Shown here: positions 1-64,000 of the stretch, piece by piece
Layout: the number at the start of each line of letters is the position of its first letter
How positions within the stretch are numbered: the stretch's first letter is position 1
Origin: Dyadobacter sp. 50-39
GTDB lineage: Bacteria; Bacteroidota; Bacteroidia; Cytophagales; Spirosomataceae
Direction of reading: 5' to 3'
Length of the DNA stretch: 64,000 nucleotides
Assembly: GCA_001898145.1 (NCBI GenBank)
Contig: MKSR01000037.1
Span: 1 to 64,000 of the forward strand
Notes under the pieces: model-generated
Seen by the model: the letters and a program-made list of their open reading frames with translations, nothing else
The model's database searches: none
What the model was told of the DNA's origin: nothing
Made by a program: the position numbers and the translations under genes

Positions 1-91
1 CAGCTTCACACACCACCGTTACCAGCGATGCATGTGTCGGTAGGTTACCGCTGACGAAACAGCGGGTCTGGTCATATTGCCAGACAATCAC

Positions 92-2098
92 TTATGCGGC
101 GTCTCGTCGCACCCATGCTTCCTCGATCAGGATGACTTTACGGATCCCTGTGAGCTTTCGCATCTTGGAAATGAAGACTTCCATGATGATAATGGTCACA
201 ATCGGAAATAGGATCGGGTGGTCTTTGATATTGTCCAGCTCAAAGACAATCAGCCGCTCTGATAACAGATCGATGTTCTGCTTTGCATTCAGCAGGTAGT
301 CAAATTCACCGCCGCGGAAGTAGGGCCTGAGCACATAAAGGAAGTTGCTCATATCAAAGTCTTTCTCTTTGACTTGGTCTTTTTTGAGCACGTTGGTGTA
401 CTGGGTCTGCAAAAACTCATAAAAGCTATCAAAGCACGGAAAGATATCGCGGCTTGCCAGGTAGTCGTAGTATTGGGTCAGCGCCACAGAGAGGGCCACA
501 TACTCGGACCGTTTGAAAGTCTCATCATCCTTTTTCCAAAGCGCTAGCAGCAGCGTTTTGATGCTTTCCTTCTTTTCGGTGTCCAGCACATCGCCTTTTG
601 CGATGTAAAACGGGTTGAACCGGATCGGATTGTTCTCCTGGTAGGTGAAGTAATAACCTGAGAGCATATCACAAAGGCCTTTATAGCTGTGGCCCACGTC
701 TACCAGCACGATATGGGCACCGGACTCAAAGTAGCTTCTGACCATGTGGTTAGTAAAAAAGCTTTTTCCACTGCCGGAAGGGCCCAGGATAAACTTGTTG
801 CGGTTGGTACAGATCCCTGTTCGGACCGGCTCATCAGAGATGTCCACCAGCACGGGTTTGCCCGTCAGCCGGTCACCGAGCCTGATTCCGAAGCTGCCCG
901 GTGAGGACCGGTAGGGCCCTTCCAGGTTGAAAAAACAGGCGGCCTGTTCTGCGAACGTATCGAATGTATCATTGATGGGAAAGTCGGCTGCATTTCCCGG
1001 GATGCCCGCCCAGAAAATCTGGGGGGCGCCGGAGGTCTCCAGTTTCGCTGATGTATCCAGCTGGGCAAGTGCCGATGAGACCATGCTTTTAAGTTCTTTG
1101 ACCGAGCCGTGGTCTTGCGTCCAGGCTAGCACGTTAAAGTGCGCTTTGACCGGAAGCCGTTGTTCGCGGATGGCTTCGTTTAAAAAATCGTTGGTGGCAT
1201 CCAGTGCCAGGCTGTTTTCTCTTGCATAGATGGAAAGCGATTGGAGCCTTAGCCTTTTGCTTTCCAGCTTTTTAAGCGTTTTTTCGCTGGGGGAGGTAAA
1301 CACGTATTGGTTATAGATATGATTGCAAGCCAGCAGCTGGCCTAAAAGGCTTGCAAATCCTACGCTAAACTTGGTTCTGTCTGTCGAGTAGCGCTCATAG
1401 GTGCTCGAGGCGCTACAAAAGCCGGGCAACTGGTCTGCATCCGCCAGCGTGTAAAGGCTGCAGAGCTTATCGGCAACTTGAATCCCTCTTTCAAAGCTGA
1501 TATCGCCCAGCATGCTTTCCTGACAATTGGCTAAAAGAAAGGCATACTTTTCAATCAGGCCAGCTCTCCGCTGTTGGCTGAGCAGCTGATGGTCTTCCAG
1601 CTGAGTCAGAGAAGCAAAGCCGCTGTCTTCAAGGATTCGTTTAAACTGCCCTGCGCTGTCAAGAAAATCATCTAGCAGAGCCTTAGACAGGGTTTGGCTG
1701 GGCACGATCGAGCGGCGAAAGAGATTGCTGGTCAGTGAGCTGGATGATTTTCTTTCATCCGCTGATTTAGTGAGCATCACATAACACTCGTGAGAAAGGA
1801 ACGGTCTTCCCTGAAAGAAGCTATCGCTGGATCTTGTCAAAAAGCTAGCGGATGAGCCGGGCGTGGCCATAAATTCTTCCCTGAGAAACCAATCCTGCTT
1901 GTGGAGCACCACCCCACAGGGGAGCACCTTAATGGCTTTTACCCAGCTTTGATGGAAGGCATCGTACTGCTGCTCAGAAAGGGTGAAGATCTCGGGCATC
2001 TGCGCCTTGAATACGATCGTTACATCACCCTGGCGCGAAAGGATCATATTATGCTCTACGTCTAGGATCGGAAGCAGCTCATCGAGTAGTTTTTCCAT
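92..2098 (-). CDS. traG: TraG-family conjugation ATPase, C-terminally truncated
   Basis: Cytoplasmic VirB4/TraG-type ATPase that powers the type IV secretion apparatus of Bacteroidota conjugative transposons. The Walker A motif (LGPSGSGKSFF) lies near residue 440, and the Walker B region (KVILIEEAW) is the last recognisable family sequence. Family members usually run about 800 residues or more, with further conserved sequence after this point. Here the homology stops at the Trp (about position 113) and is replaced by VRRDAA and a stop, so the C-terminal helicase-like part is missing. The gene follows the TraF-like gene with a 20-base overlap, as in a tra operon. The truncation suggests a rearranged or decayed element end; an assembly junction is the alternative. 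Family assignment is secure, activity is doubtful. Confidence 0.9.
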   Translation of the reverse strand: MEKLLDELLPILDVEHNMILSRQGDVTIVFKAQMPEIFTLSEQQYDAFHQSWVKAIKVLPCGVVLHKQDWFLREEFMATPGSSASFLTRSSDSFFQGRPFLSHECYVMLTKSADERKSSSSLTSNLFRRSIVPSQTLSKALLDDFLDSAGQFKRILEDSGFASLTQLEDHQLLSQQRRAGLIEKYAFLLANCQESMLGDISFERGIQVADKLCSLYTLADADQLPGFCSASSTYERYSTDRTKFSVGFASLLGQLLACNHIYNQYVFTSPSEKTLKKLESKRLRLQSLSIYARENSLALDATNDFLNEAIREQRLPVKAHFNVLAWTQDHGSVKELKSMVSSALAQLDTSAKLETSGAPQIFWAGIPGNAADFPINDTFDTFAEQAACFFNLEGPYRSSPGSFGIRLGDRLTGKPVLVDISDEPVRTGICTNRNKFILGPSGSGKSFFTNHMVRSYFESGAHIVLVDVGHSYKGLCDMLSGYYFTYQENNPIRFNPFYIAKGDVLDTEKKESIKTLLLALWKKDDETFKRSEYVALSVALTQYYDYLASRDIFPCFDSFYEFLQTQYTNVLKKDQVKEKDFDMSNFLYVLRPYFRGGEFDYLLNAKQNIDLLSERLIVFELDNIKDHPILFPIVTIIIMEVFISKMRKLTGIRKVILIEEAWVRRDAA

Positions 2099-2429
2099 TG
2101 CTTGATGCGGTTTGACGGCCTTTTATGAATTGTTTTCTTGATCTGGCCTTGATTAAATCAGGGATTTTTCTTGCCGCTAGCGCCTTGGTTAAGCCGTGCT
2201 CGCCAAAGCTTGCGCTTAGTTGATAGACGATCGTCAGTAAGATGCAGGCCATAAAGACGGCGATCAAAAGGCATAGGTAGGTATTGACCCTGCACAGATA
2301 TAAAACCGCGTACAGGATCATCACCGCGAACATGGCGCCTCCTGCATACCAGATGTATTGCCCTTTAAGCCCGCGAAAAACGATGCTTCGATTGATACCC
2401 TTGTTGATCAGATAGGTGATTCTTGCCAT
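2079..2429 (-). CDS. traF: TraF-like conjugal transfer protein (DUF4133)
   Basis: Small inner-membrane protein of the Bacteroidota conjugation apparatus. The N-terminus reads MARITYLINKGINRSIVFRG, followed by GLKGQYIWYAGG and two adjacent hydrophobic helices (about residues 25-75), then a basic cytosolic tail, which is the typical DUF4133 layout and length (about 100-115 aa). I chose the ATG at 2429 because the family begins with this Met; the open frame extends upstream to 2486 without family-like sequence. It overlaps the start of traG by 20 bases and follows the DUF4134 gene, which is the conserved traE-traF-traG order. The exact role of the protein in the transfer channel is unknown. Confidence 0.88.
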   Translation of the reverse strand: MARITYLINKGINRSIVFRGLKGQYIWYAGGAMFAVMILYAVLYLCRVNTYLCLLIAVFMACILLTIVYQLSASFGEHGLTKALAARKIPDLIKARSRKQFIKGRQTASSNGKTTR

Positions 2430-2572
2430 CTTTTCCGATAGAGTTTGATTGACTGCTTCTGAACATGTGCTGACAGGCCCGGCCATTTCGGCCAGAACCT
2501 CAGCGGAAAGGTCAGGCTTAAAGGGTGCCGGTATTAATTATACGTCTTCCCTTTAAGCCGCGCCTTGCTTTT

Positions 2573-2896
2573 TTAAAGTCCAAAGAATGATTGCAGCACG
2601 GTCGCTACTACGACCAGGAAAATGCAGCTTCCAAACCATGCAGCGGCAACCTTACCAGTATCCTGATCGCCAGCGTTCCATTTTTGGAAGACTTTGACTG
2701 CTCCCACCAGGCCGAGCACCGCGCCAATGGCATACATCAGATTAGTGCCGGGTTCAAAGTAGGAGCGGACCTGCGAATCGGCTTCCTGGATTCCTGCCGC
2801 CCCATCCTGTGCCAAGGCGATGCCCGCCGCTAGGCATGAGGCCAGCGTTAGGGATAGGGCATACCGTACCCTTGCATTGTGTTTACCTTTTTTCAT
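2573..2896 (-). CDS. traE: TraE-like conjugal transfer protein (DUF4134)
   Basis: Short membrane protein of about 107 residues with a cleavable-looking signal peptide (residues 1-29, ending ALA-Q) and two hydrophobic helices (about 52-70 and 86-105) separated by the family segment VFQKWNAGDQDTGKVAAAWF. This matches DUF4134, the TraE family of Bacteroidota conjugative transposons, with VirB2/VirB3-like size and topology. It is followed after about 140 bases by the traF-like gene. The K-W-N-x-G-D segment is the best fingerprint. Role in pilus or channel assembly is inferred from family context only. Confidence 0.9.
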   Translation of the reverse strand: MKKGKHNARVRYALSLTLASCLAAGIALAQDGAAGIQEADSQVRSYFEPGTNLMYAIGAVLGLVGAVKVFQKWNAGDQDTGKVAAAWFGSCIFLVVVATVLQSFFGL

Positions 2897-2961
2897 ACTC
2901 GCTTATCGGTTTTAGTTGAACATGCTTAGAAGTTACCGGCCGCAGAAGGGATGTCAGCCAT

Positions 2962-3441
2962 CTACTGCATTTCCCATAGCTCAGCTTTGTCAGCCGGGTT
3001 TAGAAGCACCGCGCCAAATCTGGCGCATTCGGTGTCAATGTGCCGGTTGACTGCGTCCTGCAAGGGGGGAGCGGTTAAGGAGGGGTATTCTTTCAGGATC
3101 GTTTGCAGCAGCTGTATCAAATCCTGCTTGTTATATTTTTGTTGGCTGGCTTCTTCTATTTCCAAAGTCAGCTGATCATACAGATCCTGGTGCTCTGGCA
3201 GGGGCGGGTGGACAAAGGCCTTTGAGGGCTCGATGGCCGCCTTATCATCTGGTACATCAGGGCCGGGCGGCTGTCTGTCGGCGGCAGCAGTTGAAATACT
3301 CAACCGCCGCTTTGTTTTTGCGGCAGCAAACAGGCTGCTGATTTCAAGTCGATAAAACTTCCATCCGACAAACAGGTAGTAGATCGTCAAAGCACCTGTC
3401 AAGATTCCGGCGTAAATGGCCCAAGCGTTAGAGATAGTCAT
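2962..3441 (-). CDS. Conserved hypothetical protein of the tra operon
   Basis: Protein of 159 residues with one N-terminal transmembrane helix (about residues 5-26) followed by a short basic stretch, a Pro/Asp-rich linker (about 55-80) and a helical, mostly charged cytosolic domain. I do not recognise a named family. It is the first gene of the minus-strand tra operon, 66 bases before traE, and a gene of this shape often precedes traE in Bacteroidota conjugative elements. Its position behind the two palindromes at 3491-3566 suggests it is the promoter-proximal gene. A membrane-anchored accessory factor of conjugation is the most reasonable guess, held loosely. Confidence 0.7.
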   Translation of the reverse strand: MTISNAWAIYAGILTGALTIYYLFVGWKFYRLEISSLFAAAKTKRRLSISTAAADRQPPGPDVPDDKAAIEPSKAFVHPPLPEHQDLYDQLTLEIEEASQQKYNKQDLIQLLQTILKEYPSLTAPPLQDAVNRHIDTECARFGAVLLNPADKAELWEMQ

Positions 3442-3490
3442 AGCAGCTTACTTTTACGTTTGAAATGATCCAGCCGAAATGCCGATCATT

Positions 3491-3506
3491 TTTGTTACGT
3501 AACAAA
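3491..3506. promoter_or_regulatory. Perfect 16-bp palindrome upstream of the tra operon
   Basis: The sequence TTTGTTACGTAACAAA is a perfect inverted repeat with no spacer, 50 bases upstream of the first tra-operon gene (start 3441). Its symmetry and place suggest a dimeric repressor or activator site controlling transfer genes. The binding protein is unknown; the XRE or RteC protein in this window are candidates only by proximity. Confidence 0.6.
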
Positions 3507-3520
3507 GTAAACACCCGTGC

Positions 3521-3566
3521 AAGGGTACAGAAAAGTACAAGATTAGTTGTACCTTTTTGTACCCTT
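3521..3566. promoter_or_regulatory. Long imperfect inverted repeat upstream of the tra operon
   Basis: Two 20-base arms (3521-3540 and 3547-3566) are inverted copies differing at 2 of 20 positions, around a 6-base centre GATTAG. Each arm holds two GTAC blocks (AAGGGTACAG and AAAGTACAA), so the site can also be read as a tandem array of GTAC-centred half-sites. In RNA it would form a strong hairpin, but it lacks a terminator-like run of T directly after the stem on either strand. I favour an operator or element-specific regulatory site. Confidence 0.6.
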
Positions 3567-3889
3567 GGCATCGCGACAAGTATCAAGTATAAGGAGTCAA
3601 TAGGTGCTCAAACTTTTGGAATAAATAAGTTGGTTGCCCCCGATTTCGACCTTAGGGCGAAAAACAGTTGGGGAAGGCTGATTTATGAGAGCGAAATCAT
3701 TGATAAGCAGTCGGGTAATCAAACAAGATGATCTCTCCGGGCTATATGTGATCAAACCCAATTCTTAAAATCAAACGCGGCAAGATGGTGCAAGCGTGAA
3801 CGGACTATTTTAAGCAAAAGGCTTTGGGTGGCGCATCTTCTGAAAAAAAGGAACCGAACAAGTAAAAAGTGAGCCATAGAAACGGCTTT

Positions 3890-3941
3890 TATAACTCATT
3901 TTTGCGTTATATTTGAGTTATAGAATAGGGGATATAACTCA
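3890..3941. promoter_or_regulatory. Three-copy operator TATAACTCA with promoter box before fic
   Basis: The 9-mer TATAACTCA occurs at 3890-3898 and 3933-3941, and its exact inverse TGAGTTATA at 3914-3922. The last copy overlaps the ATG of the Fic gene. A TATATTTG box (3908-3915), matching the Bacteroidota -7 consensus TAnnTTTG, sits between the first two copies. The arrangement strongly suggests repression, possibly autoregulation through the winged-helix-like C-terminus of the Fic protein. Confidence 0.6.
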
Positions 3942-5050
3942 TGAGATGGATTTGGGAACAAACTGATTGGCCGAGATTCCAATTTGACGTAGCGAGATTC
4001 AATGCCTTAGAGCGCGCCTTCCACAGAAATACGGGATTGATCATTGGATCGATGACAGCGGTATCTTCTCATGAAGTCGATGAGCTGCGAGTAGCTCTAC
4101 TAAGTGGTGAAGCCTTAGATACCTCAAAAATTGAAGGTGAGATTCTCGATCGGGATTCTGTTCAGTCGTCTATCCGCAAACAGCTGGGTCTGCAAACTGA
4201 TGGCAGAAGGGCTGGTCCAAAAGAAACCGGAGCTTCTCAAATGATGGTCGACTTATATCGGAGTTATGCAGAGCCACTCACAGAAGAACGTCTCTTTTCA
4301 TGGCATCGGATGATCATGAATGGCAGGATTGATTTAGATGTTATCGGAGGCTACCGAAAGCATGCTGAACCGATGCAAATTGTATCAGGGCGGCTAGATA
4401 TGCCAAAAGTTTTCTATGAGGCGCCTCCGTCTTCACGCATACCTAAGGAGATGAAACAATACATCGATTGGTTCAATCTCAGCATGGATAATGGAATGGC
4501 AACAATCATCCATGCAGGAATAGCACACTTGTACTTCGAGTTGGTTCACCCATTTGAAGACGGGAACGGTAGGATAGGTCGCGCTATCGCCGAAAAATCC
4601 CTGACTATCGGAGCAGGACAATCGCTGATCACCTCGTTGTCGACCATTATTGAGCGGGACAAAAAGGCATATTACCTAGCCTTGGAACGAGCAAACAGAT
4701 CTTTGGATGTGACGGAATGGTTGATCTATTTTTCTGAGAAGATTCTTGAAGCACAGCTATATGTACAGAATTTGATTGCCTTTATAGTAAGCAAGGCGCG
4801 CTATTTTGAGAACTATGGCAGCCTGTTGAACGAACGCCAGCACAAAGTGGCACTGCGGTTATTCCGTGAGGGGCTCGATGGGTTTAAAGGTGGCCTGAGT
4901 GCAGAAAATTACATTCGTATTACCTCAACATCCAGAGCAACAGCCACCAGAGATCTTTCGGAAATGGTAGAATTGGGTGCTCTAAAAAAATCGGGCAAGT
5001 TGAGGCATACCCGATATTACCTGCCCATTGTTGAAAATCTAGATGTGTAA
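3941..5050 (+). CDS. Fic-domain protein (AMPylase type, DUF4172 N-terminus)
   Basis: Fic proteins transfer AMP or related groups to hydroxyl side chains of target proteins. The N-terminal part (1-100) matches the Fic N-terminal DUF4172 domain and contains the inhibitory motif TSKIEGE at about residue 61. The catalytic loop HPFEDGNGRIGR (about 203-214) matches the HxFx(D/E)GNGRxxR consensus completely, so the enzyme should be active when de-inhibited. The C-terminal 90 residues resemble a winged helix (ENYIRITSTSRATATRDLSEMVELGAL), which could bind DNA. It is a single gene with its own putative operator (3890-3941), in the accessory edge of the conjugative element. Target is unknown; a stand-alone regulator or toxin-like role are both possible. 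Confidence 0.92.
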   Translation: MRWIWEQTDWPRFQFDVARFNALERAFHRNTGLIIGSMTAVSSHEVDELRVALLSGEALDTSKIEGEILDRDSVQSSIRKQLGLQTDGRRAGPKETGASQMMVDLYRSYAEPLTEERLFSWHRMIMNGRIDLDVIGGYRKHAEPMQIVSGRLDMPKVFYEAPPSSRIPKEMKQYIDWFNLSMDNGMATIIHAGIAHLYFELVHPFEDGNGRIGRAIAEKSLTIGAGQSLITSLSTIIERDKKAYYLALERANRSLDVTEWLIYFSEKILEAQLYVQNLIAFIVSKARYFENYGSLLNERQHKVALRLFREGLDGFKGGLSAENYIRITSTSRATATRDLSEMVELGALKKSGKLRHTRYYLPIVENLDV

Positions 5051-5367
5051 ACACGCCTGGATCTCTAAACTTGGCAAAAGTAACAAACCGAGAAACAGCA
5101 CCTGGACTCTTGGTTTACCATTCTGTCAGGTCTAATACTGCTTGCTAACCCCTGCGGTTTGCCTCTGAGATCATGGTTTGTTTGTGAACTAGAATCCGGC
5201 AGTTAGGATCGGCTGAGTTTGCCAGGCTTCAGTTAGCAAACCAGACTATTAGCGAGCTCGACATCGCATCAAATAGTGAGGCTTATCGCTTTGTTCAGAC
5301 TATGAACGAGCCTAATGTTATTAATAAATACATTAATCAAAACGAGCCATGAATAGTAACTGGTCAT
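5051..5367. other. Intergenic region, no gene seen
   Basis: Between the Fic gene and the convergent XRE gene I see no supported coding sequence, RNA gene or clear terminator. It has repeated fragments such as AGTTAGNAA and AACCAGACTATTAG, too weak to name. Confidence 0.5.
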
Positions 5368-5592
5368 TCAACTCATCCTTGAGAACAGCTCTGATGGAGA
5401 AATTTCGAGGCCTTCACACAAAGCCACGATCGTAGTAAGCGCTAGATTGACCTTTCCTTTTGCTATTCTTTGAACCTGCGCGTACTCCAGTCCGGAGCTC
5501 GCAGCCAACTTCCTTAGGCTTAAGTCTTTTTCTTTCGCAGCACCGAGCATGGCTTCGGCGAACCGTTGAAGTATTTGTTCCTTGTTTTCCAT
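5368..5592 (-). CDS. Small XRE-family DNA-binding regulator
   Basis: A 74-residue protein consisting almost entirely of one helix-turn-helix domain: LSLRKLAASSGLEYAQVQRIAKGKVN (about 24-49) followed by LTTIVALCEGLEISPSELF, which is the HTH_3/Cro-CI pattern. I place the start at the ATG at 5592 (MENKEQIL), because upstream in-frame sequence does not look like protein and contains a palindrome that fits an operator. It is probably a repressor of itself or of the neighbouring mobile-element genes. No partner toxin lies directly adjacent. Confidence 0.8.
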   Translation of the reverse strand: MENKEQILQRFAEAMLGAAKEKDLSLRKLAASSGLEYAQVQRIAKGKVNLALTTIVALCEGLEISPSELFSRMS

Positions 5593-5625
5593 GCAAGGAA
5601 AGTGAATCCAATCAGAAAATTTTTT

Positions 5626-5643
5626 GACGTATGATCGTACGTC
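5626..5643. promoter_or_regulatory. Palindromic operator-like site upstream of the XRE gene
   Basis: GACGTA and TACGTC form a perfect inverted repeat around the spacer TGATCG, about 34 bases upstream of the XRE start. Flanking T and A runs extend the symmetry. Size and position fit a Cro/CI-type autoregulatory operator. Confidence 0.5.
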
Positions 5644-5906
5644 GAAAAGAAATAATATATATATTTGTATGGTTACATCCGGTAAGTCTGAACGTTGGCA
5701 ACCATGTACCATGCGATACTTCACAAGAAATTTGAAGCATTCGCTTTGAGTCTCACATTAGAAAACTGGTAATTTTTGGAACGAGACGACAAGCAGAATA
5801 GCTCACGACCTAGGCGTGGGTTTTGCTTATTCGTTCCAGGGTATACCAGTGCCTCTAATGTCAATAAGTTGAGATCCACGCCGTTTTACGGCAGCTTACC
5901 TCCGTC

Positions 5907-6053
5907 TCAGCTTTGACTCTCAGTAACAATATTATGTTCACCGATTGACACCATTAAATTGTTACCGTTATGAAGGCTATCCAAATCTTCAGGCTTATCA
6001 TCAGAAAGCCCCAGTGATTCCTCATTTGAGCCGCCGCCTTGTTCACCGGTCAT
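5907..6053 (-). CDS. Possible 48-aa acidic small protein
   Basis: An ATG-initiated frame of 48 residues begins MTGEQGGGSNEESLGL and is very acidic and glycine/serine rich, with no hydrophobic core. It is divergent from the TlpA-like gene and has no clear ribosome-binding site (Bacteroidota often lack one). I recognise no family. It could be the tail of a decayed gene or chance. Listed because nothing else occupies this stretch. Confidence 0.2.
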   Translation of the reverse strand: MTGEQGGGSNEESLGLSDDKPEDLDSLHNGNNLMVSIGEHNIVTESQS

Positions 6054-6121
6054 TCTAAGCGATCGGGTGGGAGAGGTGCGCTTTCTTCACTTATCATTTA
6101 TTCACTCCAAAATCTATTGCA

Positions 6122-7459
6122 ATGAAACTCATTTATTGCTCTACAGGGAAAAAACTGTCCTATATCCTGTATCTGCTCCTTGCTTACTTTCTGATGATAA
6201 TGTGGAGTCCGGCTCACGGGCAGGTCCCGCGCTCTTTGCAGGTCGGTGACCGGCTTCCGGGCGTTAGACTTTCCGGAGTAATGAATCACACGTCTTCTAC
6301 TGTTTCATTATCGGATTTTCGGGGTAAAGTACTTATTCTGGACTTCTGGGCCAGCTGGTGTGGCCCATGCATCAAGATGATCCCTGTCTTGGATTCACTG
6401 CAGCGGCAGTTTGACGGAAAGGTGCAGATTTTCTCGGTCACCAAAGAAAGCGAGCAGCAGATCCGTTCCTTCTATTTGAAATACCTGCGCCGAAATCCCC
6501 AACGTATAACCGTCCCCGGTGTGGCAGCAGACACGGTGGTCTCCCGTTTGTTTGATTTCAATGCCGTGCCGCACTATGTGTGGGTGGATCCATCGGGAAC
6601 AGTGCGGGCGATCACGGGCATGGAGGAACTGACGGAAGCGAATCTTTCCGCGATGATATCAGGCAAAGTGCCTTCAATGACGCAAAAGACAGACGAGCAG
6701 CGGATTCCTTACAGCGCTTTCTACCCGTTGATGCTTGACGGCAACGGGGGAGACGGATCGGGCATGCTTTATCATTCGCTGTTGTCGCGCTATACGCCCG
6801 GTCTTGGTTTTGGCCACTCGATCCTGCGTGATAGCACCTCGCATTTCCGGATCACCGTCAAGAACTGCGAACGCGCCTGGTTCTTTAAGATCGCTTACTC
6901 GAACGCTGGAATTCTGTTTAATGAGACAAACACGATCTTTCAAGTCCGTGACAAGGGTAGGCTGACCTCCTCGTTGGTGGGCGGACCTTATGAGCGGTGG
7001 CTGCAGGACGGAAACGGCTTTTGCTATGAGCTTGCCGTTCCGCTTGAAAAAGAAAAGCTTGCTTTTGAGCTGATGCAAAAAGATCTCAGGCTCTTTTTCC
7101 CTGAATACATCTCGGCCGTTGAAACACGCGATACGACCTGTCTGGCCTTGCGGCGGATTTCGACCAGTAGGGCGCTTGCCAGCACCGGTGGCAAAACGCT
7201 TCTTGATTTGGGACCCTATGAGTGGAAGGTTTCTAACGCGACTATCAAACAGATCATCAGGCGTCTGAACTACTTCCAACGGCTGGATAAAATTGTTATT
7301 GACCAGACAGGCTATCAGGGCAAATTTGATATGCTCCTAACGGCGGGCTATTCGGATCTGAAAGCGCTCAACGCAGAGCTGGGCAAATACGGCTTTGCTT
7401 TGGAGCCTGTCCAGGCCCCGATACAGGTACTCGTGATCCGCGACAATGATCAACCTTAA
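6122..7459 (+). CDS. TlpA-like thioredoxin protein with DUF3738-like C-terminus
   Basis: Exported thiol-disulfide oxidoreductase of 445 residues. A signal peptide or N-terminal membrane anchor (about 10-33, ending AHG) precedes a TlpA/AhpC-type thioredoxin domain (about 38-178) with the active site WASWCGPC near residue 78. The long C-terminal part ends with a DUF3738-like segment (DQTGYQGKFDMLLTAGYSDL, then LNAELGKYGFALEP and VLVIRD), found in Bacteroidota and Acidobacteria secreted proteins. It is the first gene of a four-gene plus-strand operon, 11 bases before susC, then susD and the LanC-like gene. A role in keeping periplasmic or peptide cysteines reduced would fit, but this is inferred. 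Confidence 0.88.
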   Translation: MKLIYCSTGKKLSYILYLLLAYFLMIMWSPAHGQVPRSLQVGDRLPGVRLSGVMNHTSSTVSLSDFRGKVLILDFWASWCGPCIKMIPVLDSLQRQFDGKVQIFSVTKESEQQIRSFYLKYLRRNPQRITVPGVAADTVVSRLFDFNAVPHYVWVDPSGTVRAITGMEELTEANLSAMISGKVPSMTQKTDEQRIPYSAFYPLMLDGNGGDGSGMLYHSLLSRYTPGLGFGHSILRDSTSHFRITVKNCERAWFFKIAYSNAGILFNETNTIFQVRDKGRLTSSLVGGPYERWLQDGNGFCYELAVPLEKEKLAFELMQKDLRLFFPEYISAVETRDTTCLALRRISTSRALASTGGKTLLDLGPYEWKVSNATIKQIIRRLNYFQRLDKIVIDQTGYQGKFDMLLTAGYSDLKALNAELGKYGFALEPVQAPIQVLVIRDNDQP

Positions 7460-7470
7460 CAGGCCAGGTT

Positions 7471-10400
7471 ATGAAAAAATATATATTGATTTTTCTGCTC
7501 CTTCTGATAGGAGCGCGCCTTTCGGCGCAGTCAGCCTATCAAGCAAAAGGCACTGTCAGCGGAAGTGACGGCGCCCCTCTTGCCGGCGCATCGGTCGTAG
7601 TGAAAGGAACAAGCCAGGGTGTAATGACGGATTCGCTGGGGCATTTCCGGATCAGCGTGCCCTCTGACACTTCTGTTCTGGCCATTTCATTCATCGGCTA
7701 TCTGACCAAAGAAGTGCGCGCGGATTCCAGGGAGGCAATAGATGTCAAGCTGGTTGAAAACGCCAGCCAGCTCACAGAGGTGATGGTCTCGATCGGCTAT
7801 CAGCAACTGCCCAAAGAGCGTGCGACGGGCTCGTTTGCACAAATCGACCAGCAGCTTTACAACCGCAGCGTAGGGGCCGACATTGTCAGCAGACTGGCAG
7901 ACGTAACGCCGGGTCTGATCTTTAATCGTGGGATTGTGAAGCCAGGTAGCCAAACCAACATATCGATCCGCGGTGAAAGTACGCTTTTTGCCAAGGCGGA
8001 TCCGCTGATCGTGATTGATAACTTTCCTTACACGGGCGATATGAACGCAATCAATCCCAACGACATCGAAAGCGTGACGGTGCTCAAAGACGCTGCCGCA
8101 GCCTCGATATGGGGGGCGCAGTCAGCCAACGGCGTGATTGTAATCACCACCAAAAAGGCCGCTTATGATCAGCCGCTCAGGGTCAGTCTGAACAGCAACA
8201 TCACCTTTTCGCAAAGGCCCGACCCGTATTATCTGCCTAAGATGTCAAGCTCTGAGGTGATCGATATGGAGCAGCTGCTATTTTCTCGCGGTTATTACCG
8301 GGCGGCTGAAACCAGCCCAAACAAACCGGCGCTAAGCCCAGTGGTTGAGCTTTTAATTGCAGCCCGTGACGGCCGGATCACCCAACAGGCCGCCGCCGAC
8401 CAGATCGATGCGTTCCGAAAGCTGGATGTACGCGATCAGTACGCAAAGCATCTGTACCGAAGCAGCGTCAATCAGCAGTACGCTCTGGGCATGCAGGGTG
8501 GGGGCAAGACTTCCCGCTTTCTGCTCTCTGCCGGTTTTGATAAGAACTTGTCTGCTGCCAAGGGCGATGGCTTTGAGCGTATCACCTTGAATGCCAACCA
8601 AAGTGTGTCTGTTTTGAAAGGGAAGGCAGAGCTCACCACGGGCATTTACTACACCAACCAGGATGCGCTCGAAAACGCGGTAAACCCATCGATGTTTAAC
8701 CAGACTTCCACAGCGGCTGTCTATCCGTATGCGACTTTTACCGACGCAGGCGGCGCTGCCTTGCCGCTCAACCACTATTACCGCAATAGTTTTTTGGATC
8801 AGGCCCATAGCCAAGGGCTGCTGGACTGGACCTTTGTGCCTTTGACCGAAATCGGTCTTGTCAATAATAGGAAGCGGCAGATCGATTACCGGATCAATTC
8901 CGGGCTTCGCTACACGATCCTTAACGGGCTGTCGGCCGAAGCGCTGCTGCAATACACGGCAAGCAGCAGTAAAAGCCGCCGGTTGCAAAGCCAGAACAGC
9001 TGGGCGGTTCGTGACCTGATCAACCGGTTTACCAGCGTCTCTGAGGGCAGTATCACCCGCGCAGTACCGCTAGGCGATATTTTAGACCAGTCGTTTTTGG
9101 ATGTGTCCGGATACTTTGCTCGGGGCCAGCTCAACTATGACAGGCTGCTGGCCGGAAAGCATCAGCTGACTGCCATCGCAGGCGCAGAAGTCCGTGATCT
9201 GGCGACCAAAGGCAGCTCTTGGCGCGCCTATGGTTATGATGATCAGATCGGTAGTTTTCAACAGGTAGACTACCTGAGCAATTTCAAATCCTATGTCAAC
9301 CCAGCGTCTGCCTCCAACCGGATCCCCCAATATGGTGGCATCACCGGAATGACTGACCGGTTTATTTCCTATTACGTCAATGCCGGCTACACCTTTGATG
9401 GCAAATACATCTTTTCGGCCAGCGGGCGAAGAGACATGTCCAACCTGTTTGGCGTAAATGCCAATCAAAAAGGGGTGCCGCTATATTCAGTCGGACTCGG
9501 ATGGAATCTGCATCATGAGAAATTTTTTGCGCTCCGTTGGCTTCCTTACCTGAAACTTCGGGCTACCTACGGCTACAATGGCAATATCGACCGGACACTT
9601 GCCGCGCAGGTAACAGCCTCGTACAGCAGCGCGGCACAATCCTCGATCGGCCTTCCGTATGCGACTATTCGCAACCCGCCTAATCCGGACCTTCGCTGGG
9701 AACGCGTCAGGATGATAAACCTGGGACTGGATTTTAAGACGGCAGCAGGCCGCCTGTCGGGAAGTATTGAGTACTTTCAAAAGAAAGGCATCGATCTGAT
9801 CGGCAACGCCCCACTGGCTCCGCAAACAGGCCTTACCAGCTTCCGCGGCAATACGGCGCACACCAGCGGGCATGGCTTGGATCTGATCATAAACAGTAAA
9901 AATCTGACGGGGAAACTTGGCTGGCAAACCCAATACATGCTCAGCTATGCGGCCATCAAAGTCACCAAGTATCTACCCAAATCTAGCAACCTGCGGGGTG
10001 ACTACCTGAGCACCTCGCTCGGATTTCCCACCGAAGGAAGGTACTTCAACAGCATTTACAGCTTGCCATATGCCGGCCTTGATCCTGAAAACGGGGATCC
10101 GATGGGTATGCTTGATGGGCAGGTCAGCAAAAACTATGGCGCGCTTTTGTCGGTTTCTGACCTGAACGCTTTAATCTACCATGGCTCCTCGCGGCCCTTG
10201 GTGTTTGGCGGGCTGCGCAACACGCTCAGCTGGGGCGGCTGGACGCTGTCGGCCAATGTCAGCTACCGGCTTGGCTATTATGTGAGAATGCCGTCAGTGG
10301 TTTATTCCCAGGTGCTTAGCGGCGTGCAAGCGCATGGAGATTTTAGCAGGCGCTGGCAGAAGCCAGGCGATGAGCTTCATACGCACGTCCCCTCACTTCC

Positions 10401-10671
10401 GGCGGCCAGCAATAGCAACCGGGATCTGTTCTATACCGCCTCGGAGGCATTGGTAGAAAAAGGTGATCACATCCGTCTGCAAGATCTTCGATGCAGCTAC
10501 TCGTGGAAATCTGCCCGGCAGCGTGCTGTGATAAACGATGTTGAGATTTTTGCCTACGCTGCAAACCTGGGTATCATCTGGAAAAAAAGCGGAACCGATC
10601 TAGACCCTGACTTCAGGGACAGTAACCCGCCGCTGCGCAGCATTTCATTTGGCGTCCGTGCTAATTTTTAA
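7471..10671 (+). CDS. SusC/RagA-family TonB-dependent outer-membrane transporter
   Basis: Outer-membrane importer of 1066 residues that works with a SusD lid protein. A signal peptide (1-20, ending SAQ) is followed by a carboxypeptidase-regulatory-like beta-sandwich (about 25-105, with DSLGHFRISVPSDTSVL), then the plug domain with the SusC fingerprint PLIVIDNFPYTGDMNAINP and VTVLKDAAAASIWGAQSANG (about 180-230). The rest is a TonB-dependent beta-barrel ending in RSISFGVRANF. Substrate cannot be read from sequence; no glycan enzymes are nearby, so a peptide or other non-glycan ligand is plausible. It is followed 11 bases later by susD, and lies in one operon with a thioredoxin and a LanC-like protein. 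Confidence 0.95.
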   Translation: MKKYILIFLLLLIGARLSAQSAYQAKGTVSGSDGAPLAGASVVVKGTSQGVMTDSLGHFRISVPSDTSVLAISFIGYLTKEVRADSREAIDVKLVENASQLTEVMVSIGYQQLPKERATGSFAQIDQQLYNRSVGADIVSRLADVTPGLIFNRGIVKPGSQTNISIRGESTLFAKADPLIVIDNFPYTGDMNAINPNDIESVTVLKDAAAASIWGAQSANGVIVITTKKAAYDQPLRVSLNSNITFSQRPDPYYLPKMSSSEVIDMEQLLFSRGYYRAAETSPNKPALSPVVELLIAARDGRITQQAAADQIDAFRKLDVRDQYAKHLYRSSVNQQYALGMQGGGKTSRFLLSAGFDKNLSAAKGDGFERITLNANQSVSVLKGKAELTTGIYYTNQDALENAVNPSMFNQTSTAAVYPYATFTDAGGAALPLNHYYRNSFLDQAHSQGLLDWTFVPLTEIGLVNNRKRQIDYRINSGLRYTILNGLSAEALLQYTASSSKSRRLQSQNSWAVRDLINRFTSVSEGSITRAVPLGDILDQSFLDVSGYFARGQLNYDRLLAGKHQLTAIAGAEVRDLATKGSSWRAYGYDDQIGSFQQVDYLSNFKSYVNPASASNRIPQYGGITGMTDRFISYYVNAGYTFDGKYIFSASGRRDMSNLFGVNANQKGVPLYSVGLGWNLHHEKFFALRWLPYLKLRATYGYNGNIDRTLAAQVTASYSSAAQSSIGLPYATIRNPPNPDLRWERVRMINLGLDFKTAAGRLSGSIEYFQKKGIDLIGNAPLAPQTGLTSFRGNTAHTSGHGLDLIINSKNLTGKLGWQTQYMLSYAAIKVTKYLPKSSNLRGDYLSTSLGFPTEGRYFNSIYSLPYAGLDPENGDPMGMLDGQVSKNYGALLSVSDLNALIYHGSSRPLVFGGLRNTLSWGGWTLSANVSYRLGYYVRMPSVVYSQVLSGVQAHGDFSRRWQKPGDELHTHVPSLPAASNSNRDLFYTASEALVEKGDHIRLQDLRCSYSWKSARQRAVINDVEIFAYAANLGIIWKKSGTDLDPDFRDSNPPLRSISFGVRANF

Positions 10672-10682
10672 TTCAACGAACC

Positions 10683-12044
10683 ATGAACAGATATTTGATT
10701 TGGCCAGTGATGTCCGCCTTGCTGCTGATGAGTGCATGTCAGCAGGATTTTATGGATGCAAAGCCGGATAAGGCCCTGGTTGTTCCGACTACCATAGTGG
10801 ACTATCAGGCCATTTTAGACAATTTTAATACAATGAATACCCCCGGACTCAACCTGATAGCGGGTGACGAGTTTGTCACCACCGATCAGATGTACCAGGC
10901 TTTGGAGCAAGTCGAGCGGCAGACATATTTGTGGGCAGACGATCTGTACGAAGGGGGTAGCTCCACCGACTGGGAATCTTGCTATAAAGCTGTTTTTACT
11001 GCAAACATTGTCTTGGAAGGGGCGGCAAAGCTGGCAGGGGAGGCCCCGAGCACAGAACTGGATAATCTTTTGGGATACGCCTATTTCTACCGCGCCAACG
11101 CCTTCTATGGCCTTGCCCAGCAGTTTGCACCGGCCTATGAGCCGCAAAATGCGCATGCCCAGATGGGAATCCCGTTAAAGCTTTCAGCCCAGGTGACAAC
11201 GACCGAGCCGCGCGCTACCCTTCAGCAGACGTATCAGCAGATTCTATCTGATTTGGAGCAGTCCCAGAAGCTGATCACCTCCGAGTCGGTATGGAGAAAT
11301 CGCCCTTCTCGCGCAGCTGCACTCGCTTTGAAGGCCAGGGTCTATCTGGCGATGGGGGCATATGATCTAGCCGAGCAGAACGCCTCGGCCAGCCTTGCCA
11401 TCAACGGGCAACTGGTTGACTTTAACGAGCTAGATGCCAAGGCCAGCCTGACTTTCCCTGATTCTCCCAGGCAGGCAAACAAGGAAGTGATCTTCTACGG
11501 ACGAATGAACTTTTATCTTTTCTTTTTTACGCCTTACTATCAGGTAGACCCGGTTTTGTATGCATCCTACGATTCGACAGATCTTCGGAAACAGTGTTAT
11601 TACGATACCCTTGCCGATGGAGCGGTGTGGTACAAAGGAAGCTATGCGGGGAGTTTTGGGTTCTTTAGTGGACTGGCCAACGATGAGCTTTACTTGATCC
11701 GGGCAGAATGCCGGGCGCGGCAAGGAGATACGGCCCCTGCTCTGGCCGATCTGAACACGCTGCTCGAAAAGCGCTACAAAAAAGGAACATTCAAGCCAGT
11801 CCAGGCCAGTGAACCTTCCCAGGCGCTGCGGGTCATCATTGCTGAGCGGAGAAAAGAGCTTGTCGCCCGCGGTATCCGGTGGACAGATCTCAGGAGACTC
11901 AACAGGGAAAAAGAGTTTGAAACCCTTATCCGCCGCCGCATCGACGGTAAAAATTATGTGCTTGCACCGGGCAGTCTCAAATATACCTTTCCCATTCCAG
12001 AAAACGAGATTTCAGCCAGCGGTATCCAGCAAAATCCCAGGTGA
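10683..12044 (+). CDS. SusD/RagB-family outer-membrane lipoprotein
   Basis: Surface lipoprotein of 453 residues that captures the ligand for the SusC pore. The signal peptide ends in the lipobox LLMSAC with Cys near residue 19. The family features are present in order: YQAILDNFNTMNTPG near the N-terminus, TPR-like helices (LLGYAYFYRANAFYGLAQQF; SRAAALALKARVYLAMGAYD), and the C-terminal segments LIRAECRARQGDTAPALADL and IIAERRKELVARGIRWTDLR. Length is slightly shorter than average. It follows susC by 11 bases and precedes the LanC-like gene by 15 bases, which makes co-expression likely. Confidence 0.93.
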   Translation: MNRYLIWPVMSALLLMSACQQDFMDAKPDKALVVPTTIVDYQAILDNFNTMNTPGLNLIAGDEFVTTDQMYQALEQVERQTYLWADDLYEGGSSTDWESCYKAVFTANIVLEGAAKLAGEAPSTELDNLLGYAYFYRANAFYGLAQQFAPAYEPQNAHAQMGIPLKLSAQVTTTEPRATLQQTYQQILSDLEQSQKLITSESVWRNRPSRAAALALKARVYLAMGAYDLAEQNASASLAINGQLVDFNELDAKASLTFPDSPRQANKEVIFYGRMNFYLFFFTPYYQVDPVLYASYDSTDLRKQCYYDTLADGAVWYKGSYAGSFGFFSGLANDELYLIRAECRARQGDTAPALADLNTLLEKRYKKGTFKPVQASEPSQALRVIIAERRKELVARGIRWTDLRRLNREKEFETLIRRRIDGKNYVLAPGSLKYTFPIPENEISASGIQQNPR

Positions 12045-12059
12045 TAATACAGCTGACCC

Positions 12060-13196
12060 ATGACACTATTGAAGCAAGGAAAGAATCGCAAACGAATCAT
12101 GCAGCAAACCGTATCCGCTTTCAACTACGAGCCAGCGGCAGTGAAAGGTCTGGCCGAGATCCATGAGGCTATCGCCAAAGCAAGCTGGAAAGTATCCGGG
12201 TGTGGTCTTTCGCAAGGAGCGCTCTCCTGCGCGCTTTTTATCGACAAGTATGCCCGCTATCAGAAAATCGATCACGATGTTGAGCTTTCCAGGGAGCTTT
12301 TCGATCTGGGGTGCCGTAGCCTTGCGGTAGAAAGAAGTAGTTGGCTGGAATTGGCTGACCTGGCCCTGGTGTGCCACCGGTTTAGCCGCCGTCACATAGT
12401 GGAAGCTGATCCGGATTACTTCTTTGAGGACATTGACAAGATCGCCATTCAGGTTGTGCAGCACAATGGCCCGCTTACAGGTTTTAACAGCGCGCGCATG
12501 GGAGCGGCCCTGTATGCTATGAGGCGGCTGGCCGCGGGCGCCAGCGCTTTTAGTAAACCGGTCAGCTCGCTAACCTCTGCGATTACCTTGGACACCGCCA
12601 CTAGCGGCCCGGATCAGGCGGGTCCAGCAAAAGCCAACCGGTGCAGCCTTGCCGTTGGCCATGCGGCGCCAGTTCTTTTTGCCGCGGCTGCCTGCGAGCT
12701 GGGCCTGCTTGACAAGCGGCTACCCATAACCGGGATCAACTGGCGGATAGAGCAGATACTCTCCTTGTTTGATCCGGCTGTACCATCAGAGTTCAACACG
12801 GGATGGCATCATGGCGATTTGGGCAAGGCCTATGCGGTGCTACGGGCAGGAATGGCGTTTGAAAACAAAGGTTGGATCGGGGCGGGGATGCATATTTTGA
12901 TGTGCTGCGCCTATCAAGTGCTCAGTCAGGGCGTTCTCGGGCTGGATATTGCAGGGGGCGGAGCTGGGATGGCCCTGGTATTTCAAAAAGTGTACCGGAT
13001 CACTGGTCAATATGTTTTCAAAGAAGCCGCTGGCAGAATTCATTGGCTGCTTGCGCGGACGGCTATCGCAGTCGATGAGGGCAATATTGACGCCGGATAC
13101 AGCTTTAATCACGGCATATCTGGAATAGGGCTTGCCATTATCGCAGGGATGAATGAGCAGGACGAAGAACTCGATGAGCTTATGTGGCTGATCTAG
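12060..13196 (+). CDS. LanC-like lanthionine synthetase family protein, zinc ligands altered
   Basis: LanC enzymes are alpha/alpha-toroids that add peptide Cys thiols to dehydrated Ser/Thr, using a zinc held by two Cys and one His. This 378-residue protein keeps the repeated glycine-containing helical turns of the family: SQGALSCALFIDKYAR (about 47-62), NSARMGAALYAMRRL, GHAAPVLFAAAAC, WHHGDLGKAYAVLRAG, GGGAGMALVFQKVYRITG and NHGISGIGLAIIAG. The usual W-C-x-G is W-H-H-G here, and the usual C-H-G is G-G-G, so the standard zinc site appears absent. It may be a non-catalytic scaffold or use another mechanism. Translation may start at 12060 or at the ATG at 12099. It closes the thioredoxin-SusCD operon; LanB and the candidate precursor lie on the opposite strand downstream. 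Confidence 0.8.
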   Translation: MTLLKQGKNRKRIMQQTVSAFNYEPAAVKGLAEIHEAIAKASWKVSGCGLSQGALSCALFIDKYARYQKIDHDVELSRELFDLGCRSLAVERSSWLELADLALVCHRFSRRHIVEADPDYFFEDIDKIAIQVVQHNGPLTGFNSARMGAALYAMRRLAAGASAFSKPVSSLTSAITLDTATSGPDQAGPAKANRCSLAVGHAAPVLFAAAACELGLLDKRLPITGINWRIEQILSLFDPAVPSEFNTGWHHGDLGKAYAVLRAGMAFENKGWIGAGMHILMCCAYQVLSQGVLGLDIAGGGAGMALVFQKVYRITGQYVFKEAAGRIHWLLARTAIAVDEGNIDAGYSFNHGISGIGLAIIAGMNEQDEELDELMWLI

Positions 13197-13371
13197 ATGT
13201 GAGACTAGCGCGTTGGCCGGCCGCGATACGACCGCAGGCTGCGCCTAAGGGGGTAGGCTGCGTATTTGGGCTATGGAAGTAAAAGTCAGAAAGCGGGGGT
13301 TCGCCGCGCATTTTGTATCAACGACTTTGATGTTTCAGGCATTGATTCTTGGGCAGGCTTAGCAGCAATGC

Positions 13372-13396
13372 AAAGGAAGGGCTCTGCCCTTCCTTT
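13372..13396. terminator. Bidirectional terminator between LanC-like and DUF6520 genes
   Basis: A perfect 11-bp stem (AAAGGAAGGGC and its inverse) with a 3-base loop, A-rich on one side and T-rich on the other, lies between two convergent genes. It can end the plus-strand SusCD-LanC transcript and the minus-strand DUF6520 transcript. Confidence 0.85.
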
Positions 13397-13407
13397 GTTA
13401 GTCCACC

Positions 13408-13686
13408 TCAGGGTACATACCCGTTAGTAACCTGGGTGGCAGCCTGCGCATTGTCATCTGCGTTGTGCTCATTGGGATCGTAGTTTTCAGGAAAATCGGC
13501 CTGACAAATCCCTGAGCTGCTCACGCAACCATCGACTTCGCCTTGCTCCCAGTTCTGACTGGATGCGCCCCCCGTCCGGGTCCATCTCTGAGCTTGTTTG
13601 CCTGGAAAGTTTGCGGCCAAGGCAAGGGTGCTACCTAGCAGCAGTGCCGCTAGGGGAAGCATACTGAACTTGTTTCTGGTTTTCAT
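13408..13686 (-). CDS. Small secreted protein, DUF6520 family
   Basis: A 92-residue exported protein with a clear signal peptide (residues 1-24, MKTRNKFSMLPLAALLLGST then LALA) and a short mature part rich in Gly, Ser, Asn and Asp. Two cysteines lie close together in DGCVSSSGICQADF, consistent with one disulfide. The pattern matches DUF6520, a Bacteroidota family of small secreted proteins of unknown function, often encoded beside MauE-like, TlpA-like and Crp-like genes as here. It is the last gene on the minus strand before the shared terminator. A substrate of the neighbouring thiol-redox proteins is a reasonable inference, not shown. Confidence 0.75.
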   Translation of the reverse strand: MKTRNKFSMLPLAALLLGSTLALAANFPGKQAQRWTRTGGASSQNWEQGEVDGCVSSSGICQADFPENYDPNEHNADDNAQAATQVTNGYVP

Positions 13687-13789
13687 CGGTGTAAATTGTT
13701 AGTGATTTAAACATGTTTATGCTCGCAGCTAAGGCAGGCAGCTGCGTGGCCTGCCGGTCGGTTCTCCCTGGGAGACGCGACTGGTTAGA

Positions 13790-14224
13790 TCAGATTTTGG
13801 AAAGCAAGCCTCCTTTCATTTGGTGGATGATGTATATACCTATCAGCGAGATAGCCAGAAAGAAAAGGTTAAATAGCAGATGGGAGCCAAAACCCATTTG
13901 CTGCAATACGCCTCCGCAGGAACACGGCGTTTTTTCAAAGACATTCAAGAGTACCAGGCCGATGTAGCCGGTAAAAATCAGCATCATCACAGCCGAAAGG
14001 TAAAGTCCGTAAACTCTTGTAGATGTACGTAGTAGCAGCGCAGTCGCTATCAGTTCTATGACAGGGATCAGAACGGCTAAGGGGCCGATTAACCCCGCCG
14101 GAAAAGGCTGCATGCGCAGCTGCGTGCGAAATACTTGCAGCGAAGCCAGTTTGGACAGCGCCGTGTAGCTATACAGGATAATGAGCAGGGCGGTGATGAT
14201 GGTGAGCATGTTCTGTCTTTTCAT
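13790..14224 (-). CDS. MauE/DoxX-like membrane protein with CSC motif
   Basis: Integral membrane protein of about 144 residues with four hydrophobic helices (about 5-25, 45-65, 70-95, 115-140). The segment TPCSCGGVLQQMGFG between helices 3 and 4 has the paired cysteines typical of MauE-like proteins, which are related to the vitamin-K-epoxide-reductase/DoxX group and pass electrons for disulfide formation or reduction. I use the ATG at 14224 (MKRQNMLT); the open frame goes further up to 14500 but that part overlaps the Crp-like gene and is not membrane-like. It lies between a Crp-like regulator and the DUF6520 gene. Likely partner of the TlpA-like protein and of DUF6520 cysteines. Confidence 0.8.
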   Translation of the reverse strand: MKRQNMLTIITALLIILYSYTALSKLASLQVFRTQLRMQPFPAGLIGPLAVLIPVIELIATALLLRTSTRVYGLYLSAVMMLIFTGYIGLVLLNVFEKTPCSCGGVLQQMGFGSHLLFNLFFLAISLIGIYIIHQMKGGLLSKI

Positions 14225-14367
14225 CGGGCATGTTTCGATTGGCGATTGAATAGAGGCAAGCCTAGCGGCTTTGTTGAAAGCAAGTTGGCTTTTTACAATG
14301 AGCGCAGACTTCGGGAAAGTGAAGCGATGATTGAAATGTTTTCTTACCAGGCAGGGGCCTACACAAG

Positions 14368-14925
14368 CTATTTTTTTCTTATTTCGCTCAGCGTCTGCGG
14401 GGTTATCCCTAAAAAGCTGGCCGTATCCCGAAGGGGGAGCTTGTAGGCAAAGAAGTGGTGCTGGAATTCGGCATATGCTTGCCGCGCGGGCATCGCACAT
14501 AGGTGCGCTTTAAGTTCTCCCAGGTTTCTGTCCAAAAGCAGGATCCGGGCCGCAAAGCGCGCAGTTTGCAGTTGTGTGAGTCCTAAGCGTAAGGCCGTTG
14601 CCTGGGTAAAAACCGAAAGCCTGGCGCATTCGAGCGCTTGCAGGTGATCCGCTGTGGCTATGTCATCCTGCTGAGCGTTTGTCAGCAGAATGATCTGTCG
14701 ATCCCGCCAAAAGCGGGTAACCCTCTCTCGGCCATTTTCGTCATAGTAAAACCCTTTCACAGTACCGTTGTGGACGAAAAATGCCTGGGGCCGGTCAGTG
14801 TCTTTGCAAAGGATTTGCCCCTTGCGCAGCGTTCTGTTGACTGGCATCCTGTTGAGCAGTTCTGCCAAGGCCTCGTCCTTGTCATATGCGGCCAAAATCG
14901 CCTCGATCAGGTTGTGTTCGCTCAT
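14368..14925 (-). CDS. Crp/Fnr-family transcription regulator
   Basis: Protein of 185 residues with an N-terminal cyclic-nucleotide-binding-like beta-barrel (LRKGQILCKDTDRPQAFFVHNGTVKGFY, about 33-60) and a C-terminal helix-turn-helix (LPLRDTASFLGITPQTLSEIRK, about 163-184). The size and the LGITPQTLSEIRKK ending are typical of short Bacteroidota Crp-like regulators that do not need cAMP. There are no FNR-type N-terminal cysteines for an iron-sulfur cluster. It sits 9 bases downstream of RteC and upstream of the MauE-like gene, so it may be part of one minus-strand unit and may control the redox and lanthipeptide genes around it. Confidence 0.87.
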   Translation of the reverse strand: MSEHNLIEAILAAYDKDEALAELLNRMPVNRTLRKGQILCKDTDRPQAFFVHNGTVKGFYYDENGRERVTRFWRDRQIILLTNAQQDDIATADHLQALECARLSVFTQATALRLGLTQLQTARFAARILLLDRNLGELKAHLCAMPARQAYAEFQHHFFAYKLPLRDTASFLGITPQTLSEIRKK

Positions 14926-14934
14926 CTGGACCGC

Positions 14935-16125
14935 CTAGCGCATTTCGTGTTCCTTGATCCACTTGGCCACCGAGTCAAGTATTTTCAAAACGCGCTCTTT
15001 GTCGGAGGCTTCAAATTGGTAGGCCTTCGAACGCATGCTCTCCCAGGATATCTCCTGCTTGCGGGGCGTTGATAGATGGGGAGCAATGTGCTCAAATACG
15101 CTGTTAAGTGATTTAGCTTGGATGATTCTTAAAGAATCCAGGGCTCTGAGGATGAGCGCAATCTGATCGATCGATAGCACACAAAGAATTTTGCCCGGAC
15201 CGGTCGAGCGGGTCTTCTCAGCGCGATTCGTCTCTGCAATACCCCATCTTAACCCTGCATCCAAATAGTCAAGTTCTGCATCAAGCCAGCGGCCAACCAT
15301 AGTTTTCACGCTTGGCAAGGCAGGATCAAGCGCGTGCTCAGACTGTTGGTGCAGCTGCGTGAATCTTTTCCGTGCCCAAAGTAGCTGGTTGAGCTTTTCG
15401 GTAAGGCTGTGAAAGCCGTTGATGTGCGCTGAGAGTTGGCCGGTGTAATAATCGATAAAGGACCGGCAGTTGAAGTTCATAAAGATGAGCGTTTCAATGA
15501 GCGCGTCCAGAAGATGGCCCTCTTCTGCTGCCAGCCTTTCAAGGTGGCTAAGAAGTTCCTGGTGATAGAACACCTCCCGAAAACTTGGTTTGTATTTGCT
15601 TGGCTCAGCACTCAACCGGCTCAGCTGGTCACTGATTATCGCTGCAACCGGCGAGCCTGCTGCGACGCTCTGCAGCCATGGGCGCACCGAATCAAGCCGG
15701 TTGGCCAGTGTCTGTTTTAAGCCTGCAAGCCGCGATGATGGCACCTTACAGTCTAGGTCGATGTATTCCCCGAAACGGTGCTCGATGAAGTCAAGCAGCT
15801 CATAGATAGCCTCACGGGCGGTCTTGCTTAATGTATTTGCCTTTTCACCATAGCCTGGGTTTTGCCGTTCACCCTCAAAGGCGGTTTCCAATAGCAAAAC
15901 CAGTGACTTCTGGTACTGGCTGACTATGCGCTGGATCTTGCGCCGACTGAAAGTCATGAAACCGGCCCGGGAAAGAAGTGTTTTGCTTTGATTTATTTCT
16001 TGGCGGATCTGGGTCTGAATGCTTTCCAGCTGGCCAGCATCTAGTGCGGCTATATTAGTTTTGGAAGGATTCAAAATTGTAGTGACCGCAAGATCAAGCC
16101 ACTCGAAAGCATATTTGCCATCCAT
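14935..16125 (-). CDS. rteC: RteC-family regulator of conjugative element excision
   Basis: RteC controls excision functions of tetracycline-type conjugative transposons (CTnDOT). This 396-residue protein shows the family layout: a helical N-terminal half, a middle segment FMNFNCRSFIDYYTGQLSAH (near residue 215), and a C-terminal region with LSIDQIALILRALDSLRII followed by HLSTPRKQEISWESMRSKAY, which resembles the RteC C-terminal winged-helix-like part. It is longer than the archetype. No rteA/rteB pair is beside it; a LytS/LytTR pair occurs about 500 bases upstream instead. Its presence inside the lanthipeptide locus suggests that the biosynthetic genes ride on, or entered with, a conjugative element. 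Confidence 0.78.
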   Translation of the reverse strand: MDGKYAFEWLDLAVTTILNPSKTNIAALDAGQLESIQTQIRQEINQSKTLLSRAGFMTFSRRKIQRIVSQYQKSLVLLLETAFEGERQNPGYGEKANTLSKTAREAIYELLDFIEHRFGEYIDLDCKVPSSRLAGLKQTLANRLDSVRPWLQSVAAGSPVAAIISDQLSRLSAEPSKYKPSFREVFYHQELLSHLERLAAEEGHLLDALIETLIFMNFNCRSFIDYYTGQLSAHINGFHSLTEKLNQLLWARKRFTQLHQQSEHALDPALPSVKTMVGRWLDAELDYLDAGLRWGIAETNRAEKTRSTGPGKILCVLSIDQIALILRALDSLRIIQAKSLNSVFEHIAPHLSTPRKQEISWESMRSKAYQFEASDKERVLKILDSVAKWIKEHEMR

Positions 16126-16314
16126 TCGCTTCGGCCGTTTAAAACTTTATATCATTTTCAAGACGGGCGGCTGCCCGGCGTGTACCGAAAGGAGAGTTTC
16201 TGCAAAGCTGCTTTTGGGAAAGAATCTAGTCAACTTAAGTAGACAAAATGCGAAAATCTGTATAGGAAGCCCTTGGGTGAGCCGACTGAGACCACGCATT
16301 AAAAGCTAATTAAA

Positions 16315-16348
16315 GAGCCAACCGGACCTTTCTGGTCACAGTTGGCTC
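16315..16348 (-). terminator. Rho-independent terminator after the candidate lanA gene
   Basis: An 8-bp stem (GAGCCAAC with GTTGGCTC) plus an inner GACC/GGTC stem forms a strong hairpin, followed on the minus strand by TTTAATT. It starts 22 bases after the stop codon of the 47-aa precursor gene and supports that gene being a real transcribed unit. Confidence 0.75.
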
Positions 16349-16370
16349 ACAAGGCGGATCTGCAATGCCT

Positions 16371-16514
16371 TTACCGGCGAATGCCGCAAGTAGTGCCGCT
16401 GGTCGTAATGGTGTCTGGACCGCCGTTTGGCTTTGGTGCGGCAGCACGCCGGGCAAGGTTTGCAATCACGCGCCTTTTTAGCTGGATTGGTTCATTGTTT
16501 TTTTGATTTTGCAT
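16371..16514 (-). CDS. Candidate class I lanthipeptide precursor (47 aa)
   Basis: A short gene missed by length cutoffs. It starts MQNQKNNEPIQLKRRVIANL; the segment LKRRVIANL matches the leader pattern of Bacteroidota lanthipeptide and GG-type natural-product precursors (L-x-K/R-x-x-I/V-A-x-L). An Ala/Arg/Pro stretch follows, then Gly31-Gly32 as a probable double-glycine cleavage site. The predicted core PDTITTSGTTCGIRR has five Thr, one Ser and one Cys, so dehydration of several residues and at most one (methyl)lanthionine ring are possible. It lies 102 bases downstream of the LytS-type kinase stop, on the same strand as LanB, and ends before a terminator (16315-16348). No C39 peptidase/ABC exporter is in the window. 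Family identity is inferred from pattern and context, not from a search. Confidence 0.75.
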   Translation of the reverse strand: MQNQKNNEPIQLKRRVIANLARRAAAPKPNGGPDTITTSGTTCGIRR

Positions 16515-16528
16515 CGGGCTTCAATTTA

Positions 16529-16550
16529 GGGCTGCATTTATGCAGTGCCC
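16529..16550 (-). promoter_or_regulatory. Hairpin/palindrome just upstream of the candidate lanA
   Basis: CTGCAT-TT-ATGCAG (16532-16545) is a perfect 6-bp inverted repeat, extended by GGGC/GCCC with a small bulge. It ends about 15 bases before the precursor ATG. It could be an operator or a 5'-UTR hairpin that separates lanA expression from the upstream kinase transcript. Confidence 0.4.
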
Positions 16551-16616
16551 AAATCACGCCGCTTTTAGCTTGAAGGCAAAGATTAATAGATCAGTCGCTG
16601 AGATAAAGTATACCGA

Positions 16617-17756
16617 TCAGCCGATTAACGGGAATTGCAGGTACACCAAAAAGCTCAGGGGCCTCTCAGTTATTTTCAGCTGATGTCTTCCAGGGAAATA
16701 GGCTTCCAGCCTCCTTCGTAAGTTAACAAGCCCCAGTCCGCTTCTGCTTGTCTTTTCTTGTTCGCTTGGCGTGCTTGACGGTTTTGTGTTGAATACCTGC
16801 AATGTTATGCTACCGTCGTAGATCTGACATGTGATCTTTACGTAGGACGGCTCATCGGTGGCATGAACCCCATGTTTGAGCGCGTTCTCGACCAGGGTCG
16901 TAATAAGAAGCGTGGGTACGCTCCCGCTGGTGGTCGTTTGTCCTTCCACCTCAAAGACGATTTGGCTCCGGCGGCTGGTGCGCATCGCTTCTAAGGCGAG
17001 ATACTTTGAAATAAATTCAAGTTCTGTTTGAATCAGAACGAATTCGCTACGGGCCTGATAAAGGGTAAATCCGATCAGATCTGCCGCTTGAACCAGATAC
17101 TCCGAACCCTTGGCTGAATAGGTGCCCACCTCAACGCTGGCCGCATTAATCACATTGAACACGAAATGTGAATCTAGCTGCGCCCGAAGCGCTGTAAGCT
17201 CTTCTTGCAGCTTTTGCTTTTGAAGTTCCGAGTTTTTAAGATCAGCCATTGCGCCGAGCCTAATCCACTTGAGCCCGAAGGGAAGTGCAAGAAGCTGCAT
17301 GTCCATTAAATCGTAGACGAATACGTAGTAGTCAGCTTTCTTTACGGGTATCCAGCTTCTAAGATAATAGCTGCCGATGGGTTTGAAATTTCTGGGAAGG
17401 TTTTCAAGGCCAAATTGGTTTTCGTAGAAGTGATAAAGCGGCTTTGTGACAAGGTGCATGGCTGCTAGGCATACAGCAAAGCCGAGCAAAGGACTGTACC
17501 ACGAATAAGACAGCTGGCCAATCAAAGACAAACACATCAGGGTCAAATAATATATCGGTATAAATCTGGCGTAATAAAGCAGGTATGCCAGTCTGGTGTC
17601 GTAGCTGTATATCCTTTCGGGAAAGATGGGTAAAAAAAATACCATATGATAGCAGATAAAGGCAGTCCAGAAGGCCAGATGGCCAGCTACGCGCATGGGC
17701 GAGCTGGCCGGCAACAATAGTTGCCTGTAAATACTGTTGGCACTACTTGTTTTCAT
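16617..17756 (-). CDS. LytS-type sensor histidine kinase
   Basis: Membrane histidine kinase of 379 residues. Four hydrophobic segments (about 22-42, 50-70, 75-95, 98-115) form the sensor part; a short coiled coil (LKNSELQKQKLQEELTALRA) leads into the His_kinase domain, with the phospho-acceptor region DSHFVFNVINAAS. The ATP-binding part has LVENALKHGVHATD (N box) and SGLGLVNLRRRLEAY (G box). It overlaps the upstream response-regulator gene by ATGA (17753-17756), so the two are co-translated. It sits between the LanB/regulator genes and the candidate precursor, so it may sense the peptide or an envelope signal and control the locus. Confidence 0.93.
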   Translation of the reverse strand: MKTSSANSIYRQLLLPASSPMRVAGHLAFWTAFICYHMVFFLPIFPERIYSYDTRLAYLLYYARFIPIYYLTLMCLSLIGQLSYSWYSPLLGFAVCLAAMHLVTKPLYHFYENQFGLENLPRNFKPIGSYYLRSWIPVKKADYYVFVYDLMDMQLLALPFGLKWIRLGAMADLKNSELQKQKLQEELTALRAQLDSHFVFNVINAASVEVGTYSAKGSEYLVQAADLIGFTLYQARSEFVLIQTELEFISKYLALEAMRTSRRSQIVFEVEGQTTTSGSVPTLLITTLVENALKHGVHATDEPSYVKITCQIYDGSITLQVFNTKPSSTPSEQEKTSRSGLGLVNLRRRLEAYFPGRHQLKITERPLSFLVYLQFPLIG

Positions 17757-18550
17757 AGCCGCCTCTTTCGGTTTAATAACTTCTCGATCACGCTTTCCTT
17801 GTTTTTGCTGGCCGGGATGGTAAAATTTACGCCGTCAGGCATTTTGAGCGTGTTGCCTTCGATGACCCGAATCGCTGAACGGTTTACAATATACGATCGG
17901 TGTATTCTTACAAATTCTGATGCGGGAAGCTTGCGCTCAATAGAGCCGATATTGCCCTTCACAACAATTACGCCCATTGAGCTGTGTACTTTCACATAGT
18001 CCTTTAATCCCTGGACGGCGTAAATTTCGTGCAGTTTAAAATGGTGGTGTTTCTTGCCAGAATAGATCCATATGGAGTCGTCCTCAAAGGGTAGCTGTGC
18101 TGCGGCTTGATCGTGATCGCTGTCGTCATCGGCTATGTAGACGGCTGAACCTTGAAGTTGAACAGCCTTTGCCATAAGCAGTTCTTTGGCCTTGGTGACT
18201 GCGCTGTTGAAGCGGCTCATGCTGAATGGTTTGAGCAGAAATGCGATTGCGTCATGCTCATAGCCCTCCAATGCATACTCGCGGAATGCGGTCGTCAAGA
18301 TAACCTGTGGTTTTGGGGAGTCAATCTTGCCGAGAAGCTCCAGGCCGCTGATGCCAGGCATCTTCACGTCAAGAAACAACAGGTCCGGCCTTTTTGCCCT
18401 TATCATTTCAATAGCCTGGGCGCTGCTGTAAGACTGGCCGGTAATTTTAAGCCAGGGAACTGATGCGATCAGCCGTTGCAAGGCGGCGTGAGAAGCCTGC
18501 TCATCGTCGATGATGAAACATGTAACCACAAAAGAAGAATTGGTGTCCAT
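17753..18550 (-). CDS. LytTR-family response regulator
   Basis: Response regulator of 265 residues: receiver domain (about 8-125) with acidic pair in CFIIDDEQ, phospho-Asp in LLFLDVKMPGISG and Lys in FLLKPFS; then a LytTR DNA-binding domain (about 160-262) with IYAVQGLKDYVKVHS and FVRIHRSYIVNRSAI. It is cotranscribed with the kinase through a 4-base overlap and lies 144 bases downstream of LanB. LytTR factors bind pairs of direct repeats; I did not find a convincing set in the short upstream gap. Likely regulator of LanB and the candidate precursor. Confidence 0.94.
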   Translation of the reverse strand: MDTNSSFVVTCFIIDDEQASHAALQRLIASVPWLKITGQSYSSAQAIEMIRAKRPDLLFLDVKMPGISGLELLGKIDSPKPQVILTTAFREYALEGYEHDAIAFLLKPFSMSRFNSAVTKAKELLMAKAVQLQGSAVYIADDDSDHDQAAAQLPFEDDSIWIYSGKKHHHFKLHEIYAVQGLKDYVKVHSSMGVIVVKGNIGSIERKLPASEFVRIHRSYIVNRSAIRVIEGNTLKMPDGVNFTIPASKNKESVIEKLLNRKRRL

Positions 18551-18694
18551 TTCGTTGAGTAGTTAAAGTGGATTCATACCGAATGGGCAAGAAGGGCTAA
18601 CAAGTTCAATTAAATAGTCTATCGGTTACAAATTACGAATAAGTGAGCCAAAATCAAAAGCCTAAAGAAGGATTTTGTTATGATATTCAAAAGA

Positions 18695-21600
18695 TTACCT
18701 GAAATGTCCAATAGTTTTTGTCGAGCGGTATTGTTTGCTTAAAAAATACAGCAGAATCATCTCCTGTTTCCGGTGTGCGCTTTCTAAAATCCGGTTGATA
18801 AACATATGCACGTAGCTTGCTATTTCGGGTAATGAAAGGCTGGCGGTGAGCAGCTCCCTGATTTTTTCAGAGCGGATTTTGAAATGATCCGATACTTTGA
18901 TGCACAATTCGGACGGGTTTGCAAGCGCCTGGTCAATAACGGGCCGAGTCTGCCTGTATTTGCGGTCAAGCTGGCGGGTAAATGTTTTGTCCTGAGACAA
19001 TTCCTGCATGAATTGAAGATAGGCGTTGCTGGCGAATGTCAGCTTTTGGTCTATGCTCATCTGAAAATCATCCAGTAAAGCATCGATTCCGATCAGTGCG
19101 GCCTGTAACCGTGCGGTGTCTTGGGCTTGGTGCTGCAATTCCGAAATGATTTCGATGCATGCAAGGCTATCGTAGTAAAAGATTGATTCTACACTTTCAT
19201 ATCCCAGGCTTGCATACCGTTCTAGCTCGCGCTCGTATGTGGCCGTCTGAATCTGCTCGATTCGGCTGCTATCAATCTGGCCTGTCAATGCCAGGTGTAG
19301 CCTTCCGAGCGCGATCTGCCAGTCTTCTTTCTTTGTGAGCATTACGCGCAGCCGGATATGGGAGCTGGGTTCAAAATAGCGTAGGAAATACCATTTGCGA
19401 ATCATCCCCTGTTCTGTGAGCGTCTTGCAAGCCGGAGCGATGCGGTTAAGCAGTATCGTGTCCAGTAAGGCGCACTCGGCATATATTTGAAGATAAAGCC
19501 ATTGGCTTCCCAAATGAAATAGTCGGGTATCAGCAAGGTCCGGTAAGAGTAGGGGACTGGCTTCTTGGCTGACCTTAACGATAGGCTTGAAAGCCAAGAC
19601 TAGCTCGTGGGCAAATCCTCCCATCAAATCAGCGTTAATCGAGCCGCTCACATCTGGTAAGTACTGTTGGATTTGGCTGATGCTTTGTTTTTGAAGCTGG
19701 ATAGCAAAGAGCTCCATAGAAAAACGGTTTTCACTATCAAAAAGCAGCAAATTATCCCCATGGCCAGCCTGGAAGTATCGGGGTATTTGAAGCTGCTGCT
19801 TTAAAGCGCTCCATTTTACCTGACAGCCAATGGCATTCAGAATGCGCTCTCGCAACACTGCGCAAACCGTCCATTTTGCAGGCGTTAAGATCAGATGCCG
19901 GTAGCTAATCATAGGAAGGAAAGAAAAATCTTCCAAGTGTTCCCAATCCCAACGCAGCAGCTCAATATCCTGATTGGCAACCTGGGAAAGAAACCGGTAG
20001 ACCGGCAGCCCTTGATGGTAGTTGTGTGCGGATGTGTTGTGAACAATAATTTGTTTGCCCAACCGGATGCTGGTCAATACAAATTTGCCTTCCTTGGAGA
20101 GTGAAACCAAAATGTCATTGATACTGATTTGATTTGCTTCTTTCAAGGTGGAATGCGCCAGATAGGGGATTTCGTATGGCCAAAGCCGGGGCCTGGCCAA
20201 AACGGCGGCTGCCCTGTCGTTTGGAATATGAGCGATTTCAGCATGAATGGCCTTCGCGTTTTCGCTAGCGATGAAATGGGCGGCACTCGTTAAGTAAGCA
20301 GTCAGTGCAGGGTCGTCTTGGGCGCACCTTGCCATTAGTTCCAGTCCCGACTGCCCGCCGGAAGCTTTTAGATAAAAAGCGAAGTGGCCGGCGTCCAACT
20401 CCTGCTGATTAGAGGCAATTAGTTCACCCAACCAGTATGTACCATGTTCACAAGGCGCCTCTTTGGAAATCTCCCTAAGATCGTAATCGTTGATTTCAAT
20501 ACGGTCTGTCCCGCTACGAAGCGCTCGATCGAGTAGCTGTTGTTTGAGTTTGCCAGCTGGGCTAGCCCCTGGCAACTGTTGGGTTTCGGTGAAGGTAAAT
20601 TCGAGCTGTTCCAGTAGTGATGGCGTCATCGAGCCTTGTATGCTGATCTGGGCATACTGGGTTCCCATCGGACTATCCATCAGCTCAGTGAGTGGCACTT
20701 GGCGCTGGCCGTGCACTGTTTTAAAGTTATTTTTGAGCTCATCAAAATAGGACGGATGTAGGCTATTTCTCCTAAGTAAGCCTTTGATGGCAGAGAATTC
20801 TTTTGCCAGCCGCTCTACTGCCTTTTTTTGCAGCGAAAAGCTAGCGGCTTTCATGGTGAGCTGTGCGCGGAAAAATGAAGCGCTGATGCTGTTAGGAACA
20901 AGGGCTGAAATTTGCCGGGCGGCACGGTCCAGTTCGGATGCGGATGTATGGGGTGAAAGATCATTGAGCATAGACCAGAGCTGTTTGATAGCTGTTGATC
21001 GGTACTGATGTTGATCTAAGTATGCCTTCAAGCGGTCCTGAAAGTCGGGACCTGTGATATTGTAGTTAAGCTCACTAACCAGAATGCCTGCGTCAACTGC
21101 CTCCTCAATGAACATAACAGCCTCACCCAGGCCGATTGAGCAAGCCATTAATTCCGTCAGCTCGACCTTCGATTTCCACTGTTTGGATGCCTGGATTAAT
21201 AGACTTAGGTGAGCAGAATAGGTAACTTCTATCAGGTTTTCTACTGCGTGCGCTCCCGCTGACGCGCGCTCGATGTAGCGGTAACCATTCCTTGAAGGGT
21301 ATAAGCTGCTATTAACCCTGTAAAGAGTGTGCCGATCTCCATTGATTTGCTCCTGCAAATAGCGAGCTATGTGACTGAGGACCTCAGGCTGAAAGCGGAT
21401 GCTCTTGGTGATGTTGCTTGCCTTCACGGAAGTCAGGTTTGTTTGACCTGAAAGCTTACCTGCCCCGGTCGCAGAGAAAAGGCCGAATGGGGTTGCTCTG
21501 GTGGTGATTCTGATTAAATATTTGTAGAGTGAGAACAGTATTTTGCGGCGCGTATTTTCCGGTGAATGAAATGAATACTGCGTGAGAGCTGCGTGAAGGG

Positions 21601-21772
21601 AGGGCGAGGCGATGTATATAGCATCACTAAAATCTGACTGCCGGAATAGCGCAAGCAGCAAAGTTTCCCACTTGTCAAAATCCGCACCGCTTTGAAGATG
21701 CAGCTGCAAAAGTGCTGAGATCGGCGTAGCTGCGCGTCTGATCAAAAAGAACTCGTAAGGCTCATTGTTCAT
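18695..21772 (-). CDS. LanB-type lantibiotic dehydratase, full length
   Basis: Class I LanB enzymes use glutamyl-tRNA to glutamylate Ser/Thr of a precursor peptide and then eliminate glutamate to give Dha/Dhb. At 1025 residues this is a full-length fused protein. The N-terminal glutamylation part has the hallmark RATPFGLFSATGAGKL (about residues 92-107) and FLSQVANQDIELLRWDWEHL further on; the C-terminal elimination domain (SpaB_C, about 745-1010) has SQWLYLQIYAECALLDTIL and WYFLRYFEPSSHIRLRVML, where the F-x-R-Y-x-x-P-x-x-H-[IL]-R-x-R motif is intact. It heads the minus-strand unit LanB - regulator - kinase - candidate lanA. The LanC-like protein is encoded about 5.5 kb away on the other strand. 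Confidence 0.92.
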   Translation of the reverse strand: MNNEPYEFFLIRRAATPISALLQLHLQSGADFDKWETLLLALFRQSDFSDAIYIASPSLHAALTQYSFHSPENTRRKILFSLYKYLIRITTRATPFGLFSATGAGKLSGQTNLTSVKASNITKSIRFQPEVLSHIARYLQEQINGDRHTLYRVNSSLYPSRNGYRYIERASAGAHAVENLIEVTYSAHLSLLIQASKQWKSKVELTELMACSIGLGEAVMFIEEAVDAGILVSELNYNITGPDFQDRLKAYLDQHQYRSTAIKQLWSMLNDLSPHTSASELDRAARQISALVPNSISASFFRAQLTMKAASFSLQKKAVERLAKEFSAIKGLLRRNSLHPSYFDELKNNFKTVHGQRQVPLTELMDSPMGTQYAQISIQGSMTPSLLEQLEFTFTETQQLPGASPAGKLKQQLLDRALRSGTDRIEINDYDLREISKEAPCEHGTYWLGELIASNQQELDAGHFAFYLKASGGQSGLELMARCAQDDPALTAYLTSAAHFIASENAKAIHAEIAHIPNDRAAAVLARPRLWPYEIPYLAHSTLKEANQISINDILVSLSKEGKFVLTSIRLGKQIIVHNTSAHNYHQGLPVYRFLSQVANQDIELLRWDWEHLEDFSFLPMISYRHLILTPAKWTVCAVLRERILNAIGCQVKWSALKQQLQIPRYFQAGHGDNLLLFDSENRFSMELFAIQLQKQSISQIQQYLPDVSGSINADLMGGFAHELVLAFKPIVKVSQEASPLLLPDLADTRLFHLGSQWLYLQIYAECALLDTILLNRIAPACKTLTEQGMIRKWYFLRYFEPSSHIRLRVMLTKKEDWQIALGRLHLALTGQIDSSRIEQIQTATYERELERYASLGYESVESIFYYDSLACIEIISELQHQAQDTARLQAALIGIDALLDDFQMSIDQKLTFASNAYLQFMQELSQDKTFTRQLDRKYRQTRPVIDQALANPSELCIKVSDHFKIRSEKIRELLTASLSLPEIASYVHMFINRILESAHRKQEMILLYFLSKQYRSTKTIGHFR

Positions 21773-23385
21773 TAGAAAGGCTTGTGCTTGGTGAATCAGC
21801 GAAGTACACCATTATAGGGCTTTGGTAGTAATTTAGTATACTATTTTATAGAATTTGTAGACCTTGGGCCAATTCAAGCCAAAGATGCCCTGACTTAAAA
21901 TAATGCAAGTCTTTTGAATTCAGGACGGCCACTCGGGGTGAAAACTGCATGGTTGACGAAATTGCGTAATATTCATCGCCAACCCGAATGGCGCCTAGAT
22001 CGCTAAAACCACCTGGTAAAAAGGGGTTTCCGTATGTACCGTCTCCCTGATCGCCTATACCCTGTCAAGCGTAAAATGCGTAAAAAATGAAAAAATTGCC
22101 GCTCGTGTAGGAAAGACATTGGAAATCAGATAGACAGGAGTATCTTTACAACGTAAATCAGGGGAAGCTCTTTTCCCATTTACGACATACATCCGAATGT
22201 TGCGACTCAGCAACAAGACGAGCTAAATCCACCGAGCCAGACGGGCTGGGGGATTTCACGTCTAAACTTGTATGTCGATGATTACCAAAACAATCTCTGC
22301 TTCTGAAATCGCAAAACTTAGAAAAGTTTGCAAACGTCTTGGCATGTTTAAAGCTGTATGCCAATTACTTTACGTTAGTTTCCGGATTGGAAAGGAAGTT
22401 GCTGAATTCCTCGGATGGATTTAAGATTTGTCTGTACAATCGTAACAGGTTGTGATACAGTGGGGTTATCGGCTTTTGACTGTTATGCCGATGCTCCGCC
22501 TGTTTCTCATATGTTCCCAGGCTCTGTTTGCCTAAACGGTCATTCTTTGTCTACATGCCGTGTGGTCGGCGTCACAGCACCGATTACCTGTGAATTAGCT
22601 TTCAAACGCATACGGCATTTATGGAGAGGATACGCCCCGGCTTAGACACTACGGGCAGGCCGGAAGTAAATCTCACCCTGGTAGTGTTCAGTGAAGTCCT
22701 GTCCAGTTATAAACTTCCACCCGCCGAGCACAGAAAAAAGCCCGGACCCGCAGGTGTCGTAGACACGGATGCACTATCTGCGGATAGGATGGGCGGTAAA
22801 TGAAATTTATTTACTTTCCTCAGATTTTTGAGGCAAAAATCACGAACCAAAAAGTGCCATAGCAGCTCAGAAATGGCAGTTAGGTTAATTTTTTTACAAT
22901 GCCGGGTATCATTTGTTTGTAAATATATTTACTGCGTAATTTTTACAGTGTAATCGTTAAGGTGTAAAAGAAAAACGCCTGACCGACATATGGGATCAAG
23001 GGTAATCGATCAGGGCCACTGCTGTATGATCTCTACCAACTTTCCTAGGGCTTGTAGAGAAACATAGATAAAGCCAGAAATTTCCGTAGCGACACCGATG
23101 ATTCGCTCAATGGGTAGCTTTGAACCAACTGGCTCGGGGCTACCTTTTTTCATGCGATGTTGCATGGATCAAATATATCCGTTCTCAATATATTCCGCAA
23201 TTACAATTTTAATTACAGTTTTTTTGGTAAGTCCTGTAACTATATAATAATCAAACTGTTGACATTTTATTTACATGGCCTAAGCCCGATAAAATTTTTT
23301 CTTACAAGGATGAGATTTTAGATTCTGTTGCTAAAAACCTGTAATTTTATTTCACATTTTTAGTTCAAAACTTCATCAACATAAC
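21773..23385. other. 1.6-kb region with little recognisable coding content
   Basis: Apart from the possible 47-aa peptide at 23010-23153, no protein family is recognisable. Open frames here (for example 22158-22364 minus and 22415-22645 plus) have no coding-like composition. From about 22800 onward the DNA becomes AT-rich with promoter-like runs. It probably marks a junction between the lanthipeptide-bearing segment and a different accessory block. Confidence 0.5.
23010..23153 (-). CDS. Possible 47-aa amphipathic peptide
   Basis: ATG-initiated frame that begins MKKGSPEPVGSKLPIERIIG and continues with alternating hydrophobic and small residues (ISGFIYVSLQALGKLVEII) ending QQWP; an in-frame ATG also lies 12 bases upstream (23165). 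A TATATTTG box (perfect TAnnTTTG) sits directly before the upstream ATG, with a TTG 20 bases further up, so transcription should start near the coding start. No Cys, so it is not an obvious lanthipeptide. No family recognised; a membrane-active or regulatory peptide is possible. Confidence 0.35.
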   Translation of the reverse strand: MKKGSPEPVGSKLPIERIIGVATEISGFIYVSLQALGKLVEIIQQWP

Positions 23386-23835
23386 ATGAAAAAGTACTCA
23401 CTGACGGCGCATGCGCTGCACAGTCGGTTACAGCTCGTCCATAATAAACTGGATGCTGAACCCAAGATGGATCCCTCCCAGGTGGTCATCCGAAATCTGA
23501 AAATATTTGAGAAGGCTGGCCAGTCGGTCGCAATGCATCACAATCAGCTGGCCACCAGAACCGAGTATCTCGAAGCTGCTGAATTGTTCCTTATGACAGT
23601 CGAAGGCTATGACGCCAAGCAGCCAACTAAGAAGGAAGAACTATATGTGGTTCTGGTACGGCTAATCGGGCATGAATGGTACCCGATGACGGAAGAAATG
23701 ATATCCGGTGGGAAGTCTAGCGAGGTCAGAACGATGACACAGGAAGAAGCTAAGAAGCTATATCTTAAGCTTTGTAGCCGGGGCAAGCCTTCGGATTACA
23801 GGGTATCAATATATACCCCTGATAATGTGCGCTAA
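23386..23835 (+). CDS. Hypothetical protein (149 aa)
   Basis: Soluble, lysine- and glutamate-rich protein with no signal peptide or membrane segment. The middle part LATRTEYLEAAELFLMTVEGYDAKQPTKKEELY looks helical. I do not recognise a family. The frame is intact with an upstream AT-rich promoter-like region, and it is followed by a small protein/nucleotidyltransferase pair on the same strand. Confidence 0.6.
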   Translation: MKKYSLTAHALHSRLQLVHNKLDAEPKMDPSQVVIRNLKIFEKAGQSVAMHHNQLATRTEYLEAAELFLMTVEGYDAKQPTKKEELYVVLVRLIGHEWYPMTEEMISGGKSSEVRTMTQEEAKKLYLKLCSRGKPSDYRVSIYTPDNVR

Positions 23836-23907
23836 TGATAATTTTATTGTGATTTTGCACCATATCTGTATATTTCAGTGTTCTATAACCAGGAAAGCAC
23901 TACCGCT

Positions 23908-24084
23908 ATGGAAAAGGTAAGGAAATACAGCAGTTTTGAGGCGATGAAGGACACTGCAACCAGCGGTACTGTCAGTGCTGCTGTACTCGCGGAACGGCAC
24001 AAAAAGTTTGAAATCTTCATGGATCTCTTGAGAGGAGACAATCCGCCTGAGAAATCGCAGCAACCCGTAAGGAAGCCAAAGTAA
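23908..24084 (+). CDS. Small protein preceding a nucleotidyltransferase
   Basis: About 58 residues, starting MEKVRKYSSFEAMKDT, highly charged, with a C-terminal Lys/Pro-rich tail. Proteins starting with a similar short pattern (K-x-Y-x-S-F-E-x-M-K) are often encoded directly before a minimal nucleotidyltransferase in Bacteroidota. The gap to the next gene is 11 bases. This suggests a two-gene module, possibly toxin-antitoxin-like, with this as the small partner. Start chosen at the ATG at 23908 rather than the earlier in-frame ATG at 23878. Confidence 0.6.
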   Translation: MEKVRKYSSFEAMKDTATSGTVSAAVLAERHKKFEIFMDLLRGDNPPEKSQQPVRKPK

Positions 24085-24095
24085 GGATTACCTGA

Positions 24096-24593
24096 ATGCT
24101 TGATTTCAATTCACTTCCCCGAATTATAACATCACTGAACGATCACAAGGTTGAATACATGATCGTCGGTGGCTTCGCTGTGTCTTATTACGGATACATC
24201 CGGGTCTCCATGGCCAGGAATACTAATCGGCCTGCCGATAAAGCTGACCTGGATATCTGGTACAACCCGACGTACGAAAACTACTTCAATCTTCTAAATG
24301 CTTTGGAAGCTGTACCGCTCGACGTTGAAAGACTGAAAGCAGAGCAGGACCCGAATCCGAAAAAGTCGTTTCTGAAATTCGACCTCGCCGATTGCACCCT
24401 GGATCTGAACCCGGCAATCCGGGCAGCGATCCGGTTCCGGGACGCTTACAACAGGCGTACCGCCTTCAAACGGAATGGGATGGAGATTTCCTTCATCGGC
24501 CTCGAAGACCTGATTGACGATAAAGAGATTATGGGTCGCCCGAAGGATATTATCGATATTCTCGAACTTAGGAAGTTGTATCCGAGCATTTAA
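24096..24593 (+). CDS. Nucleotidyltransferase-fold protein (MNT/AbiEii-like)
   Basis: A 165-residue protein of the polymerase-beta-type nucleotidyltransferase fold. The sequence HKVEYMIVGGFAVSYYGYIR (about 16-35) is the GG motif, and KADLDIWYNPT (about 50-60) supplies the acidic D-x-D metal ligands. A later FIGLEDLIDDKEIMGRPKDI (about 133-152) matches the family's conserved L-I-x-x-K-x-x-x-x-R-x-K-D segment. The spacing between the GG motif and D-x-D is longer than usual. The gene is coupled to the small protein at 23908-24084. A toxin, antitoxin or tRNA/protein-modifying role is inferred from the fold only. Confidence 0.85.
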   Translation: MLDFNSLPRIITSLNDHKVEYMIVGGFAVSYYGYIRVSMARNTNRPADKADLDIWYNPTYENYFNLLNALEAVPLDVERLKAEQDPNPKKSFLKFDLADCTLDLNPAIRAAIRFRDAYNRRTAFKRNGMEISFIGLEDLIDDKEIMGRPKDIIDILELRKLYPSI

Positions 24594-24599
24594 CATCTC

Positions 24600-24921
24600 C
24601 ACAGTTTTCGCGGATCTAAGATACACCCATCCGAAGAAGTGGCGTTTGGATATACCGGAGGATGTTGACCCCTTAAAATCCGGAATGTCTTGGAATGTTA
24701 GAGCTAAGGATTTGGTTAAACTCATTAAAGAAAATCCAAGCGCAACTTTCACCGTCGATAGTGACTGCTGGTGGATGACCGATAAAAGATGGAAACGAAA
24801 CTGCGTGTGGCAGCGAAGTTACCGAGTTGGGCGATGGTGGATATGGCTCTGGTCATTGCTATGGTGGGGACATTTTGGAAGCTCTGGCTAAAATAGTCGG
24901 CGTAAAGGTCGAAAGCGTATG
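24600..24921 (+). pseudogene. Frameshifted hypothetical gene
   Basis: Two frames join into one coherent protein: the first gives IPEDVDPLKSGMSWNVRAKD and FTVDSDCWWMTDK; after the A4 run at about 24782-24786 the next frame continues DGNETACGSEVTELGDGGYG and GGDILEALAKIVGVKVESV. Removing one A restores the frame. The start is not clear, since the first frame runs back into the nucleotidyltransferase gene. No family recognised. It is followed by a small gene with a 4-base ATGA overlap. Confidence 0.5.
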
Positions 24922-25059
24922 AACAAGCTCGTCCCACCCATCTACGAGATCGATCTCCCTATCCCAGTCATACCGGTAATCCCAGCCCTGATTATTCCTA
25001 TTGACAAATACGAGCCGAAAGTTGATAGTTCTATCAAATTTATTGAAACCAGTATATAG
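24919..25059 (+). CDS. Possible 46-aa proline-rich small protein
   Basis: Short frame starting MNKLVPPIYEIDLPIPVIPV and rich in Pro and Ile, with charged residues toward the C-terminus. The ATG overlaps the stop of the preceding frameshifted gene as ATGA, a translational-coupling arrangement that argues for a real gene. Too polar for a classical membrane helix. Function unknown. Confidence 0.4.
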   Translation: MNKLVPPIYEIDLPIPVIPVIPALIIPIDKYEPKVDSSIKFIETSI

Positions 25060-25543
25060 CGTTCGCCTGATCTTCCTTTCGTGGCTGCCATGTAACTGGC
25101 CAAGTGTGTTTTTTCAAAAGCTGTCCGCGTAATAGGGTTGCATTTGCAGGGTAGCCACAGATTTTTGCTGTTTAATTTGGGCCGGTGCGCTGTATTTGAC
25201 TCCTGATACCGCGCTATCCTACGACGGCTCACATAACGAAGCAGAATTTGTATCCGGCTACGCAGTTCTGAATTTAGCGCTACCGGTGAGACTTAGCACC
25301 GGAATGCACCGAAAAACGACAGTACCACCGAGTTATTTATTTTGCACGAGTCGTCTGTTAAGCGAAATCTGTTACAAGGACCTGACGCCAGTAGAAGGCA
25401 AAATCCATGTTTGCAGCGATACATTGAGAAGCATGCACATGGTCATCACCTCTGCTCACAAGTAACCGGTCGTTAACAATAGAAATATTTTTATAATCTC
25501 TATAATTTAATATATTTTCTCCCTGGCGTTTTGGTATATTTCG
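25060..25543. other. Intergenic region, no gene seen
   Basis: Frames on both strands here lack family-like features. The last 80 bases are AT-rich and likely carry the promoter of the downstream LRR gene (for example TATAATTTAATATATTTTCTC at 25499-25519, split reading). No repeat or RNA gene recognised. Confidence 0.45.
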
Positions 25544-25576
25544 TTGATTTTCAATCTCGACCTACTCAACGTTCAC

Positions 25577-27293
25577 ATGGGAAAAATTCTACGCCATCTT
25601 GGCGTGATGGCAGCCGTTGTCTTAACGGGAACTTTCAGCCTGCACGCACAAACTTGCACGGTCTATGACTTAAAGCTTAACTCTCAATCTGCGGTCAATC
25701 TGCGGTCAACAGTTTTAGCCCCTCTTGTAAGACGGTCAAAGGGGACATTACGATTTCCGGAGCCGACATTACCGACCTGTCCCCGTTGGAGAATATCGAA
25801 ACGATCACAGGAAAACTTACAATTCAAAATAATTCCAGTCTTCCAAACCTAAAAGGCCTGGAAGGTCTCACGGGAGTGCAGCATTTACTGATCTACACCA
25901 ACGAGTTGCTTACCGACCTTTCAGGTTTGGAAGGACTGACGTCGGTTTCGGGCATTATTCACGTTAGGTTTCTTAAGAATCTGACCAGTTTGAAATGATT
26001 TGATAATCTGGCGACGGTAGGTTTTCTTTACTTGAGTAATAATGAGGTATTGCCCAATTTGAGCGGGCTAGGCGCATTGGAGACGGTAACGGACCTTTTG
26101 TCAATTACGACCAACAACGCGCTTGTGAATTTAAGCGGATTGAGCAGCCTGACTGGCTTAAGGCGCATTATTGTAGGGGAGAACGAGCTACTGAAAAATC
26201 TAACGGGCCTTGAAAAGCTCGAATCGGTGAGCTATCAAATGCATATCACTTTGAATAAGGGCCTTTTAAGCCTGACGGGGCTGGAAAATCTACATTATCT
26301 CAGCGAGGCTTATATTACAAGCAATGATGTACTCCCGGATCTTTCCGGGTTGGAAGTTGTTATTGGCGTGCAGTGGCTAGTGATGGGAGAAAATAGTGCG
26401 TTGACCAGTCTTGCCGGCTTGAATAACCTCAGGTCTTCGACCAATCTGATTATTCGTGGTAACGCCTCGCTGGCTAATCTGGATGGTCTGGATAATTTAA
26501 CCTACGTTGGTTGGCTGCAAATAGTGGGTAATGCGGAGTTGCTGAGCCTTTCGGCGCTGGTCACCTCTGCCAGCGGGCGTTCGAACGCCAATGCGAGGGT
26601 GGGGGCACTAGGCTTGAAAAGCTCAATATCACTAGCAATCCTAAACTCATGCTATGCGCGCTCGAACCTGTGTGCTCATTCCTGGGCAGCGTCAGCGCTG
26701 TCGTAAGCGGAAATGGCTCGGGCTGCCAGAGCCAAGCGGATATCGAACATGCATGCGGAACGTTGCCGGTCAAGCTGGTGTCATTTACGGCGACCTCCGA
26801 AAGCAATACCACGCTTGTCGCATGGCTAACAGCCGAGGAGCGCAATAGTGCGGTATTTGAAATTGAGCACAGCGTTACGGGACGGGCTTGGCAGAAGGTC
26901 GGCGAAACTGCGGCCAGAGGGGAAAGCAATGATCCAGCCAGCTACCAATGGATCCATCGGAATCCAGCTGGGGGAATGAACTATTACCGGCTGAAAATGA
27001 TTGATCTGGACGGCACGTTTACTTACAGTAAAATCGAAAACCTGGAATTCAAGATAGGTCTGTTGTCTGCGGGCATTGTTTATCCTAATCCGGTTTGCGA
27101 CAAAATCCACATTGACAGCAATCGTGAAATAGTTAGCCTGAAAATCGTTGACCTGCAAGGCAGGACTGTCTATGAAACAAGCCGACTTTCCAGGGATGGA
27201 ATCTCTGTAGATCGTATAGCTGCTGGCGCATACCAGATCCAGATGATCACAAAGACGGGAACTGTCCATACAGACCGAATCATTATTTTTTAG
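25577..27293 (+). pseudogene. Broken leucine-rich-repeat protein with T9SS-type sorting domain
   Basis: Remnant of a secreted protein: signal peptide (MGKILRHLGVMAAVVLTG... ending HAQ), receptor-L-domain-like leucine-rich repeats (NLSGLSSLTGLRRIIVGENE and many similar units), and a C-terminal region with LPVKLVSFTATSESNTTLVA and a Por-type sorting domain (VYPNPVCDKIHIDS ... GAYQIQMITKTG). Three lesions break it. An 11-base tandem duplication of AATCTGCGGTC near 25688-25709 shifts the frame; an in-frame TGA interrupts LTSLK*FDNL near 25996; and an indel in the G run near 26603 shifts it again. Each repair restores family-like sequence. The intact ancestor would be exported by type IX secretion. 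Confidence 0.88.
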
Positions 27294-27376
27294 AATCGAA
27301 TACAGAAAGGTTCGCAAATGGATTTTTGCTAATTTTTTATGTAACTTTACCTGCAATAAACTCAACGTCCTCCATC

Positions 27377-27676
27377 ATGAAATCTTACGATTCTCTTCGG
27401 TATTCGTATATCGAAATGGTCCGTATGCACCGCTCCGAAATACTACTCGAGTGGCAACGGATCGAAAACCAAAAGCTTATCTTACGCAAAAAATATCTCG
27501 ATGAATTACATTCTTCGCAAAATGGCCCATTGATGAAAATTTATATGTGGTTTGACCTCCGTGTTCAGACATATCGTCAGGAGGCTGAACAGGAGAGGAA
27601 TTTATTCAAATTACGATATGAGCAAGAGAAACAGCTCCATCGGCTGAAAACGACATTGTGCCCGGTCGACAATTAA
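27377..27676 (+). CDS. Small coiled-coil hypothetical protein
   Basis: About 99 residues from the ATG at 27377 (MKSYDSLRYSYIEMVR), almost wholly helical and charged, with many Glu, Gln, Arg and Lys (YRQEAEQERNLFKLRYEQEK). No signal peptide or family recognised. The upstream in-frame extension to 27326 lies in AT-rich leader DNA. A good terminator follows about 50 bases after the stop, which supports a stand-alone transcribed gene. Confidence 0.6.
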   Translation: MKSYDSLRYSYIEMVRMHRSEILLEWQRIENQKLILRKKYLDELHSSQNGPLMKIYMWFDLRVQTYRQEAEQERNLFKLRYEQEKQLHRLKTTLCPVDN

Positions 27677-27727
27677 TACCGATAGTGATATTGCCCGGAT
27701 GCACAGAGTGGTATTTCGAAAAGCAAT

Positions 27728-27764
27728 AAAAAAACCTGCAAATGATTCATTTGTAGGTTTTTTT
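27728..27764. terminator. Rho-independent terminator
   Basis: Hairpin with arms AAAAAAACCTGCAAATG and CATTTGTAGGTTTTTTT (one mismatch) around a 3-base loop ATT, ending in seven T. It terminates the coiled-coil protein gene; the A-rich opposite side makes it usable in both directions. Confidence 0.88.
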
Positions 27765-27985
27765 ATTGTTACGGGTATTATTCAACATGTTCTAACTAGC
27801 ACATGTCTCAAAAAGTTATCAACTTCTATCCCGTAGCTACTGGCAGGTATAAAATCTTTTTCATCAGGATGCTCGCATAATCTTTTTACCACTAGTCGAC
27901 TAAAATTGCGTTCTGTCGACTAGGCAGGGCAGGCTGTTTGCGATGTGGGTATTCATGGCTATCCTTGCAACAAAAATCGACAGCC

Positions 27986-28660
27986 ATGAAACAACTTTTA
28001 CCTCCTATATTTTTTTTCGGCCTTCTACTAGCCGCGTGCAAACCCGGTGCAGAAAAAGACCCTTCGTATCAATTTGAAAAAGGATTTGGTGACTCCAAAG
28101 AGCATCCTGTTGGCGTGCCTTTTAGCTGGCCGGCAGGGATACGTCTTCTCGATAAGCCGAATTCGACAGAGGATTGCTTCGAGGACTCAAAGAAAAAGAA
28201 CCGTTTCCATGGGCATGGCGGTAATGTGCAAATTTGTCTGAATCTTTACAATGAAACCGACGCACCCATTAAAGTGCAACTTCCTCCCGGGTTTATGCTT
28301 GTGGCTAAAAGCCTGAGGGTGCAAAATGGTTTTATTGTGACATGGGTGACCATAGAGGTGCCGCCCCGAGAGCAGTATTTTGCGACACTTTACATGATCT
28401 GTGCAAACACAGACAGGAGCTCACCCTACAACGACGAAATTGAAGAACAGGCCGTTATCACTGACCACCCGGCGCTCAGGGAGCTTTCGAAGCTGCTCGA
28501 AAATAAAAAATGCAACTTTGAGGATTATGGAGGCAAGTATTTAGACCCAGACGCGGTGGCAGCGTCAGATCTTCCCATGCTTGCAGCAAAAAACCTGATT
28601 TACGGAAAGCCGATAACCGAAGATGTAAAGGCGAGGATTCTGGCGTTGCCGGAAAGGTAA
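27986..28660 (+). CDS. Predicted lipoprotein of unknown function
   Basis: 224 residues from the ATG at 27986 (MKQLLPPIFFFGLLLAACKP). The signal peptide ends in the lipobox LLAAC, so the mature protein is lipid-anchored. The rest is soluble with an immunoglobulin-like middle (NVQICLNLYNETDAPIKVQL ... VEVPPREQY-like pattern) and a C-terminal helical part. No family recognised. It has no obvious operon partner. Confidence 0.65.
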   Translation: MKQLLPPIFFFGLLLAACKPGAEKDPSYQFEKGFGDSKEHPVGVPFSWPAGIRLLDKPNSTEDCFEDSKKKNRFHGHGGNVQICLNLYNETDAPIKVQLPPGFMLVAKSLRVQNGFIVTWVTIEVPPREQYFATLYMICANTDRSSPYNDEIEEQAVITDHPALRELSKLLENKKCNFEDYGGKYLDPDAVAASDLPMLAAKNLIYGKPITEDVKARILALPER

Positions 28661-28801
28661 CGTCTGAGAATTATAAATGCGGTTTATCGGCGTAGAATTG
28701 GTTACAGAAATAAACTGGCCAGAGGGGATAGTTTTCTTTTTGTGACCTGCCAAACATCGGCGTAATAGTGATCTGCTAGGAGAATTCCTTTGCTTGTCAA
28801 T

Positions 28802-29140
28802 TTAGTATTTGATGACCTCTTTTATAACGTCGTGGAAGAGCGGATCTATCATTGAAAATGGCTCGTCGAGCATAAGGAAGGGATGATGCATGTTGGCTAG
28901 CAAGAGAAATTCAAAATATTTTAGCATACCTAGCGAGAGAGCTCCAATTCGCTGGTTTTCAAATGATGCTACACCTGGAGAATAAAACAGACGATTTTGA
29001 ACTTCCCCATCTGAGAATACCATTGCAATAAGGCTACTGACCTTCATATCACGAGGCAGGAAACTCTCCTGAGGCAGATAGGCGATTATTTTACTGGAAA
29101 TATTTGCCTTTGGTCGGAACGGAATATTGTAGCCTTACCT
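28802..29140 (-). pseudogene. ABC transporter ATP-binding protein remnant
   Basis: The conceptual sequence runs IPFRPKANISSKIIAYLPQE, then a degenerate signature (IGALSLGMLKYFEFLLLAN) and Walker B FLMLDEPFSMIDP, ending IKEVIKY. The Walker A part is absent upstream, where stops and frame changes appear, and the normal C-terminal H-loop is missing. This is clearly a fragment of an ABC ATPase domain. The first ATG (29047) is internal to the homologous region, so it is not a true start. Confidence 0.75.
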
Positions 29141-29374
29141 TTTTGTGAGGTTCAATATTTCCTTGCCTCGAAGTCGCGGAATATAATTGCATTCGTTCGG
29201 CTAACCTGTTGAAGGATATATTCGCAATTTACCGCTGCTTCTCTCATTCATCTGGAAATCGTATCAAACTGCAAGTTAGTTGTTAGAAAAATACCATTGA
29301 TTCAGAATGAAAAAAAAGAAGTTGTCAAAAGAGACAACCTCGAATAATTATATCCACTTGCGTCTGCCTTAAAG

Positions 29375-29750
29375 CTAAATTCTGGTAAAGATCAAAAGAT
29401 CATTGGTGTTTTTATTTTTCACTTTGAAGTATTTGTCTGAGACTTCTCTTAGGACATAAGTTTCCTCACCAGGTAAAAATATTGAGAATTCTTTGTCATC
29501 GCCATTGTATGACCATCTATACATAGGATCTGTTCCTGCGGGAATAACAATGTTTAAGTTCAACTTACCACTTTTCTGAAGGCTGATATTCGTTAGTAAA
29601 GAACTCGTGATCATGGGTTCGGCATCCTTGGCGATGCGCCAAGTTCCAATGAAGTAGTCTGCATTGGCGGATGGTACGTCTATATACTTGCCGGAGCAAG
29701 AAAGAATGAAAATCAAAAAATAAAAGAAGCAGTTTTGATAGTGTTCCCAT
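29375..29750 (-). CDS. Small lipoprotein, lipocalin-like; N-terminus probably frameshifted
   Basis: The mature part (SGKYIDVPSANADYFIGTWR ... YVLREVSDKYFKVKNKNTND) resembles short lipocalin-like Bacteroidota lipoproteins, with an ILSC lipobox just before. In the reading frame the first usable codon is TTG at 29716, giving a signal peptide that is too short. An ATG at 29750 starts MGTLSKLLLLFF in another frame; a one-base change in the T6 run near 29720-29725 would join it to LIFILSCSGK and make a perfect lipoprotein signal. So either a TTG start or a frameshift error or mutation. Function unknown. Confidence 0.6.
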
Positions 29751-29999
29751 AGGATTAAGCTTAGATTGTTGTCGAAAAAGTTGGTTAAATATGTAGAATG
29801 TAACCGGAATAAGACATAGCAAAATACTGGAAATTAGTTAGCGGCAAAGTAGCCTGAGTGAACTTATTGTTGGAAAGCTCTAGGCGGATCAGGGAGGGGA
29901 TGAAGTGGCACCTGAAATTTAGGTGCTTTCAGTGACCTCGCTGGCGCCCGCAGCCGGACTCCTTTACCTGACCTAGGCTTTTTGCGTTGCACTGACAAC

Positions 30000-32658
30000 T
30001 TACTCGGACCTCAATGCATTTACGGGATTGATCAATGCAGCTTTAACCGACCGATATCCAACTGTCACAATCGCAATCAAAAATGTCATTCCGAGCGCGA
30101 CGATAAAGGTTGTCAGGTTTAGCTCGATATGGTATTGGAAATCGGCCAGGTATTTATCCACAAGCCACCATCCGATCGGAGCGGCAATAACGAAGGCTAC
30201 TACGAGCAGGTGAGCAAATTGTCTACCGAAAAGCCAGACGATACTTCCCACACTAGCCCCTAACGTTTTGCGAACACCGATTTCTTTGGTCTTTTGGGCG
30301 ACCATAAAGGAAATGAGGCCATACAAACCAAGGGAGCCAATGAAGATCGCGATGCCGGCGAAGAGCCACATGAGTTGCAATAGGAGCTGATCGGTTTCAT
30401 AAAAACGTTGCAGGTGCTCATCCAGGAACTGGTAGGAATAAATGTAATCTGGATTGGTTTCGTTCCATGCCTTTTCGATGGAAACCAGCGTTGCGGGCAG
30501 CTTTCGGCTGCTTATTTTCAAGGCGCATTGCGTATTATCTGCAGCCTTGGTTGTGAGGCAAACCGGGTCAATTTTCTCGCGGAATGATTTGTTATGAAAG
30601 TCTTTCATCACTCCGACGATGATCCCGCTGCGACCATTAATATTCACATTTTTTCCAATTACTTCCTGCGGCGATTTAACCCCGAGCTTTTGAACCGCGG
30701 TTTCGTTCAGCAAATACTCCCTCGTGGTGTCGGATGGTACCATGTTGCGGCCTGCCACAAGTTTCAGTCCGAACATAGCGAGGTATTCAGGGTCACCGGT
30801 TTTGTAGAAAATGGTAAATTTTTCTTCTTCGGGCCTGCCTGCATACCGGATATTAGTGTCGAAATTATTTTCAGGCGATGCTGGCGGAGCGCTCAAAAAA
30901 GCAACTTTCTCCACCCCTGGCAATTGTGAAAAACGCGCCCGCATGGCGCTTTGCTTAGCAGGGGTTGTTTCCGGCACTGACAGTAGCACGATAGCGTCTT
31001 TTTTGAAACCCATATCCGCTTCACTATTGAACCGCATCTGACTGGTAATAACAATTGTACCGATCAAGAGCGTCTGCGAAATGGCAAACTGAGTGACTAC
31101 AAGGCCCTTGCGGATAGAAAAGCCGCCGATCTGGTTCTGAGTGAGCTTCCCTTTCAGTGCCATAATCGGCTGGAAACCTGCCAGTACCAGCCCGGGATAT
31201 GAGCCTGAAATGAAGGTGACAACTATCAGCAGGCAGGCGACAAAAACGGGTTGATTTATGTCTTTCAGCCAATCGAGTGTGACGCGGGTAGACAGCAGCT
31301 CGTTCATAGATGGCAGCGCGAGGTATGCCGCCCCGCTGGCGAGTACGAAGGCAATGAGGGTAATGAATCCTGTTTCGATGATAAATTGCCAGAAAAGCTG
31401 CCCCTTCCTGCTGCCCATTGCTTTCCGCACACCGATCTCCTTGCTGCGCCCCAACGCCTGGGCAGTGGCTAGGTTGATGAAGTTGACGCACGCAGTAATG
31501 ATCAGGAAAAGACCAATCAGCGAAAGCGCAATGAGCTGGCTTTTGGTAATGGCGCCGCCAAATTCCTGGTTCATGTGAATGTCGGAAAGTGGTTGCAGAT
31601 GAAATTTGAAGGTTTTTGCATCTTTGCTATTGTAGTATTTGGTGGAAATGCCGGCCATGGCTTTGTCTGCCTTCGAAGCATCCGTGCCGGGTTTCAGCAA
31701 CACATAACGCCTGGGTAGCGCTCAGAATTCCCCCCCAGGTATTGAGCCACGGGGTTGTTTGTTTGATGCTGGGATAAGAGAGATATATTTCCTGGCGGAT
31801 ATCGGTGTTTTCGGGCAAGTTTTTGAGAATACCTGTGATGGTAAAATCAGTTTTGTTGTCCAGCCGGAAGCTCTTTCCAATCGCCTGATCCTTTTTGAAA
31901 TATTTCTCGGCCAGGCGCTCGGTAATCACAGCGGTATTGGGTTGCGAGAGCGCTGCTTCGGGGTTTCCGGCGATGAATGGGAAATCCAGGATATGAAAAA
32001 AATCGGGTTCGGTATAGGCTACCCCGTCATTAAATTTGGGATCGTCTTTGCTAGATGGGAAGGAGATATTCCCGCCGAAGCTGATGAGCATCGAAGCTTT
32101 TTCAACGAACGGATAATCGTCGCGCATGGCAGCACCAATGGGCTGTGGCACGCTACCATATTTGCTGACGGTCTCATTGTGCAACTCGGAAGTAACCCGG
32201 TAAACGCGATCTGCATTCGCATGGAATTTATCGAATCCGAGGTGGTAATTGACAAGTGAAAAAATCAATATTCCGCAACTCATGCCTAGCGAAAGTCCGA
32301 GAACATTGATGACAGTGTAAGATTTGTAACGGGCAAGCGTTCGCCGGGCGACGGTAAGATAGTTTTTGATCATGGCTGTACTGAATGTTTTGGGGGAATA
32401 GTAATGCACTTTCTTCTGTGTTTTTTGCCGCGAGATCAACAGACCCGCAGCGCGTCTTTTCAGATAGTAAGGTTTCGCGAATTTGACCGCTTCTAACAAG
32501 TATCTTTTTCTGGCGGCGGCCTCACCTACCCGGTTTACGTCGAGTTCGAATTGCTCTTGCATGTCGCCGCCCAGTTCTTCGAACAATTCTGACGGACAAA
32601 GCATCCTAAACAATCTTTGAGCAAAACGCGGGGGGAGGGCTTTCTTTTGCTTTTTCAT
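30000..32658 (-). pseudogene. FtsX-type ABC transporter permease with frameshift
   Basis: MacB-like permease in two frames (30000-31703 and 31627-32658). The N-terminus has the permease prefix domain (RLFRMLCPSELFEELGGDMQ), then an FtsX-like transmembrane segment (YKSYTVINVLGLSLGMSCGI), a periplasmic MacB_PCD domain, and two further blocks of membrane helices with IGVRKAMGSRKGQLFWQF and IGVRKTLGASVGSIVWLFGR. The frames join at about 31710, where an extra G (minus strand CAGGCGT in place of CAGCGT) would be removed to read TQRYVLLKPGTDASK. Everything else is intact, so this may be a recent mutation or a sequencing error. The start overlaps the PadR stop (TGATG), so the pair is one operon. Such permeases export peptides or act in stress responses. 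Confidence 0.9.
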
Positions 32659-32981
32659 CACTGTGCCGGATTTACTATTGCATACCAGAATTGGTTTCGT
32701 ATCTCCTGGATTTCGGTCAGCATGTCTCGCCCTGCCGTAGTAATCATGAAAAGCCGCTTTCTTCTTCCTCCCCGGCTTAAGGTGGCGCCGCCCATTTCCG
32801 AGGTGACAAAACCTTTTTCTTCGAGCCGGTATAACGCAATATGCACAGCGCTGAGGCTGATGGTGCGATTAGTGCGTTGGCGAAGCTCTTCGGCTATGCT
32901 CACGCCATACGCTCCGGCGCCAAGCACGATGACGGTGAGCAGGACCAGTTCTTCAAACTCACCTAAATAGGGTCTTCCCAT
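32658..32981 (-). CDS. PadR-family transcriptional regulator
   Basis: A 107-residue winged-helix protein: LGEFEELVLLTVIVLGAGAY near the N-terminus, then a helix-turn-helix (ISLSAVHIALYRLEEKGFVT, about 40-60) and a beta-wing (SRGGRRKRLFMITTAGRDML). This is the PadR pattern. It is encoded immediately upstream of, and overlapping with, the FtsX-type permease, a standard Bacteroidota arrangement where PadR represses its own transporter operon. Confidence 0.92.
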   Translation of the reverse strand: MGRPYLGEFEELVLLTVIVLGAGAYGVSIAEELRQRTNRTISLSAVHIALYRLEEKGFVTSEMGGATLSRGGRRKRLFMITTAGRDMLTEIQEIRNQFWYAIVNPAQ

Positions 32982-33304
32982 ATTAAAATTATTTTCTTAT
33001 TATTTGCTAAACAAATAATGTACCAACGGGACTAACCTTGTATAAGGTGTTGATATTAAATTAAATGAGTGATTTTCTTTCCGTTTGGAATGTCCGAAAT
33101 CGAACGATTAGTCGCCTGACCGGACGAATTGCAGTAAACAACACCAGACGCAAGAGTTGTCCGGGAGCCGGACATCAAAGTGGGGACTTCCCTACATACG
33201 GCAGTGAGGGACAAGACAGCACATGCAAGCGCAATACGGACATTTGATATAGCGCCCAGATTTGGACGCTGATGCCTGGTTGCTCTGGGTATTTGTGTTA
33301 CACC
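32982..33304. other. Intergenic region before the insertion sequence
   Basis: The first 60 bases are AT-rich and probably hold the PadR promoter. The rest shows two GTCCG/CGGAC-rich stretches (for example GTCCGGGAGCCGGAC at 33160-33174, an inverted repeat) but no gene I can support. Confidence 0.4.
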
Positions 33305-33321
33305 TGTAAGTACCCCGTTTC

Positions 33322-34143
33322 TCAGACAGTCATTTGTTGGTGAATTTTCTTTTTCACCAGCGATTCCTTCCATTCAAATGGTGTCAAATTGCCCAGTCCT
33401 TCGTGTGGTCGTCGCTGGTTATATTCTTCAATCCATTCCGCTGTTAATTGTCTGACCTGATCCAGATCGAAGAACAAATAGGCATCTAACACTGCTTCTC
33501 GGTACAATCGGTTAAATCGTTCAATGTAGCCGTTTTGGGTCGGCTTACCAGGCTGTATATACCTGGTTTCAATCCCTTTCTCCTCACACCAGATCGTAAA
33601 ATCTTTTGAGGTGAATTCTGGCCCGTTATCCGATCGGATCGCCCTTGGGAAGCCTCGGCTTTCGCTGAGCTGATTTAGGGTCCGGATAATTCGTTTGGAA
33701 GAAAGCGAAGTGTCCACTTCTATGGCCAGAGCTTCCCGGGAGCAGTCGTCGATCACATTAAACGTGCGGAATTTACGATTGCCAATCATACTATCGCTCA
33801 TAAAATCGACGCTCCAAATTTCGTTTACCTGGGCGGGCTGCGCTAACGGTTGCCTGACCCGATCAGGTAATCGCCGCTTCCCTTTTCGCCGCTTATTCAG
33901 CTTCAAAACTTGATAAATGCGGTGTACTCGCTTATGATTCCATGGCTTACCAGCTCTGCGCAGGTAGGCAAAAAGCTTCCTGAAACCATATGAGGGATGT
34001 TTGAAGGCCAAGTCTTGAAGCGACTCAATCACCTCAGAATCATCTTTCTTACTGCTGTAATAGTATTGAGAACGAACAAGGTTAACGATTTTACAGGCTC
34101 TGCTCACAGCGATGTCGTACTCGCGAACAATCTCCTCGGTCAA
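33322..34143 (-). CDS. IS3-family transposase OrfB (integrase catalytic part)
   Basis: 273 residues: an HTH_21-like N-terminus, then the rve integrase core with catalytic residues in EIWSVDFMSDSMIG (D), RAIRSDNGPEFTSKDF (D) and GYIERFNRLYREAVLDAYLF (E), giving the D-D-E triad with the IS3-type spacing. The C-terminus has YNQRRPHEGLGNLTPFEW. The frame starts with TTG overlapping the orfA stop (TTGA); in IS3 elements OrfAB is normally made by programmed frameshifting. All catalytic residues are present, so the element may be active. Confidence 0.93.
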   Translation of the reverse strand: MTEEIVREYDIAVSRACKIVNLVRSQYYYSSKKDDSEVIESLQDLAFKHPSYGFRKLFAYLRRAGKPWNHKRVHRIYQVLKLNKRRKGKRRLPDRVRQPLAQPAQVNEIWSVDFMSDSMIGNRKFRTFNVIDDCSREALAIEVDTSLSSKRIIRTLNQLSESRGFPRAIRSDNGPEFTSKDFTIWCEEKGIETRYIQPGKPTQNGYIERFNRLYREAVLDAYLFFDLDQVRQLTAEWIEEYNQRRPHEGLGNLTPFEWKESLVKKKIHQQMTV

Positions 34144-34430
34144 TTCCCTTTTTGCGGCAGAGCCCAGCCCTTTTTTGCGAAGATCTCTTTCAAAATCTGA
34201 TTATCAAGGCTCAGGTCGGCAAACATCTTTTTCAAGCGCGAATTCTCTTCCTCCAAGTCCTTCAACCGTTTGACGTCAGATGCTTCCATCCCGCCATACC
34301 GGCTCTTCCAGTTGTAAAAGGTGGCCTCAGAGATACCATGCTGCCGGCATATTTCCTTAGTCGGAATGCCAGCTTCCTGTTGTTTCAGGATCGAAACGAT
34401 CTGTGTCTCTGTAAATCTCGTCTTCTTCAT
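34140..34430 (-). CDS. IS3-family transposase OrfA
   Basis: 96 residues with a helix-turn-helix (TKEICRQHGISEATFYNWKS, about 24-43) followed by YGGMEASDVKRLKDLEEENS and a leucine-zipper-like helix (RLKKMFADLSLDNQILKEIF). This is the HTH_Tnp_1/IS911-type OrfA of the IS407 group, which binds the terminal repeats. It overlaps orfB at TTGA. Confidence 0.93.
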   Translation of the reverse strand: MKKTRFTETQIVSILKQQEAGIPTKEICRQHGISEATFYNWKSRYGGMEASDVKRLKDLEEENSRLKKMFADLSLDNQILKEIFAKKGWALPQKGN

Positions 34431-34511
34431 CAGTTTAAAATTAAGGTTTAATCTCTAATTTCAAACTGTCTGTTTTTTAGGGACACTTACAATATGAATA
34501 AATATCTCGCC

Positions 34512-36035
34512 CTATTTTGAAAAAATATTCATTTTTTCGTCATAAATGGGGCTTTGTATATTTAAGAAGTTCAGCACACTGTGAAACACGTGATTCTGCG
34601 ATAACATCTTATTTTGTTTGAGTCGTCTCGAACCATCTGACAACCATACAATAAAAGGAATCGCATATTGTTCCTTGGGAGCTATACTTAAAGGAAGCCC
34701 ATGCATATACAGGTTTTTTTCTCCTAGCGACTCGCCATGATCCGAGATAAAAATCATAGTACTATGGTAGTCGTTAAATTGTTTCAGATCTTCAATTACT
34801 TTTGATAAGATATAATCTGTATAAACGATAGTGTTGTCATAAGCATTTACCAGCTCGTCATGAGAGCATTTGCCTAACTCAACACTATTGCAAACCGGCT
34901 TAAATACCGTAAATTGCGGAGGATATTTTTTGCCGTATGTTGGACCATGACTTGTACTGGTATGTAGTACTACCAATATCTTGTTCTTTTTGCTGGCTCT
35001 AATTTGCTCTTTTAATCCATTCAAAAGAACTTCATCGTAGTTGCATCCTTCGCCTTTGCAGCTGGCCATCAAAGCATTCTTTTCGTGATACTCCTTTATG
35101 TGAACAGGCGGTTCTCCCCAGTTTGTTGTTCTCCAGATGACGTCAATATTATTTCTATACAAATAATTGGGCAAAATCTCATATAATTCGTCAGAGCTGC
35201 TATGTTCTAAAATCCCTTTTACGCCGGCGGTGGTATAAGTTGCGACAGAAGTGGCATCAAAATGGAATAAATTGGGAATTTTGGAAAGAATTGGATTGGT
35301 GTTTTTCTTGTATCCATATAAAGAAAAATTCTGGCTTCTTGCCGACTCACCTATGACCAGGACTACAATGGATTTCTGATCATCCTTTATAGTAGCATCG
35401 GGTAATAAAATTTCCTTTTCGTTCTTTTTATGCTCGTGTATGTAGAAACGTGAGGTATTTACTACATAGGACCAAGGCATGGACAGGCCAATTAATTCTT
35501 TTGCATTTTTATCAACCCATAGCCAATTGCGTGCATTTGCAAATATTAGCGCAACGAGAAATATTGTAGTTAGCGAAGTATTGATAAAAAAAATCTTCCA
35601 ACTTGGATTTGTTAGTTCAATTTTGACTATGTAGACACTTGGGATAATGCCCATAACTATCAAGTAAGTAAATAATTTTACGGAGAGAAAACTTACGGAC
35701 TCGTCATATTTTGTATTGAGTACATTTCCAATCATACTTTCGTCAAGTATGATACTGTAAGTGTTAATAAAATAGATAGCTAGCGAGTTAATTATAAACA
35801 ATATAGCTAATAAAAATTTCCCAAAGGCGCGGAAGAGAGAGAGGAATAGATAGAAAGCAAAAGCATTTGCAACCAACGCTGATACAATCAAACTGCTGAC
35901 AAGGATAATGCCATTCAGGCTAGTATAATCAGCATTAGTAAATACAAATCTGAAAAATGGATAATAGAAAAATAGAAAGTTTATGAAACTCGCAAATAGA
36001 ACAAAATGAATTATTTTTAATTTACTTTTTGGCAT
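34512..36035 (-). CDS. EptA/MCR-like phosphoethanolamine transferase
   Basis: Inner-membrane enzyme of 507 residues that moves phosphoethanolamine from phosphatidylethanolamine to lipid A or another envelope sugar. Five N-terminal transmembrane helices (about 8-185) are followed by a periplasmic alkaline-phosphatase-like domain. The metal-binding and catalytic pattern is visible: VIGESARSQNFSLYGYKKNT (Glu), the Thr-rich TSVATYTTAG nucleophile region, and IFISDHGESLGE plus YMHGLP near the C-terminus. The usual SVPCMFS segment after the nucleophile is not conserved. It overlaps the PAP2 gene by 14 bases, so both act together. The two genes are clearly more AT-rich than their neighbours and abut an IS, which suggests horizontal acquisition. 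Cationic peptide resistance is the likely outcome, by family. Confidence 0.88.
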   Translation of the reverse strand: MPKSKLKIIHFVLFASFINFLFFYYPFFRFVFTNADYTSLNGIILVSSLIVSALVANAFAFYLFLSLFRAFGKFLLAILFIINSLAIYFINTYSIILDESMIGNVLNTKYDESVSFLSVKLFTYLIVMGIIPSVYIVKIELTNPSWKIFFINTSLTTIFLVALIFANARNWLWVDKNAKELIGLSMPWSYVVNTSRFYIHEHKKNEKEILLPDATIKDDQKSIVVLVIGESARSQNFSLYGYKKNTNPILSKIPNLFHFDATSVATYTTAGVKGILEHSSSDELYEILPNYLYRNNIDVIWRTTNWGEPPVHIKEYHEKNALMASCKGEGCNYDEVLLNGLKEQIRASKKNKILVVLHTSTSHGPTYGKKYPPQFTVFKPVCNSVELGKCSHDELVNAYDNTIVYTDYILSKVIEDLKQFNDYHSTMIFISDHGESLGEKNLYMHGLPLSIAPKEQYAIPFIVWLSDGSRRLKQNKMLSQNHVFHSVLNFLNIQSPIYDEKMNIFSK

Positions 36036-36942
36036 ATTTGTAAGCGATTTTTGATATTGAAATAATCGAAATAGTTATTGGTAAATACAAAATAGTTAAA
36101 TTCTCATTGATGGCTCTAATTGCTAGCACCACACAAGAAGCCAGGAGTAATACGACAAAGATCGGATCGTATTTTGTGTTGTCAACCCAGATCCAGATTT
36201 TGTATTTTTGGTCGATAAGAATACCCGAAAGCCCACAGATGTAACCAATAATACAACCAATAATAACATCTAACGGATAATGTGCGCCAACACCCACTCT
36301 TGTAAAAGCCAGAGCCAAGCCTGTGGAAAATATAAAAGCTATGCACAGAACTTTATGGTGTCTGTTTTTGGGTAAAAATGCAAATAAAAGAACTGTTAGT
36401 ATTGTGAAGATTGTGATTGCGTGTCCAGAAGGTAAACTATTGTGCCCTGATAGTGCGCCACCAATAATCACAAAACTACTGTTGTCAAACGATGCGGCAG
36501 GCCTTGGAATCTGGAATAAGTTCTTCGGGACTATGCAGAGCATAGGTGATAAAATGGTAGCTATTATTAAAGGCCCCCAAATTTTAGGTGCATATAAAAT
36601 GAAAATAGTCAGGAATGACAAAAAAAACAACGTATCTCCAACCTGCGTGAGATTATATATCAGGTTCGGTAATTGTGATAATTTTGAATTGACAGCATAG
36701 AAACACTCCTTTTGGATTCTTATGTATCCGGTGGCGGATAAAGCACCTTTAAGATAAAGAAATATAGTGATAGATAGGAGGGAAAATGCCGGTAAAAACA
36801 ATGAAGAAGGTTTTACCTTAGAGTAATTATTAATAACTTTGGTATTTATTAAATTTTTTCTTTCTGAATTTATACTTAAGAAATTATCCAACATGTACGT
36901 TGTCATTAGGTTCTTGGAGGATTTGCCAGGTTGATCGTACAT
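36022..36942 (-). CDS. PAP2-family phosphatase, LpxE/LpxT-like
   Basis: Membrane phosphatase of 306 residues with about six helices. The three PAP2 signature segments are present: KNLFQIPRPAASF, SLPSGHAITIF and FTRVGVGAHYPLDVI (the conserved Ser of the third motif is Thr). It fits an enzyme that removes phosphate from lipid A or from an undecaprenyl carrier. It is directly upstream of, and overlaps, the EptA-like gene; this pair is known in other bacteria where dephosphorylation and phosphoethanolamine addition together lower the negative charge of lipid A. The start may be the ATG at 36942 or a later one (MTTYML or MLDNFL). AT-rich composition as in its partner. Confidence 0.88.
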   Translation of the reverse strand: MYDQPGKSSKNLMTTYMLDNFLSINSERKNLINTKVINNYSKVKPSSLFLPAFSLLSITIFLYLKGALSATGYIRIQKECFYAVNSKLSQLPNLIYNLTQVGDTLFFLSFLTIFILYAPKIWGPLIIATILSPMLCIVPKNLFQIPRPAASFDNSSFVIIGGALSGHNSLPSGHAITIFTILTVLLFAFLPKNRHHKVLCIAFIFSTGLALAFTRVGVGAHYPLDVIIGCIIGYICGLSGILIDQKYKIWIWVDNTKYDPIFVVLLLASCVVLAIRAINENLTILYLPITISIISISKIAYKYAKK

Positions 36943-37068
36943 TTTAGCTTACACAAAGTTTCGATGGGTGGTGGGCTCGTAGGGGGAGCTAGGGGTGCTC
37001 TTCAGCATGACCTTTTGCCGGTTAGTATGATTGACGTGTTGTTCTTTAAAGGATTGGTTTCAGGCGCA

Positions 37069-39600
37069 TTACAAGTCGATACTCATCTTCATTCTGACGC
37101 CCCATTTGGATAGATCCGGACGGTTGGTTAAATAGGTGAACCTTCGGACTACGTCCACTCTCAAAAATTTGAATATGTTGGATACCCCAAGCCCCCCTTC
37201 GATATAGGGTACCTGGCCGAGGCTACCAGAGAGCCGGTTTCCCTCGGGCGTGGAAGGCAGAAGGATTAGGTTCGAATGATACCCGGGCAGGCTAGATCTA
37301 TCTAAGGCTCCGGATAATAGCTTAACCGTCAATATTTCCCTTAGTTTCAGCTTTTTGATGAGCGGGATCTTGTTGAAAAAAAAGCCATTAAAAGAATGTT
37401 GAATGTGCAGGCTTGCATAACGGTTGCTGATAAACTCCAGATTGTTCATCAGGTTATACGACTGGAGTTGGTTGGAATAGGACTGGTTGGCCCGATGAAT
37501 GGTCAGCAAAGGAAAAGGCAATGAACCTAAGACCATTCCCGCCTCTGCCGTAACATCGGAGAACCCAAGCTGTGAGAGAAAAAAACGTTTGGAGGCGTTT
37601 AGTGTAAACCGTTGGTAGTTGTATTGACCTCCCATAAGGCCCTTCATGCCGAAGGCAGCCCGGAGCGTGTAAACGGGGTAGCCATTGATGATAGGCCTGC
37701 GATAACGTTTTCCCTGGAAAAAGGTCTCATGCGGAGCCCATCTGAGCTCGGAATAGATTTCGGACGTTGCGAGTTGATCTACCCTCAGACGGGTGTTGTT
37801 TTGTGGGGCAGATTCAAAGACCAGGATGCCTGCGGGCGCGATTTTCTGGTTGCGATACCCGAGTCTGAATGCCAGGTGACCAGTAGTTTCGTGAAGGTAT
37901 TCGAACTGCCATTTTTGACTGTACCACATCTTATTGTTGCTCCCTCTGCGGAAAGAAAGTAGGATATTGTCTTCCGCCAGGAAGCCAAGCTCCTGTCCGG
38001 GGATCTGGATATCGCTGTTATAACGGATAGAGACCGAGCGGACCGGAAACCGGTAAATGGAGCTATCGTTCAGGGATACGGTCATTCCCAAGCCATATTT
38101 TGTTTGCTGGTCCCTGGTTCCATACGCCAGGTATCCGTCCAGTACTACCTTTCGGCTAAAGAGCTCGGATGTTCGAGCCCCAACTTTTAGCCTGGAACCC
38201 TCTACGGAGTTGAAGCTATAAAAGGAGGAGAATGGGCCAAATTCGAGCGGCCCCAAGGGTGCATATCCGGAAAGGGCAAAGGCTCCCAGTGCCATCGACT
38301 TACGGAAAGATCTGGAATGTTTAAGACTATCGACATTGTTAAGTGCCTGTTGGTCGATGGCTGAGAGCTGCTCTGGGCGGTCGATCTCCCCGGCGACGGC
38401 ACCTTCTTTTTTTACATAGCTTTCCAAGGCATAGGGATAGTTCCCTCTCTGGGCGTAGCCATCGATGATGTAGGTCTTTTGGCCAAACATGCCGATCCCG
38501 TCTTTGAATATACCAAGTTGCATCGACATCGTGCTCCGGCTCAGGTAATACCGCCCCGTCATTTCGGAAAGGTACTCGACAGACAGTTTGAGGTCATTGA
38601 GCCAATTGATGTTTGCTTTTTCACTGATCGTAAAGTCTGCACGTTTTACCGCATAAGTTCCGTCCAGTGTAACGTAAAGAAATCCTGTAAGGAGCGCATC
38701 CTCCTTGTTACGGGGAACGACATTGACCTTTATCAATTGGGGCCGGACGTTTTTGATCGTATCCTGCAAGTAATATTGGTAAAACAGGGGGGCCGTTTGG
38801 GCAATCGGACTCAGAAAACGGCGGTTGCCGAGGGTGATGTCGGCATCGTAGAGGTCCGGCTCTCCATAGATCTTTTCCAGGAACTCGTCAAAGCCGTCTT
38901 CATCAAGGTATTGGTCGATGCGTGACTGGTTCTGGCCGAGGATAATGGGTTTGGTTGCCTTCTGTTCTTTAAAAGCATTCCAGGTGCTTTTTTCGTGCAG
39001 GTATACCGGTACCAGGGATTTACCCGCCACCCCGGAGGTATCCATCCCGGTTTTCAGGAATGGGTATTTGCGAAGCAACCAGGACTGGGAGGCTTTGTCC
39101 TTGGCCAAGGCCAGCGACATGGTGAGTTTCTCATATTTTTTAAACCCATAATCGTCCCTGGTACGCGCGTTATTGCTGTCCCTGCGGGCGATGACCTGCC
39201 TTATAAGCTCGACGGCGGGATTATTTTGGTTTCGATACCTTTTGCGTTTGCTGCTAACGGTCACCTCCTGGAGGCTGTTCGGGTCCTGCGAAAGAAAGAT
39301 CGCTAGATTTGGGGCCATAGAGCTATTGAAAGGATAGTTTATTGTCTGATAGCCGACGGCGGAAAGTCTCAGGCTACCAGCGGCTTGGTGGGACCAGAAA
39401 CGGAATCTGCCCAATGAGTCCGTAATGATGCCTCCGGAAGCGATGCCTGCAAACTGTACGGTAGTATAGGCAAGCGGCTCCCGTGTGTCTTTGTCCGATA
39501 CGACGCCCGACACAAGGATGGAGCCTTGCTGTCCTATCGATGGGAAAGCCGCGAGCAGCAGCAGACCCGTGTAAATTACTTTGAAAATTTTAGACACCAT
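37069..39600 (-). CDS. DUF5686 outer-membrane protein with carboxypeptidase-regulatory domain
   Basis: Large outer-membrane protein of about 843 residues. A signal peptide (MVSKIFKVIYTGLLLLAAFP ... SIGQ) is followed by a carboxypeptidase-regulatory-like beta-sandwich (about 25-105, GIITDSLGRFRFWS) and a DUF5686 region predicted as a beta-barrel, ending RVDVVRRFTYLTNRP. I use the ATG at 39600 because it begins the signal peptide; the frame extends further up to 39660. DUF5686 proteins are frequent in Bacteroidota, with no fixed function (envelope assembly or transport is assumed). It is a single gene, divergent from the DUF6134 gene. Confidence 0.88.
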   Translation of the reverse strand: MVSKIFKVIYTGLLLLAAFPSIGQQGSILVSGVVSDKDTREPLAYTTVQFAGIASGGIITDSLGRFRFWSHQAAGSLRLSAVGYQTINYPFNSSMAPNLAIFLSQDPNSLQEVTVSSKRKRYRNQNNPAVELIRQVIARRDSNNARTRDDYGFKKYEKLTMSLALAKDKASQSWLLRKYPFLKTGMDTSGVAGKSLVPVYLHEKSTWNAFKEQKATKPIILGQNQSRIDQYLDEDGFDEFLEKIYGEPDLYDADITLGNRRFLSPIAQTAPLFYQYYLQDTIKNVRPQLIKVNVVPRNKEDALLTGFLYVTLDGTYAVKRADFTISEKANINWLNDLKLSVEYLSEMTGRYYLSRSTMSMQLGIFKDGIGMFGQKTYIIDGYAQRGNYPYALESYVKKEGAVAGEIDRPEQLSAIDQQALNNVDSLKHSRSFRKSMALGAFALSGYAPLGPLEFGPFSSFYSFNSVEGSRLKVGARTSELFSRKVVLDGYLAYGTRDQQTKYGLGMTVSLNDSSIYRFPVRSVSIRYNSDIQIPGQELGFLAEDNILLSFRRGSNNKMWYSQKWQFEYLHETTGHLAFRLGYRNQKIAPAGILVFESAPQNNTRLRVDQLATSEIYSELRWAPHETFFQGKRYRRPIINGYPVYTLRAAFGMKGLMGGQYNYQRFTLNASKRFFLSQLGFSDVTAEAGMVLGSLPFPLLTIHRANQSYSNQLQSYNLMNNLEFISNRYASLHIQHSFNGFFFNKIPLIKKLKLREILTVKLLSGALDRSSLPGYHSNLILLPSTPEGNRLSGSLGQVPYIEGGLGVSNIFKFLRVDVVRRFTYLTNRPDLSKWGVRMKMSIDL

Positions 39601-39660
39601 TCCTCGGTTACTAGATGTATATACGTGTGTTTCATCGTAAACCTGCGGCCGGCTTTGCAT

Positions 39661-40058
39661 CCGTTGCGCTGCAAAAGGCGGTGAAGCATTAAGTCAAAGT
39701 AAAATCATGCTTAAAATTCGGTCGCCAAAAGAATGACCAACACGTCAACAATCGTGACAAACTTGGTTTGCCATCCGGGTCTTTTGCATCGGTTCAGCTA
39801 CGAGGGCTATCGCTAGGGGAGCTGCAATGGCGCCAGGTGACCAACGTCGTTAGTCATCGGTAGCGCCGTATTGCTCATTTAATTTTTCACTGGAATGGAG
39901 AAATGTTTTCCTTTGGAAGAGACCTTTGATAACTGACGATTAGGGTTTTGGAAGTTTAACTTGTTGCCTTTATAAACAGGTTCCAACGGAGCAGGAGAAG
40001 GTAGAGTCTGAGGCAGGTAGACGAAATGGGAGTATGGCCTTAAAACCAGCGTTATTAG
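39661..40058. other. Divergent intergenic region
   Basis: Between the divergent DUF5686 and DUF6134 genes. It must hold both promoters; I see no perfect TAnnTTTG box, no gene and no repeat that I can defend. Confidence 0.4.
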
Positions 40059-40652
40059 ATGTATAAGTATTTGTTATTTGCCGCGCTAGCGATAGGTGGC
40101 TTGGAAAAAGCGTCCGGTCAAACTCAGACACAGCAGTATGATGTCTTTCATGACGACCGGTGTGTGGGAAAGATGCTCGTTACAAAAATTAGCGATGGAC
40201 GAAAATGCGTTTTTAAGCTGACTTTCAGTGCGGCGTTGAGCCTGCTGATAAAGAATGTATTTATCGAAGGCATGGAGGAGGCGTCTTTCGAAAATGGTGT
40301 ACTGGTCTACTCGAAGGTCATGCGAAAAGTGAACGGCAATGTTAAAACAGACAAGCACACGAAAAAAGCAAACAATGCTTATATAGCCTACGAGGGGGAT
40401 ACCAAAACAGTGATCCCGTTGAGTGAGATAAGGTCGAACTTTTTCACTTTGTTGTTTGCCGAACCGGTTAATGAACCGACAACTTATTCCGACTACGTTC
40501 AAAAGGAATTAACACTGGTCAAAACGGCGGCACACATTTACCAGGTTACGACGAAAAACGGGCATTTCAACCGGTATAGCTACGTCAATGGCGCATGCTC
40601 GATGATTGAAGTGAGCACGCTGATGCTGACCCTTATGTTAAGACGCCATTAG
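40059..40652 (+). CDS. DUF6134-family exported protein
   Basis: 197 residues with a signal peptide (1-20, ending ASG-Q). The mature part starts YDVFHDDRCVGKMLVTKISD and continues with alternating strands (FIEGMEEASFENGVLVYSKV; YIAYEGDTKTVIPLSEIRSN), the pattern of DUF6134, a periplasmic or secreted Bacteroidota family of unknown function. The C-terminus STLMLTLMLRRH is strand-like and basic. It is followed after 84 bases by a FecR-like fragment. Confidence 0.72.
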   Translation: MYKYLLFAALAIGGLEKASGQTQTQQYDVFHDDRCVGKMLVTKISDGRKCVFKLTFSAALSLLIKNVFIEGMEEASFENGVLVYSKVMRKVNGNVKTDKHTKKANNAYIAYEGDTKTVIPLSEIRSNFFTLLFAEPVNEPTTYSDYVQKELTLVKTAAHIYQVTTKNGHFNRYSYVNGACSMIEVSTLMLTLMLRRH

Positions 40653-40736
40653 GCAAGAAAGGGAAGGCCTATTGCTTGCCGGCTTACCGATAGCGTTCGT
40701 GTTATCGGCAAAAACATTAAAAGCGACCTCTGATAA

Positions 40737-40976
40737 ATGCATAGAAAACTTTACATAAGTATCGCCCGCCAGTTGTGCGGTGAGGCAAACGAGAATGAAA
40801 GTGCCTTGATACAACAATGGTGTAAAATGAGCTCAGCCAATTCTAGGTTATACGATAAGCTTCGGCTTGTCTTGACCAAAGCCGAGCAACTGCCTGGCGT
40901 AACGCCCTTCAATACTGAAAAGGCATGGCAAAACCTCGCCGGGCAAATACACGGCGCACGCGAAGATACAGACTAG
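40737..40976 (+). pseudogene. FecR-like anti-sigma factor, N-terminal domain only
   Basis: 79 residues that match the cytoplasmic N-terminal part of FecR-type anti-sigma regulators: ARQLCGEANENESALIQQWC, then SSANSRLYDKLRLVLTKAE and FNTEKAWQNLAGQI. Such proteins normally go on to a transmembrane helix and a periplasmic signal-receiving domain of over 200 residues; here the frame stops after AREDTD. No sigma factor gene is adjacent. So this is a truncated remnant, or a soluble anti-sigma domain that survives on its own. Confidence 0.65.
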
Positions 40977-41084
40977 ACAGCAACGCGTCTTACGAATTGG
41001 CCGCTCCCTGATGATTCAAATACGCATTTGAACACGGCTCTGTCGGGTTGATCGTCTTTCCTTATCATGTCTTCGATCTGCAAT

Positions 41085-41891
41085 TTAAGGTACTGGGCCA
41101 TTACTGGCCTCCCATTCGTCGCAGAAAGAATTACAGGTTACAAAATCCACATTCTGCCCTTTCAGTTTTAAGAGCAAATTTTCAAATTTTGTTGTCAGTT
41201 TTTGGGAATCAGGGCATTTTACATAAGTGGGAAGTTTGTAACTGCTCAAATCTGCAAACTCCCATGGATGGAAATATAGCGTCAAATTACCCCGCTTTTT
41301 TAATGTAACCCTACTTAGCCATAGATACATGCTTAGCGGTAGGTTTTTAAAAGACAGCCAAAACAATGGGAGTCGTAACCAGGGGGTAGCCGAGCATGGC
41401 AATTGTATGAGTCCGTCGATCAAATGCGGATCGGCAGACCGGCCGAGCATATTATAGCGGCCGGGCAACCAAATCGGGTTGATGGACGAGTCGTAACGAA
41501 ACCCCCACTTTTTGAGTAGCGATCTGTCTATCGGTTTTAGACGGGGCATACGAAATCCATGAATGACTTGCCCGGTTGCTGCTTCGAGAATCCTACGCGA
41601 GTGAACGATGTCGCTCTCGCGGAATGTCCGGGTGTGTGAATGAAAGAGCGCATGGGAGGCGATTTCGTGTTTTTGGGAGAGCCGGCGGACCAGGTCGGGG
41701 TGCTTGTCGGCAAAATTTCCAGTCACAAAGAACGTAGCCGGGACGTTGTGCCGGCTCAGTACCTGGAGTACGGCTTCCAAACCCAGCAGGGTTACCTGCA
41801 TTTGATCCGCCTCAGGTACGTTCTGGTTGAATTCTTCCGGGATGTCGAACTCCTCGAGATCGAAGGTAAGCATTACGAATGCGTTTTGCAT
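41085..41891 (-). CDS. Polysaccharide deacetylase (NodB-homology) family protein
   Basis: 268 residues with the metal-dependent deacetylase fold. Motif 1 is LTFDLEEFDIP (the second Asp of the usual T-F-D-D pair is L-E here), motif 2 is HEIASHALFHSHT (H-x-x-x-H metal ligands), and GFRMPRLKPID and the C-terminal LYFHPWEF complete the pattern. It removes N-acetyl groups from a cell-surface glycan. It is the last gene of a four-gene minus-strand operon (outer-membrane receptor - GT87 - GT2 - deacetylase), overlapping the GT2 gene by 19 bases, so the product probably acts on the same exported or surface glycan. Confidence 0.88.
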   Translation of the reverse strand: MQNAFVMLTFDLEEFDIPEEFNQNVPEADQMQVTLLGLEAVLQVLSRHNVPATFFVTGNFADKHPDLVRRLSQKHEIASHALFHSHTRTFRESDIVHSRRILEAATGQVIHGFRMPRLKPIDRSLLKKWGFRYDSSINPIWLPGRYNMLGRSADPHLIDGLIQLPCSATPWLRLPLFWLSFKNLPLSMYLWLSRVTLKKRGNLTLYFHPWEFADLSSYKLPTYVKCPDSQKLTTKFENLLLKLKGQNVDFVTCNSFCDEWEASNGPVP

Positions 41892-42610
41892 AGGCTAATG
41901 GGGACGATTATTTTTATAAAATTTGCCGCTTCCCGCAGCAGGACTTTGATGCTGAAATCAGTAAAGATCACCGAAGGCTTGACTGACACATCCAGCCCAT
42001 GTATTTCGAATCCTTTTTGGAGTAAATTGAAGATCAGCTCTATTTCAAAAATAAATGTATTGGTACGGGTTGCGAGCAGCTGCGGCAGTACATCTTTGCG
42101 AAAGCCTTTAATGCCAGCTTGCGTGTCGGTTATGTGTTTGTCCAGGAGAAATCTGTTCAGTACCTGCAGGACCTTGGAGACAAGCCTTCTTTTCAGCGGC
42201 AGCTTTTTGAAATAGCTCTTCCTACGATTACCATATACAAAGGCGCATTGGGGATTGTCCTGGAAAATTCTGGCCATTTCGACAATCGGATCGGTGCCGA
42301 AAGGAAAATCGATGTCGGTATACATGATTATTTCGCCCCTGGCCATGGCTGCCCCTTTCCGAATCGCGGCCCCCTTGCCTTCGTTAATCACACTGTCCAG
42401 CAACGTAAGGTTCGGGATGCCCCTCAGGGCAGGGATATTCATGAGCCTCAGATTAGCGGAGCCGTCGTTGGAGACGATATATTCAATCGGTGTGCCCGGT
42501 AGTTTTGTTTCGAGCTCACAAACGGCGTCTACAAGTATTTGCCACCAGCCCGGCAGCGGATTGTAGCAGGGCAGCACAATGCTGATGCCCGGCCTAGTTT
42601 TGGTTTTCAT
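41873..42610 (-). CDS. Glycosyltransferase family 2 (dolichyl/polyprenyl-phosphate type)
   Basis: 245 residues with the GT-A fold: SIVLPCYNPLPGWWQ at the N-terminus (nucleotide-sugar binding), IEYIVSNDGSAN, GKGAAIRKGAAMARGEIIMY and the metal-binding DxD-like segment YTDIDFPFGTDP. This resembles enzymes that load a sugar on a polyprenyl phosphate, such as dolichyl-phosphate mannosyl/glucosyltransferase. It overlaps the GT87 gene by 17 bases and the deacetylase gene by 19, so the three are tightly coupled. The GT87 protein could then transfer the sugar from the lipid carrier. Confidence 0.88.
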   Translation of the reverse strand: MKTKTRPGISIVLPCYNPLPGWWQILVDAVCELETKLPGTPIEYIVSNDGSANLRLMNIPALRGIPNLTLLDSVINEGKGAAIRKGAAMARGEIIMYTDIDFPFGTDPIVEMARIFQDNPQCAFVYGNRRKSYFKKLPLKRRLVSKVLQVLNRFLLDKHITDTQAGIKGFRKDVLPQLLATRTNTFIFEIELIFNLLQKGFEIHGLDVSVKPSVIFTDFSIKVLLREAANFIKIIVPISLCKTHS

Positions 42611-43754
42611 GTTGATGAAGCAGTAATTGTATTTGTAAAACCACCCATACCAGCACGCACGGGATCACTTTGATCAGATAAGGTTCAAAAAAGTTGTGGC
42701 GCAGCGCGGGCGGATAGATGTCGGTAGGCGCCAGAATGCAGAATACAAATACCAGCACGATCAATGTTTTCGACCAGGGCGCTAGTTGTTTGCGGTTGAC
42801 GATGTGAAATAACACCACCCCGGGAATGGCGATCACATAGGTGGGCGACTCGGCTGCATGGTTGAATAAGATCACCCAAAGTGAAGCGTAAGCCAGCAAA
42901 AGCAGACGTTGCCGGAGTGTGCGGTATTGATTACGAAACAGGCAAAGTAGCCAGGTAATGCCGAACAATACCACACCTGCCAACTGAACTTTGGCGACGC
43001 CGCTCTGTGAGAAAGACGGCCACCATACTTTGATCAGGCCCAGGATCGAAAATCCGTAGTTCACCGCATGGTCGGCAACCAGAATGCCATGCCAGTCTTT
43101 GTAAACCTGCGCGAAATCATCCAATCCGGTGACAGGCAATGGCAAAAGTGCCAGTACCACCGCCCACAGCACCGAGTAACTGATATATTCTCTTTTTTGC
43201 GGGTAAAAAAGGAACATTCCCGCATAAACCAGGCCATAACCCTTGATGCAGAATGCCAGCAGCGGGAACAGTGCTGCCCAGCGTGTCTCTCCATTTTCCA
43301 GCAGGGTAAACGTAAGCAGGCCCGCCGCGACGATCAGCGGGTTGGTTTGTTGGCCATGGAGTGAAGTCACCAGCTCGAAAAGAATAAACCACCAGAAGAA
43401 TGCCTTGTCGGTGTGACGGAGTGGCAGACTGCGGATCGCATAGAACAGCGCCAGCGAGCAGCAGGCTAGCCAGAGCACCAGGCTGACCGGCAATGGGAGC
43501 AGCGAAAAAGGTGCGAAAAGAATACAAAAAGATGGGTTGTAGAGGAACAGGTCGAAGTACTCGTTAGGATATTCCAGATGCAGGTTCTGGTGCGCGACAA
43601 GGTGCCCGAGCGCCGCCCTGAAAATCTGGAAATTATTGTACTTCAACGGCCCTCCTGCATAGTGCTGAATGGCAATAATCACGCTCAAAAGTAGGTAGAC
43701 ACCCAAAATTATTTTTGGACGCGACAGGAAGTCGGAGACTTTTCTGATCAACAT
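42594..43754 (-). CDS. Glycosyltransferase family 87 (DUF2029) membrane protein
   Basis: 386-residue integral membrane protein with about nine hydrophobic helices. The N-terminal QHYAGGPLKYNNFQIFRAAL and YPNEYFDLFLYNPSFCILFA match the DUF2029/GT87 pattern, known from polyprenyl-phosphate-sugar-dependent mannosyltransferases. It would take sugar from a lipid carrier in the outer leaflet. Its place between an outer-membrane receptor and the GT2 and deacetylase genes suggests a surface glycan or lipid modification pathway. Confidence 0.82.
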   Translation of the reverse strand: MLIRKVSDFLSRPKIILGVYLLLSVIIAIQHYAGGPLKYNNFQIFRAALGHLVAHQNLHLEYPNEYFDLFLYNPSFCILFAPFSLLPLPVSLVLWLACCSLALFYAIRSLPLRHTDKAFFWWFILFELVTSLHGQQTNPLIVAAGLLTFTLLENGETRWAALFPLLAFCIKGYGLVYAGMFLFYPQKREYISYSVLWAVVLALLPLPVTGLDDFAQVYKDWHGILVADHAVNYGFSILGLIKVWWPSFSQSGVAKVQLAGVVLFGITWLLCLFRNQYRTLRQRLLLLAYASLWVILFNHAAESPTYVIAIPGVVLFHIVNRKQLAPWSKTLIVLVFVFCILAPTDIYPPALRHNFFEPYLIKVIPCVLVWVVLQIQLLLHQHENQN

Positions 43755-43776
43755 GGATTTACAGGTAATTCAAAAA

Positions 43777-46248
43777 CTAAAATTTTCTTCCGGGCTTAGT
43801 TCCTTCGCGGATTGGCCGTTCTTGCTTGCCAGCTGCTTGGTCTTCACGCTTGCCAGTGCCGCGGAAGCTGCCAAACCGCCAGCTGAATGTTAAGGTCAAT
43901 GAGCGGTTGTAATACCGGTTGGCACTGTTGCTTTGAAAGCTCGGGGCAGTTGCAATGCTTTTTTGCAAAAAGTTACTGCGCAGAAAATTATTAACCCCCA
44001 GTGTTAGGCTTGCTTTCTTATCCAGGAGCTCTTTTTGGACAGAGAAGCTATAAGAATAGTCTGCCGAATTTCGTCCCTGCAGGGTTACATAACCATTACT
44101 ATAGTCTCCCGAGAACTGGATGGTATATCCCCGGGGGAGTATATACGAACTGTTTAGTGTATACGCGTAAAAGATCGCGTCATTTTTAACGTTCAGCGCG
44201 CTGCTGGAAAACCACACGTGGTAAATTTCAGCGCTCGTACCCATTGTCCAGCTGTTGCTGAGCTGCATATATATATTTACATTGGCGCCCAGGCGCTTGT
44301 TCGACGCAATATTTTGCGAGGTTGTGTAGGAGATGCCAAGACTGTCTACGCGGCTCAGTTGTTCGATGGCATTACTGTTGGCGTTGCCATAGATGCTGCT
44401 GTTTAGCGCCAGGCCGGAAGGACTGTTATAGGAATGTGCTAGTTCCAGCATCCGGGTGACTTCCGGCCTTAACCGGGGATTTCCGGCCGAAACGTTGCGG
44501 GGGTCGCTGGCATTGACATAGGGATTTAAGTCCCATATCCAGGGGCGCCGGATGCGCTCGGTGTAGTTTAGTTTAAAATCGTGCTGGTCATTGAGTTTTC
44601 TGGTAATAAGCATGTTGGGGACAAAGTTGCCGAATGTCGCCTTAAAGGAAGGGGAAGGCCCTGCGAAATTGCCGCCAAGGTGCGTGCTCTCATAGCGGAG
44701 CCCGGGCCGGAATCCCCAGCCGCCCGGCGTTTCCAGTTTGAAGCTAAGGTAGGCTGCCAGGGTATTTTGAAAGTAGGCCATGCGGTCAGAGCGGAATGGC
44801 ACCTCCTGCAGCGGGCCGCCTGGATTGTTGTGGTTGTTAAGAACGGTGAAAGAGCTGTTTGATTCATTCCTTGCGAAACGCAAGCCGGTTTCGATCAATT
44901 GCTTGCCGGATTCGCTCAGGGGATGCCCGTAGTCGACCTGGAAGCTAAGGTCATGACCCGAGCCTTTATTGGGGCTTTGCTCCCTGAAATGGGGTCCCCC
45001 GTCAAGGCGGAATTGTTCAGTCACATAACCTGATTTGTCGTTGGAACGGCCGTAATTGCCGACCAACCGGAGATTCTGTTCTGGCCGTTTGAATTTTTTC
45101 TCATAATTGAGCGAAAAATCTACCCAGCCGAAATTTCCATTCTGGTAACTTTTTTGATTATACTCCGTTCTTTCAACCCCAGTGGTATACAAGTTGTAAA
45201 GGCTGGCCTGTTGTGGCCAATGTCCTTTCCAATAGGAGATTCCGAGTCCTACCTTCTGTGAAGAATCCGGCGTGAATTCAACGTTGAAGTCGCCGTAGAC
45301 GCCCTTATCCTTTTGAATAGCATCTGAGCGCTGGATCAGCTCGCCGATCTTGACGCCGCCAGCTAATGATGACCGTTCCAGCATAGAGACGTTACGCTGG
45401 CGTTCCTGGCTGCCATTTAAGGTAAGCCCGAATGCAAATTTGCCACTGGATAGATTTACGGCGCCGTTCATGGATTGTTCCAGGTTACCGCCGCTCAGGT
45501 CAATGCTGCCATTGGTCCCTTTCATTTTCTTTTTGGTAACGATATTGATGACACCCGCGGCGCCTTCGGCCTCATACTTGGCGGAAGGAGAAGTGATCAC
45601 TTCGACCGATTCGATCGCACTGGAAGGAATCAATTTAAGCGCCTCTTTGAGGTTTTTGGCCAAAATCCCTGAGGGCATGCCGTTCAACAAGACTTTAATG
45701 TTGGAATTCCCCCTCAATTTTACTTCTCCGTTGGCGCCTACGGACACCATTGGGGCTTTCCGGAGCACATCGGACGCGGAGCCGCCTTTATTGCCGATGT
45801 CGGCGGAGGCATTATACACCAGTTTGTCACCCATGTTCACTATCAGAGCCTTTTTGCCTGTGATGGTGATTTCGCCTAACGTACTGGCCTGTGCCTGTAA
45901 GTAAATTGTTCCCAGGTCGATTACCCTGTTTGCCCCGACAGTCAAGGTGGTTGACTGGTAGGTTTTGTACCCTACATAAGACAGGATAAGTACATAGTTG
46001 CCCTTTCCCTCGGTAAATAGTTCAAATGCGCCTTTTTCGGAAGTTAATGAACTGGCTACAATCGAACCATCGTTTGCCTTCAAGGCAACGGTCACAAATT
46101 CCATCGGATTCTTGGAGGAAGAATCTGCCACGCTTCCCCTAATTAAAAAGCCCTTATCAACCGCCGGATTCTGGGCAAAAGAAGCAGTTGCGGCGATCCA
46201 AAGTCCTATAAAGGTTATACACCATCGGTGTCTTCTGTTGTTAAACAT
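43777..46248 (-). CDS. TonB-dependent-receptor-like outer-membrane beta-barrel protein
   Basis: 823 residues: signal peptide (1-25, ending SFAQ), carboxypeptidase-regulatory-like domain (about 30-110), a plug domain with AINIVTKKK-type pattern (EAEGAAGVINIVTKKKMKGT, about 203-222) and a long outer-membrane beta-barrel ending RSLTLTFSWRFGSFRG. The first two blocks plus barrel match the outer membrane beta-barrel family of Bacteroidota (related to TonB receptors, no SusD partner). It is the first gene of the glycan operon (23 bases before GT87) and is transcribed divergently from the LytS/LytTR pair at 46415, which is a plausible regulator. Confidence 0.9.
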   Translation of the reverse strand: MFNNRRHRWCITFIGLWIAATASFAQNPAVDKGFLIRGSVADSSSKNPMEFVTVALKANDGSIVASSLTSEKGAFELFTEGKGNYVLILSYVGYKTYQSTTLTVGANRVIDLGTIYLQAQASTLGEITITGKKALIVNMGDKLVYNASADIGNKGGSASDVLRKAPMVSVGANGEVKLRGNSNIKVLLNGMPSGILAKNLKEALKLIPSSAIESVEVITSPSAKYEAEGAAGVINIVTKKKMKGTNGSIDLSGGNLEQSMNGAVNLSSGKFAFGLTLNGSQERQRNVSMLERSSLAGGVKIGELIQRSDAIQKDKGVYGDFNVEFTPDSSQKVGLGISYWKGHWPQQASLYNLYTTGVERTEYNQKSYQNGNFGWVDFSLNYEKKFKRPEQNLRLVGNYGRSNDKSGYVTEQFRLDGGPHFREQSPNKGSGHDLSFQVDYGHPLSESGKQLIETGLRFARNESNSSFTVLNNHNNPGGPLQEVPFRSDRMAYFQNTLAAYLSFKLETPGGWGFRPGLRYESTHLGGNFAGPSPSFKATFGNFVPNMLITRKLNDQHDFKLNYTERIRRPWIWDLNPYVNASDPRNVSAGNPRLRPEVTRMLELAHSYNSPSGLALNSSIYGNANSNAIEQLSRVDSLGISYTTSQNIASNKRLGANVNIYMQLSNSWTMGTSAEIYHVWFSSSALNVKNDAIFYAYTLNSSYILPRGYTIQFSGDYSNGYVTLQGRNSADYSYSFSVQKELLDKKASLTLGVNNFLRSNFLQKSIATAPSFQSNSANRYYNRSLTLTFSWRFGSFRGTGKREDQAAGKQERPIREGTKPGRKF

Positions 46249-46414
46249 TTCTCTGAGTTTATTCGGTAATTCTCAAAGAAAAATGTTCCTCAGCTGCGGC
46301 TAAAATGTAAATGAGCAACCTCATGGTTTTGATGACTAACAACGTTTGTCATCTATTCTTGCCGGATAGGGGGAAAAAGCAGAATTTTGAGCGTTCGATA
46401 CAAAAGTCAGTTAT

Positions 46415-47443
46415 ATGTCAGAGAAAAGGAAATGGTATTTTAGCGTGTATGTCCAGGAAGGTGGATTCTTCGTTGCCATGTTCATTCTGACCATGTTGCA
46501 CGAATGGATAGAAGTAGATACAGTAATCGGACTTTTAAAAGGGCTGGCTTTCTTTCTCATCCTTTATCTGCAGGCGCAATTGCATCGGTTCTTTATACTT
46601 CCGCTGATGCTTAAAAAGCAGTATGGCATGTATACGATAGTGAGCATCGTTACAACATTGGCGGGAGCGCTACTGCTTTATACTGCCAACTACTTTTGGC
46701 TTGCTCCCGCTTTTTATTTCGAGGACGGTTTTCTCATTTCGTTTATTTACCATTTTGTTATTTGTACGGTTAGTACCATTACCATTATGTCATTTTCCCT
46801 GGCCCGTCAATATTCCATAGCTGTGCAGAACCGGTACCATGACCAGCTACTGCTTAGTGAAATGAATATCAAGTTCCTGCATGCTCAGTTGAATCCCCAT
46901 TTCTTTTTCAATATGTTTAATAACCTCTATGGTGTGAGCCTGACCGAACCGGCGAGGGTGCCTGAGCTTATCCTGCAACTGTCCGGGCTGATGAGATATC
47001 AATTAGAAAACGGCACAAAATCGACGGTAAGTATCCAGGAGGAAATCGAATTCGTTCGCAACTACATTGTTATGGAAAAGGAGCGGGTCGGCAATAGGTG
47101 TGCCATCTCCTTCAATACCCCCCCGGATAGCTCACTACTCAGCAGTTACCAGATCGCGCCTTTGATCCTGATTACCCTGGTAGAAAATGCATTCAAGCAT
47201 AGCCTGACCGTTACGGCAACCTGGTTTATCGATATCACCATTGAGATGAAGGATCACCGGTTGATACTCGATATACAGAATTCGCTACCGGACTTATCTT
47301 TGAAACAGGACTCCACTGGTATTGGGCTGAAAAACATTGAGCAGCGCCTGGAGCTCCTGTACAAAGGGCAATATAGTTTTCTTACCGCTGCTGACCAAGA
47401 CAGCTACCGGACAACCTTGATATTGCAGCTAAAGAATTTTTGA
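46415..47443 (+). CDS. LytS-type sensor histidine kinase
   Basis: 342 residues with four N-terminal helices (about 15-35, 40-60, 70-92, 108-128) and a His_kinase domain: QLNPHFFFNMFNNLYG with the phospho-acceptor His, then LVENAFKHSLTVTA and GIGLKNIEQRLELLYKGQY for ATP binding. It is followed 3 bases later by the LytTR regulator and is divergent from the outer-membrane receptor operon, so it probably controls it. This is the second of three such pairs in the window. Confidence 0.94.
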   Translation: MSEKRKWYFSVYVQEGGFFVAMFILTMLHEWIEVDTVIGLLKGLAFFLILYLQAQLHRFFILPLMLKKQYGMYTIVSIVTTLAGALLLYTANYFWLAPAFYFEDGFLISFIYHFVICTVSTITIMSFSLARQYSIAVQNRYHDQLLLSEMNIKFLHAQLNPHFFFNMFNNLYGVSLTEPARVPELILQLSGLMRYQLENGTKSTVSIQEEIEFVRNYIVMEKERVGNRCAISFNTPPDSSLLSSYQIAPLILITLVENAFKHSLTVTATWFIDITIEMKDHRLILDIQNSLPDLSLKQDSTGIGLKNIEQRLELLYKGQYSFLTAADQDSYRTTLILQLKNF

Positions 47444-47446
47444 ACT

Positions 47447-48160
47447 ATGGAGCCATTGCGTTGTATCATCGTTGACGATGAAGAGGGTGCACATCGGGTA
47501 ATCGCACACTACCTTCATGACATTTCATTCCTAACCCTTTGCGGTTCATTCTACAACGCCCTTCAGGCAATGGATCACTGTTATAGTAATCCCGTAGATG
47601 TTATTTTTTTGGATATCAACATGCCAGGGCTTTCAGGTATGGAAATGTTGGCCGCCATGTCACACCCGCCGTTGGTTGTATTGACTACCGCGCACAGTCA
47701 ATATGCCCTGGATAGCTACAAGTACCAGGTAGTGGATTACCTGGTGAAACCCATAGAACTGCCCAGGTTTATGGCGGCTGTCGATAAGGTTCTCATCCGT
47801 TACAGGCCTGTCAGTCCGGCGGGGCATGGGGCCGGCGGCCGGACCGCAGCATCGGATTTCTTAATGTTGAAGGTGGACGGGAATATTCTTAGGGTCGAGC
47901 TTGAGCATATACTCTATGTCCAAAGCTGGGGAAATTACGTCCGGGTTTATACCACCGAGGCGACCTATCTGAGTCCAATAACAACCACTGAGATAGAGAA
48001 TAAGCTCGATAAGGCGCGTTTTATGCGTATTCATAAATCCTATATAGTTGCATTGAAGAAGATACAGAAAATTACCGGTGGACAGGTTCAGTTGGACAAA
48101 AGCGTCACATTGCCGATCGGGAACACTTATCGACGTGAATTGATTGAAGTACTTCAATAG
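47447..48160 (+). CDS. LytTR-family response regulator
   Basis: 237 residues: receiver domain with CIIVDDEEGAHR, phospho-Asp in VIFLDINMPGLSGME and Lys in YLVKPIELPR; then a LytTR DNA-binding domain (about 140-237) with ILYVQSWGNYVRVYT and FMRIHKSYIVALKKI. It is paired with the kinase immediately upstream. Binding sites would be direct repeats, likely in the shared intergenic region 46249-46414, where I did not identify them with certainty. Confidence 0.94.
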   Translation: MEPLRCIIVDDEEGAHRVIAHYLHDISFLTLCGSFYNALQAMDHCYSNPVDVIFLDINMPGLSGMEMLAAMSHPPLVVLTTAHSQYALDSYKYQVVDYLVKPIELPRFMAAVDKVLIRYRPVSPAGHGAGGRTAASDFLMLKVDGNILRVELEHILYVQSWGNYVRVYTTEATYLSPITTTEIENKLDKARFMRIHKSYIVALKKIQKITGGQVQLDKSVTLPIGNTYRRELIEVLQ

Positions 48161-48421
48161 GAAAGGTGTATTGGCTTCTGGCCACCACTAGGAAACGGAT
48201 ATTGCGTATGCGGTTTATGGCCTGCACGACAAAAATGAAATTGGAAAGACTTTCAAAATCAAAATGACCAATCAGGTTCGTCATTGAAAACAACGAGTTT
48301 GTCATTTGATTGCTCAGTTGGCCAAGGCGATTACTTACTTTGTATTAGGGAATCAGATCTAGTTAACGAGAATGGGATGCGCTCCCTCTCACGAGAAAAG
48401 CTTTTTAGATAATCTACTACT

Positions 48422-48859
48422 ATGCAGAAAAATTCTTCGGCAGAAGGTGGCGACACCACTTCGTCTACAAATATTGCCAGCTTATGGCTGCGCCTAGGTC
48501 TGGGTGTTGCTATGCTCCCTCACGGATATGAAAAATTGACTCATTTCGCTGAGCTAAAGAACTCTTTCATGAGCTTTCTAGGACTGAGCGATCCTGTCTC
48601 GCTGGCACTGGCCATTGGAGCTGAATTGTTTTGTTCCATCTTGCTTGCGATAGGACTGTTAACACGGCTTGTACTCATTCCACTTATCATAACTGCGTTC
48701 GTAATTGTTTTTGTAGCACACCGGGGGGATATTGTCGGCGAAGGAGCCGCAGGTTTCTTGTTGTTAGTCGGCTATATCACTTCTCTGCTGCTGGGAGCGG
48801 GTAAGTATAGCGTGGATGCTGTCATTTCTAAGAAGACAGACCATCGGTTTTCTTTCTAG
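48422..48859 (+). CDS. DoxX-family membrane protein
   Basis: 145 residues with four hydrophobic helices. The pattern LWLRLGLGVAMLPHGYEKLT near the N-terminus and AIGAELFCSILLAIGLLTRL in the middle match the DoxX family (quinone or thiol-linked membrane proteins). It lacks the paired cysteines of MauE-like members. It is a single gene; a transporter remnant follows immediately. Confidence 0.85.
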   Translation: MQKNSSAEGGDTTSSTNIASLWLRLGLGVAMLPHGYEKLTHFAELKNSFMSFLGLSDPVSLALAIGAELFCSILLAIGLLTRLVLIPLIITAFVIVFVAHRGDIVGEGAAGFLLLVGYITSLLLGAGKYSVDAVISKKTDHRFSF

Positions 48860-49018
48860 CCATTTCCGGCGTTGCAACCACTCTTAGATGGATTCTCTAT
48901 TACCGGGCTATCAAGCTTGGGCCCGTTTTGGCAATAGTCTTATTTGATAAAGGATTGATTTCCAGTGTACTGGCCGGAATGATCACTGCTGGGTTTGCCT
49001 TTTGGATTAGAATTTGAT
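48856..49018 (+). pseudogene. EamA/DMT transporter C-terminal remnant
   Basis: The unbroken frame translates to AISGVATTLRWILYYRAIKL, followed by GPVLAIVLFDKGLISSVLAG and MITAGFAFWIRI then stop. This matches the second EamA repeat (SGLATG-LSW-LYFRALKLG) of drug/metabolite transporters. The rest of the gene is missing, and the fragment directly follows DoxX. A gene fossil, too short for ordinary gene finding. Confidence 0.7.
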
Positions 49019-49122
49019 AACTTGCGGTATCATACTATATGATCCTGTTCTTCTTCCCGCCCCTCAATTGGCGTGGATTTTTTTTCAATATGGCCTTATC
49101 AGGCCCGCAAGTATAATCCAAA

Positions 49123-50202
49123 ATGAGTGATAATCTCAACTTCCTTTTTTTAGGCAACACCCTCATGTCCTGGGCCCTGGCCATCTCACTTCTTGTTATA
49201 CTCTTTATTGTCATCAGACTGTTCCGTTCTGTGGTGATTAGAAGGGCGAAGAAGTGGTCCTTAAAGACCACCACATCTTGGGACAACTTTTTGATTGAAA
49301 TGATCGAATCTTCGGTGGTGCCGGTATTCTATATCGGGTCGTTTTACCTGGCATTTTCGATGCTGACAATGCCCGCGAACATTAACCGGGTCCTCCACAT
49401 TGCTTTTCTGATCGTTGTCACCTTTTTCGCCCTCCGGATTGTGAGCTCGGCTTTTAAGAAGTTTGTGCTTTCTTTCATCCATCATCAGGAAAACAGCGAA
49501 GCTAAGCAAAAGCAGGCAAGCGGGCTTATCCTGATTGTGAGCATAGTCATCTGGATTATCGGGTTCATTTTTATGATCGATAACCTGGGCTACAACGTCA
49601 CCTCGCTGATCGCCGGGCTGGGGATCGGTGGTATTGCCATCGCTTTGGCTGCGCAGACGATCCTGGGCGACCTGTTCAGCTATTTCGTTATTTTCTTCGA
49701 CAGGCCTTTCGAAATCGGTGATTTTGTAGTGATCGACGACAAGTCGGGGATCGTCGAGTATATCGGGATTAAAACGACCAGGCTACGGACTTTGGGCGGC
49801 GAGCAGCTTGTTTGTTCCAATACCGACTTGACAAACGCCAGACTGCACAACTATAAAAGGCTCCAAAAACGGCGCGTGCTGTTTTCGCTGGGCGTTACCT
49901 ACCAGACTACGCACGAAAAACTGGAATTGATTCCCCGGATTCTAAAGCAGATCATCGAATCCAAACCATATATACAGTTCGACCGCGCGCATTTTTCCGG
50001 CTACGGGGATTTCAGCCTCAATTACGAAATTGTCTACTATGTGATGGATGCAGATTACACACTGTATATGGACCAGCAGCAATCCATTTATCTTGATATC
50101 TATCGTATTTTCGAGCAGCACGGGATCGAATTCGCATATCCGACCCAGACATTGATTCTACAACCCGAAACCGGCCAGTCATTACAGGGCTCAATGGAAT
50201 GA
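49123..50202 (+). CDS. Small-conductance mechanosensitive channel, MscS family
   Basis: 359 residues with four or five N-terminal helices and the MscS pore and beta domain: IAGLGIGGIAIALAAQTILG (pore helix, about 167-186), then YFVIFFDRPFEIGDFVVI and TRLRTLGGEQLVCSNTDLTN. This is the standard channel that opens on osmotic downshock. It stands alone, followed by a convergent lipoprotein gene. Confidence 0.95.
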   Translation: MSDNLNFLFLGNTLMSWALAISLLVILFIVIRLFRSVVIRRAKKWSLKTTTSWDNFLIEMIESSVVPVFYIGSFYLAFSMLTMPANINRVLHIAFLIVVTFFALRIVSSAFKKFVLSFIHHQENSEAKQKQASGLILIVSIVIWIIGFIFMIDNLGYNVTSLIAGLGIGGIAIALAAQTILGDLFSYFVIFFDRPFEIGDFVVIDDKSGIVEYIGIKTTRLRTLGGEQLVCSNTDLTNARLHNYKRLQKRRVLFSLGVTYQTTHEKLELIPRILKQIIESKPYIQFDRAHFSGYGDFSLNYEIVYYVMDADYTLYMDQQQSIYLDIYRIFEQHGIEFAYPTQTLILQPETGQSLQGSME

Positions 50203-50205
50203 GGT

Positions 50206-50955
50206 CTATTTACAGTCAAGAAGCGCCGTTCCCAGTTCAATCGCCTTCTTTTTGTTGACCTCACCGTCGCTGCTTACGTCCACGGTAATAGCCAGCTCAA
50301 CGCCTTTGTCGAAAATGTACAACCTGTTTTCAAATGAATTCCAGGCCGCAGCCTGGCCAAGGCCGGGCACGTCGCTGTAACTTCGGGCCACTTCGGCGAA
50401 AACCGAATTCAGCGAGCCAGCCGTAGATTTCTGCGTTTCTTTGCTTAGCCTCATCTCGTCAAGCTTTTTGACTTCCGCATTGACTTTGGCATTGTCACTT
50501 TTGCCGTCTATGGCTTTGTCTAACTGTTTTTGAGAGGCCGCGAGTTGTTCTTCGGTCGGGGCGCGGTGGGAGTTTTTGAAATAGTCCAGCGTCACTTCTT
50601 TCATGCCGTGCAATTCGACCAGATCATTTACCGGCACCAGCCTCTCGCTTCCTAATATGGACATCGTTTTTTTGCGTCCGCTTTTCCACGAGTACTGCAT
50701 GCTGTGGTAATCGCTGTTTTTCATCACCCGATTGTAGTTCTGCTTTGCCTGGTCCTTGGATTTTCCCGCCACGGCTGCGGCCTTTTCCAGGGGGAGAAGG
50801 CTGTTGAGCCGGTCTTTGTATGCCAGCAGGCAGCTGGCTGTTTTTCCTTCGATGGCGTTTTTAGAGGAACTTTCGCTGTTGGCGCTTTCACTTTTTGTAC
50901 AGGCAGTGATTGACACAGAAACTGTCAGTAATAAAGACAGAATAGATTTTTTCAT
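50206..50955 (-). CDS. Predicted lipoprotein of unknown function
   Basis: 249 residues starting with the signal peptide MKKSILSLLLTVSVSITACT, whose lipobox ITAC directs lipid anchoring. The mature part is Ser- and Lys-rich, mostly helical in the middle (EEQLAASQKQLDKAIDGKSD) with a strand-rich C-terminus. No family recognised. It lies 21 bases downstream of the OmpA-like gene on the same strand, so the two are probably expressed together. Confidence 0.75.
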   Translation of the reverse strand: MKKSILSLLLTVSVSITACTKSESANSESSSKNAIEGKTASCLLAYKDRLNSLLPLEKAAAVAGKSKDQAKQNYNRVMKNSDYHSMQYSWKSGRKKTMSILGSERLVPVNDLVELHGMKEVTLDYFKNSHRAPTEEQLAASQKQLDKAIDGKSDNAKVNAEVKKLDEMRLSKETQKSTAGSLNSVFAEVARSYSDVPGLGQAAAWNSFENRLYIFDKGVELAITVDVSSDGEVNKKKAIELGTALLDCK

Positions 50956-50976
50956 GGCTAAAAGATTGGATATATC

Positions 50977-52267
50977 CTATAATTTGACAAACTCAACGCG
51001 CCGGTTATTTGCCCGGCCTTCAGCAGTTGCATTGTCGGCAATCGGCTGGGATTCTCCCCGTCCATCCGTATCAATGCGTGCTTCATCAATATTCCAGTTA
51101 GTGACCAGCGCAGCTTTCACGGCGGCCGCCCGTTTGCCCGACAGTGTAAGGTTACTTTGATCATCGCCTTGACTGTCGGTATGCCCGGTCACCCGGATTT
51201 TGACCGCGGGGTTATCCGTTAGGGTTTGTCCGATTTCTTTCAAAATCGCATAGGAAACCGGCTTGATCACGTCCGAATTGGTGTCGAAAAGTATCCCGCT
51301 TGTAACAAATTTGCCCTCTGTCAGCAGTTTGCTGCGGGTGTCGGGAAGGCCGGAGGCAACGCGCAGATCGGTCACAAACACTTCACGGTCTTTTACATAA
51401 AAGGTGTTGGTTTCAAAAATCATCCGGTAGTCGGCTCCTGGCTGAAATGCGCGCGGAATGTCCCAAACTTTGGTTTCATCCAGGTACACCCGCAGCCGCG
51501 CTTTCTGCCTCCATACCGATACCTTAACGAAAGGCTTTTCCGGCGTGTGCCAAAGATCAGTCGTTTTGGTATTGTTCAAAATTTCGCTCGGGTAGGAGTT
51601 CATAACAGCTATGCCCGTACTTCCAACAGGATCCAGTGTCACCGTCACCTGATTGGCGTAGTGGCGGGACAGTATTTCAGGATACAGCTTTGTGTCAACA
51701 AACCGCAGCATGGTCATTACGCGATGCGCGTCGTCGGCGCCGAGCTCGAACTCGATGGTTGTGTTCTCGGGAATTACAGGCACAGACTCAGGATAAAATG
51801 CCTTCATCATTAAATTTGAGCCATTTGCCTGCTTTACCTTGGAGGGTCACAACTTCGCCGGATCCATCGGTATTCCATTTTCCCGGAAAATCACCTACTG
51901 CGTCTTGTGTGAAATCTTCGGCCGCTATGACTTTTTCGCCCGGGATAAAGTCGAATTTTGAATAGGCGGCAAAGCCAACCGGCTGCTTTGACGCGGTCTT
52001 GGCCGTTTTTTCATCATTTGGCTGTTCAGCCCCAATTTCTTGTGTAGCAGGGTTTTCAGATACTTCTTTATGCTTATCCTTTTTTTTGAAAAGTCCGCCA
52101 ATACCGTCTTCGACCTTGTCAAAGCCCTTGTCGATACTTTGATCAATGCGGCCGTTGGCGCGGTCGGTGGCTTTTCTTTTGGCGGTGTTACGCGGGTCAA
52201 GGATTTGCGCCTCGGCCAGGTGGACCAGCAGTATGGCGGCCAGAGTAATTTTGGAACAAATATTCAT
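50977..52267 (-). pseudogene. OmpA-family protein, frameshifted
   Basis: Two overlapping frames make one protein. The N-terminal frame (51788-52267) has a signal peptide (MNICSKITLAAILLVHLAEA), a basic/helical linker (AKRKATDRANGRIDQSIDKG) and ends KWLKFNDEGILS. The second frame (50977-51810) continues AFYPESVPVIPENTTIEFEL and ends in an OmpA peptidoglycan-binding domain: FDTNSDVIKPVSYAILKEIG, VTGHTDSQGDDQSNLTLSGK and RANNRRVEFVKL. A one-base indel in the ATTTTA run near 51800 joins them as NDEG-FYPESV. Otherwise intact; true loss or sequencing error cannot be told apart here. Confidence 0.85.
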
Positions 52268-52462
52268 CGGTTTTTCAGGAACGTGGCTGTCAAATATCGG
52301 CCGGCACCTGCCGCATTCAAATACTGACTGAGCAACTGACAAACTTGAAGGAGTAAACTGCACGGTAAAATGCGCGTGTCACTCATTCAGGTGATTCATC
52401 TGCTCACCGGCCCTGATCTTTTCGCTAAGCAGGACTATATTTACTTGCTACCAAGATATCTT

Positions 52463-54427
52463 ATGAAAAAAGTCCTGCTATTGCTGCTTGTTCATATAAC
52501 ATTCCGTGCATTTGCTTCGGATACCCTTCGCGTTAGCCAGTTAGGAGAGCTATGGCAGTTAGGACAGACGTTTTCAGGGGAAATCAAAACATCCGACGGC
52601 CGCAGGGCGCAGCTTTATCACACGTTACAAAACGATCTGTCAAAAAGCGTTTTCATCGACCTGAAAGCGCCTTCTGCTGACAGCATTAAGGCTGCAATTC
52701 TGGGTAATTTATCTGACACGACCATCGTTTCCGGTCCCTATGTCAATGCAATGCACTGGCCGTTCCCGGAAAATCCCGCCATTATCCCGGTCCATCTGAA
52801 AGCGGGCCAGACCATTTCCATACAGGTGACACTTTGGAGCGCTACCGGTAGGCCGTTTTCCGTTCAGAACGTCGTTCTGCAAAGCCGCGCTTACACGCTG
52901 CAACAGTCCGTCGAAGGCTTTCGCGCGTTCATGGGCAGGACCGAATTCAATGGTTTTTTCCTTGGGGCAACCGTTTTTGCGATGCTGTTTTTCCTTTTGA
53001 TCTGGGGAAAAGTAGGGCAGCGCGTTTTCCTTTTTTACAGTTTGTATTTACTGGGAGCTGCGGCTTATTCGCTGGTGGTCAAAACACTTCCGTATTCCTA
53101 TCTGACCAAACTCGCCTACATCGATTATCCCCTAACCTACAAACTCGGCGAACCGGTCCAGTACTTGTTTTTTGCGGCCTACGTAGCATTTGCCAAAGAG
53201 CTGCTTGACATCGACCGGAGGCAACAAGCGCTTTATTGGGCGGTGACCGTTTTCATTTACCTGCTGCTCGCCGGCGGTATTGGTTTGCTGGCGTACAATT
53301 TCCTGAATTTCGATTACAGTTTGCAACAACAAGCCTTTCTGTGGTCGCGGCTGATCATCCTGCCGGCTGCATTGCTATTGCTCTTCTGGATTATTTTCAA
53401 AGTAAAAAGTCCGGTCAAATGGTTCTTTGTCGCGGGCAGCTCATTGTTTTTTATCGGCGGCTTGCTGGCAGTGATGGTAGATCCGAAGAGCCGTCACCTG
53501 TTTTTGGGCATCACCAACCTGAATCCGGTCAATTTTTTCAAAACCGGAATTTTACTCGAATGTCTCTGTTTCGCACTTGCGCTGGGGTATAAAATCAGGA
53601 TACAGCAAAACGAACGCGATGAAGCTGCCCGGGCCTACATTGCCCAGCTCGAACTGAACCGTCAAATGGCCGAAAGTGAAAACCTGCGGCTTGAAAAGAT
53701 GGTAGAAGAACGCACCGAAGAAATCCTTCAAAAAAACACACTGATCGAACAGCAGAAACAGGCGCAGCTGCGGGCCGATCTGGAAAAGCAGCTGGCCGAA
53801 ATGGAAATGAGGGCACTGCGTAGCCAGATGAACCCGCATTTTATTTTCAATAGCCTGAATTCTATTCGTTACCAGATCCTGAAAGCGGATTATGAGCAGG
53901 CTGTGGATTATCTCAACCATTTCTCAAAACTCCTCCGCTACGTGCTACAAAACTCCCGGGAGCACGTAGTAAGCCTGGCCGATGAGATTGAAATGAACAA
54001 GTTGTATGTACAGCTCGAAAAGCTGCGGTTTAGCCAGGGATTCGAGTTTGTGCTTCATATTCCTGACGACATCGACACTGCGGGCATCATGGTGCCGCCC
54101 ATGCTTTTGCAGCCTTATATTGAAAATGCGGTAAAACACGGACTGGTACCCAGCCGCAAGCCACTAAAAAAGTTGTCGCTTCGAATGCAGCTTTGCCCGG
54201 CCGGCTACCATATCATGATTGAAGACAATGGCGTTGGCCGGTCGTTGGCCCCCAGATCTACGCTGCAAGGCAAGCAGCAATTGGGTATGGTGATCGCGGG
54301 CGAGCGGATCGGGCTTTTCAACCTGCACTTCCAGCCTCGCATTTACGTTGAAGTGGAAGATCTTTTCGAAGCAGGTACACCCAGCGGTACCCGCGTTTTA
54401 TTCACCTACGATATGCAGGAAAAATGA
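52463..54427 (+). CDS. 7TM sensor histidine kinase (7TMR-DISM, LytS-type output)
   Basis: 654 residues from the ATG at 52463 (signal peptide MKKVLLLLLVHITFRAFASD). A periplasmic region (about 20-165) precedes seven membrane helices (about 175-395, 7TMR-DISM), a coiled coil (LEKMVEERTEEILQKNTLIE) and a His_kinase domain with LRSQMNPHFIFNSLNSIRYQ, ENAVKHGLVPSRK and GERIGLFNLHF. The upstream frame to 52370 is noncoding leader. It overlaps the downstream regulator by ATGA. It senses a periplasmic signal that is unknown; third LytS-type kinase in the window. Confidence 0.92.
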   Translation: MKKVLLLLLVHITFRAFASDTLRVSQLGELWQLGQTFSGEIKTSDGRRAQLYHTLQNDLSKSVFIDLKAPSADSIKAAILGNLSDTTIVSGPYVNAMHWPFPENPAIIPVHLKAGQTISIQVTLWSATGRPFSVQNVVLQSRAYTLQQSVEGFRAFMGRTEFNGFFLGATVFAMLFFLLIWGKVGQRVFLFYSLYLLGAAAYSLVVKTLPYSYLTKLAYIDYPLTYKLGEPVQYLFFAAYVAFAKELLDIDRRQQALYWAVTVFIYLLLAGGIGLLAYNFLNFDYSLQQQAFLWSRLIILPAALLLLFWIIFKVKSPVKWFFVAGSSLFFIGGLLAVMVDPKSRHLFLGITNLNPVNFFKTGILLECLCFALALGYKIRIQQNERDEAARAYIAQLELNRQMAESENLRLEKMVEERTEEILQKNTLIEQQKQAQLRADLEKQLAEMEMRALRSQMNPHFIFNSLNSIRYQILKADYEQAVDYLNHFSKLLRYVLQNSREHVVSLADEIEMNKLYVQLEKLRFSQGFEFVLHIPDDIDTAGIMVPPMLLQPYIENAVKHGLVPSRKPLKKLSLRMQLCPAGYHIMIEDNGVGRSLAPRSTLQGKQQLGMVIAGERIGLFNLHFQPRIYVEVEDLFEAGTPSGTRVLFTYDMQEK

Positions 54428-55185
54428 TTTACTCAGCTGTTCTGATCGACGACGAAACCCACTGTACCGAGAGCCTGGACCTGCTTTTGCGCAAGGCCGA
54501 CCTGGGAATAGAAGTGATTGCGAAATTCAATGAGCCAGCCGCAGCTGTAACTTTTTTAAACGCGAATCCGGTGGATTTGATTTTTCTGGATATCGAAATG
54601 CCGGAGATGAACGGTTTCCAGTTGCTGGAGAGTGTACATAATCCGGAATTCGACCTGGTTTTTACTACGGCCTACGACCAGTATGCAATCAAAGCCTTTG
54701 GTTACAGCGCAATGAACTATTTATTGAAGCCCATCGATCCCGAGGAGCTTTCACAGACCGTTACCAAATGGATCGCCAAGAAAAACAAAGCTCTCGAACC
54801 CGCTCAGATCAGGTTGTTACATCATTTCTTTCAGAACCCAAGCACGCCCAAAAAACGTGTCGCCGTGCCTACTTCCGATGGGCTGGAATTCCTAGAAATC
54901 GACCGGATCATTCGATGCGAAAGCGAAAGCAACTATACCTGGCTGCATTCGGTCGACAATCAAAAATTGCTGGTTTGCCGGACGCTCAAAGAAGTTGAAT
55001 CCATTTTAAGCGAGAGTGGTTTTTTACGAATCCATCATTCCCATCTGATCAATCCCAGCTTTGTCCGCAAGTTCATCCGTCACGACGGCGGCTCTATCAT
55101 TATGGACGACGGCATGCAGCTCTCAGTTTCCCGGACCCGAAAGGAGAGGCTTTTCGAGCTTTTCGACAATGTTAAGAGGTTATGA
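54424..55185 (+). CDS. LytTR-family response regulator
   Basis: 253 residues: receiver domain with AVLIDDETHCTESLD, phospho-Asp in DLIFLDIEMPEMNGFQ and Lys in YLLKPIDPEE; then a LytTR domain with IRCESESNYTWLHS and FLRIHHSHLINPSFV. It overlaps the kinase stop by ATGA and forms a two-gene unit. Targets unknown. Confidence 0.94.
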   Translation: MIYSAVLIDDETHCTESLDLLLRKADLGIEVIAKFNEPAAAVTFLNANPVDLIFLDIEMPEMNGFQLLESVHNPEFDLVFTTAYDQYAIKAFGYSAMNYLLKPIDPEELSQTVTKWIAKKNKALEPAQIRLLHHFFQNPSTPKKRVAVPTSDGLEFLEIDRIIRCESESNYTWLHSVDNQKLLVCRTLKEVESILSESGFLRIHHSHLINPSFVRKFIRHDGGSIIMDDGMQLSVSRTRKERLFELFDNVKRL

Positions 55186-55339
55186 CCAAATTGTTTTTTA
55201 TAACAACTTCAAAGCGTTGCAGGGTGGTATTCGTGGGAATTAAGGGGCCTTGGGGGGCAAGACCTGAATTTAATGGAGCATCAGACAGCGTAATGGCACG
55301 GTTATAGCAGACAATGCTATTAATTATCCAATTGCTGCT

Positions 55340-55771
55340 ATGAAGCCGAAACAATATTTACTCGCGACCAGAAACGTTGCTACCCTTGTTATTTTACTCT
55401 GCGTGTTTTCTTCCTGCTCGAGGAAGCTCACCTTTTCCAGATCTGCCATCGTCCCGGCCGCCCAGGGGGCTGTCAGAGTCAACCGTGACAAAAATGATAA
55501 CTACGCCGTAGACCTTAACATCCGTCACTTGTCACCACCCGAACGGCTGGTTGAATCCAGAAACGTATATGTCGTCTGGGCCAATACAAGAGACAATGGT
55601 GTGAGGAACATGGGGCAATTGAATAGCAGGAAAGGCCTTTTTTCCAAAATGCTCAGAAGCAACCTGCAGACTGTAATGACTTTCGAGCCTACCAATTTTT
55701 TTATCACCGCCGAGAGAGAGGCTAATATCCAGTACCCGGAAGGCCAAGTTATCTTGACCACCAGACGGTGA
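55340..55771 (+). CDS. Predicted lipoprotein of unknown function
   Basis: 143 residues with a hydrophobic N-terminus (ATLVILLCVFSSCSRKL) whose lipobox is VFSSC. The mature part has a beta-rich pattern (YAVDLNIRHLSPPERLVESR; VYVVWANTRDNGVRNMGQLN; FFITAEREANIQYPEGQVIL). It overlaps the PRC-barrel gene by GTGA, so the two are co-translated. No named family; the combination with PRC-barrel and DUF305 proteins is reminiscent of stress-related gene groups in environmental Bacteroidota. Confidence 0.72.
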   Translation: MKPKQYLLATRNVATLVILLCVFSSCSRKLTFSRSAIVPAAQGAVRVNRDKNDNYAVDLNIRHLSPPERLVESRNVYVVWANTRDNGVRNMGQLNSRKGLFSKMLRSNLQTVMTFEPTNFFITAEREANIQYPEGQVILTTRR

Positions 55772-56496
55772 AAGACGCAAGATCAGGACAGATGAAAAGA
55801 AGCATTGAAAGCTTGACGGGATATTCAATCGGCGGGACAGATGGCGTTATAGGTTCGGTCGGGGAATTGTATTTCGATGATATGACCTGGCAGATACGCT
55901 ACTGGGTTATAGATACCGGAAAATGGCTTCCAGGCAGAAAGGTACTCATCCCTCCGCAAGTAATCTTGGGGCTTGACTGGAAGAATAAAATCATCGAAAC
56001 TAGCCTAACCATTCACCAGATTAAAAATAGTCCCGCGCCTGATGCCGATAAGCCCGTATCCCTACAAGAGGAATCAAAGTCCTTCGGTTATTCCCCCAAT
56101 TACTGGTTCTTGCCAGCAATGAATGACGAAGTTGGTTTAACCAACCAGCCCGGTGGCGACAGTTTACCTAATTGTCACCTACGAAGCTCTCGGGCTTTGA
56201 TCGGCTATCAGGTTCAGGGGCGGGATAACTATTTGGGTACTATTACAGACTTCATCATCGAATTTGACACTCAGAAATTGAGTCACATCGTCGTTGATGG
56301 TCGAGCCTGGTTACATTCAAATTACCTGTTGATAGGGGTGGAATCAGTGCTCCGGATTGAATGGGCAACATCCAGCATGACTGTTGAACTTGGGAAGGTT
56401 GAAGTCAAGGATTTTGGCAGATATAATCCATGCGATGGTATCAATGTTTTAATGGATGGTTCTTACTTGGACTATCATGGCCGGCCAGCCAAGTAA
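55768..56496 (+). CDS. PRC-barrel domain protein (two repeats)
   Basis: About 235-242 residues. The first PRC-barrel unit is TGYSIGGTDGVIGSVGELYF followed by WQIRYWVIDTGKWLPGRKVL (about 15-60), and the second is IGYQVQGRDNYLGTITDFII with LSHIVVDGRAWLHSNYLLIG (about 145-195). PRC-barrels are small beta-domains used in RNA processing, photosynthetic and stress proteins; the role here is unknown. The start may be GTG at 55768, overlapping the lipoprotein stop, or the ATG at 55792 (MKRSIESL). Confidence 0.85.
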   Translation: MKDARSGQMKRSIESLTGYSIGGTDGVIGSVGELYFDDMTWQIRYWVIDTGKWLPGRKVLIPPQVILGLDWKNKIIETSLTIHQIKNSPAPDADKPVSLQEESKSFGYSPNYWFLPAMNDEVGLTNQPGGDSLPNCHLRSSRALIGYQVQGRDNYLGTITDFIIEFDTQKLSHIVVDGRAWLHSNYLLIGVESVLRIEWATSSMTVELGKVEVKDFGRYNPCDGINVLMDGSYLDYHGRPAK

Positions 56497-56649
56497 CTGA
56501 CGCTTTGAAACGCTCGTTTTAGAAGGCATTGATTTGAGACGCAAGGTGGATTTTAGCTGGAAGAAATAAAGATATCTACATCAGATAAAGAATCTGTGCA
56601 AGAGTACTCTCAAGCGCAGGGCATTCACTTTTAAACTTTAACATTGCTT

Positions 56650-57096
56650 ATGGAAAACAGCAATTATTTGAAATTCATCGGAATGCTTATGGCTTCCTTC
56701 TTTGTGATGTATGCTGTCATGTTCTTAAATGTCAATGATATGGAACATATTTATCTAAGCGTCACACGTCTGTACATGACAATTCTGATGATTTGCCCGA
56801 TGGCGATCATCATGGTGCTTTTCATGCCCAATATGTACCCCAGAAAAAGGGCAAACATGATGATTTATATGGGTAGCGCCCTAATCTTTGTCCTGGCATT
56901 CACGTTTCTGCGCAACCAAACTTTCGTCAGTGACAAGCAGTATATGAAGGCGATGATCCCGCACCATTCTTCGGCAATTTTGACCAGCAGCAGGGCGGAT
57001 ATCAAAGACCCCCAGGTGAGGATGCTTGCCGATAGCATTGTCAAGTCCCAGCGTGAGGAAATCCAGCTGATGCGCTCGGCCCTTGAAAGGTTTTGA
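56650..57096 (+). CDS. DUF305-family membrane protein
   Basis: 148 residues from the ATG at 56650. Three N-terminal membrane helices (about 8-28, 38-62 and 70-88) are followed by the DUF305 tail: KQYMKAMIPHHSSAILTSSR then MLADSIVKSQREEIQLMRSA, with the conserved MI-P-H-H-x-x-A metal-binding-like motif. DUF305 proteins are often linked to copper or other metal handling; the double His could bind metal. It follows the PRC-barrel gene and is convergent with the antiporter gene. Confidence 0.88.
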   Translation: MENSNYLKFIGMLMASFFVMYAVMFLNVNDMEHIYLSVTRLYMTILMICPMAIIMVLFMPNMYPRKRANMMIYMGSALIFVLAFTFLRNQTFVSDKQYMKAMIPHHSSAILTSSRADIKDPQVRMLADSIVKSQREEIQLMRSALERF

Positions 57097-57120
57097 CAAA
57101 TCGTCTGTTGCCAAATCAGC

Positions 57121-58353
57121 CTATTTGTAGCGTTTGATCAACCGGGAAATGGTAAGTCCCTGGATCAAAATAGAAAAGAGGACAATCACAAACGTGACGG
57201 GCACGATAATGTTTTTGAAAGGACTTGTTGGAAGGGATAATGCCAGGGCGACTGATATACCGCCACGCAGACCGCCCCACGCCATTATTTTAAGGCTGGA
57301 AAGAGGAAAATCCTTGATGAACCTAAACAGGCCGGCAGTTGTATAAAGGGCCACAAAGCGGAAGGTTACTACCACCACCGACATTACCAGACCGATGATA
57401 ATATAAATGAGCTTGAAATCCACGATGACGATTTCGAGCCCAATTAACAAAAAAAGGACAGCATTGAGAATTTCATCGATCACCTCCCAGAATTTACCCA
57501 GATAGTCGCGGGTCATATCGCTCATTGCCAGTGCTTTTCCGCGGTTTCCTGTCATGATACCGGCGACAACCATCGCCAGTGGGCCCGATACGTGTAACAG
57601 ATGGCATAGGGAATAACCACCCATCACCATGGCCAGGGAAATCAATATTTCGGTCTGAAAATGGTCAATTGACTTCATCAATTGATAGCCTGTCAGACCT
57701 ACCAAACCCCCAATCAACAGCCCGCCACCAGCCTCTTGTAAAAACAAAAGGCCAATCGCGCCCGCCCCGAAATTTCCTATTCCAACCGACGCAATTTTAA
57801 GTAGCGTGGCAAAAACTACCACGCCGATCCCGTCGTTGAAAAGCGATTCGCCGATGATGTTTGTTTCCATAGCCTTGGAAAGCCCAGCCTGTTTTAAAAT
57901 CCCCATGACGGCGATAGGATCAGTTGGAGATATAAGGGCTCCTAAAAGCAGACAGTATATGATAGGGACCGGTTTATCTAAAAGATCCATGATAAAATAA
58001 AAGCCGTAACCTACCAGTACCGTTGAGATCAGAGTTCCCATAACTGCAAAGCTTGCAATGCTCTTCGAAGCCCTGAGAAGATCGGACAGGTTTACATGCA
58101 AAGCCCCGGCAAACAGCAGAAAGCTCAGCAGGATGCCCAATAGAAAATCTGAAAAATCGATCAGCGACAATTCTTTCTCGATCAGGGCGGTAAAGCTGCC
58201 GGAAATGTAACCGATGCAGATTACAGTCAAGGCGGCCAATGCGCCCAATAACATCAGGCTGATCCCTGACGGCAGTTTCAAAATTCTCACGTTCAGGTAG
58301 GAAAATAATGCGGCCAAGGTGATCAGCACTGAGAAAAGCAAGAATATTTCCAT
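57121..58353 (-). CDS. Monovalent cation:proton antiporter, CPA1/NhaP family
   Basis: 410 residues with about 12 membrane helices. Family fingerprints are LLGALISPTDPIAVMGILKQ, ESLFNDGIGVVVFATLLKIA (the N-D ion-binding pair) and AWGGLRGGISVALALSL. No long cytosolic tail is present. It exchanges Na+ or K+ for protons at the inner membrane. It lies in a transport cluster with an APC permease, DUF389 protein and a broken NhaA, and may compensate for the NhaA loss. Confidence 0.93.
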   Translation of the reverse strand: MEIFLLFSVLITLAALFSYLNVRILKLPSGISLMLLGALAALTVICIGYISGSFTALIEKELSLIDFSDFLLGILLSFLLFAGALHVNLSDLLRASKSIASFAVMGTLISTVLVGYGFYFIMDLLDKPVPIIYCLLLGALISPTDPIAVMGILKQAGLSKAMETNIIGESLFNDGIGVVVFATLLKIASVGIGNFGAGAIGLLFLQEAGGGLLIGGLVGLTGYQLMKSIDHFQTEILISLAMVMGGYSLCHLLHVSGPLAMVVAGIMTGNRGKALAMSDMTRDYLGKFWEVIDEILNAVLFLLIGLEIVIVDFKLIYIIIGLVMSVVVVTFRFVALYTTAGLFRFIKDFPLSSLKIMAWGGLRGGISVALALSLPTSPFKNIIVPVTFVIVLFSILIQGLTISRLIKRYK

Positions 58354-58542
58354 AAATCAAAGATATTGATTGGTTGAGCTCCGGAATACTGCGTCTGAAA
58401 TTCGTTTTCGGGCAAGAGCTACGTTGAATTGTAAACATTTGTTTGCTGACATGATTGTACAAAGGTTTTGAGGCCTTATTTTTTTATCCTTTATTTTACC
58501 CTCCGTACGATCTGCAAACTAACCCTATGTAAACAATTTTCT

Positions 58543-60279
58543 ATGCAAAATCATAAAAAGCTGAATGAATTGGCAGCAACTGCCATTTGTGGCAACGATA
58601 TCACTTCTTCATGCCTGTATGTCTCTTCGCTGACGATCATTTACGCGGGCCAGTATGCCTGGCTGGCTTTGCTGCTGGTCGCTATTGTGCTTTTTGTGTT
58701 CAGGAAGATCTATGGGGAAGTCGTGGGTGCCCTGCCGCTGAACGGCGGCGCATACAACGTCTTGCTTAATACAACCAGTAAAAGCAATGCTTCTATTGCT
58801 GCCTGCCTGACAATCCTTTCCTACATGGCGACCGCTGTGATTTCTGCCAGTGAGGCCATGCACTATCTGCACGGGATCTTACCGGGCGTGCCGGTGCTCT
58901 TGGCCACTGCTGTGCTGATTACCCTATTTCTTTTTCTGGTGATGTCAGGAATCAGTGAATCTTCCATTGTGGCTGTCATCATTTTTATTTTGCATATCAC
59001 AGCCATGATCTTGCTCATTGGCAGCGCCGGATGGTATATCCTCAAAAATGGGCTGGATATAGCAATCAGCAACTTCCAAATGCCAGCGCATGGTAGTCTT
59101 GCCACAGCGCTGTTCTTTGGTTTCAGCACAGCCATGCTCGGTATTTCGGGTTTTGAAAGTTCAGCCAACTTTGTTGAAGAACAACAGCAGGGCGTTTTCA
59201 GGAAAACGTTACGGAACATGTGGGTTGCTGTCTCGCTGATCAATCCGCTGATGGCGCTGGCGGCAGTCTCAGTACTTCCGCTGGCCGAAGTGGCCGAGCA
59301 CCAGGAAGCTTTGCTGTCACACCTGGGCAACCAAACAGCAGGGAGTTGGCTTGCTATGTTTATCTCGGTGGATGCTGTGCTGGTATTGAGCGGGGCTTTG
59401 CTGACCTCATATGTCGGTGTCAATGGTTTGATACGCAGGATGACGCTCGACCGTATCCTTCCACAGTTTCTTCTGAAAGAGAATAGCCGTGGCAGCTCCC
59501 CGCGGATCTTGGGCGTTTTCTATCTGCTATGCTTGTCGGTGCTTTTTATTACCCAGGGTCAGCTTGGCCCGCTGGCAGGGGTCTATACGATTTCATTCTT
59601 ATTGGTAATGATTTACTTTGGGTTTGGAAACTTCCTATTAAAACTTAAACGCGCGCGCCTGCCGCGGCCCGAACGGGCGCCGGTCATGTCGGTGGCTTTT
59701 GCCTTGTTGGCGGTAATGGTGGCCCTATATGGCAATGTCCGCCTGCATGCGGATTACCTGATTGTATTTCTGCAATATTTTCTTCCCGCTTTGGTGCTGA
59801 TCATGCTTCTGCTCAGCAGGAACGAAATATTGCAATATGCTTTGCGCTTCTTAGACGGTTTTTTTACTGGCGTGAAACGTTTTATTATCGTAGCCAAATG
59901 GCATTTGACCCGCTCGTTAAAACGACTTACCGAGCAGGAATTTGTGTATTTTACCAAAGGTGATGATATCTCGATCCTCAATAAAGTGATGATTTATGTT
60001 CAAGAGAATGAGATTACTAAGAAGCTAAAAATTGTGACTGTGCTAAACGACGGCGGCCACGTATCAGAAGATTTCCTTCGTGACCTTGATGTGCTTGACC
60101 GCGCATACCCGGAGATCAAAATTGAGTATACACAGGTTCATGGTGTTTTTGGCCCGGAGATCATCCAGCGGCTCAGCGCACAATGGAATATCCCGATCAA
60201 CTTCATGTTTATCAGCTCGCCAAGCGACCGGTTCTCACACAGGGTATCTGATCTGGGTGGGGTCCGGCTTATTATTTAA
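58543..60279 (+). CDS. APC-family amino-acid/polyamine permease with C-terminal cytosolic domain
   Basis: 578 residues from the ATG at 58543 (MQNHKKLNELAATAICGNDI), the usual start just before helix 1; the frame extends upstream without support. About 12 membrane helices with APC patterns (GGAYNVLLNTTSKSNASIAA; GISGFESSANFVEEQQQG) are followed by a soluble C-terminal domain (about 485-578, LKIVTVLNDGGHVSEDFLRD). Substrate unknown. It is divergent from the antiporter gene and convergent with the DUF389 gene, overlapping it by 4 bases. Confidence 0.9.
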   Translation: MQNHKKLNELAATAICGNDITSSCLYVSSLTIIYAGQYAWLALLLVAIVLFVFRKIYGEVVGALPLNGGAYNVLLNTTSKSNASIAACLTILSYMATAVISASEAMHYLHGILPGVPVLLATAVLITLFLFLVMSGISESSIVAVIIFILHITAMILLIGSAGWYILKNGLDIAISNFQMPAHGSLATALFFGFSTAMLGISGFESSANFVEEQQQGVFRKTLRNMWVAVSLINPLMALAAVSVLPLAEVAEHQEALLSHLGNQTAGSWLAMFISVDAVLVLSGALLTSYVGVNGLIRRMTLDRILPQFLLKENSRGSSPRILGVFYLLCLSVLFITQGQLGPLAGVYTISFLLVMIYFGFGNFLLKLKRARLPRPERAPVMSVAFALLAVMVALYGNVRLHADYLIVFLQYFLPALVLIMLLLSRNEILQYALRFLDGFFTGVKRFIIVAKWHLTRSLKRLTEQEFVYFTKGDDISILNKVMIYVQENEITKKLKIVTVLNDGGHVSEDFLRDLDVLDRAYPEIKIEYTQVHGVFGPEIIQRLSAQWNIPINFMFISSPSDRFSHRVSDLGGVRLII

Positions 60280-61595
60280 AAAGCAGCCTTTTCAAGGAAT
60301 ACCTTTACCGAATCTGAGCGTAATCTGACCTTGAGCCAATCATTGATCTTTCCCAAGTCACGTGTTGTTTGCCTGGTGTTTTTCGAGCCAATCACTACTA
60401 CGGTGAAATTGTGCGTAGGCGCACCGGATTTGAAGAATTGCTGCCGCTGGGCCGAGCAATAGGTAACATCGGGGAAAAGCGGTTTCATTTCTTTCAGCAG
60501 CGGATCGCCCAGCTTCTGCTGAATTGACATGGAATCCCGCCGCTGAATAGCAATGCTCAGCTCATTTTTCAAACGGTTTATCTGGGCCCGGAAAAGCTCG
60601 GTCTCGGATAAATCCTTAGACACGTCAGCAATTGAGAAACCCTGGGCAATGACCAGCTTTGCGTGGGAAAGTCCGTAATAGGCTTTGCGCTGCACCAATC
60701 TTTTCTTTTCCGCTTCGCTGATCGTCTTCCCGCCATAAGTGAGCTTGATCTCTCTTTTGATAGGATCGAGCTCGTTTTTTAAGAGAAAGTCCCCGTCAAT
60801 AAAGCTTTCTTTGGCAATAAAGTTGTTGGCATTCTGAATAAAGGTCTCTTTTTGTACCAGGAGGTAGCCGTAATAAACGCTTGGAACCGTCGTAACGAGT
60901 ACGATAAAGGTAACCCAGCGGTTTGCCATCGTTTTCTGGGTTTCGTCAGCATAATATCGGATGGGGTATCGAAGTAGCCGGACTGTAATGAGTGTAGCGC
61001 TGCCGATGAAAACGGTATTGATGGTCAGCAAATACAATGCGCCTAGCATAAACGACCAATTTCCGGTTGCCAGCCCATAACCTGCGGTGCAAAGTGGAGG
61101 CATCAACGCTGTTGCGATAGCTACGCCAGGGATTACATTGCCTTTGTTTTTGCTCGAGATGGCGACGATACCTGCCAAACCACCGACGAGTGCGATGATC
61201 ACATCGTAAATATTGGGCTGCGTCCGCGCTAACAGTTCCGAATGAGCCTGGTAAATGGGTGTGACCAGGAAGTAAACGGCCGAAGTGAGCAATCCTGCCA
61301 CTATGGCAAACATGTAATTAACAAATGCTTTCCGGAAAAGGGGAAAATCATAGGTAGCAATACTGTATCCCATACCAAGGATCGGCCCCATTAACGGGGA
61401 CACAAGCATCGCACCGATAATGACCGCAGTGGAGTTTACATTTAAGCCAACCGAAGCGATAAAAATTGCAAAGATCAGAATCCAGAGATTGGTACCTTTG
61501 AATTCGATACCACTTTCAACTGTATCGTGAATTGTCGTATATTCTTCGCGTTCTGATGAAATATCAAACCGCCTGAGTATATCCTGGATTGCCAT
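60276..61595 (-). CDS. DUF389/TIGR00341-family membrane protein
   Basis: 439 residues. The N-terminal part has the DUF389 helices: GLNVNSTAVIIGAMLVSPLM, GPILGMGYSIATYDFPLFRK, ALVGGLAGIVAISSKNKGNV and IPGVAIATALMPPLCTAGYG, the strongest fingerprint. A long C-terminal soluble domain (about 255-439) is periplasmic or cytosolic and has no named fold. DUF389 proteins are frequent in Bacteroidota and are suspected transporters, function unproven. The gene ends within the APC permease stop (4-base convergent overlap). Confidence 0.92.
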   Translation of the reverse strand: MAIQDILRRFDISSEREEYTTIHDTVESGIEFKGTNLWILIFAIFIASVGLNVNSTAVIIGAMLVSPLMGPILGMGYSIATYDFPLFRKAFVNYMFAIVAGLLTSAVYFLVTPIYQAHSELLARTQPNIYDVIIALVGGLAGIVAISSKNKGNVIPGVAIATALMPPLCTAGYGLATGNWSFMLGALYLLTINTVFIGSATLITVRLLRYPIRYYADETQKTMANRWVTFIVLVTTVPSVYYGYLLVQKETFIQNANNFIAKESFIDGDFLLKNELDPIKREIKLTYGGKTISEAEKKRLVQRKAYYGLSHAKLVIAQGFSIADVSKDLSETELFRAQINRLKNELSIAIQRRDSMSIQQKLGDPLLKEMKPLFPDVTYCSAQRQQFFKSGAPTHNFTVVVIGSKNTRQTTRDLGKINDWLKVRLRSDSVKVFLEKAAF

Positions 61596-61619
61596 AAAAT
61601 AAAGCTGATGAAAATTACA

Positions 61620-62460
61620 TTAGTTGATAGTCGGCTTCAACGTCAGCGGGATCGCTCCTTTAAACTGTTGGAATTGGGCGCGTATTTCCTGTATTTATTC
61701 CTGCTCATCAATCTTAGTCTGGGCCGGGATAGCAAATGCAAAAAGCACGCGTGTAATGGTCGCGTGAACGCCGGAGAATAGTAAACACGCCCATACCGCA
61801 ATGCCGATCAGCAGGTAAAAAAGGAGAACGACACATACCGATTAGGCTGCCGCCGACAAGCAGCACCAATAACCCCGCGCCGATTGCCAGATAACCGAAT
61901 TTAATATGTGCCGTGTAGAAAAGCGCGATTACGAGCACCGCACCGACATCATCGGCTACGGCAAGAGCAGACAAGAAGATTTTGACGAAAGATGGAATGT
62001 ATCTGCCCGAAAGCGAAAGTAACCCTAGTACAAACGCAATGTCGGTCGCCATCGGGATTCCCCATCCACCTGCCGACTCGGTGCCTGCATTAAATGCGAA
62101 ATAAATGGCTGCCGGTACGAGCATCCCTCCCAGTGTGGCTACCATAGGCAATGCCGCTTTTTTGACATTGGACAATTCGCCGGCCATAAACTCCCGCTCC
62201 AGTTCCAGCCCGATAACGAAAATGAAAATCGCCATCAGTCCGTCATTGATCCAGACATGCAGAGGGCGATCGAATGTGCTACCATTGAAGCCCACCGAAA
62301 GGCTGATTTTCCAGACATGATAATACGGTTTGCCCCACGGCGAATTCACCCAGATGAGCGCAGCCACTACGCACAGAAACAGGCTAATACCACTGGTGTA
62401 TTCCTGCTGGAAAAGCTTGCTGACAGGTTTGATGACGCGATCGATCGGGGTTTTAGTCAT
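61620..62460 (-). pseudogene. nhaA: Broken Na+/H+ antiporter NhaA
   Basis: The N-terminal part from the ATG at 62460 is a good NhaA: IFVIGLELEREFMAGELSNV, GWGIPMATDIAFVLGLLSLS and the catalytic acidic pair in LSALAVADDVGAVLVIALFY. Near 61850 the frame shifts: SLIGMCRSPF in one frame must join VCVVLLFYLLIGIAVWACLL in another, followed by HATITRVLFAFAIPAQTKID. An in-frame stop follows EQE, then a short conserved-looking piece QEIRAQFQQFKGAIP, and the gene ends at 61620. The normal C-terminal third (PLQ-x-x-E-x-x-LH-PW region) is absent. So two independent lesions and a truncation mark a pseudogene. Confidence 0.88.
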
Positions 62461-62472
62461 GGTGACGGGCAA

Positions 62473-62790
62473 GATGGAGAGACAAAAGCTCTGAGCAAAT
62501 ATAGGCCAAAAAGTGTTTGAAGCCGGCGAACAGGCCCACCCCCCTGTTAAGGAAATTTTACTTTATCTGGCGCAAAGTATTTCATGTGAGTTGCATGCGT
62601 GGGCTGGATATTTACAAACGGGCAAAGATTTGCCTAGACGAACATTTCAAAAACACAAGATTGAACCTGGGATGTGGGAGCTACTGTCTTGCTACTGGAG
62701 GCCACCCCGCTCTGTTCTTAAAAACAACAGGGATGAGTCGTCCGCCGTTTCCTAGCATAATAAAATCAATAACAGGCCGTGAAAAGTTTT
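62473..62790. other. Intergenic region with no supported gene
   Basis: Between the NhaA pseudogene and an IS66 remnant. No coding pattern or regulatory element that I can defend; the DNA may derive from IS insertion and decay. Confidence 0.4.
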
Positions 62791-63170
62791 ACGTAAACTG
62801 GTGTGAGAATATCTCTTTGGCTACTATGTTTTTTTCCAGCACGTAGGTGAGCCACTGCTGCTGGTCAACACGGTTTTTCTTGCAGGTTGTCATAATTGAA
62901 TACATGGCTGCGGCCATCTCGGCTGCTTGGTGGGAGCCTGCGAATAAAATGCCTTTCTTTCAATGGCAAAGCGGCCTGATGGCGTTTTCAGCCAAGTTAT
63001 CATCTAGTTCGATTTGGCCGTGCAGGGCGTATGCAATCAGCCCTTCCCAACGTTCCCAACGTGGGAGTCAATAAGCAATGAATTGCCCGAGTGGGCTTTT
63101 CGGCATTACCAGTGGCAGTTGCTCACGTATCAAATGCTTCAACTCAAAAATGATTGGTGTCGTTCATAAT
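62790..63170 (-). pseudogene. IS66-family transposase C-terminal remnant
   Basis: The minus strand encodes ALHGQIELDDNLAENAIRPL, then, after an in-frame stop, KKGILFAGSHQAAEMAAAMY and SIMTTCKKNRVDQQQWLTYV ending in LEKNIVAKEIFSH. This matches the IS66 TnpC C-terminus (G-x-I-x-x-D-N-N-x-x-E-x-x-I-R-P, then LFAGS-x-x-x-A-x-x-A). One stop and several losses show decay. No terminal repeats located. Confidence 0.8.
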
Positions 63171-63244
63171 ATTACGAGTTGAGTGTGGCTGATAAAACCA
63201 TTTAACTACCAGCATGCTGGATCTGTATATTTAGATTTTCTGCA

Positions 63245-63499
63245 TCAGAGCTTCCAGACGCCTCCATTATTGGCATCGATACCGGCCGTGCTCAGCATGC
63301 TTTTTGCCAAGACGCTTCTGGCACTGCTGCGGCAGCATGTAATTACTGGTTTGCCTTTTTTTAGCCATGTATCTGTCTTTGAGTTGATTTCACTCAGGGG
63401 GAAATTGACGCTTCCTTCTATATGCCTTGTTGCAAATTCATGGGCAGAGCGAACATCGACTATAAGTGCCCGTTGTTCAACAAGGGCTGAGTAATCCAC
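63245..63499 (-). CDS. Rhodanese-like domain protein
   Basis: 84 or more residues: a single rhodanese domain with IVDVRSAHEFATRHIEGSVN and the active-site loop VITCCRSSARSVLAK, in which Cys takes up sulfane sulfur. The frame opens with GTG (VDYSALVEQR); an upstream frame contains LLGILSSLFRSK, which resembles the usual N-terminus, so a start-codon or frame problem is possible. It is followed on the same strand by no other gene and preceded by DUF2892, a common rhodanese partner. Confidence 0.85.
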   Translation of the reverse strand: MDYSALVEQRALIVDVRSAHEFATRHIEGSVNFPLSEINSKTDTWLKKGKPVITCCRSSARSVLAKSMLSTAGIDANNGGVWKL

Positions 63500-63538
63500 C
63501 TTTTCGATCGAAATAATGATGACAAGATTCCCAATAGT

Positions 63539-63742
63539 TTATTTTTTTCTTTTTGTGGTGATACCCAGTATAGCATATAGCGGGCAATAATTTAGCAAAG
63601 AGGTTAGCAGTAGTACCGCTCCGATCGCAATAAGGACGATTCCGAGGGCTCCCGATGTTATTTTTAAGAAGTATAACAATGCGGTCGCCAAAAAGACCAG
63701 CACACGGCTAATTTTATCGGGGGTTCCTAAATTTGATTTCAT
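63539..63742 (-). CDS. DUF2892-family inner-membrane protein
   Basis: 67 residues with two hydrophobic helices (about 14-28 and 31-48) and the family segment TSLLNYCPLYAILGI, in which N-x-C-P-x-Y is the fingerprint. In the YgaP family this domain is fused to rhodanese; here the two are separate adjacent genes. A role in thiosulfate or sulfide handling is inferred. Confidence 0.88.
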   Translation of the reverse strand: MKSNLGTPDKISRVLVFLATALLYFLKITSGALGIVLIAIGAVLLLTSLLNYCPLYAILGITTKRKK

Positions 63743-63929
63743 GATGTAGCTGGTTTAGTTGCTTAAAGATTGGGCGCAAGGCCAATTACAGGGGGAATAC
63801 CGCTCAGTGGACAAGAGAGATTTTGTATTTTGCTGATTCCTGTCAAATGATCTTGCTCGATTGGTATGGATTTCTTTCGTTTTTCACTAGTGAATGATAC
63901 AAATTTCGGAACGGGCGGCGAGCTTGTTA

Positions 63930-63943
63930 GTGACATTTGTCAC
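63930..63943. promoter_or_regulatory. Palindrome GTGACATTTGTCAC
   Basis: Perfect 6-bp inverted repeat around TT, of a size and sequence compatible with a Crp/Fnr-family binding site. It lies about 190 bases upstream of the DUF2892 gene (minus strand) and near the right window edge, so the controlled gene may be outside. Confidence 0.4.
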
Positions 63944-64000
63944 GGAAGGGAAATTCCCGGCCACAGGGCGCTGATGGCGACGAGCATAATATTACTGGGT

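Follow-up and report, generated by a model that had tools for sequence, protein, structure and literature searches.

We conclude that the 47-aa open reading frame (ORF) at positions 16371 to 16514 on the minus strand of the window (the whole stretch of 64,000 nucleotides from Dyadobacter sp. 50-39 that was analyzed) is, judged by its sequence conservation, a genuine coding gene under purifying selection. The ORF encodes a LanB-associated precursor, that of a small, probably dehydrated peptide. The overall explanation that we favor, with a probability of about 0.6, is that LanB makes a minimal peptide with at most one ring, which would either form with no dedicated active cyclase at work or stay open. 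On balance, the precursor also appears to belong to a new LanB-type RiPP family, known so far from Dyadobacter and one relative.

The predicted peptide has a Gly-Gly at residues 31 and 32 and a core (...DTITTSGTTCGIRR) with five Thr, one Ser, and one Cys, and the gap between the LytS stop and the ORF is 102 bases. A sequence-only reading of this DNA had described this layout and taken the ORF for the unlisted lanA gene of a LanB cluster, with a product of at most one ring. The layout was borne out, the ORF was supported as the precursor gene of the LanB cluster, the core holds a single Cys, and neither NCBIfam nor Pfam names the peptide. The model search that had been proposed as a check gave no NCBIfam match for the window peptide at an E value of ≤10; among 24 family members, 1 reached NF038155 (E = 0.029). 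Neither Pfam nor NCBIfam holds a model for the peptide family, with single weak matches among the 24 members and none for the window peptide, and the literature searched yielded no paper tied to the TTSGxxC family. A second proposed check, on synonymous and nonsynonymous change, found coding constraint. Codon positions 1 and 2 were better kept than position 3 in 12 of 12 precursor pairs, dN/dS was 0.09 to 0.26 in 8 of the 12 pairs (dS was not estimable in the other 4), and an ATG and a stop were present in all 24 precursor ORFs. Alternatively, the ORF could be untranslated, and conservation could act on an RNA or operator element. This alternative is consistent with the stable hairpins that flank the ORF on both sides, but it is contradicted by the codon pattern, with dN/dS below 0.3 wherever it could be estimated, and we regard it as highly improbable. 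The hairpin after lanA (16315-16348, minus strand; fold z −3.1, with 0 of 200 shuffles as good) is a possible terminator and agrees with the earlier claim of one, but no terminator came up in a consensus scan. The upstream palindrome noticed earlier is also present (z −2.9, with 4 of 200 shuffles as good), but by eye it is absent from the upstream sequences of relatives, and it was rejected as a conserved operator.

Including that of the window, 26 precursors with TTSGxxC were found, 25 in Dyadobacter and 1 in another genus of the same family (G155). Three are paralogues with the same core in the genome of the window (contigs C7, C36, and C1), and a further 22 homologues lie elsewhere. The C7 paralogue (core TITTSGSTCGI) is located behind another LytTR/LytS pair; each paralogue set has its own LanB, and the genome holds four LanB-LytTR-LytS-lanA sets. 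The invariant columns of the 24-member alignment are M1, TTSG, and Cys. Exactly one Cys occurs in 25 of the 26 precursors, the leader of the remaining one (G096) holding a second Cys. Between 4 and 11 residues come after the last Cys, the first of them being Thr in 19 precursors and Gly in the window peptide. Two leader features put forward in the sequence-only reading did not hold for the family: Gly-Gly occurs in the window peptide alone (1 of 26), and I/V-A-x-L occurs in 4 of 26 (window, C7, G059, and G087). The published Bacteroidota leader LxLxKx5L was found in 0 of 26 precursors in its strict form and in 2 of 26 (window and G096) in a relaxed form. On these counts, Gly-Gly cleavage, I/V-A-x-L, and LxLxKx5L were all rejected as family rules. 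A scan of 28 window proteins, a subset of the window ORFs, recovered no C39 protease.

When the 222 genomes of the family were searched with a profile built on the first two peptides, G091, G059, G087, and G064 gave clear matches (E = 7e-12 to 1.6e-4); 81 of the 222 passed E ≤ 1, and only these four and the window's own genome (G000) passed 0.001. In a search beyond the family, 31 of 395 genomes had a match at E ≤ 0.1; apart from that in the own genome, the matches were weak (best E, 0.0015). Several of them, all from a single genus (f18 g92), have in common a short frame with ITTSGC at its end; this frame is probably the antisense of a conserved gene and was not taken as a precursor. The candidate at locus L159 is a different short peptide and was likewise set aside. 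Variant precursors with an ITTC core (DGITTCTIIST) occur at loci L092, L093, and L094, between LytS and the gene for X396, a helical protein without a recognized family, encoded behind lanA in the window (14935-16125, minus strand; no Pfam match).

The precursor ORF is linked to LanB and the LytS/LytTR pair. Loci were collected with X396 as the anchor (44 further stretches), and 20 LanB stretches were added later; X396 itself occurs at 56 places in 34 of the 222 family genomes. In 29 loci, LanB is followed by LytTR and then LytS (L095 is without a LytTR match). A TTSGxxC ORF lies on the contig of 25 of the 29 loci, and the ITTC ORF lies on that of 3 others (L092, L093, and L094). The remaining locus, on contig C25 of G086, has no TTSGxxC ORF in the 12 kb fetched, and contig C15 of that genome carries one beside X396. 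About 15 kb lies between LytS and lanA in G088. At 26 X396 loci, the stretch fetched contained no LanB. Of these loci, 24 (including L107, a truncated contig end) have no TTSGxxC ORF within 1.5 kb; the two exceptions are L100 (G088) and L102 (G086), with the LanB set farther off or on another contig. No TTSGxxC ORF was found at G090 C4 (L180), where LanB and LytTR occur without a LytS match, or beside a second Dyadobacter LanB type in which the regulators precede LanB (L178, L179, L181 to L192, and L197). These counts refer to a set that covers part of the LanB loci of the genus and leaves out, for example, those of G062, G063, G076, G079, G081, and G093. Duplicate records were counted once (L051 = L044, L052 = L092, L053 = L180, L054 = L113, L055 = L093, and L056 = L045), and L047 (a chance frame) and L135 (X396 missed by tblastn) were left out. 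The 29 do not include L133 and L134, which have the order LytS-LytTR-LanB, L180, in which LytS was not matched, or L196, whose LanB is cut by the end of the contig or lies next to it. Flank lengths vary, with L048 and L099 holding less than 0.5 kb upstream of LanB. The ORF search pattern required a T-rich stretch before the Cys and would therefore miss ORFs that have no such stretch; exact TTSG is stricter than that first pattern demanded.

The same-strand, full LanB named in the sequence-only reading was recovered at 18695-21772 (minus strand; PF04738 and PF14028; Lant_dehydr_N, E = 2.1e-97; Lant_dehydr_C, E = 1.7e-52). Its residues 10 to 996 align with 9g04, and residues 32 to 880 align with NisB, the latter alignment ending before the last part of the elimination domain. 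The segments R88-x3-R92-x-T94 (in YLIRITTRAT), HIRLR, and ERY are aligned, and we assume that they have the catalytic roles of their counterparts. The window LanB is apparently intact. In the G091 cluster (L043, 4572-7807), LanB seems to be split into ORFs of 658 and 414 aa. With respect to membership in the class I lanthipeptides, the LanB has both the glutamylation and the elimination domain, a linked short precursor with a Ser/Thr/Cys core is present, and no LanC that keeps the zinc-binding and catalytic residues was found in the cluster. The system would be class I lanthipeptide-like up to dehydration, with membership failing on LanC as tested.

A LanC-like protein is encoded in the window at 12060-13196 (plus strand; PF05147, E = 1.3e-5), 15 bases after the SusD gene. 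Its model has the LanC fold at a pLDDT of only 66.8, with PDB matches to MadC, GCR2, LanCL2, and NisC (E = 1.5e-5 to 5.8e-4). In NisC, as given in excerpts of PMC9889658, Asp141 and His212 are catalytic and Cys284, Cys330, and His331 are zinc ligands. All five positions are lost in 6 of 6 intact LanC-like proteins of these clusters: the residues, in the same order, are G, V, H, A, and G in the window protein; G, N, H, L, and T in C7; G, S, Q, Q, and R in G064; G, Y, P, R, and G in G155; G, T, Q, A, and S in G059; and G, T, L, A, and S in G087. The His at the Cys284 place in two of the six (window and C7) is itself a possible metal ligand. All seven of the high-scoring Dyadobacter LanCs compared retain the five residues (D, H, C, C, and H), a retention that is partly a choice by score because these seven come from the ten best-scoring loci (the long frames L136, L143, and L145 being omitted). 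The comparison also leaves out low-scoring LanC-like proteins beside the other LanB type, e.g., on G053 C3, G062 C92, G067 C20, G077 C21, G081 C16, G087 C75, and G094 C20. At 22 of the 29 loci, neither tblastn in the stretch nor PF05147 in the nearby part of the contig detected a linked LanC, and of a LanC-like gene in G091 only a fragment was seen. Since the window protein has none of the five residues, even one ring is not assured.

According to a rival explanation, the product is an ordinary class I lanthipeptide: a conventional LanC from another part of the genome would make the ring, and the local LanC-like protein would be irrelevant, e.g., endoglucanase-like. Degraded LanC-like proteins in Bacteroidales without LanB are taken as endoglucanase-like in passages of PMC10352776. 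The window's own genome has further LanC-like matches on C43, C12, and C28, so a cyclase acting in trans is possible; the C43 match is part of a frame of 803 aa, and other Dyadobacter genomes have long frames like it. The nisin-like S-x3-C spacing of the core also speaks for this explanation. However, no PF05147 match at E ≤ 0.1 was found in G058 (91% complete), a genome with both LanB and a TTSGxxC precursor, and G074, G080, G088, and G096 have a single partial match each, at about positions 169 to 262. Many matches in the PF05147 search span only about positions 169 to 266 and are presumably other proteins. G090 also has LanB and no PF05147 match, but no TTSGxxC precursor was found there, and G058 is therefore the one fair case of a precursor genome without a LanC-like match. 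In addition, the SusC-SusD-LanC order recurs in the window, G059, and G087 (in G087 with the gene on a separate contig), and the LanC-like gene is constrained in the one pair compared (dN, 0.17; dS, 0.86), which argues against irrelevance. We consider a conventional LanC elsewhere unlikely.

A different rival, compatible with the main reading, concerns function: the peptide may be mainly a pheromone, with LanB-modified LanA as the LytS ligand that induces its own genes and with antimicrobial action being secondary or absent. The role is plausible because a sensor kinase gene belongs to each set. In the window these are a LytS-type sensor kinase (16617-17756, minus strand; PF06580, E = 6.5e-13) and a LytTR response regulator (17753-18550, minus strand; PF00072 and PF04397). 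lanA lies behind LytS, and in 22 of 24 loci it is preceded by an operator of its own; one genome holds four LanB-LytTR-LytS-lanA sets, and no immunity gene was recognized. On the other hand, the window's own lanA operator is weak, several kilobases separate LytS from lanA or X396 in five loci, and nisin-type systems auto-induce and yet make antimicrobials. A mainly signaling role is therefore possible, but we would not assume it.

The operator evidence comes from 23 upstream regions aligned on a TTTG box that was chosen by hand in each sequence; the C7 region is without the box. They have in common TTG.TTTG, AAATTT, and a pair of half-sites with a spacing of 21 bp. Over lags of 8 to 30, identity peaked at 21 (0.380). 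In a narrower region, the lag-21 identity was 0.426, compared to 0.260 in row shuffles (standard deviation, 0.020; maximum, 0.315), which ignore relatedness. LytTR regulators use direct repeats at about 21-bp spacing. The first motif search recovered only the region of the TTTG box, which we take to be a Bacteroidota-type promoter element; this type fits the lanA promoter better than the E. coli type, and a scan for E. coli-type promoters found none. With a matrix built with the clade left out, 22 of 24 lanA upstream regions were within the top 2% of random locus stretches, compared to 6 of 24 for X396 (3 being the nearby lanA site itself) and 8 of 21 for LanB. The two failing operators were those of the window (P = 0.125) and G087 (P = 0.022). 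In the window, the family alignment places the operator and promoter at 16550-16617 (minus strand), with half-sites at about 16607-16615 and 16586-16594, 21 bp apart, and the TTTG box at 16550-16553. The tandem repeat at about 21 bp is seen at the family level, but the window copy taken alone is a weak match; of about 128,000 positions, 12 scored higher than the window lanA operator with itself omitted and 67 with its clade omitted. A second operator-like site lies upstream of X396 (16203-16270, minus strand; score, 9.6; P = 0.003 with its clade omitted); with nothing but the lanA site of the window itself omitted, it ranked second in the window. The best match in the window is at 39848-39915 (plus strand), upstream of a 197-aa ORF (40059-40652). 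We propose that lanA is probably under LytTR control. Two more LytS/LytTR pairs, one with a 7TMR-DISM sensor, are encoded at 46415-48160 and 52370-55185 (plus strand).

Behind lanA, X396 is followed by a Crp-like cyclic-nucleotide-binding regulator (14368-14925, minus strand; PF00027 below the cutoff, with the C7 paralogue above it), a MauE/DoxX-like membrane protein (13790-14500, minus strand; PF07291, E = 1.9e-28), whose listed start overlaps the preceding gene and whose true start is probably later, and a small DUF6520-like protein (13408-13686, minus strand; PF20130, E = 0.005, below the cutoff). X396 belongs to no Pfam family even through its distant members, and its model matched no PDB fold at E ≤ 0.001; its C terminus may resemble RteC. 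On the plus strand, with short gaps, a TlpA/AhpC-type thioredoxin (6122-7459; PF00578), a SusC-like TonB-dependent transporter (7471-10671; Plug and CarbopepD_reg_2), and a SusD-like lipoprotein (10683-12044; PF14322) precede the LanC-like gene. The X396-Crp-MauE genes with SusC/SusD also occur at loci that have no LanB, no peptide, and no kinase pair (e.g., L104, L105, and L112), which suggests that the peptide set is an addition to a standing uptake/redox module. As a tentative extension, which we hold to be less probable than the main reading, the loci may form a cyclase-free LanB-peptide branch in which LanC has decayed to a conserved noncatalytic binder (a partner, receptor, or immunity protein) tied to the SusC/SusD-TlpA-MauE module and the LytTR pair. 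Farther out, a Fic-family protein with DUF4172 (3941-5050, plus strand) and a TraG P-loop protein (92-2098, minus strand) are encoded, the latter hinting that an integrated conjugative element adjoins the cluster. About 8 kb past LanB, FtsX/MacB permease domains lie in a pair of overlapping ORFs that may be a single broken gene (30000-32661, minus strand). These pieces could be part of an exporter, with nothing tying them to the lanA cluster; they are adjoined by an integrase-core (transposase-like) ORF (33322-34143). An EptA-type phosphoethanolamine transferase and a PAP2 phosphatase (34512-36942, minus strand) are possibly a lipid A modification pair.

Under the main reading of a minimal LanB-made peptide, LanB would glutamylate the core Ser/Thr residues, of which T37, T38, and S39 are kept, and eliminate glutamate to yield Dhb and Dha. 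Dehydration is the step that the sequences support best. Cys43 could then add to Dha39 to form one ring, Ser39-Cys43, with S-x3-C spacing. Because ring A of nisin has this spacing, and because neither TTSG nor the Cys varies among the 26 precursors, one lanthionine ring is the simplest structure. Closure may be spontaneous or may involve the LanC-like protein as a mere binding partner, or the peptide may stay open; ring formation without LanC is possible at basic pH, above pH 7.5, according to excerpts of PMC9889658. Leader removal and export would fall to enzymes not recognized in the cluster. LytS/LytTR would control lanA and, in some loci, lanB or X396, and it may sense the product. If this reading is true, minimal LanB chemistry with one ring or none exists, and LanC can turn into a pseudoenzyme maintained by selection. 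A Dyadobacter genome with four paralogous sets would then be a small test system for cyclase-less ring formation and for peptide sensing by LytS/LytTR.

In Bacteroidota class I lanthipeptide clusters, LanB lies beside a short precursor with a Ser/Thr/Cys core (passages of Walker 2020, PMC7268733, and Lee 2023, PMC9993889), and RuiA of Runella gave three rings and was produced with a LanC (Lee 2023, in part). In contrast, the TTSGxxC family has one core Cys, neither LxLxKx5L nor a Gly-Gly rule, and a linked LanC that is absent or degraded. LanC-anchored lanthipeptide surveys would overlook such clusters; in the sections available, PMC7268733 sorts clusters around LanC-like proteins, and clusters without LanC would therefore presumably be missed. 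A class I lanthipeptide cluster with a LanC-type synthetase is described for Dyadobacter aurulentus, its precursor not being named in the portion of PMC12584681 consulted; compared by description only, it is from the same genus and likewise has LanB-type proteins. The pinensins of Chitinophaga are, like the product proposed here, LanB-type RiPPs of Bacteroidota, but pinensin LanB is split (PMC7268733, in part) and the window LanB is a single chain. The window peptide shares the T-S-x-x-x-C spacing with ring A of nisin, but it has Gly after the Cys and no second Cys after it, so the CTP(G/S)C motif is missing. "LanB only" homologues without a recognized LanA/LanC cluster are listed for Spirosoma, Pedobacter, and Microscilla in excerpts of Marsh 2010 (PMC3091789). 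Compared to those loci, as described there, the Dyadobacter family has an identified precursor and identified regulators.
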